From the NCBI GenBank assembly GCA_014871385.1, contig CM026429.1, positions 7,598,642 to 7,662,641 on the forward strand: DNA of 64,000 nt. Reading direction: 5' to 3'. Made by a program: the position numbers and the translations under genes. Shown piece by piece: positions 1-64,000 of this stretch; position 1 is the first letter of the stretch, and the number at the start of each line of letters is the position of its first letter. A model generated the notes under the pieces. It saw only the letters and a program-made list of their open reading frames with translations. It had not been told where the DNA came from and did no database searches. The DNA is from Ceratodon purpureus. Lineage: Eukaryota > Streptophyta > Bryopsida > Pseudoditrichales > Ditrichaceae.

Positions 1-392
1 TACCGTCATTATTGACTTGATAGAACATGATCAACTGTCATGCATAACGCGACATAACGTAATGTTTAACGCGATAAAACAGAAGAACGGCATATATTGA
101 CCTATTGATAGCCATCGAAATGGACTGGCGTGGTCACAATGGTTCATCGACTCTGACTGCGAGCATTGGATCTAGTAGCCATCTTTGTCATCTGCCTTGT
201 TTCTCCCAATGTTATTGCTTTGAATTACGGTGTCTGCCCTGTTGAACTGAGTTTGTCATGAAACAGGGATTACGGACATTGATCCTGGATTTTTGGACAC
301 CCAGAAGAAACAAGACTCCCTGCATCCAGGTAGCAGCCCCACTCTCCACTTACTAAAAAATTCATCGGATGAACATGTTACCAATGTTATGA

Positions 393-1076
393 ATGCTGTG
401 GGCTTGGTTATATGAGTTGATGGTACGTCATGGCCGGGGTCATTATTCTGCGTCATTGGAAACGCATTCTGTTATCGTAGGAAGTCTACTACGGCGTCAC
501 ATGCGGTCACCTGACGCAGCTTGTAAGCTTCAGGATATGGGCGAGCACAAAGCGGTGAGGTGCCTTAAATGTGTGCAAGATACAAGCAGTATGGGAATGG
601 TAGAAGAGGAGAGTGAAGTTTGGATTCCGAGTTCTGAAGAGTACGAAGTCATCCATATCCTTTCAAACCTAGATGACTATCTGATCCCCATTGAAAGGAA
701 AGAGGCTGTGATCAGGAAAGTAGAAAACATGGACGCCGTGAATCCTTTGCGTCGAGGCCCATATTCTGAGCTTCGCAGTTCGAGGAACATCCCTAGGATC
801 TCAAGTCCCCGTTGGCCGCCAAAACTGACAAAACTGATTGCTAGAAGAACAATCCGAAGCTCCCCCAATCCATATGCTGGTGCCGTTGGCGACGGAAAGA
901 TGTACGTGTCGCAGTTGCCCAAGTGTACACCGCTGCTTACACCTTCAACCACCTCCGAAGGTGCAGAGAATGCCATCAGTCTTGAAGATCACCAGGGCTG
1001 GGAGAGACTAGACTTCGATGTTGACGGAGCAATTAGTACAGCTCATGGGCTGTCAGAAGGCTACCAAAATGTTTAA
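393..1076 (+). CDS. Hypothetical protein in the 5' part of the CACTA element
   Basis: This is an uninterrupted frame of 227 residues upstream of the transposase and on the same strand. I recognise no domain. The part after about residue 65 looks most protein-like: an acidic stretch with EEESEVWIPSSEEYE, then a basic Arg/Pro-rich segment. CACTA elements often encode a second protein (TnpA-like) that binds their subterminal repeats, and the motif-rich DNA on both sides would fit such a role, but that is inference from position only. It could also be an exon of the Tnp2 gene or a chance frame. Confidence 0.3.
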   Translation: MLWAWLYELMVRHGRGHYSASLETHSVIVGSLLRRHMRSPDAACKLQDMGEHKAVRCLKCVQDTSSMGMVEEESEVWIPSSEEYEVIHILSNLDDYLIPIERKEAVIRKVENMDAVNPLRRGPYSELRSSRNIPRISSPRWPPKLTKLIARRTIRSSPNPYAGAVGDGKMYVSQLPKCTPLLTPSTTSEGAENAISLEDHQGWERLDFDVDGAISTAHGLSEGYQNV

Positions 1077-1446
1077 ACAGTGAGACCCATCAGCAACAGC
1101 AGCCGTAGCATCCTCTGCAGAGCCCTGGAAATCTATATATCTCTATGTATAAATGATTTGAGTACATGATATTTCATGGCGTAGTTTTACGTCATCGAAA
1201 ATGTGTCTAGACACAATGTAACATATACAGAGACGTCCTGAGGCGACACCAGAAACGCGATATTCTCTTTCTCTGCCGTGTCCGAGAGTTATTGTTTACG
1301 TCACTTTAGACGGCATGTTAGGACTCCTAAAACGCAATGTACTGTCACTTTAAACTTAGTTTGATTAAAGAAGGCTACCTGCGTACGAACGCCATTAGTT
1401 GTGCAAAGGCTGCATCCTAACCTATCAGAGGGGCGTATGTGCAGAA

Positions 1447-4400
1447 ATGGCGTTTCCCAGTAGAAAACGCAAGTGGAGGTCGACTGCGGAGATCATTCAC
1501 CATCACGAACTCCAATTCGCTGCAAGCAGGGAGGTTCCGATAACGAGATGGTCATGCCCATGCACGTACTGTCATGGAGGCCGACGCTTGCCTGTGCGCG
1601 CAATAACAAAGCATCTCCAATCTTATGGCCGTGACAAATTTCTGTACCGCTCTATGATTGGAGGAGATCCCCCAGAGGGGTACCCGGAGGACGGAGCATG
1701 GTACCACAGCGATGAAGAGTGGAGTGTGGACAGTAATGGACGCGATGAAGAGGTTTTTGAGCATCCTCTACCTGAAGACACGATTTCTGATCCGCCTGGC
1801 CACCACGATGTCCACAAGCAGTTTGAGGACGCTCTACGAACCGTTGAAGAGTTACAGGAGATCGCCCAGGATTCCGAGAATAGGACTAATGGGGACACTG
1901 ATGAGGCAGATTTTGCAGATAGCACGGTGGAGGCATTGGAGTTACTGTACTCGCAGGCATCACATGCAGTGTATCCAGATAGTACTGTGAGCCTAATTTC
2001 AGCAGTGGTTGTCATCATGACACTGTGCACGACGCACGGGGTCAGCAACGCATTTGTAACTGAGCTACTTCATTATCTGTTAGAGGAGCTTCTACCAGAA
2101 GGAAATGTATTGCCTGCGAAGCACTATAGCGCGAAGAGAATGCTGCAGGCACTCGGACGGGGGTAGCTTGTATGGTAGCGGCGAGCGGCGAGCGAAGAGC
2201 GGCGAGCGGAGATTTGGTGAGCGACGAGCAGAAAATAGAGGTCTAAATCTAAAAACAGTAATATTATTACTAAAAATAAAAACTATTATTAGCAAATTCG
2301 AATATTCTTAGAATATTTTTAGAATATTCTGAGAATATTACTATTTTTTGGTAATAATTATGACCCTATAACCGTGGACTGGAATTCACTATTTCTGATA
2401 ATTTTCAATCCAGGTCTTCTGTCCCTTTCTTTAATGTTAAAATGATCGAATAACTGAATTTCGAATCCTAGGTCATTTTCTTCACATTACTACATTTCTA
2501 CTTCAATTCTTTGTTTAATTATTCGAATCAACTACTCTTTCGACATTCTTCAATTCTACCCATCTTTTCAATTCCAATACTAACTGTCGTTTTATAATCT
2601 CTAGTAAATGTGTTACAGTGTTGATGTTAATCGGCACTTAATCTTCCATTTATTGGTGTTCAATTTTCTCTAATGTATATATTTATTTTATTGTTTTTTC
2701 ATTTGTCTTATTCCCTTCTTGGTTTTATTTTTAAATACTATTTACGGTTCGTATTAATGCATCATCTAGAAGTTGCATTTATTATCCTTTATTTATTTAA
2801 TTTTTAATTTTTTTTAACATTTTATCTTTTAACTCTTTCTTATCATTTATTCTTTTTATCTTTAATCGTTTTTTAATTATTTCCACTTTCATACCTTTTA
2901 TCTTTTCATTGTTTTTATTTTGTATTATCATTAATTTTAGTTTATTTTACACTGTTTTCTTTTTTTCTTCAATTTATATATAAAATCATCTTTTATCTTT
3001 TTTGATTTCTAATTTTTTTAATCACTTTTTTTTTTTTTTCATTCGTCCTCTAATTTACTATCTTCTAAGTCTTTACCTTTTCATTTTTTATCTTTTATCT
3101 TTTGAAAGACCTTCTAGTTCACTCTCCATTGATGGTTTAGGGTATTTTGTCTACAAACTAATCAAAACAGTGATGACAAACCTACTCATGCCATGGAGTG
3201 TTATAATATTTAAACCTTCTTATATATCCCACTATTCAAGGGCGCCGAGCATCTACCTCCTCAATATTTAAGTAGTGGCAGTAGAAGCTCTCATCCTCTT
3301 TGTTCCTGCTCTTCTTGAATCAAGTTCCAAGAAGAGCGTGTTGTGATATGGAAGTTGCCGGGGATACCACTATCTCACTTGGTGATGTCCTTGGCCCATT
3401 TCATCCGTATGAGGAGGAGGGGGAAGAGGAGTTGAATGGGTGCAATGAAGGGCATTCTGAAAATGATGGCGTGGAAGCAAAAATAGATGTGATAGGAGAC
3501 ATAGTGGCTGTAGAAGAGCCACGCGTTCTCGTAGTTCCGGAGGAGGAACCGATTGTCCCTTTGGCACCTCATGCATACTCCAAGGTCGGGAAGATTCCAC
3601 CGGGGACTTATTCTAGGGAGGCATTACGTGGAAAGAGTGAAGCTATTCCATTGTTGAAACGTCCCCGCCCACCACAAGTGCCAATTAGGGAACGAACAAT
3701 GAATGTCAATGTAGCTTGTCCTGTAGTGCAAGAGGTAGTTCGTGATTGTGCTGAAAATGCGAAGGGGATACCTAAACGCAATAAGTTCAAGGAATAAAAT
3801 CTATATTTGAATGTATTCACGGAGTGAGTACAGTCCAATTGTGCGTTGATATAAATAACATATGCCACTTGTTGAAATCAATGCTATTGTAATACAATGT
3901 AATAAATGTGAATGACAAAACCTTTATATTGAAATAGGCAATACGAGATTCGTATTGCTGACTCAGTACAAGGAAAAATTCAATCACCTCGGGCTAAGTA
4001 TCAGCATGAACCATTGTCCACTATGCATACTTGAGACCATAATAGTATAGTGCCTCCTATTTTTTGGCCAAGGGGTGTGTCAAGATTCCGCTCTCTAGGA
4101 CTAGCTTGACTTCGTTGAAACTAAAGGTAGGCGCATGGATGAAGAGCTCGGCCTCCGGATTACGGTTGCAGACCTTTAAAAGGATGTAATAAATATGTTT
4201 ACAGTATGAAAACTGTATCTTACCTCGAAACTTAGTCATCGTCTTCTTGAATGCTGGACAAGTGCAACTCGGGTAAGAGGTGATGGTGATGTTGTACTCT
4301 GTGATGTTTGGAGCAACGCCCGAATCCAGCCCGATGATGCAACCATGGCCTGGATGAGGTATCATGGTGATGGAACGGAGGCGAGCCTTGAGGGACTGAG

Positions 4401-7400
4401 AGGAGCCCATGGAGAGTCGCTGCGCCGGGTTAGGTCGAGTTGCTGTGCGTTTGACCATCTTCCCATCTCGCTTACCAGGGTAGCGGTCAGCCTCTGCTGG
4501 AATCGGCAACGAAGCGAGGTTTGCAGGAGGTGGAGCAGACGAGAAGAGACGTCTTGGGGAGACAGGCTTCTTCGCCGGGAGTTGGAACCCTGCAGCTTCA
4601 AGGGCGAGGATCTCATTAAGCTTTAGGTTAGTACCTAGTTTTACGGGCCACACCTCTGGAATTGGCGGCACTTCGAGGTCCTTGGAGTAGTGTGCAACCC
4701 ACTTGCGCCTTGTGCCTTTCACGCAGCGCTCAATATCATCGGAACAGAAGAAAAACTCTGTCCTCTCAACTGTATTCCTGCGATAGTTTGTCCAAACTCC
4801 GGTGTAGGTCGGTGCAGCAGTGAAGTTTGGGCCCCTGACAATTCTCTCAGTGCACTTCTTTTTTGTACCAGCTCTTTGGGCCCAGCAGCACTTTGCAGAA
4901 GCTCTGTGAAGTCTTGCAATGTGCCACTCCTTCACATCAACCTTGGTTTCTTCAACAGCGTTGACATGGCAAACGCCGACCTCGTTCACAGGAGACGTTG
5001 GGGGCGTGTAAGCTTCTTGGGCGGGAGATTCTTGGGCCTCTTCTTCTTCAGAATCGTCCTCGACGATGATGGGCAGCTGGACAGGACGAGCTCGAACGTT
5101 GCGTCCAACACCTCTAGGACGCGAGAAGTTAACCTTGTCTGGTCGGTGTGACTCCTCGTCAGCTCCGATGGGAACGTCCGCCTTACGCTTCTGTGATCCA
5201 AACACCTCTGCTCCGGCCAGGACAGGCTGACGGGTGCAGAACTCATCTGCACCAGGCATATCCAGCATGGGATCTTTAAGGACTTTAGGATTTCCTGTTT
5301 TCTTCGCCAAGCGTTCCGCCATTCGAAGCTTGAGTTCCTTCTTCGAAGGTCCAGTTCCGCCTACATCTCCTTTTAGAAACTGGTAGTAGTTTACAACCTG
5401 CAGAAAGCCCCGAACGTAATCGTCCACAGTCGCAACATAGAGGTCGTTGCCGTTGTTGCCTGATGCTTGTAACCACTTATTGTGAACTGTTTCGGCGAGG
5501 TTACAGGTCGGCATTTCTGTGAGTTCTTCTTCAGTAAATTTCTGCAGTTTAAGCAATTACAATTATTAGAATCGATTATAGAAGTGATGTCGATTAAATT
5601 TACCTCAACAGAAAACAAGTAGAGCAGCAGGGTTTAGTAGCATCATACCGCAGACATGAATCCACCCCATTGACGATAGCGGTGGTGCCAGAATGCGAGC
5701 CAAGTCCCCAAATTGGTTAGGGCCTTCTCTCCCAGGACCCCAGTAGATATCCACCAAGCCTGCAACGCGTGATAAAGAGTGTCCGCCTCTGTCAAAGTTG
5801 TTGCTGTCCTATACTGGTTGCACATCTTCTTGTGCTGTTCCCGGAGCTCTTCGGGGAAGTACTTGTCAGTGTACTGGACCATGTTCTGGGTCCAGTGGAA
5901 CAAGCATGACCTTTCCCGATCCTCCATTTTGTCTTCTTTGTTGCCGTTTCCGTAGAGAATACGCACCGCATTCCAATTTGCTTATGCATTGTCGGCCATA
6001 AACCCTTTGAAGTTTGGCGCTGCAATGCCATTCCTCTCCATAACGCTGTTTAAGTTCTTCCAGAAGACCAGTTGAGCCTCAGTGTCCTCGGATTGCATGT
6101 CGCAACTTGCAATCGTCATGACGCGGCAGTAGGTGGCGTCATATACATGGCAAGCCATCGTGGACCAATCCCGTACACGCTTCACGTGGTCGAACATAAT
6201 CCAAGCGTTGTCAAGATCCCCACCAGGTTGCATTCTGGTGACTAAGTCGACACCACTACCCGGCCCAACTTCTGACATCTTGAAGACGAAGACCTTCTCT
6301 CTGTCAGCTCCTTGGCCCGGGAACTTGTTCTCCTGGACGAAGGCCCACAAACTGATCCCACGGAGTTTGGTGATGGCGTCCATCACTCCGTACCTTGCAA
6401 TTCGCTTGAACGTCATCACCTTATTGCGGATATTTGGGGAAGCCATGTCCTTGCATCGGTCAAGTACAGGAATGAGCTCCTCCATGCTGAGCTTCTTCGG
6501 TGGTGCGTCCTCAGGCTGTAGGAGGTAGTTCCCAATCAGAATCTTGCTGGCCTCCAGGACAACGGCGCTCTTCGTAGCCCGGGGAGTATTCCCCACCTGT
6601 TCTTCAATCAAGCTATTGATCTCCTCCTTAGTGTCTCTATAGTCTCCAACCTTCACTGGATGATTATGTGTTCCTTGATGGATACATACCCTAGTCTGAT
6701 TGGATTTACCTAGAACGTAATAAATCTTGGCTCCGCATGTAGCGATGCATGCAGGAGGTTCTTTACATACCTTGCAGACAAGTGTTGCATCCGCTGGGGG
6801 TGGCTGATTCACTGTAAAAGCTTGGAGGGTACTACCCTCAAACTCAGTCTCGTTTACCTCAACGATTCGAGGTCGACGGTTGAGAAATTCACATTCTTTG
6901 TTGCCGCAGCGCAGCCAACCAACGCAGCTGGAGTAGCGGACCGACAGGCTGAACTCGTTAGTGATGTTGGTAGTGATTGTCTTCGTCCAAACGTGGCCGT
7001 CGTAACGCTTGTCCATCCCCTTCATAGCCTTCGCTTGCGTCTTGGAAGCCCCGTCACCAACTGGAGGGAGCTCGAATATCACATTGTTGTTGAAGACTGC
7101 AGGTAAGTATTCCACCTTCTCCTGACGAACCGTGGAGAAATCTATTCTCTTCAGAATATTTTTCCTCCCAGGTCTCTCAGCTACTGTCCTAATGAGTGGC
7201 AGTACATTGACAGTCTCATCCCTTGATGTCTGTGAGGTATTGGCACATTTCTCAGGTAGTGTAGCTGGCGTGCTAGATACTACAGTCTTTCTAGGCAAAG
7301 GAGGTGATGCCTTCAGGGGACTAGTCTCCTCATCTGAGGAGAGGGAGATGACTGGTGTTACATCAGGAGTGTCCAAGCCAGGCTCTACCTTAACCTTCAC

Positions 7401-10400
7401 ATCACGAGGCAGAGGAGTCTGAACAGTAGATGATCTACGAGGAGTTAGAATCTTAGTAGACGCCTGCATCTGGGACTCCGTAAGACCATAAACTCTGTAT
7501 CTACCAGGATAAAGGTTCCAGAACCTGTTATCATCATCATCTTTCTCAGAAACCTGATCTAGAGTATGTGTAATCTCATTTGTCTCATCATCATAAATCT
7601 CTTCCTCTAAACAGATAGTCTCCTCTCTGAAGTGAAATCTGAGGCTAAGGCGTTGTGCCGTCACAAGGGCCAAGCCATCCTCATCTACTCGTACTGTAAG
7701 TGGAATACCAACACCATGTGCTCTTAGCACGGCCATGCCTAACACTCTGTCTGCAGGGAGGTGAGCCATCGCAAGGGGAGAGGATAGTACTTGAGTACCA
7801 GATTTGAAAATCTAGAATGAGAGGAATGTTGCTTCGATTTTCATTGATTTATGCAATAGTATAACTGTCAGGACCCACCTAATTTTCAACAAAACATAAA
7901 TGAACGAATGTAGTTCGTTAGGTTAGCTGACATACCGATTATTGGTATCATGTAGCCGCCCATACTCATCGGGACATCATGCTTAGAATTCTACTTGCTC
8001 ACCTAATTCTCTCTGATTAGTAATAGCCGTCCACTTACGCGTAAAGTAGAATAATGTGATAAATTGAGAATGATTCATAAATACTAACTTTATAATAATA
8101 CTAAAAGACAAGAGTACATTGTTTTTAGATTGAAATAGATTTTCCAGTAATTATTTTAAAAAACTCCTTGACATCATGCTTTTGATTTTATTTGTAGGAC
8201 ATTTATGATTGTGAGATATGCGCCGTCATTCTTGATTTATTTATGTCATGGACTAAGTTTTATGTTTGTCCTTCTATCTTTTATATATATTTTTAATAAA
8301 CGCCGTTTCTAATTGAATCTTGTAAAGGAACTAGGCATCACGTTCAACGTCCTATGCCAGTAGAACAGCAGTGCCTCTGTACTGGAGTCATTCTTATATA
8401 TTTCTAGCTATGTGTGCAACTACTTCTTTTGATGTGACATGCAAACTGAGACTAGGAAGAGGAAGAGGAGAGGCAAGTTTTATTACAGTACTAGGAAGCA
8501 GTTAGAGGCAAGTAAGATGGGAAGGAAGAAGAAGGATACTCAGTTAGAAATGGCCGCTGTAACCAAGACATTAGATTTCGATAGAGTGGCTGAAACTTCT
8601 CAGATGGAGAAAGAAGATGTCGATAGCACAAGGCAATATGAGCGTCGAGGGAAGTTGAAGAAATCTGTACCTCAAGAATCATGCTCTAACAATACTGGTG
8701 GTAAAGACGTAAGTGACAGCAGCTTCTTTGAAATGACTTTGAATTGCCATGTACATGATTAGAAGTTGAACTAACGAGTTTGTACTAGTTAGGTTATGAT
8801 GCCACCCTAGAATGTCGGGTTATTTCCTCAGCCAGATGCAGAGCTGGCTTTGCACAGCGACGGTCTTTCATTGGACCACGACATGCAATGTACATGATGT
8901 GATGGCATCACTCTCATCATCTTGTCTTACCAGTTAGCTCAATATTTCACCGTAGAATTTAGGTTATGAAAACGTACTAGGTACCCACAATCGCATTGCA
9001 TTCCACTTCCGCATTGCTGCGCACCTTTGCAAGTATGTCGTTGCTGCGCTTCTAACTTTCGTCGCTTTTCTAGTGTTCACAGTTGGTGTGTGTTTACCTT
9101 AATGCTTCTTGTGCGCCATTCCTGTGTCGTGACTGACGTCTAGGACCGGTGGGTCTTGCAGGCTTCACAAACCATTGTAGAAGGAGAAAACATGTCTGCA
9201 GCCCAGGATATGCCGGAGCGATGTACGCAGTCGGGCTCGAGGGTCGAGATGGAAGGAGAGAACACCGAGACTACAGAAAACCGCGAAGAAAACGAAGGTG
9301 TGTACTCTTTCCCTTGCTGAACTTGTGGGTTCTCATTCAAATGCCGACCTTGAACGATTGCCGACTTCGGCTCATTGCCGACCTTGATCGATTTCACAAT
9401 TGGGTTGTTAGGTAGTGAGTCACTCTGGACATGAGCATCCAAGTTCATGCTTTTACAGGCACCAATTGATGTGCCCGTACCGGCAGTTGTCGTGAGGAGT
9501 TTTCGGGGAGTGGTACTTGGGTTGAGAGAGTTTCCTTATGGATGGTCTGAGGTGTTTTCAGTTTCTAGATCTGGATTGTATTCAGGTTGTTACATGTATT
9601 TGTAGTGTCGGATGCATTCAAGTTTGTATCAGGATGCACTCAGGTTGCAAGAAACTATCTCAGGACATCAGCCGTTTGGGGACAGAAATCAAATTCTCAT
9701 TGTCGTCTTTGGGTCCAGTGAAACTCGGTTCATGTTTGTTACTATGGTTTTTGTGTCTTAATTTCTCCATATTTCAAATTGCATAGTCTATCTCTCAGGT
9801 CAATTTCAACTTGGATACAGTAGTATATATGTACATTGTGTGACAATGAAAATTTGAAAGTACAATAAAGCCACGGTGCATTAGTTTTTTTTTTCTTTCA
9901 ACCATTTCCTTTTAACCAAGAGAAACTCTTCTAAGGCGTAAGGTATGGTTAGATAATGATCTAATCAGACTTCTCTTATGTAATTAGTAGTGAATCAAAT
10001 TTAACAGCAGTACCGAAGGATGCACTAGCCTTTAGCAGTATTGGAATTGTTATTAGTTGCACGTCGTGGCTTAGAATTTGTCACCTGGATTGATGATTGT
10101 TGCTTGGATCAGAGGTTAGTTGCTGGACATTGATGCTAGTCTTTTCACTGCTTTAGATGCAACCAATCTAGTAGTGATCAAGCAGCTAGTAGCTATTCCA
10201 CAACTATTTGATTGAGGTTTATATTCGATCGACTATTCAGAGATTTGTTTCAGATGTTATTCCACATGTAGGACTCTAAAAGCTTTGTGCTCAGTTAACC
10301 TTTTTCCATTAGGGTCCGGATGCTCTGAGTCCAGTCTCCATTCACAATTCTTATGCAAGCTTTGTCAGTCTCCTCTAAGGTCATTATGTGCGACTGTTTC

Positions 10401-13400
10401 ACTCTCGTCTTTTGACTGCCGGTGCCAGCACTACGAATTATGTTATATGAAATTGCATCTGTGTCACCTTATATCTTAGACCTTATCCTTATATTAATCA
10501 CTCGGAAAATAGAGTTCAAGGATCCTTAGTTTTCTATTTCAACTGCCGGTGCCGGCACTCTGAATTCCGTGATACAAATTTATGAATGAGACACCTGATA
10601 CCTGCTTGAGTATCTTCAATTTCTACTTCGTAAAACAAGTGCCGGTGCCGGCAATAGTTGTGCAGACTTAAAGTACGGATCTTGACGATCTCTAGAACTT
10701 GTTTTATGACTGCCACTGCCGACATTCAATCGAGGGCCGTGTATTTTTGTGTGTTTCTTTTCGAATAAAATAAGTAATCATGCTTAATTATTATTATTAA
10801 GTATGATGCTTGTCATTCCCTTTAACTTGTTAAATGACTGCCGGTGCCGGCAGTCAATCTCGAGGTTTGTTTTTCAATGCCCTTTCACATAAAAAAATTA
10901 TGTATTCGTGCTAACCCTTATTCTTAATCCTATTATTGTTCTTTCCCAGATAGTGCCGGTGCCGGCAGTTGTTCAAAACATAGCATTGAAGCTGTCTGAG
11001 AGATCATAATTATGTTTATTTGTGAGAACTCGAACCCTTGCATCGAAGTGCCGGCACCGGCACTATGAATAACTGCTTGGCATGTCTAGCTTTTTTTCTT
11101 TCTTTTGAACTGCCGGTGCCGGCACTTGATTTTTTTCTTTTGTCTCATCTATGTCCTCCGTTTATATGACAGTCTTCGCACTCCTGAGGTCACCAATTCG
11201 GTCTGTGCAAGCCTGATGATTGTCGGAAGAGAGTATTTTTTTTATGTCCATAAGAATTATTTAGTCCGTTGCTCAGTGCAAAAGCAGTAAGCGAGTCGAC
11301 CCTTGGGAATGATATCTTTGCCTCTCTTGAAGTGCCGGTGCCGGCACTTAGAATTTGTGTATTCTTTTACACTCAAATTGATTCTTATTGTTACTCTGTT
11401 TGCACTCAAATTGATTCTTATTGTTACTCTGTTTGCACTCACATTGATTCTTACTGTTAACTCTGATATCTGGAGCGTATGGTTGATGTTTGAGTAGCAC
11501 AATTGCCTGTAATTCAGCATTACTATTCTGCTCATATGGTTTGTTTTTTCAGGTCCTAGTATGTCTTGAGTACCTTAATCTAATGTTTAATAAGTGTTGT
11601 GATTAGACGAAAAGCAGAGTATTGCAGTCGATGTTGGGTATTCGGCTTGAGTTTGCAGTAATCTGATTGAGTTCTGAAGGCAAGATATACGGATTGATTA
11701 CGTCCAAGATTTACTCTGCAAGTCGCAACATGCAGCTTTTGGGAATACAGTTTTATGTATTTTTAAGGAATTGATAGCATGCCTGTGTATTTTTTTGGCA
11801 TCAAATGATGCACCCTACTCATCGTTGCTACTGGTTCTTTGATGTACTAGTATTAATGATATTTGATATTGTGATATTCTACACGGATGTAGTCTTTGAG
11901 CTGATTCAATATGCACAAGGATGAGGGCAATGCAGTGTTTCAGCAGATTTCATTTGTTTGTACTGTACTACGCGTTTGCTCTTTCTAAGTCGTTCTAGCA
12001 TGTCCATTACACTGCCGGTGCCGGCACTCGTAATCTGGGTTTTAATTTACTCTAACTTGATGACTTGTTTTGCAGAGAGTCCTCTTAGTGAAGGAAGGTC
12101 CTTGAAGGAGAAGGAACCAGAGGAGCCCCAGGCTCCACTCTCAGGCGCCGAAGTGAAGCAGAAGCTTCATGAACTCGTAGTAAAAGAGACAGTGAACACG
12201 GCATCGAGGCTGGAGCAGTTGAAGTGGGAGCCTAAATCTAAAGGGCGACTCTTTATTCCCTTGTGCAGAATGATCTCTCTACCCGTGGTCAGACCATATT
12301 TGAAGAATGATGTCTCCCAGTTAGCTTCTCATTTTACCACCTGCGGATACATGGAGGGGAACGGATATTTCTATGTCGCTATGGAAGACAACAATGGACA
12401 CACTGTGGATGTGTCACCATCTATAAGTGCAAAGTGGGGAGAGCTTTGGCACGAGGTCAACGATGACTTTGAGATGACACTAGCGAGTGATCCAGATCTC
12501 AGTGTCTTCTGCAACAAGGTGTTTATGGTCTGGGATGGGAATCATAGGCTACAAGCTTGGATGCCCATAATCGAAGAGTACCATTCCCATGACATCGACT
12601 GGCACTACAAAGTTGAATGTGTCATTCTTAATCCAAGAGGAGATGTTCCTTCAGTACTCACAGCACTTCACGAGGTCAATTGGTAAGTAATTCTCAATTG
12701 CATGCTCTTATTTATTTGGTTTTCCTTCATGTTCTTGTAACATCTTGACCTGATTATGTGCTATCATTCTCTGTAGGAGGAATCAGAAATCACATGTAGC
12801 CACAAATATTGTGCACAAGTTGTATCGAATTCAGAGAATTGCACCGCAGCCCTTTTCATACTTTGAAAAGCTTATTTCTCCAGCTGCAATGGAGAGTTCG
12901 AAAAAAAAGCTGTCTGGGCCTAAACGAACTTGGTATACACTAACTCTGGAGGCATTGAATGCAGTTCTCTATCAGGTGAGCTAGGAAATTTTGCCTAATG
13001 ATTTAACTTCTCCATTTATATTGATAATTTGATTATGTGTACTGTCACGACTATTAACCATTTTAAGTGTCAATCAGACCGAGCTTGGAGAGGCAGCAGC
13101 CATTGCGGAGCGAAGGTTCTATGAGCGGTTTCCACATGCAGAGCAGTGGACAAACAGATCGGTGGACGATTGGGTTAATAAAACAGTTAAGGCGGCCGAG
13201 TCTTCTCTACAGGCCGAGCTCAGAAAACTGCTACCCATCGCTGATCCAATTCACACGCCTGCGTTTCTTGAGCAGGTGAAGCAGCACTACGAAAAGTTCG
13301 ATGAGCAGCCGGAGATGCAGCAAGAGAAACTTTGGATGTTCGCCCTATCAGCTATGCCCACTCAAATGAAGATTAAGTGGCTACAGCGATGGAATTCTCC

Positions 13401-16400
13401 GAAGTCTATCCGAGAAGGACACAAGTTCCCGAAAGAGAAATTTGGAGATGCTGTATTTCTCCCTTGGCTCCATCGAGCAACGTGGTGGGCGCAAGTAAGT
13501 CAATAATTTTATTTCCTCTTCTGCTTGTCTTACGATTGTGGCTTGCTATTCGATAACCCCTTCTAGTTGAAGTATCATAGAACCGCAGTCTAAGTCCTTG
13601 CTATTCTACTGCACAGTAGCCTTAAACTGAACTGCCGGTGCCTTGAACTGTATCCTTGAACTGAACTGCCGGTGCCGGCACTTGAATCATAGTCAATTCT
13701 GTGGAGCGTAGATTCGAGTCAGATGAAGCTTGTGAGACTTATGTTTTGTGGTATGGGAGTGAGTTCCGGTTTTTCTCGGTTTATAAGAGAGAGTGAATCT
13801 CGGTTTATCTATGTGTATCTTAGGTCGTTGTAGACATGTGCAATAGCGAGGCCTTTGACGTCCATGAGTTGAAGAACCAGCTCTGGTGTGGCTCACGCGG
13901 CAAAACGCGATTATAAAATGAATCAAATAGTGCTCGTATTTATCCCTAGACCTAGAGTCATGAGCCTCGGTCGCAGCCTACAAGTGAACTGCCGGTGCCG
14001 GCAGTTGAATTATACCTCGGCGATAAGAATTCTTCTTCTCGGAAGTTGGCTTCGAGAGGTACGCACAGTCAGCTTCGAGAGGTACGCACAGTCAGCTTCA
14101 AGGAATCATTAACCGAATCACTTACTGGAAGTTAAAACCTAGAGTCGATCGGCATCGAAATGATGGACTCAGTTGATTTAAAGCCAATCTTCAGATCGGT
14201 AAACACTATGGGCTGCAAACAATTAGGGGTTCAGTTAGTTTTGATGTAAAGATATAGACCTAGGGAAGTGGAAAAAGAACGGTGAAAGTTTTAATTTAAA
14301 TTACTCTACTGCAGCGTCGATGTATTCATTGAAGCAGGCGACCACCTGAATGCCGAGGACGGTGATCCCAAGACATGACTGTGAGAGTATTTTTGTTTAA
14401 TTTGTAATTCTCGAATAGTAACTTTCTGGGTAGCGTTTGTTAAGATAGACGTTGAAATCATATTCAACCGACCTGGTCATATCCACCATCTTTTGAAGGA
14501 ATAAATGAGTTAATTCGGCAACTGCTGCATATATGGGTTTTATTTTTCCAAATACTAATTGTTGCAGCTCTGAGCTCGCCCATGCTTAGCTGGATATGAT
14601 ATATCTAGAAAGACGATAGCAGTCCCAATGCAAGAAAGACCGAGGATAGCACTTGTGAGGTTGTATCAAAAAAATTGGCTTCCTACTGTACAAGTGATTC
14701 GCTTTAGTGAGGGAATCAGGTTGTGTTTGGAGTTGTATTTTACTGTGCGACTTGACTTTGAACGAATGAGTGAGTGAGTGAACCGCGAGTGAGCTTGTGT
14801 GTGTGTTTGTTTGTCTTCTACTTGCTGTCGCATTATTCAAGAACCGGCTCTCTGTAATTGCTGGAATGGTTACAATTTAAGATGCAACTCAAGTGCCGGT
14901 GCCGGCAATGCTTAATGGCAAGATTTTACTTGGAATACTCTTTGGGAAAGTGGGAAAGCTGGGAATGAACAATTTAAGGTGCTCACTAAATAATAAGTAA
15001 CATTTCGCCAAGGTTCCGAATCATGTACTCCTATGAGGTTGTAAAGTGTCATAGCTTTTGAAAATCTAATTGCGCATTGACTTGTGTTGCAGCTAGCTAC
15101 TGAAGCAGAGGAGTTATTCAACGGAGTTGTGATGGATCTCAACGTGACTATCGATTATTCACCGGATGGAGGGTCCGTGATTCCCACAATATTTGACTGG
15201 GTGGAAGAAATGCGTTGCTCATTATGGGACACGGCCTTTTTTCGTGCGTTTACAGGAGAGGACCAAGCTCACAAAAACAAGACAGCTGCACAGCAGCCTG
15301 GATTTCAACAGGCATTGCGGAGAACGCTATACAGGTACTTTAAGTATGTTCTTTTAAAGCGAAGATTTGTAAGCAAGGTTCCAGCATTCTTTCCCAATTA
15401 TCTGGATACTACACACCAGGACAGTATGTTTACTCCGGCTATTACAAAGGCGTGGGACTCTTGCCATTATGAAAGCTGCGGATGGTACCTGGACTGTCCG
15501 GTGAAGAAGCCTCCAGCTTTCGATATCGAGCTCCGTGACTCTCTGCAGCCAGCGCTTGCAAGGATGCCACCTCCTGCTCCATCAGCCCCTGCATCAGATT
15601 CTCCGAGCCAAGTGGTTGTTGCAAACACCAAAGGCAAGGGAAAGGTCACAAAAACCAGAGGCTTGAAGAGGAAGGCCACCGAGATAGTGGAAGACGAACA
15701 GGAGGAGGATGTTATAGCAATTGTGGCGGCATCAAACCAGAAGGACAAGGCATCGAACCCAACGGACAAGACAACAAACCAGAAGGACAATGGAACCAAC
15801 GAGAAGGACGAGGCAACTATGCCTGTGACAGGGAAGCGGCCATCAGGAGCTGTAGCTCTTCCACAACCCGTAGCAAAGGTTGCATTTACCCCCCCTTCGA
15901 TGAGATCTATGGCAACAGTAGCCTCAGGGTCCTTACATGTCCCTACCTCCGAAGTCCTCATTATCAATGATTCGTTTCCTGGAATCATGGCGTTCAAGGA
16001 TAAACACAAGCGGTTTCCGGAGTCGTGGAACTCAATGCTTGCATTCATGAATAGGGTAAGTTTGAATTCATTCTGTGTGTTTTTTAGATTGGGATTTGGA
16101 CCTCTAATTTAGGTGGTTTTTCTAACAAAAATAAAATTGAGTGCAGGTTGGAGCGGATAGGGATTTTTTTTTCGACGGCAAACTTGTAGTGAAGCCTGCT
16201 GTGGACCTCGTCATTGCTGACTTTCCAGATGGATTGCATGTCCCTGGTATCTCCTCGGTTGCAAATGAGGTTCCACCTTGGAATGAGACTGTCCAAGACT
16301 TTATCAGGTACACTGTAGGTTTCTGTGGAGGTTATCTACATGACGATGGTGCACTACTTATTTTCTACCCGGACAGTGTAAATGTTGGCAAGGAGATTTC

Positions 16401-19400
16401 AAAATTTTTTAAGAAGAACAGACTCACGTTGAAGAGGGAGTGGACCATCATCAACTCTCTTCATCTTGCACACCCTTTGGATCCCTCAGAATACGTAAGT
16501 CACCTTATCTTTTTTGATAGTTCTTAAATATGTCTGCTTATAATTGATGAGTTCAGAATCTCTAATTTTTCATATTGATTAACATTGCAGACTCTGAAGT
16601 TCAAAGCTATGCTTTGTGTGCGATCATCAGAGGAATCCACCAAACGGAAGCCACAAGAGTTAGTGATCACAACTGATTCTCGCTTTCTGAATGTCAATCT
16701 GAGGAAAGATGATGTCCTTTATAATGTCGTAACAGCTGAGACGGCACTGATGAGAAAGGCAGATGCGAAATTCTGGAGAGGGCCGAAAGAAAAATCAGAG
16801 GCACTGCTACAGCTCCTAATAAATGGAGTTTGCCCGCAGGACGGCATCGTCGCAGACCTGACTGCTAGCACAGGTGAAAATTATAATTGATTGTCCACAT
16901 TGTTTTTTTTTGCTTGAATTATTTTCCAGGATCTCAAACTGAGTTTGCTTGTCTTCAGGGAATTCTGTTAAAGCTGCCAGGTCGGACAACAAGCACATTG
17001 TTGCTTTGGAGCCAGACACAGAACTTTTTGAAGAGGTTCTCCAGCCTCTTCAGGAAGGTGCAATGAGAGTTTTAGAGAAACAGTCTCACAACAACAACCA
17101 AGATGAAGACGAAGATGAAGAATTGTCAGATGAAGATGAGGTTAATTTATGTGAGTAAGTCGAATTCCGCTTGTGACTTCAGTATTTCATTTATTCTAAG
17201 CTGCAATTGAATAATCTTACAAAATAATTTCTTCTTGTTCAGTCTGAAGACCGCGAGTACGTGCTGGACCTATGCCTCACCATCGAGGTCGCATTTTGAA
17301 CTTCCCTGTTACGCGGAAGAGGCAGCGTGTCGTTATGCATCCGAATCTACAACCAGTTCAAGCGCGTCTTCTAGCCCTCGGAGAAATTATGACCCAAGGG
17401 TATTTTATCTCATAGATGATATTGCAGATGAGAGTGACGACGAGTTCATACCTTAGGTTCATATGCTTTTTAATTATCGAGACATTCATGGACCTCTGTT
17501 TCCTATGCTTGCATTCATTAACTTCATTATTTGCTTTAATCTTTTGTATTGAAATGGTTTCCATTCAAAGTAACTGCGGTCAATTCCTCAGTGCTTCCCT
17601 TGAAATGATTTGGACCTTTACTATAATTTATTTCTACTGTGTTATTATAACTGCAAGGGCCCTCACTGAATTAATTGCAGAATATTTGCACATCTTTCAC
17701 AATAATCTTAAGAAAAAAGTGAATCTGCACATCCATCGCCAGAGCAAGTAGCAGTGTTCACTCACCCGTTATTAATATTGCAATATCTAGAATGCCAGTG
17801 AGATCATTCTGGTCAAGATAGTTGGAAAACACATTGCATTCGGAAGTTACAGTAATTAACAAACCACAATTATAATTAAAAGTTTTATTAAAGTATCTCC
17901 CTATCCCCCATCCCCCTCTACCTCACCGTCACTCCCTATCCCCCATCCCCCTCTACCTCCCCGTCACTCCCTGTCCCTCACCATCCCCCTCTACCTCCCC
18001 GTCACTCCCTGTCCCTCACCATCCCCCTCTACCTCCCCGTCACTCCCTATCCCCCATCCCCCTCTACCTCCCCGTCACTCCCTATCCCTCCCCCTCCCCC
18101 TCTACCTCCCCGTCACTCCCTGTCCCTCACCATCCCCCTCTACCTCCCCGTCACTCCCTGTTTCTCACCATCCCCCTCTACCTCCCCGTCACTCCCTATC
18201 CCTCACCATCCCCCTCTAACTCCCCGTCACTCCATATCCCTCTTCCTTCCCCTCTACCTCCCGTCACTCCCTATCCCTCCCCCTCCCCCTCTACCTCCCC
18301 GTCACTCCCTATCCCTCCCCCTCCCCCTCTACCTCCCCGTCACTCCCTTCCCCTCTACCTCCCGTCACTCCCTATCCCCCATCCCCCTCTACCTACCCGT
18401 CACTCCCTATCCCTCCCCCTTCCCCTCTACCTCCCCGTCACTCCCTATCCCTCCCCCTTCCCCTCTACCTCCCCGTCACTCCCTATCCCTCACCATCCCC
18501 CTCTAACTCCCCGTCACTCCATATCCCTCTTCCTTCCCCTCTACCTCCCGTCACTCCCTATCCCTCCCCCTCCCCCTCTACCTCCCCGTCACTCCCTATC
18601 CCTCCTCCTCCCCCTATACCTCCCCGTCACTCCCTTCCCCTCTACCTCCCGTCACTCCCTATCCCCCATCCCCCTCTACCTACCCGTCACTCCCTATCCC
18701 TCCCCCTCCCCCTCTACCTCCCCGTCACTCCCTATCCCTCCCCCTCCCCCTCTACCTCCCCGTCACTCCCTATCCCCCATCCCCCTCTACCTCCCCGTCA
18801 CTCCCTGTCCCTCACCTCGCAATTTTTACTGTATTGCTGCATTTACTTATAGTCGATAAACAAAGCAATGAACTTTCAAAATGTATTGCAAGTCTTCTAT
18901 TCATTCAATTAAAGCAGTCACTGAATAAAATTAACGTCTGACTATCGCTCACTTCAATTCTCCAAGTCTTGTATTTAGATTAAAAATATAACTAAAGTTC
19001 TGGCCCTGTTATGGTAGCCGATAATGCTGCTGCTCCTTAGAAACTCTATGATATCATGTCGAGGTCTACTCAACTCTTCTTTCCTTCGACAGTTGGTCGC
19101 CTGATACTATTACTAGCTGCCTTTAAGACTGCTGTGAAGCTAGTACATTCTACTTGTTGTTGACTGTTCAGCTCACCACCAAACTGGGCAATCCAAGGCT
19201 CGGAAAGATGCAGTGGAGACGACGCCAGAAGAATGTCTTTGCAAATCAAGCATCGGTAACTTTGCAACAAAATCATCTCTGCTGCACATGGAGGGTGCAA
19301 GAAACATCCGCAAGAAGAGAGTATTGCTGCTTTCCAAATAAATCCGAGCCCACAATAAGCACAAGCATCTTTACCTGGATAACCCGTGGGCGGGATAGAT

Positions 19401-22400
19401 TGAATCTCTGGATATTCAAATACTCTTGGTGTTCTTAGAATCAGCATCTGCTCCCTTGCGGCCTTGACTTCCTTCTTACAAAGCTCTAACTCTTCTTTGA
19501 TATCCGCCAAGACTTTAGCCTCAGTTCCCATTTGAAGTTCCAACTCAACAACATTCTGCCGATTTTGAGCATCAACATCCCTCATATATGCTAGATCTTT
19601 GTACAACTCCTCAGACACGGCTATGGTTTCCTTGTAAAGATCAGTAGCACCCTCTCTACGTAGAATCTGCCTCGCCTCCTTCAGTTTAAAAGAATACTTC
19701 TCATTCAATTCCTCTTCAACAGCCTCAAGTGATTCACCTCTCATTCTATTGAGACTAGAATTATACCTCTGTCGTATATCGTGAAGGCGATCTTCTACTG
19801 ACTGAAGTGCAATCATCTTGTGCTGCTCTGTAGCACGACGTGGTGTCCGTATTCCTCCGGAAGGCACTTAATTCACACTAAATACCCTCCAAAGTAAACC
19901 ACTCCGTGTTCGTTCCCACGAAGACCTATAGTTTTCTTCCTTTTAGACTTTAACGGAAATCACCACCAGTGTCCGACCGTACTCCGTCTTACGGACGGTT
20001 GGACGAATCCGGTAGTTTTTGCCTCGTTCCTATTTTCCGGCTTTTTAGACTAGTGGCCGGTTCCCACTGATCCGTCTATCCTTTCAAGTGGCTGGATTTT
20101 CCACCGTCCCGTGACTTATAGTGGCTGGACACCCCACTGTTCCTATCTACCACCCGAGAAGTGGAGTAATAATCCTTCCGTACGGCTAGGGACCGGTCCG
20201 GATAACTACTCAGTGCCGGTTACGGATACGGAAATCATACTACAATGACATCACCTTACGGCTGCACGGTATTCTACTATACTATCTCCCTTCCGGATTG
20301 GTTCGCAGTAGGACATCCGGCTTTTATCCCATCTACAGGAAGCGACCGGTCCGTTTCCGGATTCCGGTGTACACACGGCTCTCCGTGTCCTTGAGACTAC
20401 CAGCCCTGCTGCAATACGTCTCTCCTCCCCTACGGGCTCCTTCCGGGACTGGAAACCGTCAACACTCGACGCTTGACACCTCCCCAGTCTCTCCGGGCGC
20501 TCTCCCGACCTTCCTACTGTTCAACACTCCTCCGGAACACTACTGAAGACAATAGTACCACAAACCCTACGGCAACGGACCCGTCAGCAGCCGGTTGACA
20601 CAACAAATCCAAAAGTATATTCTCAATTGCAACAACAAAACGGCGTACAAAAACAAGGCCCCGGCCTTGGAAAAACGTCAAACTTAAATACTAAAACCTA
20701 TCGGTTCCTAAAGCGACCAAGTGGCCCACCGAGATCCAGAAATTCCGGATCTTGGATCCGGGAATCCCGGACCGGTGGCCGCCTTCTATTCCTAGTTACT
20801 GCCGCTATCTATCCGGATTGGCAGCCGGGTGCACTGGAGCCCCATCGTTAGTCGCTGCCATTTTATCCGGTCCTTATCCTAAAATCTACTCCTTGTGCTT
20901 ATCTAGCCGGGGACTGTGCCGGGTTCCGTCCAACCGTTCCTTCTTCTGTGGCCGCTTCAGTTTCTTCAACGAGGGGCCTTCTTCCGGAGCCTCCGATGCT
21001 GACGGTTCGCTGGACTTCCGGGATCGGTCTACTTGAACTGCCGGGGATGGAGATCGTGCCGCCACCGGAACTGCGCTGAGATCCACCTGGAGCGTTTCCG
21101 GAGATCCCTGTACCGGTATAAAATCTACCGGTGGTGGTCTCTGGTCCGGTCCCAAAGGAATGTTTCCGGGGTTAACAGTCTCGACTCCATCCAAGTTGGG
21201 TAGAGTGTGCAGACTGCTCAAAGTATCCGGAATAGGATCCTCCAGCGGGTGTCCTACCTCCTGTTGGGCTGGCCGGATGGCCGACCGTATCGGAGAGGCT
21301 GGAGGTGGCACCGGTGCCGGTTCCCTGGTTGGGGACGGTGGTCTGGGATCCTCTTGATTGGCCGGTGGCCCTGATGACGGACCGGCCTCTGCGTAACCGA
21401 GGACTTCCACCAGGTTCTTCATCATCATCCAAGTGTCCTTCATCACCTGCGTCCGGTCGTGCATGAACTTTATAATATTCTTCATCGTCGGATCCGGTTG
21501 ACGGGTCAGGAAGGCTTGGTAAACGGCGCACTGATTGGCCACATCCACCGGAAGAGCTAAAGTGGCCTTGATCTCGGCGACCGACCGGATGGCCTCGACT
21601 GACCGGTCACGGGCGTCATTGAAATCTTTCCGGGCATCACGCACCTCCTCCTCGAGCTTCCGATTCGTTTCCCGGTACTTCGCTAGCCGGTCCATGTGCT
21701 TCTCCTGGAGACCGGCCAAGTCCCGGTGCTTGCGAAGAATACTCAGGCAATCCTCCAACCGGTCCGAACCCGTAAGGATCATTACCTCCCTAGCCAACCG
21801 GCCCTCCGCCTGCCTAGTCGACTGTAAGAACCGGGCATACGTCGTCGCCTGCTCCGATAGGTTAACTAAGTCCTGGTACGGATCTCCGGTGTGCTCCGGT
21901 GGTCCGGTGGGCTGTTGGATCTCCGTGTTCAGGGTTCGCTTGGCCGGTACGGGAGTCCGAGGTGATCCGGATGGCTGTCCCTTTTCCGGACTAGGACGGG
22001 GTCTCTTAGCCGGCGTGGGGGAGACCTCAATAACATCATCATCGTCGTCCTGGTCGGACACTTCTTCCGGCTCAGCGAACTGCTGATAGCTTAAGAGCTC
22101 ATCGTACTCCCGGACCTCCTCAGCACTCAACAGCCCCTTAGTACGGTAGAGGTGAATGAGGAAAGACGGAAGGCAGGTGGCCTGCTTCTTGGTCTTCCGG
22201 AGATTGGCCACCTGTCGGTCGATTATCGTCTTCATCATGACCCCCCAGTCCACCGTGAATTCACCGATCATGGCCCCAATGAAAACGGACGCCCACTTGT
22301 TGGTGATCCGTTTGGGCTTTTCCGAATGAAAAATAGGGTTCATAAACCCTACTACTCTCCGGGCCTCCGGATCCACAATGTCATCCAGCCCCCATCCTTC

Positions 22401-25400
22401 TCTCGGGTCTCCGGCCCCCTTGAGATACCGGTGTACGAAGTCCCGGGGCTCCGGCGTCGAGACCTCGCCGGAGTTCTTGAAACCATACGTCTCCCTCCAG
22501 AGTTGTGCCGTCCACTGATCCGGCTCTCCCCGAATGGTTCCTCGATTCTCGGGATTCTTGACGAGGATCTCCTGGGCCGGAAGGGCAAGCTTCCAACCCC
22601 ATGCCTTGTCCAGTAGGACCTCACATCTCATAGACTCCAAGGCGGTCCGGAGGAGCTCCTTCTCCTTCTCGCCGGCCGGTATCAACGGCATTACCCGTTG
22701 TACCCTGAACGACTGTCCTTCCGCCGCCGGTTCCTTCCCTTTCCTACCCATTCTGCTAAGTCCTCCTCTCCGTCACTCCGGTAACACCTGCACGCACGAT
22801 CCTCACCACAATCTCTCGCCTAACGGAAACACTTCCGTCTCACCGTCTCTCTCCTACCGTCTAACCCTAACTGCGCCCTCCGCCTTAGAGCGCAAGGACC
22901 CGTCGTGCCACAAAATGACAAAGAGAAAGGAGGAGCATGGCGGTTCTTCCTCCTTTTATACCTGCCCTCGCGCCCACCCGTTCGTAGCTCATCATGACGG
23001 ACGGTCGTAGCCCCTCATCATTGGACGGTCGCGACCGGCGGCGTTTTAATGGTTGCAGCCATTATCCCCGTGTGCGTTGTACCTTTTGGTGGTTATCCTT
23101 AAGTCTGCCGGGTCAGGGCTTTGTCATATGGACTGTACCCGTCTCTCCTCCACCGCAGACGACCGGATCTCACCCGGCTGGCCTTCCGGTCACTTATTTA
23201 TTCAGCCGACCGGCTTAACCGGTTGTTCTACTTATAGGCTTAGTACTTCCGTATTTCTAACATAAAATTTTTAATTTTTTTATCATTTTCCTACCGGAAT
23301 TAGTATTCCGGTGTGTCAACCGTGGAAATCACTTTCCACATGCTCCATTTCTAGAGCTGTCTTCAGGTCACGTCCTTGTTGATCAGGCAGAGCCACAGCA
23401 GCACCTAACTGAGAGAGCTCTTTGATAATCCGGCACAATCCCTCCACCTGACATCTGGTAGCGAGTGGCCCGAGTTTTGATGGATTTCGAAATGCAGACT
23501 TCTGTCGCATTTCGTGTCGGTCCAATGCCTCAGCGCACCAATTCACTTGCTTCCCATATACAAAAGTAGCAAAACAGGCTCTTAGAAATCTAAGACAAAA
23601 GTAGTTGTTATGTGGGCGATTACCATACACCTTAAAGTATTGTTGTCCGAACGCCTTCAGCTGGCCATCATCTTCACACCTTGAGAATTCGTACCGCCCC
23701 TTCTGCACTCCTGTCTTCCACACCGCACTTATTTCTTCATCAGATATGAAACTATAGCACTTAGCGACATCCTTCAGATGCGGACCCTTATCACATAGTC
23801 CTACAACCTTAGTGAAGAAATCACTCCCGTATTCAGCGTCACGCCCCATTAGCATTGGAGCCGCAACAACCATCCGTTCACGTAGACCCTCCTCAAAGTC
23901 CGCAAGATCGAACGGGTCACTGAACTCTTCGGTGCTGAACACTTTATCAATGCTCCCTTCACCATCGCTTCTAGCTACAGTATTATCGTCACTCACATCT
24001 TGGGTCTCTAATACCTGTTGCACAGAACTACAAGGTCTAGGTCTATGCTGCTTGGTGGACTTCTTCCTCTTTGACGCCATATGTTTCCCCCTAACCCCTC
24101 AAACTGTATCAAAGGTTTGCCTTCAGCTTCTCAGAAAGAAGCAGAACTAACGCACTGCTACGTAAAGGTAAAAAGACTATTCAAAGAAAAACCGCGCAAA
24201 TACAATACTATCTGTGAGTAACCAAAGAGTATAACCGAGACTAACAAAGATGACATCCGTAACCCGAGCCCTAAAAATAATGGCGAATATTTATTATGAT
24301 AATATGTGTTTCATATGAATTATATCGCTGCGGTACAGAAGAGGAGGTGCCTTGATTTGAAATAGACTGTACAAGCTTTGGTTCGTTTGAATGATGCTAG
24401 ATAATAGCGTTGGACATTAATACATGCAAAGTCCTTACTGTTACTTAAATTCGACAAGGTAGTGGAAGGGGTAATTGCTTATGATCTATACTTTATGCTA
24501 TATAAGTGCCAATTAAATTAATTTCCAGTATATGACATGGGTATATGACATGGTGTTTATAAATAAGAATTTGGATCCCAAAAAATTGGAACGCCATTGG
24601 AACGCCTTAAGACGTAGAAATTAGGGACTACATATATTCATCTACACCCATAACCCTTTAACCTCTAAACCTCAACTGAAACAGTTATAGTCCGCATTTA
24701 GGATGGCTAACATCATGCTAAACAAAAGAGTTCAACAAAACGGAAGAAACTCAACAAAACGGATAAATAACAATAATGAATATAAGAATCACTAGAATGT
24801 TTGAAAAATAATAAAACTGACCAAGGGTAAAAGGGGATGAAGAATTAACAATGAATAGTAGAATCCAAATGATAAACTGGTAGAAATAGTTTCAAATAAT
24901 TTGGTTTTTTAAAAAGGGAAACATCGAAAAAGAATGATTTGAATGGCAAGTGTATCGAAGATACATCATAAAAATTAAATAAATTAAAAATGAAATAACA
25001 ATAGGACTAAACTGTTACAATTTTTTTTCTTTTAATTGGAGAAAACAAACAATTAGTTGATTGGACTTCTGTCCAATTCATACGCACACATAACTAAATG
25101 TGAATACATTTGTTAAACCAAAATTCAAATAGGAATTCTTTGTTTATATAATTATCGATTTTCTGTTTCTAATATACAGAAATCTTGCATTAATAATTTG
25201 ATGATTATATCTATCTCATCTATGTTTAGGAGAGATCCAAATACCGTCATCTGGAATGAGTTTCTCTCCCGCTTCAAGCCACAGAGATTGGTTACCATTC
25301 CTACTTAACAATGTCCTCAATTGATCTAACTCACTGCAACTAAGTTCACCAAGTGACATTGTTTCTAGCCTGTCATTTCCAATTGGATTTGCCAAAGACC

Positions 25401-28400
25401 AAGAATTCTTAAAAATGTTCCAGTTCACATTGAAGCGCACCGCTTGAAACTCATCCCTGGAAGTCCAGTGCCCTCCCGTGTATGAATCATAATCCCACTT
25501 AGCAAGTCGGAGGCAAGCGTATTCTGTACTGCTATCAATCTCCCGTCTCCAGAGCTTGGAAACAGCACGAGCATTCTGTACATCTTGAAATGTAATTACC
25601 AGTGGAGGAGACCAACACTGTGTTGTACTAGAGCCCACTGACTCCCAAGGGTTAGGTCCATCTGCCATCCGTTGTAGCAAATCCTGAAGAATTGTTTCAC
25701 AAGCTATGACTTCAAGGGAATTGCTCATTCTCACAAAACTATGTCTACCATAAGCAACACACACTAAAGTCCTAAACCAATTGCTGATTGAAATAAGTTG
25801 AACTCAACCCACCTAGGTTTATATAGTATAACACTTGACTTAAAAAGGTACAGTAGATCTTATCCGAAGACAAAGAGACTAACAATAATTTCAGGCATTT
25901 CTAGGAGGTATATAATTTTGGACTCATTATAAGCATTATTGTACGCCTATTCTGAAATATCCCAACAAGTTTCCAAAGGTATATTATCTGCTATGCAAAT
26001 TTCTTTTCAATGTACCAGAGGCCAAGAAGACCTAGAGCTCATATAATTTAAATATTCTCACTTATTAGCTCTGAACATGACGTCATCAAGACGTCAGCCC
26101 TAATTTCCTTTCTCTATATAAAAGTCGTGTATAAGTGAATGTGAAATAAAGTAGTTCAAATAATAAATCCACGGAATTAATTATCTTTTTTAATCTGATT
26201 TCTATAAATAGAACCCTAAATTTAGTACTGCTCCACGGTTATAGGGTGCATTTCTTTTCCTAAAAACTTGGTAAAATGTCATATCTCTGCTCTCCCATCT
26301 CCGCTCGCTGCTCTCCGCTCGCCGCTCGCCGCTACCATGCTAACTTTCCCCGCACTGGGACTAGCGTACAATGTTATACATGCTTGTCCCGCAGGTTGTG
26401 TTCTATTTCGTGGTGAGCACGAGGCTTGCGAATCATGTCCCCGCTGCGGGAAAAGCACATACAGAGAAGGTAGCGTGTGTCTTCTGTAGCGCACTGTATG
26501 TCATATGGAGGTCAACGTGTGTTATCCGTAACGCATCCCATGTCACCTGCTACTCAGTTTACTACATCTGTAACGCAGTATATGTCATGTTAAACGTAAT
26601 TTATGTCATCAGTAACTCACTGTATGTCATCTGAAACGCACTTTATGTCACCCTTCCTCGAATGCATTCATGTCACTTTAGTCGCAGAGTTTGTCATCTG
26701 TAACACAATTTGTGCCATCTATAACGTGATGTAGTTTTCTCTGTACCTGTATGCAGGTACGAAGACAGCACCGATGAAGGTGGTAAGGCACTTCCCCCTT
26801 ATTCCGAGGTTGAGGCGCATGTTTGGCTCTCCTGCAATTGCAAAACTTCTGAAGTGGCATTCACAGCGTGGCGTGAGCACGAACGGGGATGGTGAGATCG
26901 CGATGGACAGTGTTGTCGACAGTCCCGCTTGGAAACACATTGGAGTCATAGATCCCACATTCCAAGCGGAGAACCGGAACGTCCGCATGGCACTGTCACT
27001 TGATGGACTGAACCCTTTTTCGGTTCGGAGTACGTCACATTCAACGTGGCCTGTTCTTTTGATAATTTACAACCTACCGCCGTGGTTACTTACAAAACGC
27101 TTTTTCATCATGCTGAGCATTTTAATTTCGGGCAAGGAGTCACCAACAGACAAGAACATCGATGTTTTCATTGCGCCACTTCTGGAAGAATTGCATGGCC
27201 TTTGGGGAGGCGTACCAGCCGTGGACGCTTCAGCAGATCCCGGAGAGAGGTCCTTCACACTTCGTGGCCTGTTATTGTGGACAATCTCGGATTTCCCCGC
27301 GTATGGCTTGATCTCTGGACAGCAAACCAAGGGCTACAAGGCTTGCCCAGTTTGTGGCCCGAACATTGTTTCCAGGAGTGCGAGGGGCCCGAACGGCCAG
27401 AAGATAGTGTACGTAGGTGCACGCCAACGTCTTCCAGAGGACCACGCATTCCGTACCGATATGCGCTTCAACGGTCTTGAAGAGAACGGTTGTTCCTGTT
27501 CAAGGATGACTGGCAACGACGTCCTGCAATTTGCAGAAGAAAGGGAGGCCTACATCGCCTCTGGTGGCAGGGCAGACGGCCCAGCCGATCCTGTGAGGAG
27601 GCACGGAGTGAAGAGAATTTCCGCGCTTTACTCCCTTCCATATTGGAAGGTCTGGGCCATGTCGCTGACTACTTTTTATTTCTGCTCCAATCCTGAATAT
27701 GGTTAAGTGCACGAGGCAAAGCGTAACGTAAAACTCTGTTAAACCGCGTCACGGTGATGTCATGTAGAACATGAACCTAGGACATAGAGTACCGTCACTT
27801 TAAACACAGAACATCGTCTATTCTCTGTCAACCTACGTCACTTCAATGCCTCAGTTTCTGCATTCCAATTTTTTTTTTTAAATTATAGAATTTTGACGAC
27901 GGCCCGAAATGTGTGGTGCAGGACTTGCTCATCAGGCACACCTTGGACGTCATGCATTGCGAGAAAAACCTATGTGAAAATATAATAAAGACTCTGTTTG
28001 GGGAGACTGACTTCCCTCGAGGACGCATGGACTTCAAAGACATGGGAGTGAGGTCTAACTTATGGTTGAGACAGACCGACGGCACAGACGGCCGGCTATT
28101 CATGCCACACGCACCTTACGTTCTCCTACCACAAGCGACGAACGACATGCTAGCTGTAATAGGATCGACGAAGGTGCCTCAGAATTATGCAGGCGCCATT
28201 CACAAAAGGGTGTCTGAAGGAAGACTGAGATTTCTTAAATCTCATGACTTTCACATCCTAATGCAACAGGTAAGCGAATTTCAATTCTACGTTGCTATTA
28301 TGTTTAAGTTGACGTAATGATTGTGTGTCAGCTATAGAGATACAAACAATATGTTACTTCTCCTCACTGGAACGTTTTAGTTAACGCCAGAGCACGTTTC

Positions 28401-30335
28401 GCCCTGTTAAGCTACATTCATCGTAAACACAGAGTAATGTTACTTGAAACAATGAGTAACGTTACTTGAAACAATGAGCAACGTTACTTGAAACAATGAG
28501 TAACGCAATTCCACGTTACTAGAAAGAAGGAGTAACCCCAGGTTCACGACAAAGCACGTGTCTAGACTATTGTCACCCTTAGGAAAACAATGTGACGCCC
28601 TGTACCTTTTTGTAGTATGCTTTCCTCTTATTCATTCCGTACTTTCTGACATTCTATTTTACTCGGTGCCGGTGCATTTGCAGATACTACCCGTGTCACT
28701 GAGGAATGTCGATATGAATCGCGAAGTCCGGACCTGCATCATGAGAGTCAGCAGGGTATTTAGGCGCTTGTGCAGTCGCACAGTCAACCCATCCAAAGAA
28801 GAAGAGTGGGTTGCAGACGCGAATGAGACACTTTGTATGATTGAGCGCGAGTTCCCTTTAGGCTCAATGGTCATCATGGCGCACCTTCTTGTGCATCTCA
28901 TGGAGGAGCTATTTCTATGCGGCCCAGTTCAGAGTCGTTGGATGTATCCAATGGAGAGATACATGAAGACCCTGAAGGATTATGTGCGTTCGTATGCTCG
29001 GCCCGAGGGTTGCATGGCAGAGGCGTACTCTATGGAAGAAACACTTGGATTCTGCTCAGAGTATATGGAACGTTACGACGCTACATCCCGCAGAGTGTGG
29101 GACGCAAATGAAGATCAGGCAATGCACGATGAAATGGTGGAGGGCAAGGGAGTAAGGCGAGTGATGTCACGCACCCTTCGTGAATGGATTCACAAATTTG
29201 TAATCACAAACGCCGCCTCACTTCAGCACTACAGACGGTGACACCCTAAACTGTGGCTGTGACCCTTCTCTGCTTTTTTTCCCCTTCAAATGTCAACGTC
29301 CGTAAACATGAATTAATGTTGCCGAAAACATGAGTTTACGTTCACGTCACCAGAATTTGTGTTAACACCCGTTAAAATGGCAGCAAATGCGTTAAAACGT
29401 GTCACTGTGTACACAGTTTCCCTTAAATCTAACGCAACAGCTCTGACAATGTCTTCATAATTGCGCACCTCAGAGCATACGAGGTGGAACAAGAGTCCAG
29501 GTCGTCACTACGCCGCCAGCGCCATCGTGGAAGACCTTCTCGAAGGAGACGGAGGCCCTCTGAAATGCCTTCAGAGCTGCGGGCTTTGCCACCCTTTCCA
29601 GATTGGCTGACTGCCGCGGTTGCCTCCGACCGTGCCAGTGGCTTGAGGCGCGTCGACCAAACCACGTTTGATCTGTCGAGGCCTCCGTCGTTTAATGCAA
29701 CCGCGTATCGATCAATGAAGGCTTATGGCATGCACTTTCGTTGCCGCTCAGTCGAAGCTTCAAACACCACCATGGACAGTGGAGTGCATGCATCCTTCAC
29801 AGATGATGGAGGGGCAGAGACAGAAGAGTACGTGGGCCATGTTGAAGAAATACTGGAATTAGACTACAGGCGTACGTGCGTCGTGGTTCTTGTATGTTCA
29901 TGGGTTAAAGGAAGAACAGGAGGTGCTACTCCTACAATGAAGCGGGATGAACACGGGTTCCTTTCTGTCAATTTTGCAGATCAGTACATCGCACCTCTGG
30001 GACCCCAGTCATTTGCTTTTCCCATTCATGTACAGCAAGTGTTTTTTGCGCCCGACGACGGGCCGTGGAAGGTGGTATGCAAGGTTGATGTTCGAGGCAG
30101 CCGCGGAGGTCGCACATTCGCAGAAGAAGGTGACGACGCAGATGCACAGATCACCGGCCCTATTTCATCACGTGCCAATAACATAGACAGCAGTAGACCC
30201 GAAGCATCAGACTCGGAGGACTTCATAGTGAACGGGTCTTTTGTAGAAGGGCACATGATTGGTCCTGTAGCAGCGGCCAGTGACGATGAGGGAGCTGACC
30301 ACCTTCTCGGCGATTCATCAGATAGTGAGCATTGA
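1447..30335 (+). CDS. CACTA Tnp2 transposase with DUF4218 and DUF4216 regions, split by a giant MULE
   Basis: Catalyses movement of the CACTA element. Exons read as 1447-2158, [MULE], 26362-26469, 26757-27649, 27889-28269, 28684-29237 and 29474-30335. All introns are GT-AG and all phases agree, giving 1169 codons if the insert and one target-duplication copy are left out. Landmarks in order are LLPEGNVLPAKHYSAKRML, then CPAGCVLFRG with CPRCGKSTYREG, RMALSLDGLNPFS, NIDVFIAPLLEELHGLWGG, LLLWTISDFPAYGL, RHTLDVMHCEKNLCENII, then HLLVHLMEELFLCGPVQ with RWMYPMERYMKTLKDYV (DUF4218-like) and a DUF4216-like tail (LDYRRTCVVVLVCSW). These are characteristic of plant Tnp2 proteins. I chose ATG 1447 because MAFPSRKRKW is basic; 1399 is an in-frame alternative that begins with a non-ATG codon. 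The insertion makes the gene non-functional as it stands. Confidence 0.85.
2149..2158 (+). repeat. Left target-site duplication of the giant MULE
   Basis: GCACTCGGAC here matches GCACTGGGAC at 26352-26361 in 9 of 10 positions. Each copy abuts the run of Gs (left) or Cs (right) that ends the inserted element. Ten bases lies in the 8-11 bp range made by Mutator-like elements. The duplication falls in the CACTA transposase codons for Ala-Leu-Gly. Confidence 0.8.
2159..2378 (+). repeat. Left terminal inverted repeat of the giant MULE
   Basis: Begins with five Gs, then TAGCTTGT and the GC-rich block ATGGTAGCGGCGAGCGGCGA. Its reverse complement ends the element at 26351. The first 55 bp or so align well with the right end; the inner block ACCCTATAACCGTGGA (2363-2378) is also shared. 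Between them the left arm has about 100 extra bases, mostly copies of GAATATTC-like palindromes (about 2297-2345). Confidence 0.8.
2390..3200. other. Pyrimidine/T-rich non-coding stretch inside the MULE
   Basis: The + strand is strongly T- and C-rich here, with long runs of T and repeated TTTATCTTTT words (for example 2880-3100). No credible coding frame is seen. It separates the left terminal repeat from the first cargo gene. Confidence 0.6.
3219..3228 (+). promoter_or_regulatory. Candidate TATA box for the acidic-protein gene
   Basis: TTATATATCC lies about 125 bp before the ATG at 3348, which leaves room for a short leader. Its position directly before a coding frame supports it; no other element was identified. 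Confidence 0.4.
3348..3797 (+). CDS. Acidic hypothetical protein, MULE cargo
   Basis: The frame of 149 residues starts at ATG 3348, the first real ATG in it. The N-terminal half is very acidic (EEEGEEELNG, around residues 24-33), the middle is rich in Val, Glu and Pro, and the C-terminal half is basic (LLKRPRPPQVPIRERT) and ends in KRNKFKE. I recognise no domain. It lies between the left terminal repeat and the convergent transposase gene. It could be an accessory MULE protein or a captured fragment of a longer gene, and there is nothing to decide between them. Confidence 0.5.
   Translation: MEVAGDTTISLGDVLGPFHPYEEEGEEELNGCNEGHSENDGVEAKIDVIGDIVAVEEPRVLVVPEEEPIVPLAPHAYSKVGKIPPGTYSREALRGKSEAIPLLKRPRPPQVPIRERTMNVNVACPVVQEVVRDCAENAKGIPKRNKFKE
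4057..7769 (-). CDS. MULE transposase: zinc-binding domain, DDE core, SWIM finger; one internal stop
   Basis: Cuts and joins the element's ends. Exon 1 runs 7769-5649, a 107-bp GT-AG intron follows, and exon 2 is 5541-4057, about 1200 residues in all. An acidic, Ser/Thr-rich N-terminal region precedes a Cys/His zinc-binding region with WLRCGNKEC and HQGTHNHP (WRKY/GCM1-like). The presumed triad is Asp544 in CHVYDATY, Asp593 in FMADNA and Glu724 in NLAETVHNKW, with CLFHW between the second and third. The C-terminus has a SWIM finger, CTCPAF...YCKHIYYI. A long Lys/Arg and Asp/Glu-rich linker with RGVGRNVRAR precedes it. Codon 596, directly after FMADNA, is TAA where a Gln or similar would be expected (CAA to TAA is one change), so this copy probably makes no full-length enzyme. 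The intron and the rest of the frame are intact. Confidence 0.8.
7770..8438. other. Divergent intergenic region between transposase and + strand cargo
   Basis: This AT-rich stretch lies between the transposase start (- strand) and the small basic gene (+ strand), so promoters for both directions should lie here. I saw no clear TATA pair or repeat. A weak run TTTTATATATATTTT at 8279-8293 could serve the + strand gene. Confidence 0.4.
8439..8762 (+). CDS. Small Lys/Arg-rich hypothetical protein, MULE cargo
   Basis: The frame of 107 residues starts with a true ATG. It has two clusters that look like nuclear localisation signals, RKRKRRGK near the start and GRKKKD around residue 29, then an acidic/polar second half. 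I recognise no domain. A good splice donor (GTAAGT) lies inside it at 8709, so it may be the first exon of a longer gene rather than a complete protein. No partner exon was identified before the next gene begins at 9192. Confidence 0.35.
   Translation: MQTETRKRKRRGKFYYSTRKQLEASKMGRKKKDTQLEMAAVTKTLDFDRVAETSQMEKEDVDSTRQYERRGKLKKSVPQESCSNNTGGKDVSDSSFFEMTLNCHVHD
9192..17456 (+). CDS. ParB-like / beta-class DNA methyltransferase-like fusion protein, MULE cargo
   Basis: Nine exons (9192-9297, 12076-12682, 12777-12975, 13078-13494, 15093-16055, 16147-16494, 16591-16873, 16959-17154, 17243-17456) join in phase with GT-AG borders to give 1110 residues without a stop. Residues about 100-240 hold a ParB/sulfiredoxin-like fold candidate: RMISLPVVRPYLKNDVSQLA, then VFMVWDGNHRLQAW, with the DGNHR box at 189-193. 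A helical middle and a linker of KD-rich repeats (around 550-600) follow. Residues about 765-1000 are laid out like a beta-class N4/N6 amino-methyltransferase: a motif IV-like VIADFPDG at 786-793, a G-G-hydrophobic segment, then KSEALLQLLI (motif X-like) and VADLTASTGNS (motif I-like, about 967-977). The DPPY and FxGxG cores are altered, so activity is doubtful. The tail is acidic. Introns 1 and 4 carry the palindrome cluster. Confidence 0.75.
9472..14907 (+). repeat. Dispersed palindrome cluster TGCCGGTGCCGGCA in two introns
   Basis: Exact copies start at 10544, 10640, 10839, 10954, 11049 (centre CA, the reverse orientation), 11111, 11333, 12013, 13667, 13990 and 14894. Degenerate copies are at 9472, 10417, 10711 and 13633. 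Most extend to the 20-bp form AASTGCCGGTGCCGGCASTT, two 9-bp inverted arms around a TG centre. All lie in introns 1 and 4 of the ParB/methyltransferase-like gene, none in its exons or short introns. Spacing is irregular, from 62 bp to over 1 kb. Each copy has two CCGG sites, so both CG and CHG cytosines. They could be protein-binding or modification sites, or form a short stem in RNA. Confidence 0.9.
11371..11463 (+). repeat. 33-bp tandem repeat, three copies, in intron 1
   Basis: ACTCAAATTGATTCTTATTG begins at 11371 and again at 11404; a third copy with a few changes starts at 11437. It lies just after the palindrome copy at 11333. No function is apparent. Confidence 0.85.
17457..17900. other. 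Presumed 3' region of the ParB/methyltransferase-like gene
   Basis: AT-rich DNA between the stop codon at 17456 and the minisatellite. It has no credible frame with a recognised product. It would hold the 3' untranslated region and polyadenylation site, which I could not place. Confidence 0.4.
17898..18815 (+). repeat. Pyrimidine-only minisatellite, about 35-bp units, roughly 25 copies
   Basis: The array repeats ACTCCCTATCCCTCCCCC-type units followed by CCTCTACCTCCCCGT. Units vary in length and in the inner words (ATCCCCCATC, GTCCCTCACC, ATCCCTCTTCC). Almost every base on the + strand is C or T. Such strand asymmetry over 0.9 kb can favour triplex or other unusual structures. It sits inside the MULE between the methyltransferase-like gene and the RING gene, where the two genes converge. 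Confidence 0.95.
18816..19069. other. AT-rich spacer after the minisatellite
   Basis: No coding frame, repeat or site was recognised. It would contain the 3' end of the RING gene on the - strand. Confidence 0.4.
19856..23302 (-). mobile_element. Nested 3.4-kb element with one long reading frame; class uncertain
   Basis: It is flanked by GTATTCC on both sides (19849-19855 and 23303-23309), a 7-bp duplication, and interrupts the RING gene frame at that exact point. Its base composition differs sharply from the surroundings: GC-rich, with CCGG and CCGGT words throughout. It carries a single - strand frame (22751-20886) that looks whole. I see no reverse transcriptase, integrase or DDE domain, so it is non-autonomous. 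Ends do not show a clear TG...CA pair or a long inverted repeat (only a weak TCCGGWAGG match), so whether it is an LTR-type relic or another class is open. Confidence 0.6.
20886..22751 (-). CDS. Protein resembling the plant transposon-protein family (PF20167-like)
   Basis: A frame of 621 residues with a good ATG at 22751. Residues about 40-210 contain segments such as RITNKWASVFIGAMIGEF, VDWGVMMKTIIDRQVA and ACLPSFLIHLYRTKGLLS-like sequence, which resemble the 'putative plant transposon protein' family often found in non-autonomous plant elements; this is from memory and not verified. An acidic patch (DQDDDDDVIEVSPTP), a long coiled coil around residues 330-400, and a Pro/Ser-rich tail follow, ending basic (KKLKRPQKKERLDGT). 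Codon use is GC-rich, unlike the AT-rich genes around it. It is the only gene of the nested element. Confidence 0.5.
   Translation of the reverse strand: MGRKGKEPAAEGQSFRVQRVMPLIPAGEKEKELLRTALESMRCEVLLDKAWGWKLALPAQEILVKNPENRGTIRGEPDQWTAQLWRETYGFKNSGEVSTPEPRDFVHRYLKGAGDPREGWGLDDIVDPEARRVVGFMNPIFHSEKPKRITNKWASVFIGAMIGEFTVDWGVMMKTIIDRQVANLRKTKKQATCLPSFLIHLYRTKGLLSAEEVREYDELLSYQQFAEPEEVSDQDDDDDVIEVSPTPAKRPRPSPEKGQPSGSPRTPVPAKRTLNTEIQQPTGPPEHTGDPYQDLVNLSEQATTYARFLQSTRQAEGRLAREVMILTGSDRLEDCLSILRKHRDLAGLQEKHMDRLAKYRETNRKLEEEVRDARKDFNDARDRSVEAIRSVAEIKATLALPVDVANQCAVYQAFLTRQPDPTMKNIIKFMHDRTQVMKDTWMMMKNLVEVLGYAEAGPSSGPPANQEDPRPPSPTREPAPVPPPASPIRSAIRPAQQEVGHPLEDPIPDTLSSLHTLPNLDGVETVNPGNIPLGPDQRPPPVDFIPVQGSPETLQVDLSAVPVAARSPSPAVQVDRSRKSSEPSASEAPEEGPSLKKLKRPQKKERLDGTRHSPRLDKHKE
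24081..25215. other. AT-rich non-coding DNA in the MULE
   Basis: This stretch lies between the RING gene start and the F-box-like gene. It is very AT-rich and contains no convincing frame. Upstream promoter sequence for the RING gene should be near 24090-24250. I saw no transposon ends or repeats. Confidence 0.4.
25216..25728 (-). CDS. Small F-box-like hypothetical protein, MULE cargo
   Basis: The frame has 170 residues from ATG 25728 (MSNSLEVIACETILQDLL); a longer reading from 25764 would need a non-ATG start. Residues about 45-80 (FQDVQNARAVSKLWRREI) resemble the second half of an F-box, where 'V-S/C-K-x-W-R' is typical, but the usual leading Leu-Pro is missing, so the call is weak. The rest has several Trp residues and no recognised repeat. 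A TATA box lies about 90 bp upstream of the ATG. It is the last gene before the right terminal repeat. Confidence 0.45.
   Translation of the reverse strand: MSNSLEVIACETILQDLLQRMADGPNPWESVGSSTTQCWSPPLVITFQDVQNARAVSKLWRREIDSSTEYACLRLAKWDYDSYTGGHWTSRDEFQAVRFNVNWNIFKNSWSLANPIGNDRLETMSLGELSCSELDQLRTLLSRNGNQSLWLEAGEKLIPDDGIWISPKHR
25816..25826 (-). promoter_or_regulatory. TATA box for the F-box-like gene
   Basis: On the - strand the sequence reads CTATATAAACC, a near-ideal plant TATA box, about 90 bp before the ATG at 25728. This leaves a leader of about 60 bases. Confidence 0.55.
26232..26351 (-). repeat. Right terminal inverted repeat of the giant MULE
   Basis: Read inward on the - strand it begins GGGGAAAGTTAGC and then ATGGTAGCGGCGAGCGGCGA, identical to the left end over that block. 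The inner shared block ACCCTATAACCGTGGA (reverse strand) is at 26232-26247. The right arm is about 100 bp shorter than the left. Confidence 0.8.
26352..26361 (+). repeat. Right target-site duplication of the giant MULE
   Basis: GCACTGGGAC matches the left copy at 2149-2158 in 9 of 10 positions. It is followed by TAGCGTAC, which continues the CACTA transposase frame (Leu-Ala-Tyr). Confidence 0.8.
26490..26740 (+). repeat. Short degenerate repeats in the first Tnp2 intron after the MULE
   Basis: Words such as TATGTCATCTGTAACGC recur about every 25-35 bases with variations. The same GTCAT/AACGC vocabulary fills the DNA at 1-120, 27720-27840 and 30360-31290. CACTA elements carry subterminal repeats bound by their own proteins; here the motif is also in introns. 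Confidence 0.6.
28440..28505 (+). repeat. 22-bp tandem repeat, three copies, in a Tnp2 intron
   Basis: TTACTTGAAACAATGAGTAA-type units repeat at 22-bp steps, beginning at about 28440, 28462 and 28484. They lie in the intron between 28269 and 28684. Confidence 0.8.
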
Positions 30336-30359
30336 CCCTCCACAGATCTGATGTCAATT

Positions 30360-31311
30360 GGCTTATCGTGATGTTTCAAGTAACGCAGTTCAACGTCTAT
30401 GGAACATCACTTGTCGTTTTCAGTAACGTCCACAATGCAATGCATGATTAAGCAACGTTAACCATGACGCGTGAACGTTAAAAAACCTGTAATCGTGATC
30501 TCATCGCTAACTGTGACGCTATCACGTTAAACCTGCGTCCAATTTGTCAAGTCCAATGTCAATCTACGTCAGTGGTGACACGTTCACATGAAAACATACC
30601 AAAATGCATCTCACGTTTAAGTTAACGCACGCATCAAGTAGACGGGTTTTTGCGTCACTAAAAACGCGCGCGTCACTATTGACACCCCCTACGACATAGA
30701 CCTCGTGAAAACCTAGCCGCCACGTCATTAGTAGCTTATATGCATAAGGGACACGTCAGCTACGTCCATATGTTTCTTAAAACGCAGCGTGACGCGTTTT
30801 TATGTCATCAAAAACGTGTGCGTCACTGTTGACACCCCCTAGGATGTAGCCTACAGGCTACAGACCGCCTAGCCGCCACGTCAGCGGAACCGAAACTCTA
30901 GACCCACGTTTTTAGTAACGCAGTTGAACGTTTCTCATGTCACCCTAAACACCCTGTACGTTAAAAGAAACGTGCTGACGTGGGATGTGACTACATTCAT
31001 CCATTACCAAACTACCGTGAGGTAAAAAACTCCTTGGAAAAGTTACTTTCCACAAAGCAGAGCTCTGTTTAAGTTGACGTGTCCCTGTCCCGTGGCGTTA
31101 TCTTTAACACTGAACCGTCACTTCAAAATTCAAGTTGACACTCTTTGACAGAAGCCGTTAAAGCAACGTCAAAAGTGACGCGTGCACGTTAAAACCTTTA
31201 ACGTGCACTATGTTTATTTGGATCACATTTCCACACTAATTTCCATAATTCGAGTTTTACGTTTCAGATGACGCAGTTTAACGCGGGACAGAATGCTGTT
31301 CTGCTCTAGTG
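30360..31311 (+). repeat. Right subterminal repeat region of the CACTA element
   Basis: Dense copies of ACGTCA, AACGTTA, GTCACGTT and ACGCGT-like words in both orientations fill about 950 bp after the transposase stop. They cease at the TAGTG terminus. No gene is present. Confidence 0.65.
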
Positions 31312-34008
31312 AAACCACGTTGGGCAACTGTAAAAATGGCTCACCTTTAGGCCCTTTCAATGAAACTCCAAAAGTAGTACCAGCTCCACCAGACAACTTC
31401 AAGAGAACTCGTGGCCTAAGAGTCGGTGTATAGGATGTGTTGTTGATGATGTGCTCACTTGGTATAATGGTTCTCTGTGTCTATTCTCCAAAATTCTAAA
31501 AGACTTCCCACATCACAAAGAGTCTACATATAGTGCTTGGCATATTCATGCCATTTGCATTTGAAAGTACCTCTGCATACCACTTCATCCTACACTAGCC
31601 AAACCACTTCAAACCAATCCCATTTGCTACCAACATCCTTGCAATCTCTTGAATCAAGCTATTTAAAGGAGATTTTCATAGCTTCAATTGTTCATTCGCA
31701 CCCTTCCTAATCTATGCAGATCTCCCCACTTTTGTATAAATTAGTAGGTGTGGACGATCATGTGTAGCATAATATAGTGGCATGCCACCTACGGTCAATG
31801 ATCAACGCTTAACTTGGTCCCTTGGCCACAAAACCACCAAATATGGTGGTCCATTAACCACCCAAAATGGAAAGTTTGGCAAGAAATATTTTGGCAACTC
31901 GCTAGGGACAATTGTGTCTGAAACTTCTTTGAGGGCATTCAGAAGCTAATCAGGATGGTTGCTTGAGTAAAAATTATGAAGGTGTCCTAAACCTGGCAGG
32001 AGTGGCACGTAATGGAGAGGGTGTTTTGGCCCTTTGAACCCTTTGGAGAGAGTTGTACTCCAACATCTTGTTGACTGTAGATAATCTACGTTCCACAAAA
32101 TGTCAACGAAAGAGACTCACTTGTATATTTTAGAAATCAATTCACATCAATAAAAGACACTTATATAGAATAGAAATCAATTCATGTTCCAAACAAAAAA
32201 GTAATCGTAAAAGCAAAAACACTCTTTTGGACTCCTCGGACTTCAGGAATTTTATGTTGTTTGATTTTAGTTTTTTGTTTCCCTTGTTGTGGTGTACTTA
32301 AATGGGAGTCAAGAAGTGCAAGAATGAGAAGATTAAAAATTTGATGTTTGACCTTCCAAATAGAAAAATAAAACGTAAAACATAAAAGTAAACGGAAACG
32401 CAAAACGTAAAAGTAAAGGCAACGTGTGATGCAAATGAGAAAGCTTTGGAGTAGAACATTGAACGCCATTTCTTGCCTTACACCATTGCCAAGTTTTGTA
32501 AGTTTTATTCAAAAATCATTTGAGATATCCTATGCCATCTTTTGTACTACAAGACCTAAAATTAATATATTTATTTTAGTTTTCTTTAATTGTGATGAAG
32601 TTTGATCCAACAAACAATTGTTAAACATCTTTTCTTCAAATTATTTCTAACAACAAATTTCCCAGAATGGCCTTATATATTTTTATTAATATTTTAATAA
32701 GGATCAATATTTATATCATTGACTAGGTTCTTCGATAATAATTTTAAATGAATCCTAAGAATGAAGAACATAATGACTGATTCTTTTTATATCAAGTGAT
32801 CCAATCTCAAATTCATTCCACTCAATTGATAGAATACAAAGAGCCAATGCATTCATAATGCAGAAATCTAAAAGAAAGGGTTACAGCCTACGCTAAAGCA
32901 ATGTTGATAATAAAAATATCAAAATCCATTTAATTAAAAAATTAAAATTTTAAATCAAATTGCAAAAGCCTATATTATTTAAAATTATTTTTTGTATTTC
33001 TATCTTTTTGTTCCAAAGATTCTAAGACTGGAGTTTCCACCTAGACTAGCCCAACATACTTCCGATTTATGCTGGTCATATCATCCATAGCTTCTCATCT
33101 TCTTGGAATTTTATTCCATAGTTTGTTTACCATTTGAGCATGATCAATTGATCCTGCTTTCGATCGTTTGGAAGGACGAGGTAGGACACAACGAGACGAG
33201 AAAGAGGATGGCATGCACACGGTGCGTCTGCACAGTGCGATGGAGGATCCGGAGGAGCTGGTCGGTTCCTCAATTCGGGTGCTTCAAGACTTCGGCCGTA
33301 ATCCTCGTGCAGGCCAGGAGTCTCGAAGGCACGACAAGCGTCCACAAATCCACCGACTCAACGCTTCAAATGGGCCCGCTTCGACCTTTTCTCCAGGAAT
33401 GTGCACTGTACAGTACAGTAGTCTCCGATTCTCAGCATGCAGAGCTGAATCTGCCGGTAATGTGGTTTGCACCAACTGTAGTCGGTTTTATGTTCGAATC
33501 ATCTCCCCCGGATCTCCACCAAACACTCTTGACGCAGTTCAAAGATGCTCCTCTTATACAGTGTAATAGCAGCTGTTGAATACATATAGTTGAGCAACTG
33601 TGGTTACACTTATGCACTTGTTGAATCGTCTCTTTTTGTTGTTATCTCATGCTTTGGTTGAGCACCTTGAAAATCTATCTGATATTTTTTTGAAAAGTTT
33701 GTTAGCAATACGTGAGCCTTTCAAGACAATCAATCGCAGTTGAAACGCACACAGAGCTAACTCTGGATGTGTCCTCTTTTTACAGAGCGGATTGATGCAT
33801 TTTTTCCACTTGTGAGGCCGCGGTACTGATTTAGAATCAAGCCGTGAAGCTGGATTGAAGAGGCAGGACAATTGCTCAAGGTTTTTCCAGGGCAACAATA
33901 TGGCCAGCATGACAGAGGTGAGCATCTGCATTCTGAAATTCTGTCCTTGGAAGGAGTTTTTGATCCACTTTGAAAGGGCAAACACTTCTGCTGTCAATAT
34001 GAGATTAC
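31312..34008. other. AT-rich intergenic DNA after the CACTA element
   Basis: From 31312 to about 33000 I recognise no gene, repeat or element. Between 33103 and 33579 two overlapping + strand frames (158 and 132 residues) exist. One contains the protein-like stretch LNLPVMWFAPTVVGFMFESS, but no domain or splice link to the next gene could be fixed; this may be leader exon sequence of the HMA-domain gene. Confidence 0.4.
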
Positions 34009-34969
34009 ATGGAAAATGGTGCTCAAGATTTTCAGCAAATGGCCTGGTTTGTTTTGCAGTTGTTCTATGGTGACCAGGATCCCACGTGGAGTTTCAGCAC
34101 CTTCTACGATTACAACGACCACAATGGTCGACATGAGGTGGATCCTCAGTACACTCAAGATTACATCACGCGCTACATGCAACCGGTATTGTCTACCTAC
34201 CCTGTGATTTGTCTTCTTCCCATCAAATTTATTGAAACTCAGAATAATGGTAAATTGTCACCGTTTTTCAGCATAGAAAACATAGAAATGTGCTAGAAGA
34301 GGAAACGACTCACCACACGATCTCTGTTTTATACAGCCCATCGAAATTAAGTGCTGCTCGAGATGTGAAGACAGACTGCGTGTTGCACTGAGGAACATTC
34401 CAGGTACAAGATGTATGAGATTTTTGCAGCTTTGTCTAAGTGAAGGAGCTGGTATTTGGCCTAGCAATTTACTTTCGATAGTGAGGGATTTCCGTTAGAT
34501 TTTAGAAATGATCCAATGGTTGCATACTCAGTGACTACATCCGCTTAGAATCCCTCAATGTCTTTTTGCAGGTGTTGACAATGTGGTAAGCACACATAAC
34601 AACAAAAAACTAATCGTCACAGGAAGTGCCGACAACAACACAATCCACTATGCCTTGAAGCACATTCAGAAGCGCCATCGTCATTTTCTGCCTCAGAAGC
34701 TACACAACCCATTTCGGTTGTTGTTCCCAAGACACTCGCACAGCCGATACACACCTTCTTGGAATAACACCATGCATACAAGTTCATACAACCACAACAA
34801 CAGCTATGCACACAACTACGACAGCGACAAGTGGAAATATGATTCAAAGTATGGCCATGGCTACGATCAAGGACCGCAACACCACTACAAGCCAGGTTCT
34901 CTCCGGCAAATTCTGTTTGACTCTCGCCGGTCTTCCCACCATAGCCATTCGGGGTATTCATACCACTGA
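34009..34969 (+). CDS. HMA (heavy-metal-associated) domain protein with His/Tyr-rich tail
   Basis: Three exons (34009-34185, 34337-34403, 34572-34969) join in phase to 213 residues. The HMA domain covers about residues 59-125: PIEIKCCSRCEDRL carries the metal-binding C-x-x-C, NIPGVDNVVSTHNNKKLIVTG is the beta strand after helix 1, and a second helix (IHYALKHIQKRHRHF) follows. Such domains bind copper or other soft metals in chaperones and plant HPP/HIPP proteins. The C-terminal 80 residues are rich in His, Tyr, Ser and Asn (YNHNNSYAHNYDSDKWKYDS), which may also bind metal. There is no CaaX box, so it is not a farnesylated HIPP. The N-terminal 58 residues (acidic, aromatic) are not recognised. 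Further upstream exons are possible. Confidence 0.7.
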
Positions 34970-35503
34970 CTCGCACGCGGTTTTCTAAGGTAGATATGCA
35001 TACTCAATGCAAACCTGTGAATATTTAAAGGAGTACGTAGACTCGTGGTTTGATGCAGGTAGTAATATAGCTGAGATTTCCATCTTGAGTTGTCTTCATT
35101 TCCATCATGTGCACAACGTTCAAATTTTATCAAACCAATTAATGGCCCCAGAAGATGTATATACACGAGCTATGCCTCAGAAATCACATCCCTGTGATGT
35201 CAAAGTCTACAGCTCTCAGATATGAAGCGAGTACTTCGTACAACTTTGTTCTTTGTATGTAGTTCTATATGCTTCACAGCATCATCCCAAAGAATTTCAC
35301 AAATGGTAGTATACTGCAAAACTGATGTAGTAGAGATGCCGTAATTATGTCCATTGAATTGTGGACCACTGCACTGCAGTTTGTTCATAATAGAGACAGA
35401 AGAAATTCCGTTCCTATTTACCGGTATTGGAAGAATACTTTTACTGTGCTCTGTCCTCTGTGCTCTTGGCAACTTGCCAAGGGGTTTCTGTAGAATTTCT
35501 AAT

Positions 35504-35556
35504 GCAGGCAGACTCTCCAGACTGTGCACATTAACCCAGATAGTACCAAGAAAGCC
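35504..35556 (-). pseudogene. Stray copy of the last exon of the HAD phosphatase gene
   Basis: On the - strand, GFLGTIWVNVHSLESLPA mirrors GFLATVWVNVHGLEGLPA of the real terminal exon at 35815-35973. The DNA of the two stretches agrees over most of about 53 bases. The copy lies some 400 bp downstream of the gene's stop and shows no good splice link. It is probably a remnant of a local duplication of the 3' end. Confidence 0.65.
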
Positions 35557-35814
35557 ATATACACTCTTACTAAGACATCTAATTGCTCTACACCCTGTCG
35601 GCTGCAAGAGTAAGCACGAGAGTACCGTAAAATTCCAAGGACACAGCCTTAGTGATGATTACTAACGCTAATTCTAAATCTACCGTTAAAATCTGCACTC
35701 AGTAGTGCCTAGAGTCTGGTACTGAGAATGATAGTAGACCAAACAGATTTCAGAGACGAATCGATCTCAGTAATGAATGTTCCAACACAGAGGACCATAA
35801 CAGTAGCTTCGCAA

Positions 35815-38556
35815 CTACGAACTGCCTAAGTCGATGTTCAATGTTTTAAGAAGCCCAGGAAGCTCCCCAATGTTTGAGATGACATGGTCAGGTGTTGCAG
35901 CACCTGCAGGTAGACCCTCAAGACCGTGCACATTGACCCAGACGGTGGCAAGAAAGCCAGCGTTGATCCCGCCCTGCACAGTGACATCCAGTAACGCCAT
36001 CTCGTTAGCACCGATTGAACACAACCAAACATTAAAATATAAAAGAGATTGCAAGACATTACACACCTCTCGAGAGGTAACATAGCCAGCATGAAATTCG
36101 AATCCAAAATCAAAACCCGTGGGTTACCTGTATGTCAGTTTTCAGGTTGTCGCCAACCATTATCGTCTCTTCAGGATTGCATCCTGCGAGCTTGCATGCC
36201 TTCAAGAATATATCTTTGTGTGGTTTCTGGTTTGGCTCCTCTACACATTTGCAAATGCCAACCCAAATCATCATTGATATGTATGCTATCTACTATATAT
36301 GATCAAAATTTGAACGTATGGAAGAATTCAACGAAAATAGGCTTTTTGGATTCCATCTGACCTCCGCCCACAAGCATAGTATCAAAAAGTAAGTCAGCCT
36401 TGCATGCTTTCAGCTTCTTCCTTTGGACCTGCAGGGTATAAAATAGCACAGTTTTTAGAAGAGAAATTTAAACGTATAGCCAGCAGATTGATAATCAAAT
36501 TGAAGACATATTCGACAACACTGCAAAGGGATGAAAACCTCACACTAAAGTGTCCATTAGTGATGACGCCCATTTTGATGCCTAGTTTATGGAGGCTCTG
36601 GACCATCTGCAGCCAATGGAAAAATAATTCAGACCAGCTTTCCAAAGCACCTAAACAAACGCTCGCGCCTTGACCGCCCACGTCATTCCAGAAAGAGTTG
36701 TCCTTCAAAGCAACTTAAACAACCTTACAAAACTAGTGTCTAGCATTGATCATCCCCAGAAAAGAAGACAACATTAACAGGGCTTGCCTGAAGGGGGAAG
36801 GCGAAGGAAAGTATGCTATACCGCTTCAACTCCAGGTGCCCATTGAAATGAAAGCAATCTCTCTTTATCAAACAAGTATGATAAGTCCTGTAAGAACACA
36901 GCAACTGGTCAGTCAAATTCACTTGACTCACCTATGATTCGATTTCCTCGTTCCATAACAAACGCTTCAAATACGCTGTAATCTACTTCAATGGAATCTT
37001 AAAAGCACCACGTTCTATCGACTGTAACATTTCATAGCTTTTTGAGTCTTCATGAATCCAAGCAAAAATGAATTCGAATTTACCCTAGCAAGTGGCATAT
37101 CATCGACGCCTTGGCTCTGAAGGGCTTCATTCCAAATCCTTGCTCTCCACTCCAAGACATCCACCTACGGTGCATGAAGAAACTCGCTAAAATTCAGCAA
37201 GATGACGAAGCAATCAAAAGTTAGCGCAGAACGGGTGGTGCGTATGAACCAATTGTGGTTACATAATAATCTCAACATCCACAGGCTTTTAAAAGAGTGC
37301 AAAACATACATGGTATACGTGGAAGTCACAAAACAAATAAAAAAATACATTCAGTGTGATTTTATCGGGCTGAACATGAACTTATCCCTGCAAAATTCTA
37401 TGAGTGTTTGAAATTTAAATACACATACCCGAGACTGCAAATTTCAGCATTTCCTCAGGATCATAAAATCTATCAAAGAGTAGGTTTCTATGGCAAGAAA
37501 GAAGTGACAAACCAGAGTTATAAAGTCACTCCAAGACATAAATCTCCTTACAGCAATTGAAAACTGCTCCCGGTACAATCTTCCCTCAGAACAGGAACAT
37601 TTTCTTGGTACATATTCCCTTCCTACAATTACTTTATTACATACTACATAACCTACAACATGTGATGCATCAGTAAACAAGCGAACCTGGTGCGTGCGAT
37701 CCCACGGAGAAACGTCGAATTTCTCTGCAAACACTTTCACCATTTCTGCTCCATTTATGTGTGGAACCTGACGCTCCGCCAAAACCTGTGCATCTCACAC
37801 AACATATCACTCGCTACAATCTTCCTCACTGACGCCCACAACGAAAATCTCACACATGAATTCTTTCTGAAAAATCTATCCAGCTGATTATTTACAACAT
37901 TAAAAACTACAAAACCATGGACTTTCATGGGTACACACAATTCTAGCACACATTCCATATTGAGCAAGACCTTCATTGTGGCCATCGCCAAAATCGAAGC
38001 CAGGGAAAAACTAGTGATTCAAACCAATTTCATCGGTCACTCCAAGCACCTGTGCCCTAACACACTCACTAGGAAACCACAACGCTCCAAATACTGCAAC
38101 TGCAAACCGCTCCAAACTTCCATAGAAAGTAGAGGCACCCAATTGCCCACAAATTCTCAAATTCACACACACACTCACCAAAACAGCTTGCTGTGCAACT
38201 TTGTCAGCCGCATGAGTGAGCACCAGAGTATCGTCCAAATCAAAGAACACAGCCTTCACGCACCGCTCCTGTTCCACACCCTCCTCGGCAACGACTCTCT
38301 CCTCCATCTCCAACTCGCCAGTAAACCCATCCATCACCACCGCCACCAACCTCGCCACCAACCCCCCTCCCCTCTCCTTCCGCTCACCCCTCCCACCCCC
38401 GACCCACTTCACAACCCGCCCCCTCCCCTCACCAACCAAGGACAACGACAATGCTGGGAATCGCACAAGCCCAGAGTCAAGCAACTGGGTTGTGGACGCT
38501 TTGATGCAACCAACGTGGACCTGCACTGCTGCTGCTGCTGCTGCTGCTGCAGCCAT
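35815..38556 (-). CDS. HAD-superfamily phosphatase, N-acylneuraminate-9-phosphatase-like
   Basis: Exons recognised: 38556-38179, 37785-37687, 37164-37084, one ending at 36932, 36650-36544, 36428-36362, 36240-36128 and 35973-35815. All four HAD motifs are visible: FFDLDDTLVLT (nucleophile Asp), GVITNG (motif II), the Lys of QKPHKDIF (motif III) and MVGDNLKTD (motif IV). The end GGINAGFLATVWVNVHG is typical of the subfamily. The family removes phosphate from small phosphorylated metabolites; the plant substrate cannot be told from sequence. The protein starts with a run of Ala and a basic, hydrophobic leader that could be a targeting peptide. The border between the third exon and the one ending at 36932 (around 36985) does not fit a simple GT-AG join in frame, so that junction is unresolved. 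Confidence 0.75.
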
Positions 38557-41500
38557 GTGAAAGACAGAAAACAGCGAGCTGACGCTCAGAAACGATGCAA
38601 ACAAAAGGTAGCAGAAGACGGCAAGGCCATCACTCCAACGAAGAAGACGAAGAATCCGAAACTTGCCTGATTTTGCGAGCTGCTTTGCGTGATGAAGATT
38701 CCCAAAAATGAGTAACTTTGTTCGGTGAATGAGCTTATCTAGCATGTCATTAACCATAATTGTTATGAGTCCTCCTTCTGACCTATGTTCGTAAGTGGGA
38801 CATCTCCACGATGAGACAAAACAACTGCAGGCCATGTCTGCAAATTCGTTGTTTGGCTTCCGAGCTTATTAATGACCGCCGCCAAGCTATGATTATGATT
38901 ATGATTATGATTATGCACCTGTGAATTGATTAGCCGGGTTTTGATTATGCATCTATGAATGGATTGTGATGGTTGTTTGTCATGAATTTGAATTTGTCAC
39001 AAAATCCACTGTGTGATTTGGAGTTGTAGCTTCTGTGTTCCGTTTTGGAGGTGGATTTAGCGATCGTTCCTGTGATCAGTTCTTGTGTAAACTAATTTCC
39101 TCTTCGAAGGTTGCAAGGTTCTGATCTGGATTTCCTCCGCCTGAGCTTTGTGAAGGTTTCAGCGATTCAATTCACTCGCATTGCTTGATTTTATGTCCAT
39201 TTTACAATGTGCACCGATATGTGAAGCACTAGAATAACTTCTCCATACTATGCTTCCCTTGCTTCCTCGCCTGGATGAGAGATGGTGGTATTGCATACCT
39301 CTCTCCTTGCCTCCATTCTCTCTTTTTACTATGACGAAGGGCTTTTTGGTGACTACCGCTTTGCAATTCACGGAGACTGTGACATGGTCAAGTTGGAGTG
39401 TGTTGTAAAGAGCCATGTTTGGAGGAGTTGCTATGAGATATGGTTGCAAAAATTTCAAAGGCCAAAAAGTTTACTAATGTCAAAAGTTGTGTAGGTAGAG
39501 TTGGTAGCCATTTTGTGATAAGTAGGTAAATATCTTATTGAGCTATTTTTTTCTATTCTTTTTATTCCACCTTCCTTTTCAGATTAGAATTAAAAAAATC
39601 AAAGTTTCTACTCAAATTAAAAAAATAAAAATAAAAAAGATATTAGAAAACGTACAAATACAAGGTATATTGTATATTAAGGATATGTAAACCTCACATG
39701 GGCTATTCTCATATCCATCCACATCATTTAAGTGACCAGAGCTAGATTTGGTCACTATGTCAAATTACGACTCAATTGTTTTTGTACCATAATCACAAAT
39801 AATCCTTTGTAACAAATACTTGTACATGAGGAAGAAAAGTCATTTTACATGTAAAGTGCACTTACCAATACAATATAAACATTTATTTCAAAATATAAAA
39901 ATAAAACAAAATTGGAAAAATTTCCATAGAATTCAAAGCAAAAGGAGTGTCGACCACAATGGACTCCTACTAACTATGGTAGTAGATGTGTACATCATAT
40001 GCGTAAAAACTCTTATTCAAATAGAGTTTCTCATCATGAACTAGAATATATAACATGTGCTTACTAACAACACTTCTCTTTTACTCCGTTATTGCAGACA
40101 TCAAATTCCATAAAAAAATACACTTCTTAGAACATCCCCAGTTGTCCTTTAACCCTTTAAGCCTCAATCTGGCTTACAGGTTTAGGGGTCTGAAACATGT
40201 TTAGTAGCGGCTTGTAAATACCTTTATCATCCAAGTTGCAACATGTAAACATCCGTCAATCTGAAAACTACTGCATATAGTATCATCCATGTGAAATCCA
40301 ACTTTAATTGACCAGGTGTCGGATTTTCATATGTAAAGTGCTTACAGTTACATGTTGACCGAAATCCCAGTGCACTTGTAAAAGTTCAGGAACTGTTCGC
40401 TGAAGCTACTTTAGGGGCTTGAAGCGGAAGTTCAAAGTGAAGAGAAGGAATTACTTATGAGTTAGTCTATCACAAGGTCAAAAGAAGCTTGACTACATGT
40501 CTGGAATGACCTTAAACTAGTAGATGGCCTTCAAAAATTTTGCAACCATGTCTAACGAAGATGTGAAAAAAAGTTAATAATTTAATGCACTCCAAATGGA
40601 TGAAAAATGTAATATTTTCCATCCAAACTCTGACTATAAAATGAATAATGGTGTGGGCCCTATGACTTCGAACCAAATCCAAAAGAAAGGGCACTGGTAG
40701 GTAGGCCTGTTCAGAAAGCACATGAGAGCGAGTTCACAACAGAAGTCGCTCTCAAGGAGTCCATAAAAACATTCGATTCTCGATTGATACCCACGATACC
40801 AATCCAGGAGATACTGCTGAAATAGCTACCAAATACCCGGATGAGAACACGTCATAACAGAAGAAGCTCCCATCACATACGACTGATACCCTTCAAAAAC
40901 CTGGGTGATACTACTGTGATAACTAAGCGATACCCGGGTCCGATGATGTGAAACACACAGAAGTAGACGACGACGCAAACCTTGAAGGCGACGACGCATT
41001 CATGGGGATGGTGTGGGATGTCAGAGGAGCGGCCTCCCACTCTCAATGGCGTCACACAGATTGTCATGGCTGCAGACCACAGAGCATGCGTAACTCATTA
41101 GCACAGGGTGGGATATGATAAAAAGCTTCTGAAGTTGCTGCAGTTCGGAATGCAAGAGATATAACTCAGGCTATGTGGATGCTGGCACCACACACGACAT
41201 CGCTGGAGGTTTCGGAGGGTTGGAGTCTCGCTTCGGAGGTCCTGGTGGAGCGCGGATGGTGAAGGTGTTGGTGGAGTTTCTGGCATGACAGTTTGATGGA
41301 TCGTCATGGATGGGGCTCAGCAGGTATGTGCGGGAATTAGTACATGGATGAGTGGGGAACAGTCACTTGGGTCGCTTTTGTGGTGAGTTGGGGTTGTGTG
41401 GGATGTGACCTGTGAGATTTGGAAGGGAAGGGGAGTGGTTTGGGAGTGGGAGGATTGATTTTTTATTTTATTTTTATTTTTTGTGTCGGTGAGGTTCTGG

Positions 41501-41960
41501 TTTAGGGTTAGTCAAGCAAGAGCTGGAGCGCGTGTTCTAGTTCTGTGTGGTGTATTGGGTTGCGTGATATACGTTTGGAAATGGATACTGAGTGGCGGGA
41601 TTACTATCTTTTGGGAATTGTTAGTGGCTTTTTTTTCGTCTCTGATTTAGGGGTTGTGTCTGCTTTTTCTATGCCTTGGTTTCATCGTTGCTTTGTAGCT
41701 TTTTTTCAAGTTTCGGGTGGTGAATGATGATTAGGGATAGCACTTGCTAGCTGTGTCTCTGGCGAGCCAGCTGCTGGATCTCTAATGAATACAGTATCGT
41801 GTTAGTAATGGAGTGAATTGCACATTTTTTTTGGTTAAGAAAAATAAAAAATTGTTCGGAGGAACTGTGTGATATGATGATTTAGTGAGAGCTTGAGCTT
41901 AACGTTATTCTGATTGGGGATGTGGGTGTTTTGTTTGACAGCATAAGCTTCATCCCTTCT
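38557..41960. other. Intergenic region without recognised genes
   Basis: AT-rich DNA with only short, unconvincing frames. A hexanucleotide run of GATTAT is at about 38890-38915. It contains the upstream region of the HAD gene (- strand) and probably the first exon or leader of the NAA60 gene near its right end. Confidence 0.45.
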
Positions 41961-41965
41961 ATGAC

Positions 41966-43642
41966 TTGCATCCACAGCTGCTGCACCAGAGCGGCAATGG
42001 GCATAATTATGCCCATAAAATTGTGTCCGTGCCCGGAGCATCCTCGGGGTTTCTGCCGACATCAGATATTTCCGGGTATGCACCAGCGGTCGTGGTACCA
42101 ACGGTGCCGCCTAGAGTGCCTATTATAAATCATCGCTCTACCATTTCTTATCGAAAAATTCGCCCATCAGATTTAGTAGTGCTGCAGAAGATGCACGAGG
42201 ATTTATTTCCTATCAAGTGAGTACGACGTCCATATTTCTGGTTTTCTGGATAGTTTTTTATAAGACTAACGTTGACTAAGCTGAGTCATATTTTATAAGA
42301 TAAAGGAATTAGATTTTACTTCTATATTTTCTTAGTCGAAGTTCTGCTTGATTTATATGAAGCGCCTGAGACCACACGTTGCATGATTTAAAGATAGATT
42401 TTGCAACTGCATATTGGCTTGCTGTTTGTACATGTGCAGGTTAATGTGTCGATCTGTTTGTAGGAAATTTATATTAATCCAAATAAAGGTTTTTTTGTGC
42501 AGATATGAAATGGATTTTTTTCTTAATGTTGTTCATGGCCGAGGAATTTTATCATGGGCGGCTGTGGACAGAAGTAGGACAGATTCACAGTGTGATGAAC
42601 TTATTGGATTTGTGACAGCGCGAGTAATTGCTGCTTCAGAGGACGATGTGAGTTCCAGATTTGTGAACTATGATACTATTAGAGCATACATTTCCTTAGA
42701 AGCTATTCTTAGCGGATCATGAATCTGTGTTTTGATTTGGGAGCTCTTTTGTGTTATTTAAAGTCTTAAACTATTTGTAAGAGAACTGAAGAGTGCATTT
42801 TATTGGGAACTCATGTGACTGTGGCTGTATTCTGCAGGAAATAGATATGCTAGGTTACGAAATATCCAAATCAGAGAGAACACTTATCTACATCCTGACC
42901 TTGGGTGTAGCCCAGTCATACAGGAACTCTGGCATTGGTATTATTCTGACCTCGATGAAAGGCGCAGTGACGTGTTTACAGTATTGCAGCAGGATCATGA
43001 AGATTATTACACTACTATGATCCTTGTGTTCAATCAACTATAGAGCGGTCGTCTCTTCAATTACCTACAGTACTTTGTCCAGTCTTAACTAGATTACAAA
43101 CTCTAAATGTCACGCTCATGTATTCCTGTTTTATTAAAATAAATACCTGTTGCTACTTGATTGCTGATGTGAGTTATGTTTTGATTGCAGCTTCGGCGTT
43201 GTTGTGGGAGGTGATAGAATACGCCAACCAGATGTCTTCATGTAGAGCTCTCTATCTGCATGTCATAGCATATAATCGCCCTGCTATTATGTTCTATCAG
43301 AAGAACATGTTTCAGTGCTTGCGCAGGCTCCACAACTTTTACACCATTGACGGAGATACTCACGATGCTTTTCTGTATGTCTTCTATGTGAATGGTGGCC
43401 GCTCTCCTTGCACAGCCATGTACGTGACACCGTCTTCCTCAGTTTTTGCTGAGAATCTTTTGATTCAGTGCAATCATATAGTAAAAAAGTGGTCACCATA
43501 AAATTATAGTGGCTATTGCTGGTTTATTGCCAGGTCAAGAAGTCAAATTCTGAAACATTTTGTTTCTTGCAGAGACACATTAAAAGCAGCCTTTGCATAT
43601 GTGAGGGGATACTTCACGTCAATGGTGGCAAAGTTGTTTTGA
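41966..43642 (+). CDS. NAA60: N-alpha-acetyltransferase 60-like (NAA60/HAT4) GNAT protein
   Basis: Acetylates N-termini of membrane proteins at the Golgi or plasma membrane in known homologues. Exons: up to 42216, then 42503-42647, 42838-42937, 43191-43419 and 43573-43642, all GT-AG and in phase. Landmarks are ISYRKIRPSDLVVLQKMHED, FFLNVVHGRGILSWAAVD, ELIGFVTARVIAA, YILTLGVAQSYRNSGIASAL (acetyl-CoA pyrophosphate loop Q/R-x-x-G-x-A/G, here QSYRNSGIA) and ALYLHVIAYNRPAIMFYQKN, RLHNFYTIDG, then YVNGGRSPC. They match the plant NAA60 pattern closely. The end, AFAYVRGYFTSMVAKLF, is the amphipathic membrane-binding tail. The frame has no in-frame ATG before the Met of KMHEDL, so the true start must be in an upstream exon I could not place; the 41966 start is only where the readable frame begins. 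Confidence 0.85.
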
Positions 43643-45291
43643 AGAACAAGTATGTTGGGTGGCACCTTGCAATAATATAAGTTGAACACTTGGATTTGAC
43701 TAATTTAATGGTGTATGCTAGTTATTTAGATGGTGATCGGTATCATAGCCTGTGAAAGACCCGTCCCTTATATCCTTTCGAAATAACTTCATGGATAGGA
43801 CATTTTGAGTTAGGGCCTACCCACTTATACTTTTCTAGGTCCCTTGGTTTTTGTGAGACAGCCCTCATCGAGTATAAGAAGGAAAGGATGGCTTCAAAGA
43901 AGCTGATCGTTCCAATAACTCAATTGGGTTACTTGATCATGTCTCACAATCTCTGGGCTTGTGAAGTTTATGAGGGGCTTCTGTTAGTTGTTTTTGTATG
44001 TGATGCTTTGAACACTTTCACTGCATCCTTCAAGTTACGTATATACGTTTTGTACATTTTTCATTTCAGAAGCTCCAATTTAAAGCCCAAACTACGGAAA
44101 GAGTTAACAACTACCTTGTTCATAATAATCTTAGTCTCTGCTTCAAATGAATCCGCATTTCACCTCGTTACCTACCTGGTTGATCCCATTAGACAATCGT
44201 GTTTCATGCATGGGTTTACCATTGTCTTCCCAATGTGATGGAGACGGAGACGGAAACAATGTTACACAAGATAACGATCTGCTTAACCGCAAGACGTAAT
44301 CATGCTCACAAACAAATTGCATGTTACCCTTCACTTTCAAGTCCCCAACACATTTATGTCGACCTTTATTTCTTCACATCCAGTACAATCCTTGTGCTGT
44401 AGATCAAGCATCCAGTCCGCGTCAAGCCCGACATTGACACTCGAAACACGTAACCACACAACCTACACTGCTTTAGTCAGGCACACCATTGTAGTTAAAC
44501 CATCAACCACAACCTACAGAAGTCAAGTTAAACTGCTCTAGGTAACCCAAAGGCACACCATTGTAGTTAAACCATCAACCACAACCTACAGAAGTCAAGT
44601 TAAACTGCTCTAGGTAACCCAAACTGCAGCACTGCAGCTTGACCACATCAATCTTACAAACTACCTTACATCACCAAACCCACACCATTTACTCACCTGC
44701 ACAGACACTCCAGCAAGAAAGCCTCAAAATTAAATTAAAAAAAGTTATAAATAATAATAATAATAATAATACTAATGAATAAATAAATAAATAAACCTCT
44801 CCACTATCCTAAAAAAACAACTCTTCAGGAAGTCAAGCAAGACGACCACACACAAGGCCCCATATCCAGCCGTGAATCGGAGAAGAATCAAACCACCTGC
44901 AGCAACGGCGACGCCATGATTCTTGTAAACCACGATCACGGTGAAAAATTCGCAAACCAGCGCCCTCCGCCCACGTGGACCGCCACGTCGGCCTCCTTCC
45001 TTGAACGCCCCGGGCCAAAACGACGACCCTCATCCGCTAGGCTCCGAATTTGGCCTCGCAATTGGCAGGCTCGCAATTGCCAGTTTCTCGCATCAACCAG
45101 CCAAGCTCCCGCATCTCACATATGTCTCCTCCCAATGTGATGGAGACGAAGACGAAGACGAAGATGGCGATGTGGAGCTGAGCATGGAGGTTGAAGTTCG
45201 CTCATGAGCATTGAGTTGGAGGTAGTTTTTGAGAGGAATATTTGAATTTTGAGGAGTTGCCTTGGGGAGGGGGAGGGGGAGGATTGCAGCG
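43643..45291. other. Intergenic region with simple repeats
   Basis: A 72-bp unit is tandemly duplicated at 44481-44624 (CACCATTGTAGTTAAACCAT in each copy). AAT and AAAT microsatellites lie at about 44745-44800. The last 450 bp before the MGD gene are GC-richer and would contain its promoter and leader. No gene was recognised. Confidence 0.6.
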
Positions 45292-48200
45292 ATGGAGTGT
45301 TCGGTGGAGTTGGCGGGGATGGGGGAGGGGAGTGTGGGGAGGATGAGTGCGCAGATGGTGAGTGCTTCGGCGAGAGTGGGACTGGGGAGTGGGTTGAGGA
45401 GGTTTTATGGTGGGGGGAAGCGGAGGGAGGAGGAAGTTAGGGGTGGTTGCTACTGTGTGGCGACTGTGGCAGTTGGGGATTTGGGGGCGGCGAGCAGGAG
45501 GGTGCAGGAGGGGATGGCGCGGCATTTCAATGACTTGGTGCGCAGGCATTGCGAGAGGGTGCCGATGTCGTTGGGGTGGGCGTCGATTAGCCAGTCGTGT
45601 GGGACGCCGTGTGAGGGCGAGGGCGGGAAGGGGGACGGGGCGGTGCCGGAGCAGGTCCGGGAGGAGGAGACGCAGCCGTCGGGGCAGGATGAGAAGAAGC
45701 GGAAGACTGTGTTGATTCTTATGAGTGATACCGGTGGCGGTCATCGTGCTTCCGCGGAAGCTATCAAGGCCACTTTCGAGCTTGAGTATGGAGACGACTA
45801 TAAGGCGTGTGTTGTGTTTTTCCTCTCTGTTTTTTTTTTCTTCTCTTTTTGATGTGTGTCGCAATGCGTGTTTTTGTATGCCTGGTGGGTTTCTATGCTG
45901 GAGAGGTCGTTCTTTGTTGCTACTCTAGGTCATGGACTGAAGCTTTGGTAGGATGGTTGCCATGGTGAAAGGTTCCAGAATGAGGATATTTTGCACCTCA
46001 TTGGCGATGGCTTGTTGCAATCGAGAATGGGGAATACTGAGGCTTTTGATTGGGTTTTAGGGTGTATTGATGAGTGTTGATATGTCTTTATTTCTTGTCC
46101 AGGAGCATCAGAGGAAGCTGTCAAATTTTGAAGTCTGTGCGTAATTTTGTGTTAATTCTGTTTTGTGTCTGGAAGTCGCTTAGAGGAAAGTTTTAGCTCT
46201 AGAAGTGATCTTTACTTACTGGAGGGATGGGTTCTAAATTTCAGGTGTTCGTTATTGACCTATGGAAGGAGCATACTCCTTGGCCTTTCAACCAAGCTCC
46301 ACGAGCCTACAGTTTTATGGTGAAGCATGAGACCATATGGAAATTCACTTTTCATAGTACAGCACCGAAATTTGTACATCAATCACAAATGGCTGCAACA
46401 GCTCCCTTTGTTGCAAGGTAATTCACCTAAGAGTATTTTAAGACAGCTTTTTGGATATACTGCTCTGTTATGTTAACAGTTTACCGCTCGCTGCTCGTAA
46501 AGTCTTGTACGTCATTGATTTGAAAGGACATTAAACAAATTTTTAAAAGGAATTAGGCGGGTTCTTGTTTATTTGAGAGCTTGTGTGACTCTGATCCGGA
46601 AATTTCTGCTTTGTTTTCAGGGAGGTAGCGAAGGGATTGGCTAAGTACCAACCTGATGTTATTGTAAGCGTGCATCCATTGATGCAACATATTCCATTGA
46701 GGGTTCTACGAGCACGGGGTTTGCTCGACAAGATCCCCTTCACAACTGTCATTACAGATCTGAGCACTTGCCATCCTACATGGTAAGCTGATTTTTTACT
46801 TTGAGATTTAATGTTTTGTTGATTTGTCCTTGCCTCAGCTCGTTCAAAACCGTTTAGGCAGGACATTCTGGTGAATGGACGGGATAATTATCTTTCCTTA
46901 TGTTTGTGCACAGTGATAAGTGGTTGTTTTCTCTAAGATTTCTGGGGTTTGGCAGGTTTCACAAGCTAGTGACGGCCTGTTTCTGTCCGACAAAGGACGT
47001 AGCGGATAGGGCCTTTAAAGCTGGTCTTCGTCCATCTCAAGTTCGTGTGCACGGACTTCCTATTCGGCCCTCTTTTTCTACATTCTCTCGTTCCAAGGTT
47101 TGAGTTCTTTGCCCAGTATTCTATTTTCAGCTGAAAATGATGAAACTCGCGTCCAGCAGCTGACGGAACCAATTTCGAAGCAATATTATGACTACATTCT
47201 CATTGTTTCGTGTCTTAGGATGAATTGCGAAGAGAGCTCGAAATGGACGAGGAACTGCCCTGTGTGCTTTTGGTGGGGGGCGGAGAAGGCATGGGTCCTG
47301 TTGAGCAAACTGCCCGTGCTCTTGGACAGTCGCTTTATGATGAGAAGACTGGGAGAGCCATTGGCCAGATGGTGGTTGTCTGTGGCCGCAACAAACGCCT
47401 TGTGAAGAAGCTAGAGGCGCTCGACTGGAACATCCCTGTGAAGGTATCCATGTCGTGAATGTTCAACATTCTTGTTGTTGGTTCAGATCTTCAGGTGGTG
47501 AATTTTCATAGTCATCATTGATTGAAGGGGAACATCCCAACTTCTGTAATGGGGAGAAGGATGGGATGAGTATATGACCCGATGTCTATAGATCTCAGTG
47601 TCCCATGTTGTCAACGTAGACCAATCTAGAATCTGTCTTGCACGGCTTTATGTTCTTAACCTCTCTTGGTCTTTCTTGCAGATCAATGGCTTTGTAACGA
47701 ACATGTCTGATTGGATGGCAGCTAGCGACTGCATAATAACGAAGGTATTTTATTTTTGTCCTTTTGAATTTTAGTATTTTTCACTTAAAACTGGTTTAGA
47801 TTGGCAAGCGGACGTGAGACATTGCCATTTCTATCTACGAGGGACTGATTCTTATGTTTCTTAGCTATGGGTCTTGAACTTTTTTTTGTTGCCTTCCTCT
47901 CATACATGCCTAAATCGTTCTCGTGAGCCCTCCTACTTGGGTCCACGTCACATGTTTAAATCTTTGTCGATATCCATTCCACTAAAGAAATGGTCTGCAA
48001 TTAACACGTGCCTTTGTTTCGCTACTCACAGGCAGGCCCTGGTACCATAGCAGAAGCAATGATAAAGGGATTGCCAATGCTTCTGTTCGACTACATAGCT
48101 GGACAGGTAAACTATATTTGCTTCCTCAGTTTGCTTTTTCTTATTTTTTAGATACATATTCAGTTTCTCGATACATTTGGTTTCTAGAAACCCTCATAAG

Positions 48201-48687
48201 CTTTGATATTCGCTGAGCATACACTGCGAATCTCTTGTTATGAATGAAGTCTTTAGAGGGATTTAATGTATGAATAAAATCTTGGGAACCAAATAATGTT
48301 GTCCTCGGGTTCATCAGATAGTGAAATACTCTCTTGCTTCAAGGATCTTCAGCACTTAACTTATGCACAACCTGTGCACATTTAAGCTGGTCAGTGTTCT
48401 AGTAGCTGACCGTGGTAACTTCTCCATTCTTGCAGGAGGTTGGAAACGTATCTTTTGTCGTCGATAATGGCGCCGGTGCTTTTTGTCCGGATCCGAAAGG
48501 AATTTCTAGTATTATTGCGGACTGGTTTGATGTCAAAACTGGCAAGCTTAGAGAGATGGCAGAGCAATGTAAAAAGTTAGCACAACCTGATGCAGTTTTC
48601 AAAATAGTGCATGATCTAGACGACATGGTGCGTAATAAGCACAAGTACCTTGAACACTTGAATTATGCCTACAGGGGCTTGATTTAA
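45292..48687 (+). CDS. MGD1: Monogalactosyldiacylglycerol synthase, plastid (MGD1-type)
   Basis: Transfers galactose from UDP-galactose to diacylglycerol, making MGDG, the main thylakoid lipid, at the plastid envelope. Eight exons (45292-45804, 46245-46417, 46621-46782, 46956-47097, 47219-47443, 47682-47744, 48032-48106, 48436-48687) give 534 residues, the usual length. The first 100 or so residues look like a transit peptide. Signature stretches include [88 protein letters not shown] and [18 protein letters not shown], all typical of GT28-fold MGDG synthases. The first intron starts with GC, not GT (AAG|GCGTGT), because the frame and family alignment (YK-VFVIDLW) require exon 1 to end at 45804; other introns are GT-AG. 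It is followed on the same strand by the HDS gene. Confidence 0.93.
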
Positions 48688-51300
48688 GGTTGCACTGCTT
48701 TTAGGTGATACTGTGGCGCTATTTCCGTTGAATGAGGAACGATTTCAGTTAGAAGACGAGAATGATTCTTGAATTAATTTTCTTTTGAAATCTTTTTGGC
48801 TCTTCATATCAGAGCTATTGTAGCCTTGAGACATTTTTTATCTGACCCGGATCTTTCTGGAACTTCCCTGAGTGCATGTCTTGCTCTATTTGGTGGATGG
48901 AAGCAGCTGTTGAGGAAGATATCATGGTGGCTATCCGTGGAACATTCGAAATTCAAGGTAGTAAGTGATCTATCTCCTAGATGGCACTGATGCCATTTGT
49001 CCTGTAGAAGGATTTTAATGGAAGTGTATTCTCCCACATCTTGCTTCTCTGTTTTAATACAGTGTTGAATTTCTTGCGTGGTTGTGCAAAGTTGCGTACA
49101 CCTTTAACAACGTGTGAACTCTGAGCAATGACGTGATGGAAACTACGGATACGAATGCATGTACAATCGCTGCCATTATTTGAAGCAGTGGGTCGAGCCA
49201 AGTCAAGTCAGCGTTCCTTCATTGGTGCCTATTCGAAGCAATTCCTTGGAACTGGGCCTATGTCGAGGGAGGCACTATTGTTGTCAATATTCTTGTGGCG
49301 AAATGCTTCAATAACTTAGTTGCAGTTGATTCTGTAGTTCGGTATAATACACAACCCTGGTCCCTTCAGAATCCGGATCTTTCGAGCTTGGAGCTGGAAA
49401 ATTTCACACGATGATCAAAATATGCTATGCTTCGATTCCCAAGACACAGTACCGGTATCTACTGTTACTAACAGCCCAGTAACTTATGTTTACGTCAGCA
49501 GGTGAATTTACACCACTCAAAGAAAGGAGTCGTCCTACAACGATATATTTACAATTAGAAAAGAGTTTCAGGTACCAAAGCAAGTCGTGTTGAACGTCAT
49601 TGGAATAAACTTACATTCATTTGTTTGTTCAGAAAGCAGAATTTTGTCGAAGTTTGTGTGCTACGTACCGTAATTGCATGTTACTGTGACATCATCCTGG
49701 ACTCCGGACCGAGGGCCCAGCTGCCAATAGCTTGTTCCTGTTGGTACATTATCCAGTAACTGACCAGTGATGTGGGAAGTATTCAGGAGGACATATAAAA
49801 AAATGCAAAAAAGAATAGCATAAGCTATCAAGCACTTGGCAGATTCTCAAAGAATATCCTCGTATGGTTGCCAAGCAATTTAGTGAACAAACTTTTTGTC
49901 CTCGTCACAACAGTAACGGCCTCAGTCAGTGCGTACTTTTCTTTTCCCTTTCCACTCCAGACCCACTCCAGGCCCACAGTACACTCCAGACTCCACCCAT
50001 TTGCACTAAACCTGCACATTATTCACCATTTACACACCCTAACATGAAAATCACCATCTTCACACAAATTAAGGCCTACAGTAGAGAAGTGTATCATTCA
50101 TTTAATAGAGCTCAAATTCACACTATGGAGTTTCATATCAAAGATCCCAGACTATTTAAAATAACTACATATCCCGATATCTTTTCACAAGTTTTAGCAC
50201 CATGAGTGTAATCTTTGGTCAAGAAACAAAAAAGAAACCAAACTTTTAAATAGAAATCAACTTTTTAATAAAAAAAAATATAATGGATTTCTCCATCTTT
50301 ACAAGATGACAAATTCCGATCTTCAAAGAAGACCATCGTAGATAAATTGTCTATACGTTCCACCACTAGTAATTAAACCTAGGTCATTGAGATAAACGAA
50401 TAAAAGTAAAGAACTACTCCTTCCTTTCAAGAATAAACACTTTAATGACCAATTCCTTGTTTACTTAAAACTACCATACTATCATAAAAAATACCAGACT
50501 TTGCAATGTCTTTATGATTCTTTTTCTCTACTTCAACAATACATTTAGATTTCTACCATACAAAGATCCTTACACTATCTTTATCTTAATTCTATACATA
50601 ATCGTCCGAGATACCTTAAACTACCGAAGTGAGGGCTTGGTTATACCCAAAGCGAATGCACTGGTTGGTGGTGCAATCCCAGCCATGCAATCGCCACCTT
50701 GCCCGATGAGAAACCCTACCGTGAGAAAGAAAAACTCCTTGTGTGTGCCAAATAAAAAACAAAAACCCTATACATAAATCACCGTTGACTCTCTAAGGAT
50801 TGCAAATCTACAACTCGAAATTATGATGAGAGCATCTAAAATCACCACAACACCCAAAATCACCACCCCCCAGTATGATTCACCACCACCCAATATGATC
50901 CAGAATCTCTAAAAGCGAATAGTCAGTCCTCATTTGCAGGACTAATTTGCTTATTGGTCACCTTGCTTGTGGTCACCTTGCCTAGGACTCTCACAATCAA
51001 AGAATATGGTTTTGGATTCAATTGTGAGCAAAGTTGAAGACCACTATTATTGCTCATAGGAAAAATTCTAAGTTAGAAATGGAGCAGAGAGTACTTTGCA
51101 CTTTGAGATTTTCTATAAAATTGAGAATTGCAAATTTTATGATGCAAATTTTTGCATTCCTTTCTGAAATCCTATTTTGAAGATTAGAATGTTTTTTTAA
51201 AGGATTTTTGAATTTCTAAATATAGAACATATTGCTTAAGTTGGTGATTTTAGGTGCTCCTACCATAAACCATTTCAAAGGAATCACAAATAGTGTCAAT
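48688..51300. other. AT-rich intergenic region between MGD and HDS genes
   Basis: Contains the 3' region of the MGD gene. Only weak frames are present (one of 113 residues at 49864-50205 has no recognised domain). No repeat or mobile element was recognised. Confidence 0.4.
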
Positions 51301-51595
51301 CTAATTCACAATTAGTAGATCCATCCTCCTGACAGCCCCAAGCGAAGACCCGGCCAGGGCCGGGTAGGCAGGGAATAAGGGCGAGTCAGAAGGCGAACCC
51401 CGCGATACGCGATGTGATCCGCTCTCGCTCTCTTCGCTAAGCGCAATCCCAGCCAACCCATGGAAGCCTCGGAAGCTCAGTCTATCATGCTCGCTAACTC
51501 CACCTCCGGAGCTCTGCAACTTCATCGGGCTAGCGGATTCTGCCGCTTGCATGGGAGTCCACCACGGCGGCCACAATCATCTAGATCGAGACTTG
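51301..51595. other. GC-rich island of unknown origin upstream of HDS
   Basis: About 290 bp of markedly GC-rich DNA with CpGs and words such as GACCCGGCCAGGGCCGGGT, sharply different from the AT-rich DNA on its left. An uninterrupted 91-residue - strand frame crosses it but resembles no protein I know. It looks in style like organellar (mitochondrial) intergenic DNA or a CpG-rich promoter segment, and neither can be confirmed by eye. Confidence 0.35.
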
Positions 51596-51917
51596 TCTAG
51601 AATTCACTGACGTCTCGGTAGAAGCTAGCTTACTGGTCTCGTTAACTGTAAGTGAACCATCTTCTTGTCTAGATTGTCTAGCTTCTTGAATCTGAACCTG
51701 GTACTGTTCGGCATTGTCTAGACTGCGGGTCTGGCGTGATTGTGGTACTAGTGGGGGTTGGGTGGGAGGAGACGTGGTCGCATTTGGGAGTTGCGGTGGT
51801 GGTTGGGTGTTTGGGCGAGTTTTGGACTGGTGGTGAGGTTGGAGAACAGTGGTGTTGAGGGTGGAGGTGGGTCGGTTGGTTGGTTGGGTTGGGTTGGGGA
51901 GCAGTGGACAGGTAGTT

Positions 51918-54900
51918 ATGGCTGCTGCGACGAGTGTGTCGTTGTCTGGTGCTGTTGCGAGCTCGTTTTCGGGCTTGCAGAAGGTGGATTCGATTCCGGG
52001 GAGTTTGCAGCAAGCTATGGCGGTGGAGCTCAAAGGCGTCGGGAAGGTGGCGCAGAGGAGGAGTCGCGCGTCGCGGGGACAGCGCGTGCGCGTTGCTGGT
52101 GTGCGCAATGCGGTGCCTGAATTGGTGGAGATGGAGCCTGCGTCGCAAGGGAGCCAGCTTTTAGGTGATGGGTTGTGCTTTTTCTACTGTGTGCGCTCCG
52201 GGCTTAGTTTCACGCATTGTTGTGTGGGGCTTTTTCGCAAGTGACAATCGTGGCTTACGGTTTGGTGCCTAGTATTCCTGCCGTACTTTGGGAGGCTAGC
52301 GAATTTGGTTCCTTGGATTCCGTAGTAACTTAACGATTGTGCATAATTCTTTAAGTCTCGACTTGAACAGAGTGCTTGTTACAACCTATGTCTTTGTAAG
52401 GCACTGGCGTCAAGGCGTAGTGGATTTTCAATTAGGCTTACTTAGTCCGCGACTCTATGGTCTGTAGAACGCATGCTAGCACACTTGCGCTACCGAGAGC
52501 GGGTTGAGGGAGTAGAAGATTGTTAAGAAATCTTTAGATTGTTTGTAAATTTCTTCTTGGAGGGTACAAGAGAGTAATGCAAGCACGTATGGAAAGGAAG
52601 CTTTCGTCGAGAATTTTTGTAGGATATCAGGAAATTAGAATCTTGTTACCTTTAAGTAATCCCGACAACAGAGCCAAGATTTCTATTGGAAGCCGGAATT
52701 TTGTAACGTTTGCTAGCTCTTAGATTTGAGCAGGCATCAGGCATCACCTCATTAGCAAATTCCTTACAGGCTCTCCATTGTCGTTGTTTGCTTTCCCCGT
52801 TAGTTGAATTTATAATTACAAATTCGAGCATAGCTTTGTAGATTTGTAGCTGCTATTCGTTGATCGAAATGAGTCCGTGTGGTCGGATAAGAGGCCCTTC
52901 TTGGATATCGTTCATTAGGAAGATTTTTAACAATTAATGGTGTAATTGTTCTTGTGTGAGCAGTTCCTCGGAAGAAGTACTGTGAATCGATTTACACACC
53001 TATTAGGAGAAAGACAAGGACGGTGAACATTGGTGATGTGACTGTGGGCAGCGAGCACCCGATTCGCGTCCAAACCATGACCACTACAGACACTAAGGAC
53101 GTCCAGGGTACTGTGGAGCAGGTGTTCATCCCGCTATTTACTTTCACGTAATTTTTAAAGTACTCATTCTTTAATGTCTAACAAGAAACTTGAACAGCAG
53201 GAAGTACTTATAATATGTAGCCTATTATGACAACCCTGTTTGACGTGAGACTCCTAGGTAATGAGAATCGCAGACAGAGGGTGTGATATTGTGCGTATTA
53301 CAGTCCAAGGAAGGAGAGAGGCTGATGCTTGCTATGATATCAAGAACACTCTTGTGCAGAAAGGGTATGCCTTCATACCTTCATCCTGGTTATTGAGTGG
53401 TTGACACGATTTACTCTTCCGACAATTCGAAGTATTACAGCTTTTGATGTTTCTGTTCTGAGGCGATTTCTAGCAATGCCAGAACATGCCGCGATCCAGC
53501 TTCTGTTGCTGTGTATTAAGAAGCAAATGTATAATTTACTAACTTAGTCTTCAAACTGTTTGAGGTTCGCAGATACAATATACCTTTAGTTGCAGATATT
53601 CATTTTGCACCCCCTATTGCAATGAAAGTTGCCGAGTGCTTTGATAAGATTCGTATCAACCCTGGAAACTTTGGTGAGTACGTTTGCTCTTGGGTGATCT
53701 CCTACCATTTTGTCTCCATCCTAATTTTTTCTGTGTAAGATATCAATCTTTTTAAGTACGCGAAAACCTTATGTTCCAAAATGTGTTGTGAAGTATAATG
53801 ACAATTTCTCATAAGGTTGTCTCATTAATAATATAGGTCACTTTATTGAGAGCTTTAGAGATGCAGCGACATCTCATGAAAGACCATTTAGTTTATTTGT
53901 CGAGGAGTGTCATCGTGCATTACTCACTCAAACTTTCACTGTCTTGCAGCCGATCGACGTGCTCAATTTGAGAAATTGGAGTACACGGAAGCGGACTACG
54001 CTGAGGAGCTACAGCACATCGAAGAGGTATTGAAAGAATGTGTTGGTGATAACCAAGACCAAATGCTTTGTTAGAGAGAGGAGACAATGAAGTGTACGCA
54101 GCTTTGGTGGTGGCTCATTACTTTGTTGTGGTTCTTTGTATAGGTCTTTACACCTCTAGTAGAAAAGTGCAAGAAGCTCGGAAGAGCCATGCGTATCGGC
54201 ACAAACCATGGGAGTCTGTCTGATCGCATCATGAGTTACTACGGTGACTCGCCAAGAGGCATGGTTAGTTCCACATATCTGTTTGACTGAGATTTATGGG
54301 CTGGCATTGTTCGAAGATTATGAGCCATCTACTTTTGTTCATTTTTTATCTATGTTTTATTTTCATCTAAAAATTCCTTGTGTATAATCATAAAAGAATT
54401 TCATGATTGAACTGGAAATAAAGTGATACTTTATCAAGAATTTTGCATGAAGAGTACACCAACCCCGGATTGATCACCATAAGAGGAATTTCAAGTACTC
54501 TCCTGGTTATCCACGATGTCATTTAATTTTATTGCAACATGAACGATATCACAAAAGCTTAGGAAGTTGCAACGCAGTAAATAACAGATTACTTGCTTTA
54601 ACAAAAAAAATCTGTTTGTATGGATTCCGACAACTTACTTGTCAAGTGTGGTTTCTCAGGTTGAATCGGCCTTCGAGTTTGCCCGAATTTGCCGCAAACA
54701 CGATTACCATAATTTCGTGTTTTCCATGAAAGCAAGTAATCCGGTTGTGATGGTTCAAGCATATCGGCTTTTAGTGTCAGAGATGTATGCGAACGACTGG
54801 GACTACCCATTGCATCTTGGTGTTACTGAGGCTGGAGAGGGAGAAGACGGTCGAATGAAGTCAGCAATTGGCATTGGCGCTTTACTCCAGGTTTTTTTGA

Positions 54901-57900
54901 TATTTAAGTTTTTGGGCGAAATTACGGATTTTTAATCGTGTGATCATTTTAAGAGCTCTCTCAAAGCAAGTTAATCCTTCAGTACAGTTTTCAGGACTTG
55001 CTGACATTTGTTTCTCTCGTAGGATGGTCTTGGTGACACTATTCGAGTGTCGTTGACGGAAGCTCCTGAAGAGGAGATTGATCCTTGCACAAAGCTTGCA
55101 AACCTGGGTATGAAGATCTCTGCAGAGCAGAAAGGAATGGTAAGCCAACATCATGAAGATGCGTGTGCGGATTTATATGAATAGAGCTGCTTTGGAGATT
55201 AAATCAAACTTCTCTTAATAAGATTGCTTGCCAGATAATGTACAATTAATTAGGAGAAATTGATGATTTTGTGCCTCTTAGTCATATGAAATGCATATGA
55301 TGTATTCTGCCGTAATGCTCAGTGAAATTTGTTGGTGTTGAATCTCTATTTATATGCCTTTTCAGCCCGAATTCCAAGAGAAGAGCCGACGGTACTTCGA
55401 CTTTCAACGTCGAACTGGCCAACTTCCACTCCAAAAGGAGGTTAGTCAAGACTTCGTATAACTACTGAATGTGATTATTTGTGTTGACCGTTTAGTAGCC
55501 GGTAGCGGCAAATAAATGTTGCGACGCAGTCGTAAATGGTCTTTGCTCATCGCTAGTCTTGTGTCTTATTTATGTCGCTTGATTTTACCTTCGTTACACA
55601 TATTGTGCTGTGAATATGAAGTTTGAAGGAAAGAGCAACTCTTAAATTCTTGTCAAAAATGGCAACTGCTTTTGCTCACTATTAATCTGAATCTGATGAT
55701 CTGCCGCTTGACAGGGGGAGTTGGTAGATTATAGAAACGTGCTGCATCGCGACGGGTCTGTTTTGATGTCAGTCACATTGGATCAGTTGAAGGTAAGTTA
55801 CTTGTTTGGAGTTTGAATTGAAAAGAGTATTGATGAGAGTCGATATCTGCTAGTATGGGGTATTCAAGGACTATTCAGCTTTGTAAGTCTGGCAATGATG
55901 TGGAGAGTAAGATTAGAGCAGGTCCCGGAGTTGGTTTGGCCATTGTAATGATGTAATGATGAGAGGGGTTGTGTTTCTGGCCATCGGATATGATGTGGAT
56001 GGTTTACAATATGATTGTCTGAGGATATGAATCTTTTGGACCTTTTCTTGTCTTTGTTGTTCTGTGTACAGAATCCCGAAACCTTGTACAGAAACCTGGC
56101 CACAAAGCTTATCATTGGTATGCCTTACAAGGTAAACCTATGAGACAGATGTGCAAGCATTTATTTCGATGAATGAAGTATTTTGGAAATTCTGTAGGCT
56201 TTTTTGACTTGTGTTTTTACCGACAGAATTAGAAAATGCGTGTTAAACTACTATTTTGACTACTGAACTAGGTGCATTTTTGGTAACTTAATTAATGATA
56301 GCGTATGTTTTCACCTCAGAGTAACGCCTGCCATGTATCTAGGTAGATTGCAACTCATTAGGTTTGGAAGACTTACACGCTGCTGATCTCTCGTACGAAG
56401 CCAGATAGGACATAGCCAACTCCTTTTTAACTGGCAATTGGCAGATTTGAATAGAGTCGGTTGAACTCCTGGTTAGTTTGACACGTCGACTTTGGTGTAT
56501 AGAGATTACGGTTCGAACCCATATTCTTTAAAAATTATCAATGTGCTGAAATATTTTTGTCGTTCGGGATGCAGGATTTGGCTACCGTGGATACGATACT
56601 TTTGAAAAAGCTTCCAGCAGCTGCGGATAGGGCATCGGTCAGTGGAGCAATTCATCATAAAGACCTTGGTGCCTGTACTGGCTGTTTATAGATTCTTGAG
56701 CGGTATGATGGTTTGTTGATATCGCAACACTGTGTCCGTGTAATTCCTCACTTGCTTGATGGTTTGTCCGTAATGCAGAGACTGGCAGTGAAGCGACTTA
56801 CAGACGTTGGGATAGGAGTGTTGACTCCTCTGGCTGAGCAGCTTGCAAATCCACTTCCACATGCCATGGCTCTTGCTACTATTGATGAAATTGCTTCTGG
56901 TGCCCATAAGAAGCTGCCCACAGGTACAAAACCGAGTATTTGTCGAGTCACATGCTTGTACAGCTAATCCATATCATACGTTGTAATGTAGAGCTAAAAT
57001 ATATCTTGTGATCAACATTAGTTGCAAGCAGGGATGACATCTCTAAACACCAGGGCCAGTATTTTTGCTAATACTTGTTTCTTTGCTAACTTTAAATATG
57101 TTGCCAGGCACTCGTTTGGCGGTGACTCTTCGTGGAGATGAACCAGAAGAGAAACTTGATATGCTGAAGGATTTGGATCTTATTATGTTGTTGCAATACC
57201 TACCAGAAGGTGACGAGAAGTCAAGCCGTGTACATAGTTCTCGGAGGTAGGTCTTAGCCTCAAGTTAACTTTGAGACATGCCATAGTCATTGTGTCTCTC
57301 GTGCTTGCTTATTTACTTGCAGTTGTGAACTCTGTAAAAAGATCTGATTAGAACTACGTGATGGAGTTGGTATGCCATTATACCTTAGTAGATTGGATCA
57401 AGAGTATTTTAGTTGTGAACTTGACAGATGTTCTTACCATCAGTTTTCTGTTGATTATGCAGATTGTTTGAATATCTGCAAACGAATGAACTGAACTTCC
57501 CGGTTATTCATCATCTTCAATTCCCTGCAGGCACCGACAGGTACATGTTTTTACTACGTTCTGTGGAGTATTTAACTACTGGATGCTTGTTCTAGGATGG
57601 TAGAGATCAGCGAGGGTATTTCTTGACGTAGCTTTCATCAATAAAAGCTGCAATGAAAATCTGCTCCTCAAAACTATTGCACGTTCCGCAGAGATGATTT
57701 GGTTATCAAGGCAGGCAGTGAAGCAGGCGCCATGCTTGTGGATGGCCTTGGAGATGGAGTCATGCTGGAGGCTGCTGATCAGGACTTTGAATTCCTGAGA
57801 AACACGTCATTTGGCATGCTTCAGGGATGCCGGATGCGGAACACAAAGACGGTATGTTTGTGTTATGAGAGTAATCGAAGTCTAATTCTTCTTTCAGGCA

Positions 57901-58788
57901 ACTCGTAATGTCAATACTGATTGGCTGTCTGTGGCTCTGCATAATATGATTCAGCTGGGCATTCAGTTGAGGTTGTTGTTAGTCGAAACTATTGAAGATG
58001 TCAGGGATGTGAAATTTTACACTGCTTTGCTGCATCTGAAGATTGAATGAAAGTGTTTCAGTTAAAAATAGTCTATCATGTGCTCCCAGCGGATTCGTTC
58101 TCTCCGTCTGGTGCGTTATTCTGATGTATCATATAAATTGAATCCAGGAATATGTGTCCTGTCCATCTTGCGGAAGGACGCTCTTTGACCTTCAGGATGT
58201 AAGCGCAGAAATCAGGGAGAAGACGGACCATCTACCAGGTGTTTCGGTACGTGGGATGCAACCAGACTCATTTATCAATTTGAAATTTGATGTTGTTAGG
58301 AATTGATGTGTCTGTCGCATCATCCCCTGGTGTAAATCCTCAACGGTCGTTTCTACTAATTATTTGAGTTCCTATCGGTCACCACGACGAGCTTACCCTA
58401 GACAATGGTAGTTGAGTTCACGATTTGCTTGGACTGATATTCAGGTTACGATGTTATCCTACTGCAGATTGCTATCATGGGATGTATTGTGAACGGTCCC
58501 GGAGAAATGGCAGATGCTGACTTTGGCTATGTTGGTGGCGCTCCCGGGAAGATTGATCTATACGTTGGCAAGGTATAATATTACTATTAAATTTTCCTGC
58601 ACTTATGTTACAAAACCATACAGATAATAGTGAGATATTTGACCTGGATTGACCTTCTAACTTAATATTCACACAATGTGCAGGACGTGGTGAGGAGAGC
58701 GATCCCCATGGAGAAGGCCACCAACGAGCTCATTGGCCTTATCAAGGAGCATGGTCGATGGGTTGATCCAGAAACCGCAGACAATTAA
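51918..58788 (+). CDS. HDS: 4-hydroxy-3-methylbut-2-enyl diphosphate synthase, plastid (HDS/IspG/GcpE)
   Basis: Converts MEcPP to HMBPP, the penultimate step of the plastid MEP isoprenoid pathway, using a [4Fe-4S] cluster and reduced ferredoxin. Nineteen exons with GT-AG borders (51918-52164, 52964-53121, 53258-53364, 53573-53673, 53950-54026, 54144-54263, 54660-54890, 55023-55139, 55366-55440, 55715-55792, 56072-56131, 56575-56637, 56779-56923, 57108-57246, 57463-57540, 57692-57851, 58148-58246, 58468-58572, 58684-58788) sum to 754 residues without a break. A Ser/Ala-rich transit peptide of about 70 residues leads. Then come [20 protein letters not shown], the TIM barrel ([31 protein letters not shown]), the plant-specific insert, and the cluster domain with [11 protein letters not shown] and [20 protein letters not shown]. 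It ends with [12 protein letters not shown]. The ATG at 51918 is the first in the frame that gives a transit peptide. Gene and splice pattern look fully intact. Confidence 0.95.
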
Positions 58789-60716
58789 GCGAAAGTAGTG
58801 TAGGATGCTGATGAAAGAAAGAGCTTACAAGCTATATAAGATCTTTAAATAGCCTTAGGATATTTGCAATCGTTTTTTCTACGATGACATTACAAGCACA
58901 CCTAGAGCTGAGAAAGTAGAGACATTGACAGGTATATTTTTACATTTGGGTGAACACGAGGACCAGAATGTGTTGCACTCTGCAGGGTTAAGTCCAATCA
59001 AAGTGGGATAGGAACAAATGTACACAAAACTCCTTTGCTTTGCTACAATCGGAGGACTTCGCAGATAATTCACAATCCGAAGTTGCTATGTAGTCCGCAA
59101 CAAGGGCTTGTTGATATATATCATTGGGTCTGTTAATACGACAAGTCCCTACCACTGCTCTGTATGTAGATTGTGTGTCTAGTGTTTTCATTTGCATACA
59201 GTTGCATAAGCATTTTCTTTATTTTATTTTTGAAACATATTTGTATATGCTAGTTGTTATTTAGTTGATTTAAGTTTATCTTTAATTATCATTTTTGATG
59301 TCATGTAAAAAAGGTTGTAAAATTTACTGTTCTAGGATTAATGTATGTAAGTGAATCAAGCACTTCAAATTGCTATTTACATTACATTTTAGTGGTTTGG
59401 AACTGCATGTCGTGTATGGTATATCAATATTGATATTTGTGTCATTTTGTTTTATTATTATTTAAAAATTCATTAAAAAAAATTTGAACTTGAAGAAGGT
59501 GAATTTGACATGCCTCAAAATTGGTAGGTTTTCTTAAAAAAAGTCCACTCAAAATAAAATTCATGTGAAAATTCACCACTACCATCGCACAATAGGTTTC
59601 TTTTTCTGAACAATTGCTTATCATAATATACGTAGTAAACACCCATTTATTATTTAGGAAGTCCATATTATCCCCAAGATTTTTTTTATGACCTCTCTAA
59701 TTATAAAACAAATGATAATACATTAGAGAACCAATTAGTTCAGAGTACTTCCTTCGAGACATCATGATATCTCAGAGACGGAACCCTCCAGCCTACTTTT
59801 GGAGCACAACTTGCGACTGCGACATGTCCAAAACTGGACAGCATCCCCTCAGCCTTGGAGGTAAATTTAATCTCTTTGTGCTTGTGTTTTGAATGTTATG
59901 GCTACTTGCTTTAGGGTATGAGGTCACCATAGTTTTGTCACTTCTGTCGTTGCTGATTAGTTGGCAAGTGACTATTGCTTTCATGTTGCAATCGATCATT
60001 CATTTTGTGCTGCTTTAATGTTGCATTGTATCACTTATGTTTGCGCAAGGAGGCTCAATCATTGTTTGTGTTCTTTATTGTTTCTACCAAATAGGGTTTG
60101 AAATGCTCGTTGATCTATTGTTGTAGATGGGTACTATTGCCAAAGAGATATCTAAGCATTTGAGCCATGAGGAGTTGTTTGCAAAGTTTAATTTGGTGTG
60201 TCCTTCCTTCAGGGCCGTGGTTGAAGACATTTGAGATGAGGTACCAGAAAGAGTTGTGAACAAGTACTTTGGTTCCAAGACAAGCAAGTCAAGATGGAAA
60301 TATTAGGAACTGACTATTGCAAAGGAAGTTGCCGTGACCTAAGCAGAGTTAGTTGTTTCTTGGCATTGCTACGGTGAAGTTTTGCAAGAGTCAAAGAAGA
60401 TTAATAACTCAAGAGTGGTAATGAGAGAAAACGGGTAGGTAATAGAGATTTTGGTCTTGAGCAAGAAGTGGTGCCTTGCTTGGTCTCTTGTTAGTAAATT
60501 AGACGTCTCGACTATGCTAAAGCTAAGTATAAAAGCAGAAGCTCTAGAGGAACTTGAGGTAGGGAAGAAGGATAAGAGGAAGGGAAATAAAGAGTCCAAG
60601 TGCGGTGAAGTTGTACCAAACTGGATAGAGTCTAAGTTTAGTGACGTGTAGGAGACTATTGTGATCAGAGAGAGGTTATTGTTGGAGTCCAAGAAAGAAC
60701 TCGAAGCGAGACATGG
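58789..60716. other. AT-rich intergenic DNA with a few decayed coding-like scraps
   Basis: No gene was recognised. Near 60126 a short + strand stretch reads like protein (MGTIAKEISKHLSHEELFAK) and another lies at 60451-60651, Lys/Glu-rich. They could be remnants of an old gene or of the neighbouring retroelement, but nothing identifies them. Confidence 0.35.
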
Positions 60717-63700
60717 TGTCACGGATAAATGACATTACCTTAACTTAGACATACTTAGATATAAATATCTTTTCCATCTTATATATAGTTATAGAGTTAT
60801 AACCAAATTAGAACCTATAGATAGGAAGAAGGAATATGTGACCCTTTAGTCTGGTCAACACAAATTTCAACATTCTTGTAATCTTGTCTCTCATGTCAAA
60901 TTATGTATTCATATTATAAATAAAATTAATATATTATGTTTAATAATCTTGTTGCCACAATTGTATCCTTGACAGTTTGACAAGACTATACAAAATTGTT
61001 ATTTTTTCTTCAAAATTCACAGTATGTCGGAAAGATCTAAGATCTTGGAAATTGAAGAGGTGTTACATAAATTAAGAATAGAAAATGATGAACTTCGTGA
61101 TGCTATTATATCACTAAAGCAAGCTCAAACAACTTCAATGGATACATTATTTAGGTCAAACTTTAATGGTTTTCTCCATTGTTGAAAAAATATTCTCCAT
61201 TGATAAATGATTTTGAAGGCTTCATGGAAGAATTTACAGCAAGTTTTGAAGAGGTTGACAAGATAAAGATTGCAGAGTCCAAAATCAGAAATTTACATCA
61301 AGGATCACGATCAATGTCAATCTACGCTTCAAAATTTAGACAATTGTCTTGTGATGTGGATTGGGAGTCAGAGATGGCATTGATTCGACAATTTCAATAT
61401 GGATTAAAAGAAGAGATTAAAGATTTATTGATAACATTACCTAATGTTGTTACTTTATCAAAAGCTCTAACTCAAGCGGTTCGATGTGATAAACGATTAT
61501 TTTTTCGTAGACTAGAGAAGAAGAATTACTTTACAACCGATGGTACCCATGGCACCAACACCTTCAAGAACTATAAATGATAATATATCATTAGACGACC
61601 CTATGCAAATGGATGTTACAAGGTTCAAGCCATTAACACAAGAAGAAAAAGATCGCCGACGGAAAGGAGGCTTGTGTTTATACTATGGAGAACCGGGACA
61701 TTAGGCTACAAATTGTTTCAAGAAATCAACGAGACAACGCATTCAAGGAGCTAAGTTCAATCTCAGTAGGGACCTTACGATTAAACACTCTTGATGTTAC
61801 ACAACAAGGTCCCTATGTAACCTCTGATCCTGTACCATGTTTTTTATTTCCTATAAAAGTTTAAAAAAATGACAAGGAGATTGAAGTAAAAGCTCTTGTA
61901 GATTCTGGAGCAACTGCATCTTTCATTGATTTGGAATTTGTACAAAGATATGGCTTTCCGACTAAGAGTAGAAATACACCAGCACAAGTAAATCTATCAA
62001 TCAATAATTTTATGTACAAGGTTTCCTTTAATATAATTAAGTCACTAAGCAAAAGAAGGACACTTGTACTTAACATGATCATGATACTATTGAACATTCC
62101 ACATTTGAATATTGTATTCAAGATAAACAACAAAATACAATTAACATGGAGAAAAAAATAAAAGAAAATTCTCAAAAAAAAACATTAAACCTCTCATAGT
62201 GGGAGCTTGAGCTTTTATATGAGCTGCTAAGGTAAGGACATCTTTTGCAATTTATGCTATTCCTATCAAAGAAGATCGGAAATCAGGCGTTGAGCTCCTT
62301 GTCCAATATGAAGACTTTACTAAAGTATTTGAAAAAAAAAAGACTGACGTGTTACCTAAACATAGACCTTATGACTGCGCTATTAATTTACAAATGGTGC
62401 TCAACCTCCTTTTGGCCCGATTTATAATTTATCAAAAAATGATCTTGATGAATTTCGCAAATATATTGATGAAAAGCTTAAGAATTTTTTTATTCGCCAT
62501 TCAAAGTCACCAGCAGGGACACCTATACTTTTTGTAAAGAAAAAAGATGGTACATTACGTATGAGTGTAGATTATCATGGCTAAAATAAGTTAAAAATGA
62601 AAAGTTGTTATCCTTTATCTTTGATGTCAAATCTACTTGATCAATTACAACAAGCTAAAATCTATACGAAGACTGATTTACGAAGTTGGAAAAATGTGAA
62701 TTTCATCAATCACAAGTTGAGTTTCTAATATAATATTTTTATATATATAATATCAAATAATGGTGTACCCGTGAACACAAAAAAAGTACAAACTATAGTT
62801 GATTGGATAACTCCATCTTCAGTTTGTGATGTACTATGTTTTTTTGGCTTTGCTATTTTTTATAGAATATTTATTAAATTTTATTCCAAACTTGCCGCTC
62901 CTTTATTAAGCCTTACGCATAAAGATAAGTTCAAGTGGACCGATGACTCTAATGAGGCTTTTAATAGCTTGAAAGTTGCTTTTACCTCCACCCAAATATT
63001 GATTCATGCGGATTTGTCAAAGCCGTTTTTCTTAGAGACAAACGCATCAGATTATGCCTTTGGAGCTATTTTATCTCAATATGGAACTGACAATTATCTT
63101 CATCCTATTGCGTTTTACATGAGAGAATTTACAGCAGCTGAAATCAATTATGAGATTCACGATAAGGAGCTATTGGCAATTGTGACTGCATTCAAAAATT
63201 GGCGACATTTTTAGAAGGAGCTCAACATCAAGTTACAATTATATGGATCACAAAAACCTAGAATATTTTATAAATGCAAAGATTTTGAATAGATGCCAAG
63301 CTAAATGGAGTATGGCATTGTCACGTTTTGATTTTATAATTACATATAGGTCAGGAAGTCAACAAGGCAAAACAGACGCTTTGTCACATCGTGCTTATCT
63401 TGTACCAAAAGAAAGTGAAGCAATATATGATCAACAAAAGACTATTACTTTAAAACTAGAGTGTTTAGCACTTACTTCTTTGGAGAGTAGTTTTTCAAAT
63501 GATTTGTCAATTGTTGAGGAAATTCAAAAGATTTTTAAACAAGACCCACTTGTAGAAAATGTTCAAAGACAAATGAAAGAAGGTAAAGGAGAAGATTTTG
63601 AGTTTAAGGATGGATTATTATTTTATTGAGGCTTACTCTATGTACCTTCAGCTTTAGCTAGACTTAAGATTCTTAAAATACGTCATGATCTTCCAGCTGC

Positions 63701-64000
63701 ATGATACTTTGGAGTTAAATCTTGTAATACTTGTTCTCGAGCCAAACGAACACGTCATCGACCCTATGAACTTTTACAATCCCAACAAATCCAAAAGGTC
63801 ATTGGCTATCTTTGACCCTCGATTTTATTACTAGTCTCCTAGTTTCTAAAAACTTTGATTCCATTTTGGTGGTCGTAGATCAATTAACCAATAATGGTGC
63901 ATTTTATCCCTTGTAACAAAACAATTAGTGGAGAAGGAACAGCTAAATTGTTTATTGACCAAATTTATCGATATCATGGTCAACCTGAAGACATAGTCTC
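60717..64000 (+). mobile_element. Ty3/gypsy LTR retrotransposon fossil, right end outside window
   Basis: Domains appear in gypsy order on the + strand: a capsid-like Gag region (about 61180-61580), a nucleocapsid zinc-knuckle region (near 61670), an aspartic protease region (near 61900), reverse transcriptase (about 62340-62700), RNase H (about 62930-63210) and the start of an integrase zinc-binding region (about 63640 on). Coding is broken at several places and the element looks old and inactive. A possible 5' LTR of about 240 bp, beginning TGTCAC and ending CACA, may lie at 60717-60959, but the 3' LTR needed to confirm it is beyond the window. Confidence 0.75.

Follow-up and report, generated by a model that had tools for sequence, protein, structure and literature searches.

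Fifteen copies of a short near-palindrome, confined within the window (the 64-kb stretch of DNA analysed) to two introns of one gene of a 24.2-kb terminal inverted repeat (TIR) transposon (2159-26351), can be read as an array of DNA binding sites belonging to a selfish element. They would be candidate docking sites for an element-encoded protein, most likely that of the array gene itself, and the probability given to this reading is only slightly better than even, about 0.53. A dimer or larger assembly of such a protein would recognise the 18-bp near-palindrome ASTGCCGGTGCCGGCANT, dock from one helix face on the cluster in the two long introns, and so mark the element's own DNA, with the outcome being either escape from silencing, as with VANC on VANDAL elements, or regulation of its own gene. 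We infer both the identity of the reader, as the array gene's product, and the effect that docking would have.

The exact 14-bp core, TGCCGGTGCCGGCA, occurs 11 times in the window, always within 10544-14907, and with four degenerate copies in the same two introns the full set spans 9472-14907 (Table 1). This recount agrees with an earlier note, which had listed 11 exact and about four degenerate copies in 5.4 kb and none elsewhere in the 64 kb: outside 9472-14907 the window holds no exact or 1-mismatch copy. Two-mismatch sites do occur elsewhere in it, at 21057 and 57526, and 3-mismatch sites at 1589, 4495 and 55497; simulation under a first-order Markov model (5 sequences) leads to expectations per 64 kb of about 0.2 and 1.4, respectively, and given these figures it is chiefly their position that makes 10711 and 13633 copies. 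Hits at 12019 and 13673, which are exact copies in a shifted register, were left out of the count. Chance origin, for which the same note gave an expectation of far below one copy, is ruled out, as the maximum count of the core in 100 dinucleotide-preserving shuffles was 0. Among 10-mers with at least five copies in the element, and with a minisatellite excluded, the eight with the strongest over-representation are all fragments of the motif. The centre reads TG on the gene strand in 10 of the 11 exact copies, just as had been claimed, and CA in the other; the 14 copies with an orientation divide 13:1, and spacings run from 34 to 1620 bp. The proposed privacy to one element holds within the window, where all 15 copies lie inside the delimited transposon, and so does restriction to two introns of one gene; only their numbering, 1 and 4, has had to be altered, to 2 and 5, once modelled 5′ exons are added.

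Table 1. Features of the element and of its motif array (window coordinates; copies are given by their 14-bp core)
Feature	Position	Strand	Remarks
Left target-site duplication, GCACTCGGAC	2149-2158	.	
Left terminal inverted repeat	2159-2212	+	47/54 bases match right end
MULE-like transposase gene	4057-7811	-	weak SWIM-type zinc finger; one in-frame stop after FMADNA
Array-bearing gene	8517-17456	+	1184 aa, no internal stop; model only
Modelled exons 1-5	8517-8708, 9162-9297, 12076-12682, 12777-12975, 13078-13494	+	
Intron 2	9298-12075	+	2778 bp, 11/15 copies
Probable ParB-N/sulfiredoxin-like domain	12078-12680	+	exon 3; box VWDGNHRLQAW
Intron 5	13495-15092	+	1598 bp, 4/15 copies
Modelled exons 6-10	15093-16055, 16147-16494, 16591-16873, 16959-17154, 17243-17456	+	
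Methyltransferase-like part	16147-16873	+	exons 7-8; motifs VDLVIADFPDGL and ADLTASTG
Right terminal inverted repeat	26298-26351	-	
Right target-site duplication, GCACTGGGAC	26352-26361	.	1/10 differs from left
Degenerate copy	9472-9485	.	intron 2; 2 mismatches, centre TA
1-mismatch copy	10417-10430	+	intron 2
Exact copy	10544-10557	+	intron 2
Exact copy	10640-10653	+	intron 2
Degenerate copy	10711-10724	+	intron 2; 3 mismatches, left flank resembles that of 10839
Exact copy	10839-10852	+	intron 2
Exact copy	10954-10967	+	intron 2
Exact copy	11049-11062	-	intron 2; sole exact copy in opposite orientation
Exact copy	11111-11124	+	intron 2
Exact copy	11333-11346	+	intron 2
Exact copy	12013-12026	+	intron 2; 49 bp upstream of exon 3
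Truncated copy	13633-13646	+	intron 5; 3 mismatches, apparent local duplication with 13667
Exact copy	13667-13680	+	intron 5
Exact copy	13990-14003	+	intron 5
Exact copy	14894-14907	+	intron 5

Alignment of the 15 copies gives a repeat unit of 18 bp, A-S-TGCCGGTGCCGGCA-N-T. At its margins A is present at -2 in 14 of the 15, C or G at -1 in all, and T at +15 in 14, so that of the arms AAS...STT earlier ascribed to most copies the inner A, S and T are near-constant; less well kept are C or G at +14 (11/15), the outermost A (9/15) and the outermost T (8/15). Information exceeds 1.3 bits at -2, -1 and +15 and drops to roughly 0.5 bits or lower in almost every flanking column, -13 and +25 excepted, and this sharp fall at the 18-bp edges resembles, to judge from the alignment, what is seen at a binding site. 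Cores are exact in 11 of 15 while mean flank identity is near background; in the first 20 bp it is 0.33 on the left and 0.30 on the right against 0.266 (sd 0.012), and for the right flank over 60 bp 0.286 against 0.266 (sd 0.008). The earlier opposition of kept core to diverged flanks is true on average, with flanks that are not wholly unrelated, and is reversed at 10711, whose left flank (shared with 10839) is kept and whose core has decayed. Similarly, the array is non-tandem as a set, and a tandem repeat was rejected since no tandem array found in the window holds the core, but that description does not extend to 13633/13667, an apparent local duplication, or to 10711/10839 with their common left flank.

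For the eight intact clustered copies, none of the seven spacings departs by more than 0.14 turn from a whole number of 10.5-bp turns (P 0.0003 for that period, and 0.035 when the period is left free between 6 and 20 bp), and over the whole 5.4 kb the 14 copies yield R 0.81 at 10.51 bp, a value attained by 1.2% of 500 random sets for periods of 9.5-11.5 bp. As period and subset were chosen post hoc, helical phasing is suggestive only; it is supported but not settled. A separate aspect is that 26 CpGs are kept in the 14 copies. Outside the motif, CpG observed/expected is 0.62 and 0.86 in the two introns versus 0.62 for six exons and 0.70 for the transposase region, and because the introns are in this respect much like the exons and transposase region, CpG retention within the motif says little.

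The transposon is inserted in a tnp2 gene, and the element's flanks, when joined, read KRMLQALGLAYNVIHACP in a single open frame. Long TIRs and target duplications of ~9-11 bp characterise Mutator (MULE) elements, and ends of that type are present here (TIR match 47/54; 10-bp duplication 9/10 identical). These ends fit the MULE label used earlier; the SWIM finger of the transposase falls under the Pfam cut-off (E 0.019-0.054), and Pfam gives no MULE transposase domain match. That the element is of MULE kind is plausible from its sequence. The array gene, which is on the strand opposite to that of the transposase gene, was modelled with splice sites placed by eye, all GT-AG, and with predicted 5′ exons. 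The two introns that hold the array are the longest of the modelled gene, with the densest copy cluster 0.7-1.7 kb upstream of exon 3, and neither the element ends nor the promoter gap hold motif sites.

The exon 3 domain probably folds like ParB-N/sulfiredoxin, its structure model having a pLDDT of 85.7 and ParB chains being ranked first by both structure aligners. A G-x-H-R-type box is a feature of the ParB-N/sulfiredoxin superfamily; in this domain it is present as DGNHR, with each residue of D-G-N-H-R found in 54-56 of the 56 rows that cover the box. Among 59 family members none has a ParB or Srx family match in Pfam, and though DndB is matched by three (best E 0.0059), other families do equally well or better, e.g. 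MC2 at 0.0029. PDB sequence searches gave nothing of use and no ParB/Srx-type match, and no DNA-reading HTH was identified in the protein; the ParB-like fold has support but is not settled. Resemblance to a DNA methyltransferase is weak at the C-terminus, where the catalytic motif is altered. For exons 7-9, PF01555 scores 17.9 bits (E 0.0033) versus a cut-off of 26.7, and for the whole protein 14.3 bits, also below cut-off; of two relatives one scores 14.0 bits and the other has no match, and the sole NCBIfam match, to CcrM, is weak (E 0.018). The catalytic motif of beta-class N6/N4 DNA methyltransferases is (D/N/S)PP(Y/F/W), and its canonical form is absent, the position reading DFPD, DYPD, EYPD or DIAE in all nine covering rows. 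The structure model of this part has a pLDDT of 42 and is unusable for fold.

Several other origins of the array merit weighing. Neutral local amplification, where a chance palindrome is copied by small intronic direct duplications, its flanks drift and no function results, is unlikely, but the near flanks are somewhat alike (the right one over 60 bp), 13633/13667 and 10711/10839 resemble local duplicates, and common origin would account for the 13:1 orientation. Against it, drift should have eroded the core as well, whereas most cores are exact beside flanks near background; nor are sharp edges at 18 bp, or phasing at 10.5 bp (though post hoc), what it would lead one to expect. Tiny mobile inserts, with a self-spreading 18-mer seeded into the introns, would yield sharp edges and irregular gaps. 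However, by eye no direct repeats border the copies in the alignment and there is no exact or 1-mismatch copy beyond the two introns in the 64-kb window; this origin is highly improbable.

Where binding is at issue, the reader could instead be a host transcription factor, with the sites serving the gene as enhancers within its introns or, should transcription in fact begin before exon 3, as promoter elements. The location of the densest cluster before that exon, with 5′ exons that are only predicted, suits this, and any protein's binding site would give the same edges and phasing; but sites would then be expected elsewhere, and the rest of the window holds no exact or 1-mismatch copy; the explanation is a distinctly unlikely one. 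Action at the RNA level, by intronic hairpins or splicing signals, is very unlikely. The 13:1 orientation is on the transcribed strand, and hairpins of 8 bp are predicted for three of 14 copies and of 7 bp for a fourth; seven of the 14, however, have a 5-bp stem and one copy is unfolded. Positions -1 and +14 are complementary in 4 of 14 copies (shuffle mean 5.3), and an RNA hairpin was rejected for this absence of covariation; because the two positions vary without complementing, reading of half-sites in duplex DNA fits better. A known RNA family was also rejected, since no Rfam model reaches its gathering score anywhere in the window. To be set against binding by an element-encoded protein are the orientation bias, the lack of sites at element ends and promoter gap, and the decayed core of 10711 beside its kept flank.

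Proteins of this kind, ParB plus methyltransferase, are already reported from transposons. In the available part of that report (PMC12477816), the 21.5-kb Ectocarpus element Sola1-1_Ec32 encodes, opposite its transposase, a 1104-aa protein with ParB-like and N4/N6 methyltransferase domains; the transposase is often broken in such algal families, and the authors suggest that the element which encodes such a protein is also what it binds and modifies. Because the kind is known from Ectocarpus, less novelty is claimed for the protein, and the same precedent makes binding by an element protein slightly firmer as an explanation (from 0.50 to 0.53). As far as that part of the account goes, the two elements share giant size (24.2 kb here), a long protein opposite the transposase (1184 aa here), a transposase often broken there and interrupted by one in-frame stop here, and, by description, ParB-like plus methyltransferase-like domains, of which the first is here probable and the second below the Pfam cut-off. 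They differ in being MULE-like here and Sola1 there, in the altered catalytic motif here, and in the candidate site array, target sites not being named in the available part of PMC12477816.

The VANDAL/VANC system of Arabidopsis, in the portions of its reports to hand (PMC5735166, PMC10398659), likewise involves a DNA transposon with transposase and accessory gene, and one short motif in many copies in noncoding DNA of the element, introns included; the VANC21 motif is found in its own element's introns and in its noncoding DNA between genes and at the termini (PMC5735166, available part). Unlike the VANC motifs YAGTATTAY or AGTTGTCC, the motif here is an 18-bp GC-rich near-palindrome, restricted to two introns of one gene and, with spacings of 34-1620 bp and no array holding the core, not in tandem-repeat arrays. 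Bacterial ParB, according to the partial source consulted, nucleates at a 16-bp parS and spreads with CTP. A probable ParB-N-like fold and short palindromic sites clustered at a gene are in common; a eukaryotic transposon, no significant sequence match and no DNA-reading HTH identified are not. In En/Spm, subterminal repeats are bound by the element protein TnpA, and there also many short motif copies are inside one element, at its ends rather than, as here, 7-13 kb from the left end and in introns.

The dense array described here, probably of a moss, as near-palindromes in a gene of the probable ParB-methyltransferase type, provides a concrete candidate target, and the idea of binding to one's own element becomes testable in vitro. 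If correct, self-recognition via short motifs, as by Arabidopsis VANDALs, would also be found in mosses, via a quite different protein. A long shot is a parS-like centre, where a ParB-type nucleotide-gated clamp with an inactive methyltransferase-like reader would load at the 18-mers, slide over the 24-kb element and shield it from silencing. Were that so, these would be the first candidate target sites for ParB-methyltransferase proteins of giant transposons, and spreading outward from few sites could explain how an entire element loses its methylation through short motifs, a step that is still enigmatic in the case of VANC. No moss element with such an array was found in the literature, in a search covering few subscription journals, and there is no moss case in the available parts of PMC5512222, PMC6431247 and PMC6446971. 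The full-length 1184-aa protein found nothing at E≤0.001 among 7993 scored, and no relatives were found in viral contigs (protein and alignment scans), genome contigs or phage records. Peptide traces of the motif were absent from 115 relative proteins, the lone pattern match being the methyltransferase-like motif of P0102. When viral contigs were scanned for the 18-mer pattern, nine stretches turned up, each with a single site.

The earlier note's eleven exact copies of the 14-mer palindrome were upheld on recounting, all falling within 10544-14907 in a scan of the window and the motif appearing in 0/100 shuffled sequences. Tolerating up to two mismatches brings in intron copies 9472 and 10417 (named by start position), with matches at 21057 and 57526 outside the introns; at three mismatches 10711 and 13633 are gained in introns, while 1589, 4495 and 55497 match elsewhere in the window. 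The exact set and the intron matches with up to three mismatches, with 12019 and 13673 left out as shifted registers of exact copies, make 15 copies. The claimed restriction to two introns of one gene stands within the window (11 and 4 copies), with the introns numbered 2 and 5 instead of 1 and 4. They measure 2778 and 1598 bp, versus 85-453 bp for the other seven introns of this plus-strand gene, which is predicted to have ten exons, GT-AG at every border and a product of 1184 aa. Among 10-mers with at least 5 copies in the element, minisatellite excluded, the top eight over-represented are all pieces of the motif; over 26353-64000, the range covered by a further run of this test, a CTG repeat alone emerged. 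Shortly before the first degenerate copy are three 17-bp TGCCGAC... units (9342-9393), perhaps decayed half-sites.

Aligned on the core and judged by information per column, the 15 copies define an 18-bp unit, the near-palindrome ASTGCCGGTGCCGGCANT, whose TG centre is not palindromic. Relative to the core, position -2 is A in 14/15 copies, -1 is C or G in all 15 and +15 is T in 14/15, +14 being mixed (C 7, G 4, A 3, T 1). Columns beyond -2..+15 carry about 0.5 bits or less, except -13 (0.65) and +25 (1.0).

We regard the intronic copies as a putative binding-site array, at a probability of roughly 0.53. Were they to function as hairpins, -1 and +14 would be expected to be complementary, and this is so in 4 of 14 copies (truncated 13633 left out; shuffle mean 5.3). 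As to helical phasing, a test devised post hoc once the data were known, the eight intact copies in 10417-11333 have spacings of 127, 96, 199, 115, 95, 62 and 222, all seven at most 0.14 turn from a whole number of helical turns of 10.5 bp (P is 0.0003 for this fixed period and 0.035 with the period free between 6 and 20 bp). Corresponding values are 0.003 and 0.16 for nine local copies including 10711, 0.006 and 0.11 for 12 intact copies, and 0.003 and 0.16 for all 15, whose best period is 6.75 bp. Flank identity across 14 copies was set against a background of 0.266: in the nearest 20 bp it is 0.33 on the left and 0.30 on the right (background sd 0.012), and when 60 bp are taken it is 0.275 and 0.286 (sd 0.008), so that the majority of copies look old or independent, with a few local duplicates. 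The picture of conserved cores amid diverged flanks, taken as a hint of selection, holds on average, yet in the pair 10711/10839 it is the flank that is kept and the core of one member, 10711, that has degenerated, which argues against every copy being under selection. The shared orientation of 13/14 copies (P 0.0018) could reflect direct duplication or an asymmetric reader. DNA of relatives was not found in the viral-contig and genome-contig collections scanned.

The VANDAL21 element carries a 9-base motif in its introns and in its intergenic and terminal noncoding DNA; the VANC21 protein binds this motif and methylation is lost there (PMC5735166), and the VANC6 motif differs from that of VANC21 (PMC10398659). 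The array here follows the same logic, but with another protein, another motif, no tandem repeats and copies in only two introns of the element. Since ParB nucleates at parS and then spreads in a CTP-dependent manner, a ParB-like reader could, by analogy, act across kilobases; ParB-type clamp loading at the 18-mers is improbable. The 21.5-kb Ectocarpus Sola1 element encodes opposite the transposase a 1104-aa protein with ParB-like and N4/N6 DNA methyltransferase domains; its authors suggest that proteins of this type bind and modify their own transposon, transposase genes in such giant families often being pseudogenes (PMC12477816). The moss gene matches in size, strand and probable domains, and so lends that proposal independent weight. 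The passages describing it give no target sites, whereas the element here has a candidate array. The minus-strand transposase-like gene here (weak SWIM finger, E 0.019) has an in-frame stop at 5982-5984, directly after FMADNA, and the adjoining ParB-like gene is open throughout.

The 24,193-bp element is inserted into the tnp2 gene of another transposon: inverted ends at 2159 and 26351 agree at 47/54 bases, the flanks joined without it give the open frame KRMLQALGLAYNVIHACPAGCVLFRGEH, and Pfam matches lie on either side, weak to the left (E 0.016) and strong to the right (E 1.7e-65 and 3.1e-31, in the order tabulated). The ends are bordered by GCACTCGGAC and GCACTGGGAC. Four further minus-strand ORFs yielded no convincing Pfam match.

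Coordinates of the interrupted host gene and the further ORFs of the element
Feature	Position	Strand	Remarks
tnp2 transposase gene split by insertion	1399-2158 and 26352-29241		Transpos_assoc left; Transposase_21 + DUF4218 right
ORF in element	19070-19867	-	cysteine-rich RING-like end, by eye
ORF in element	20886-22772	-	
ORF in element	23316-24098	-	
ORF in element	25216-25803	-	

Within the element, shortly downstream of the motif-bearing gene, is a C+T-rich minisatellite (17897-18816; 38-bp unit, about 25 copies). Elsewhere, an ORF at 45253-45852 resembles by eye the start of a chloroplast MGDG synthase, and ORFs at 61167-63629 were judged, also by eye, to resemble pieces of retrotransposon gag and reverse transcriptase/RNase H.
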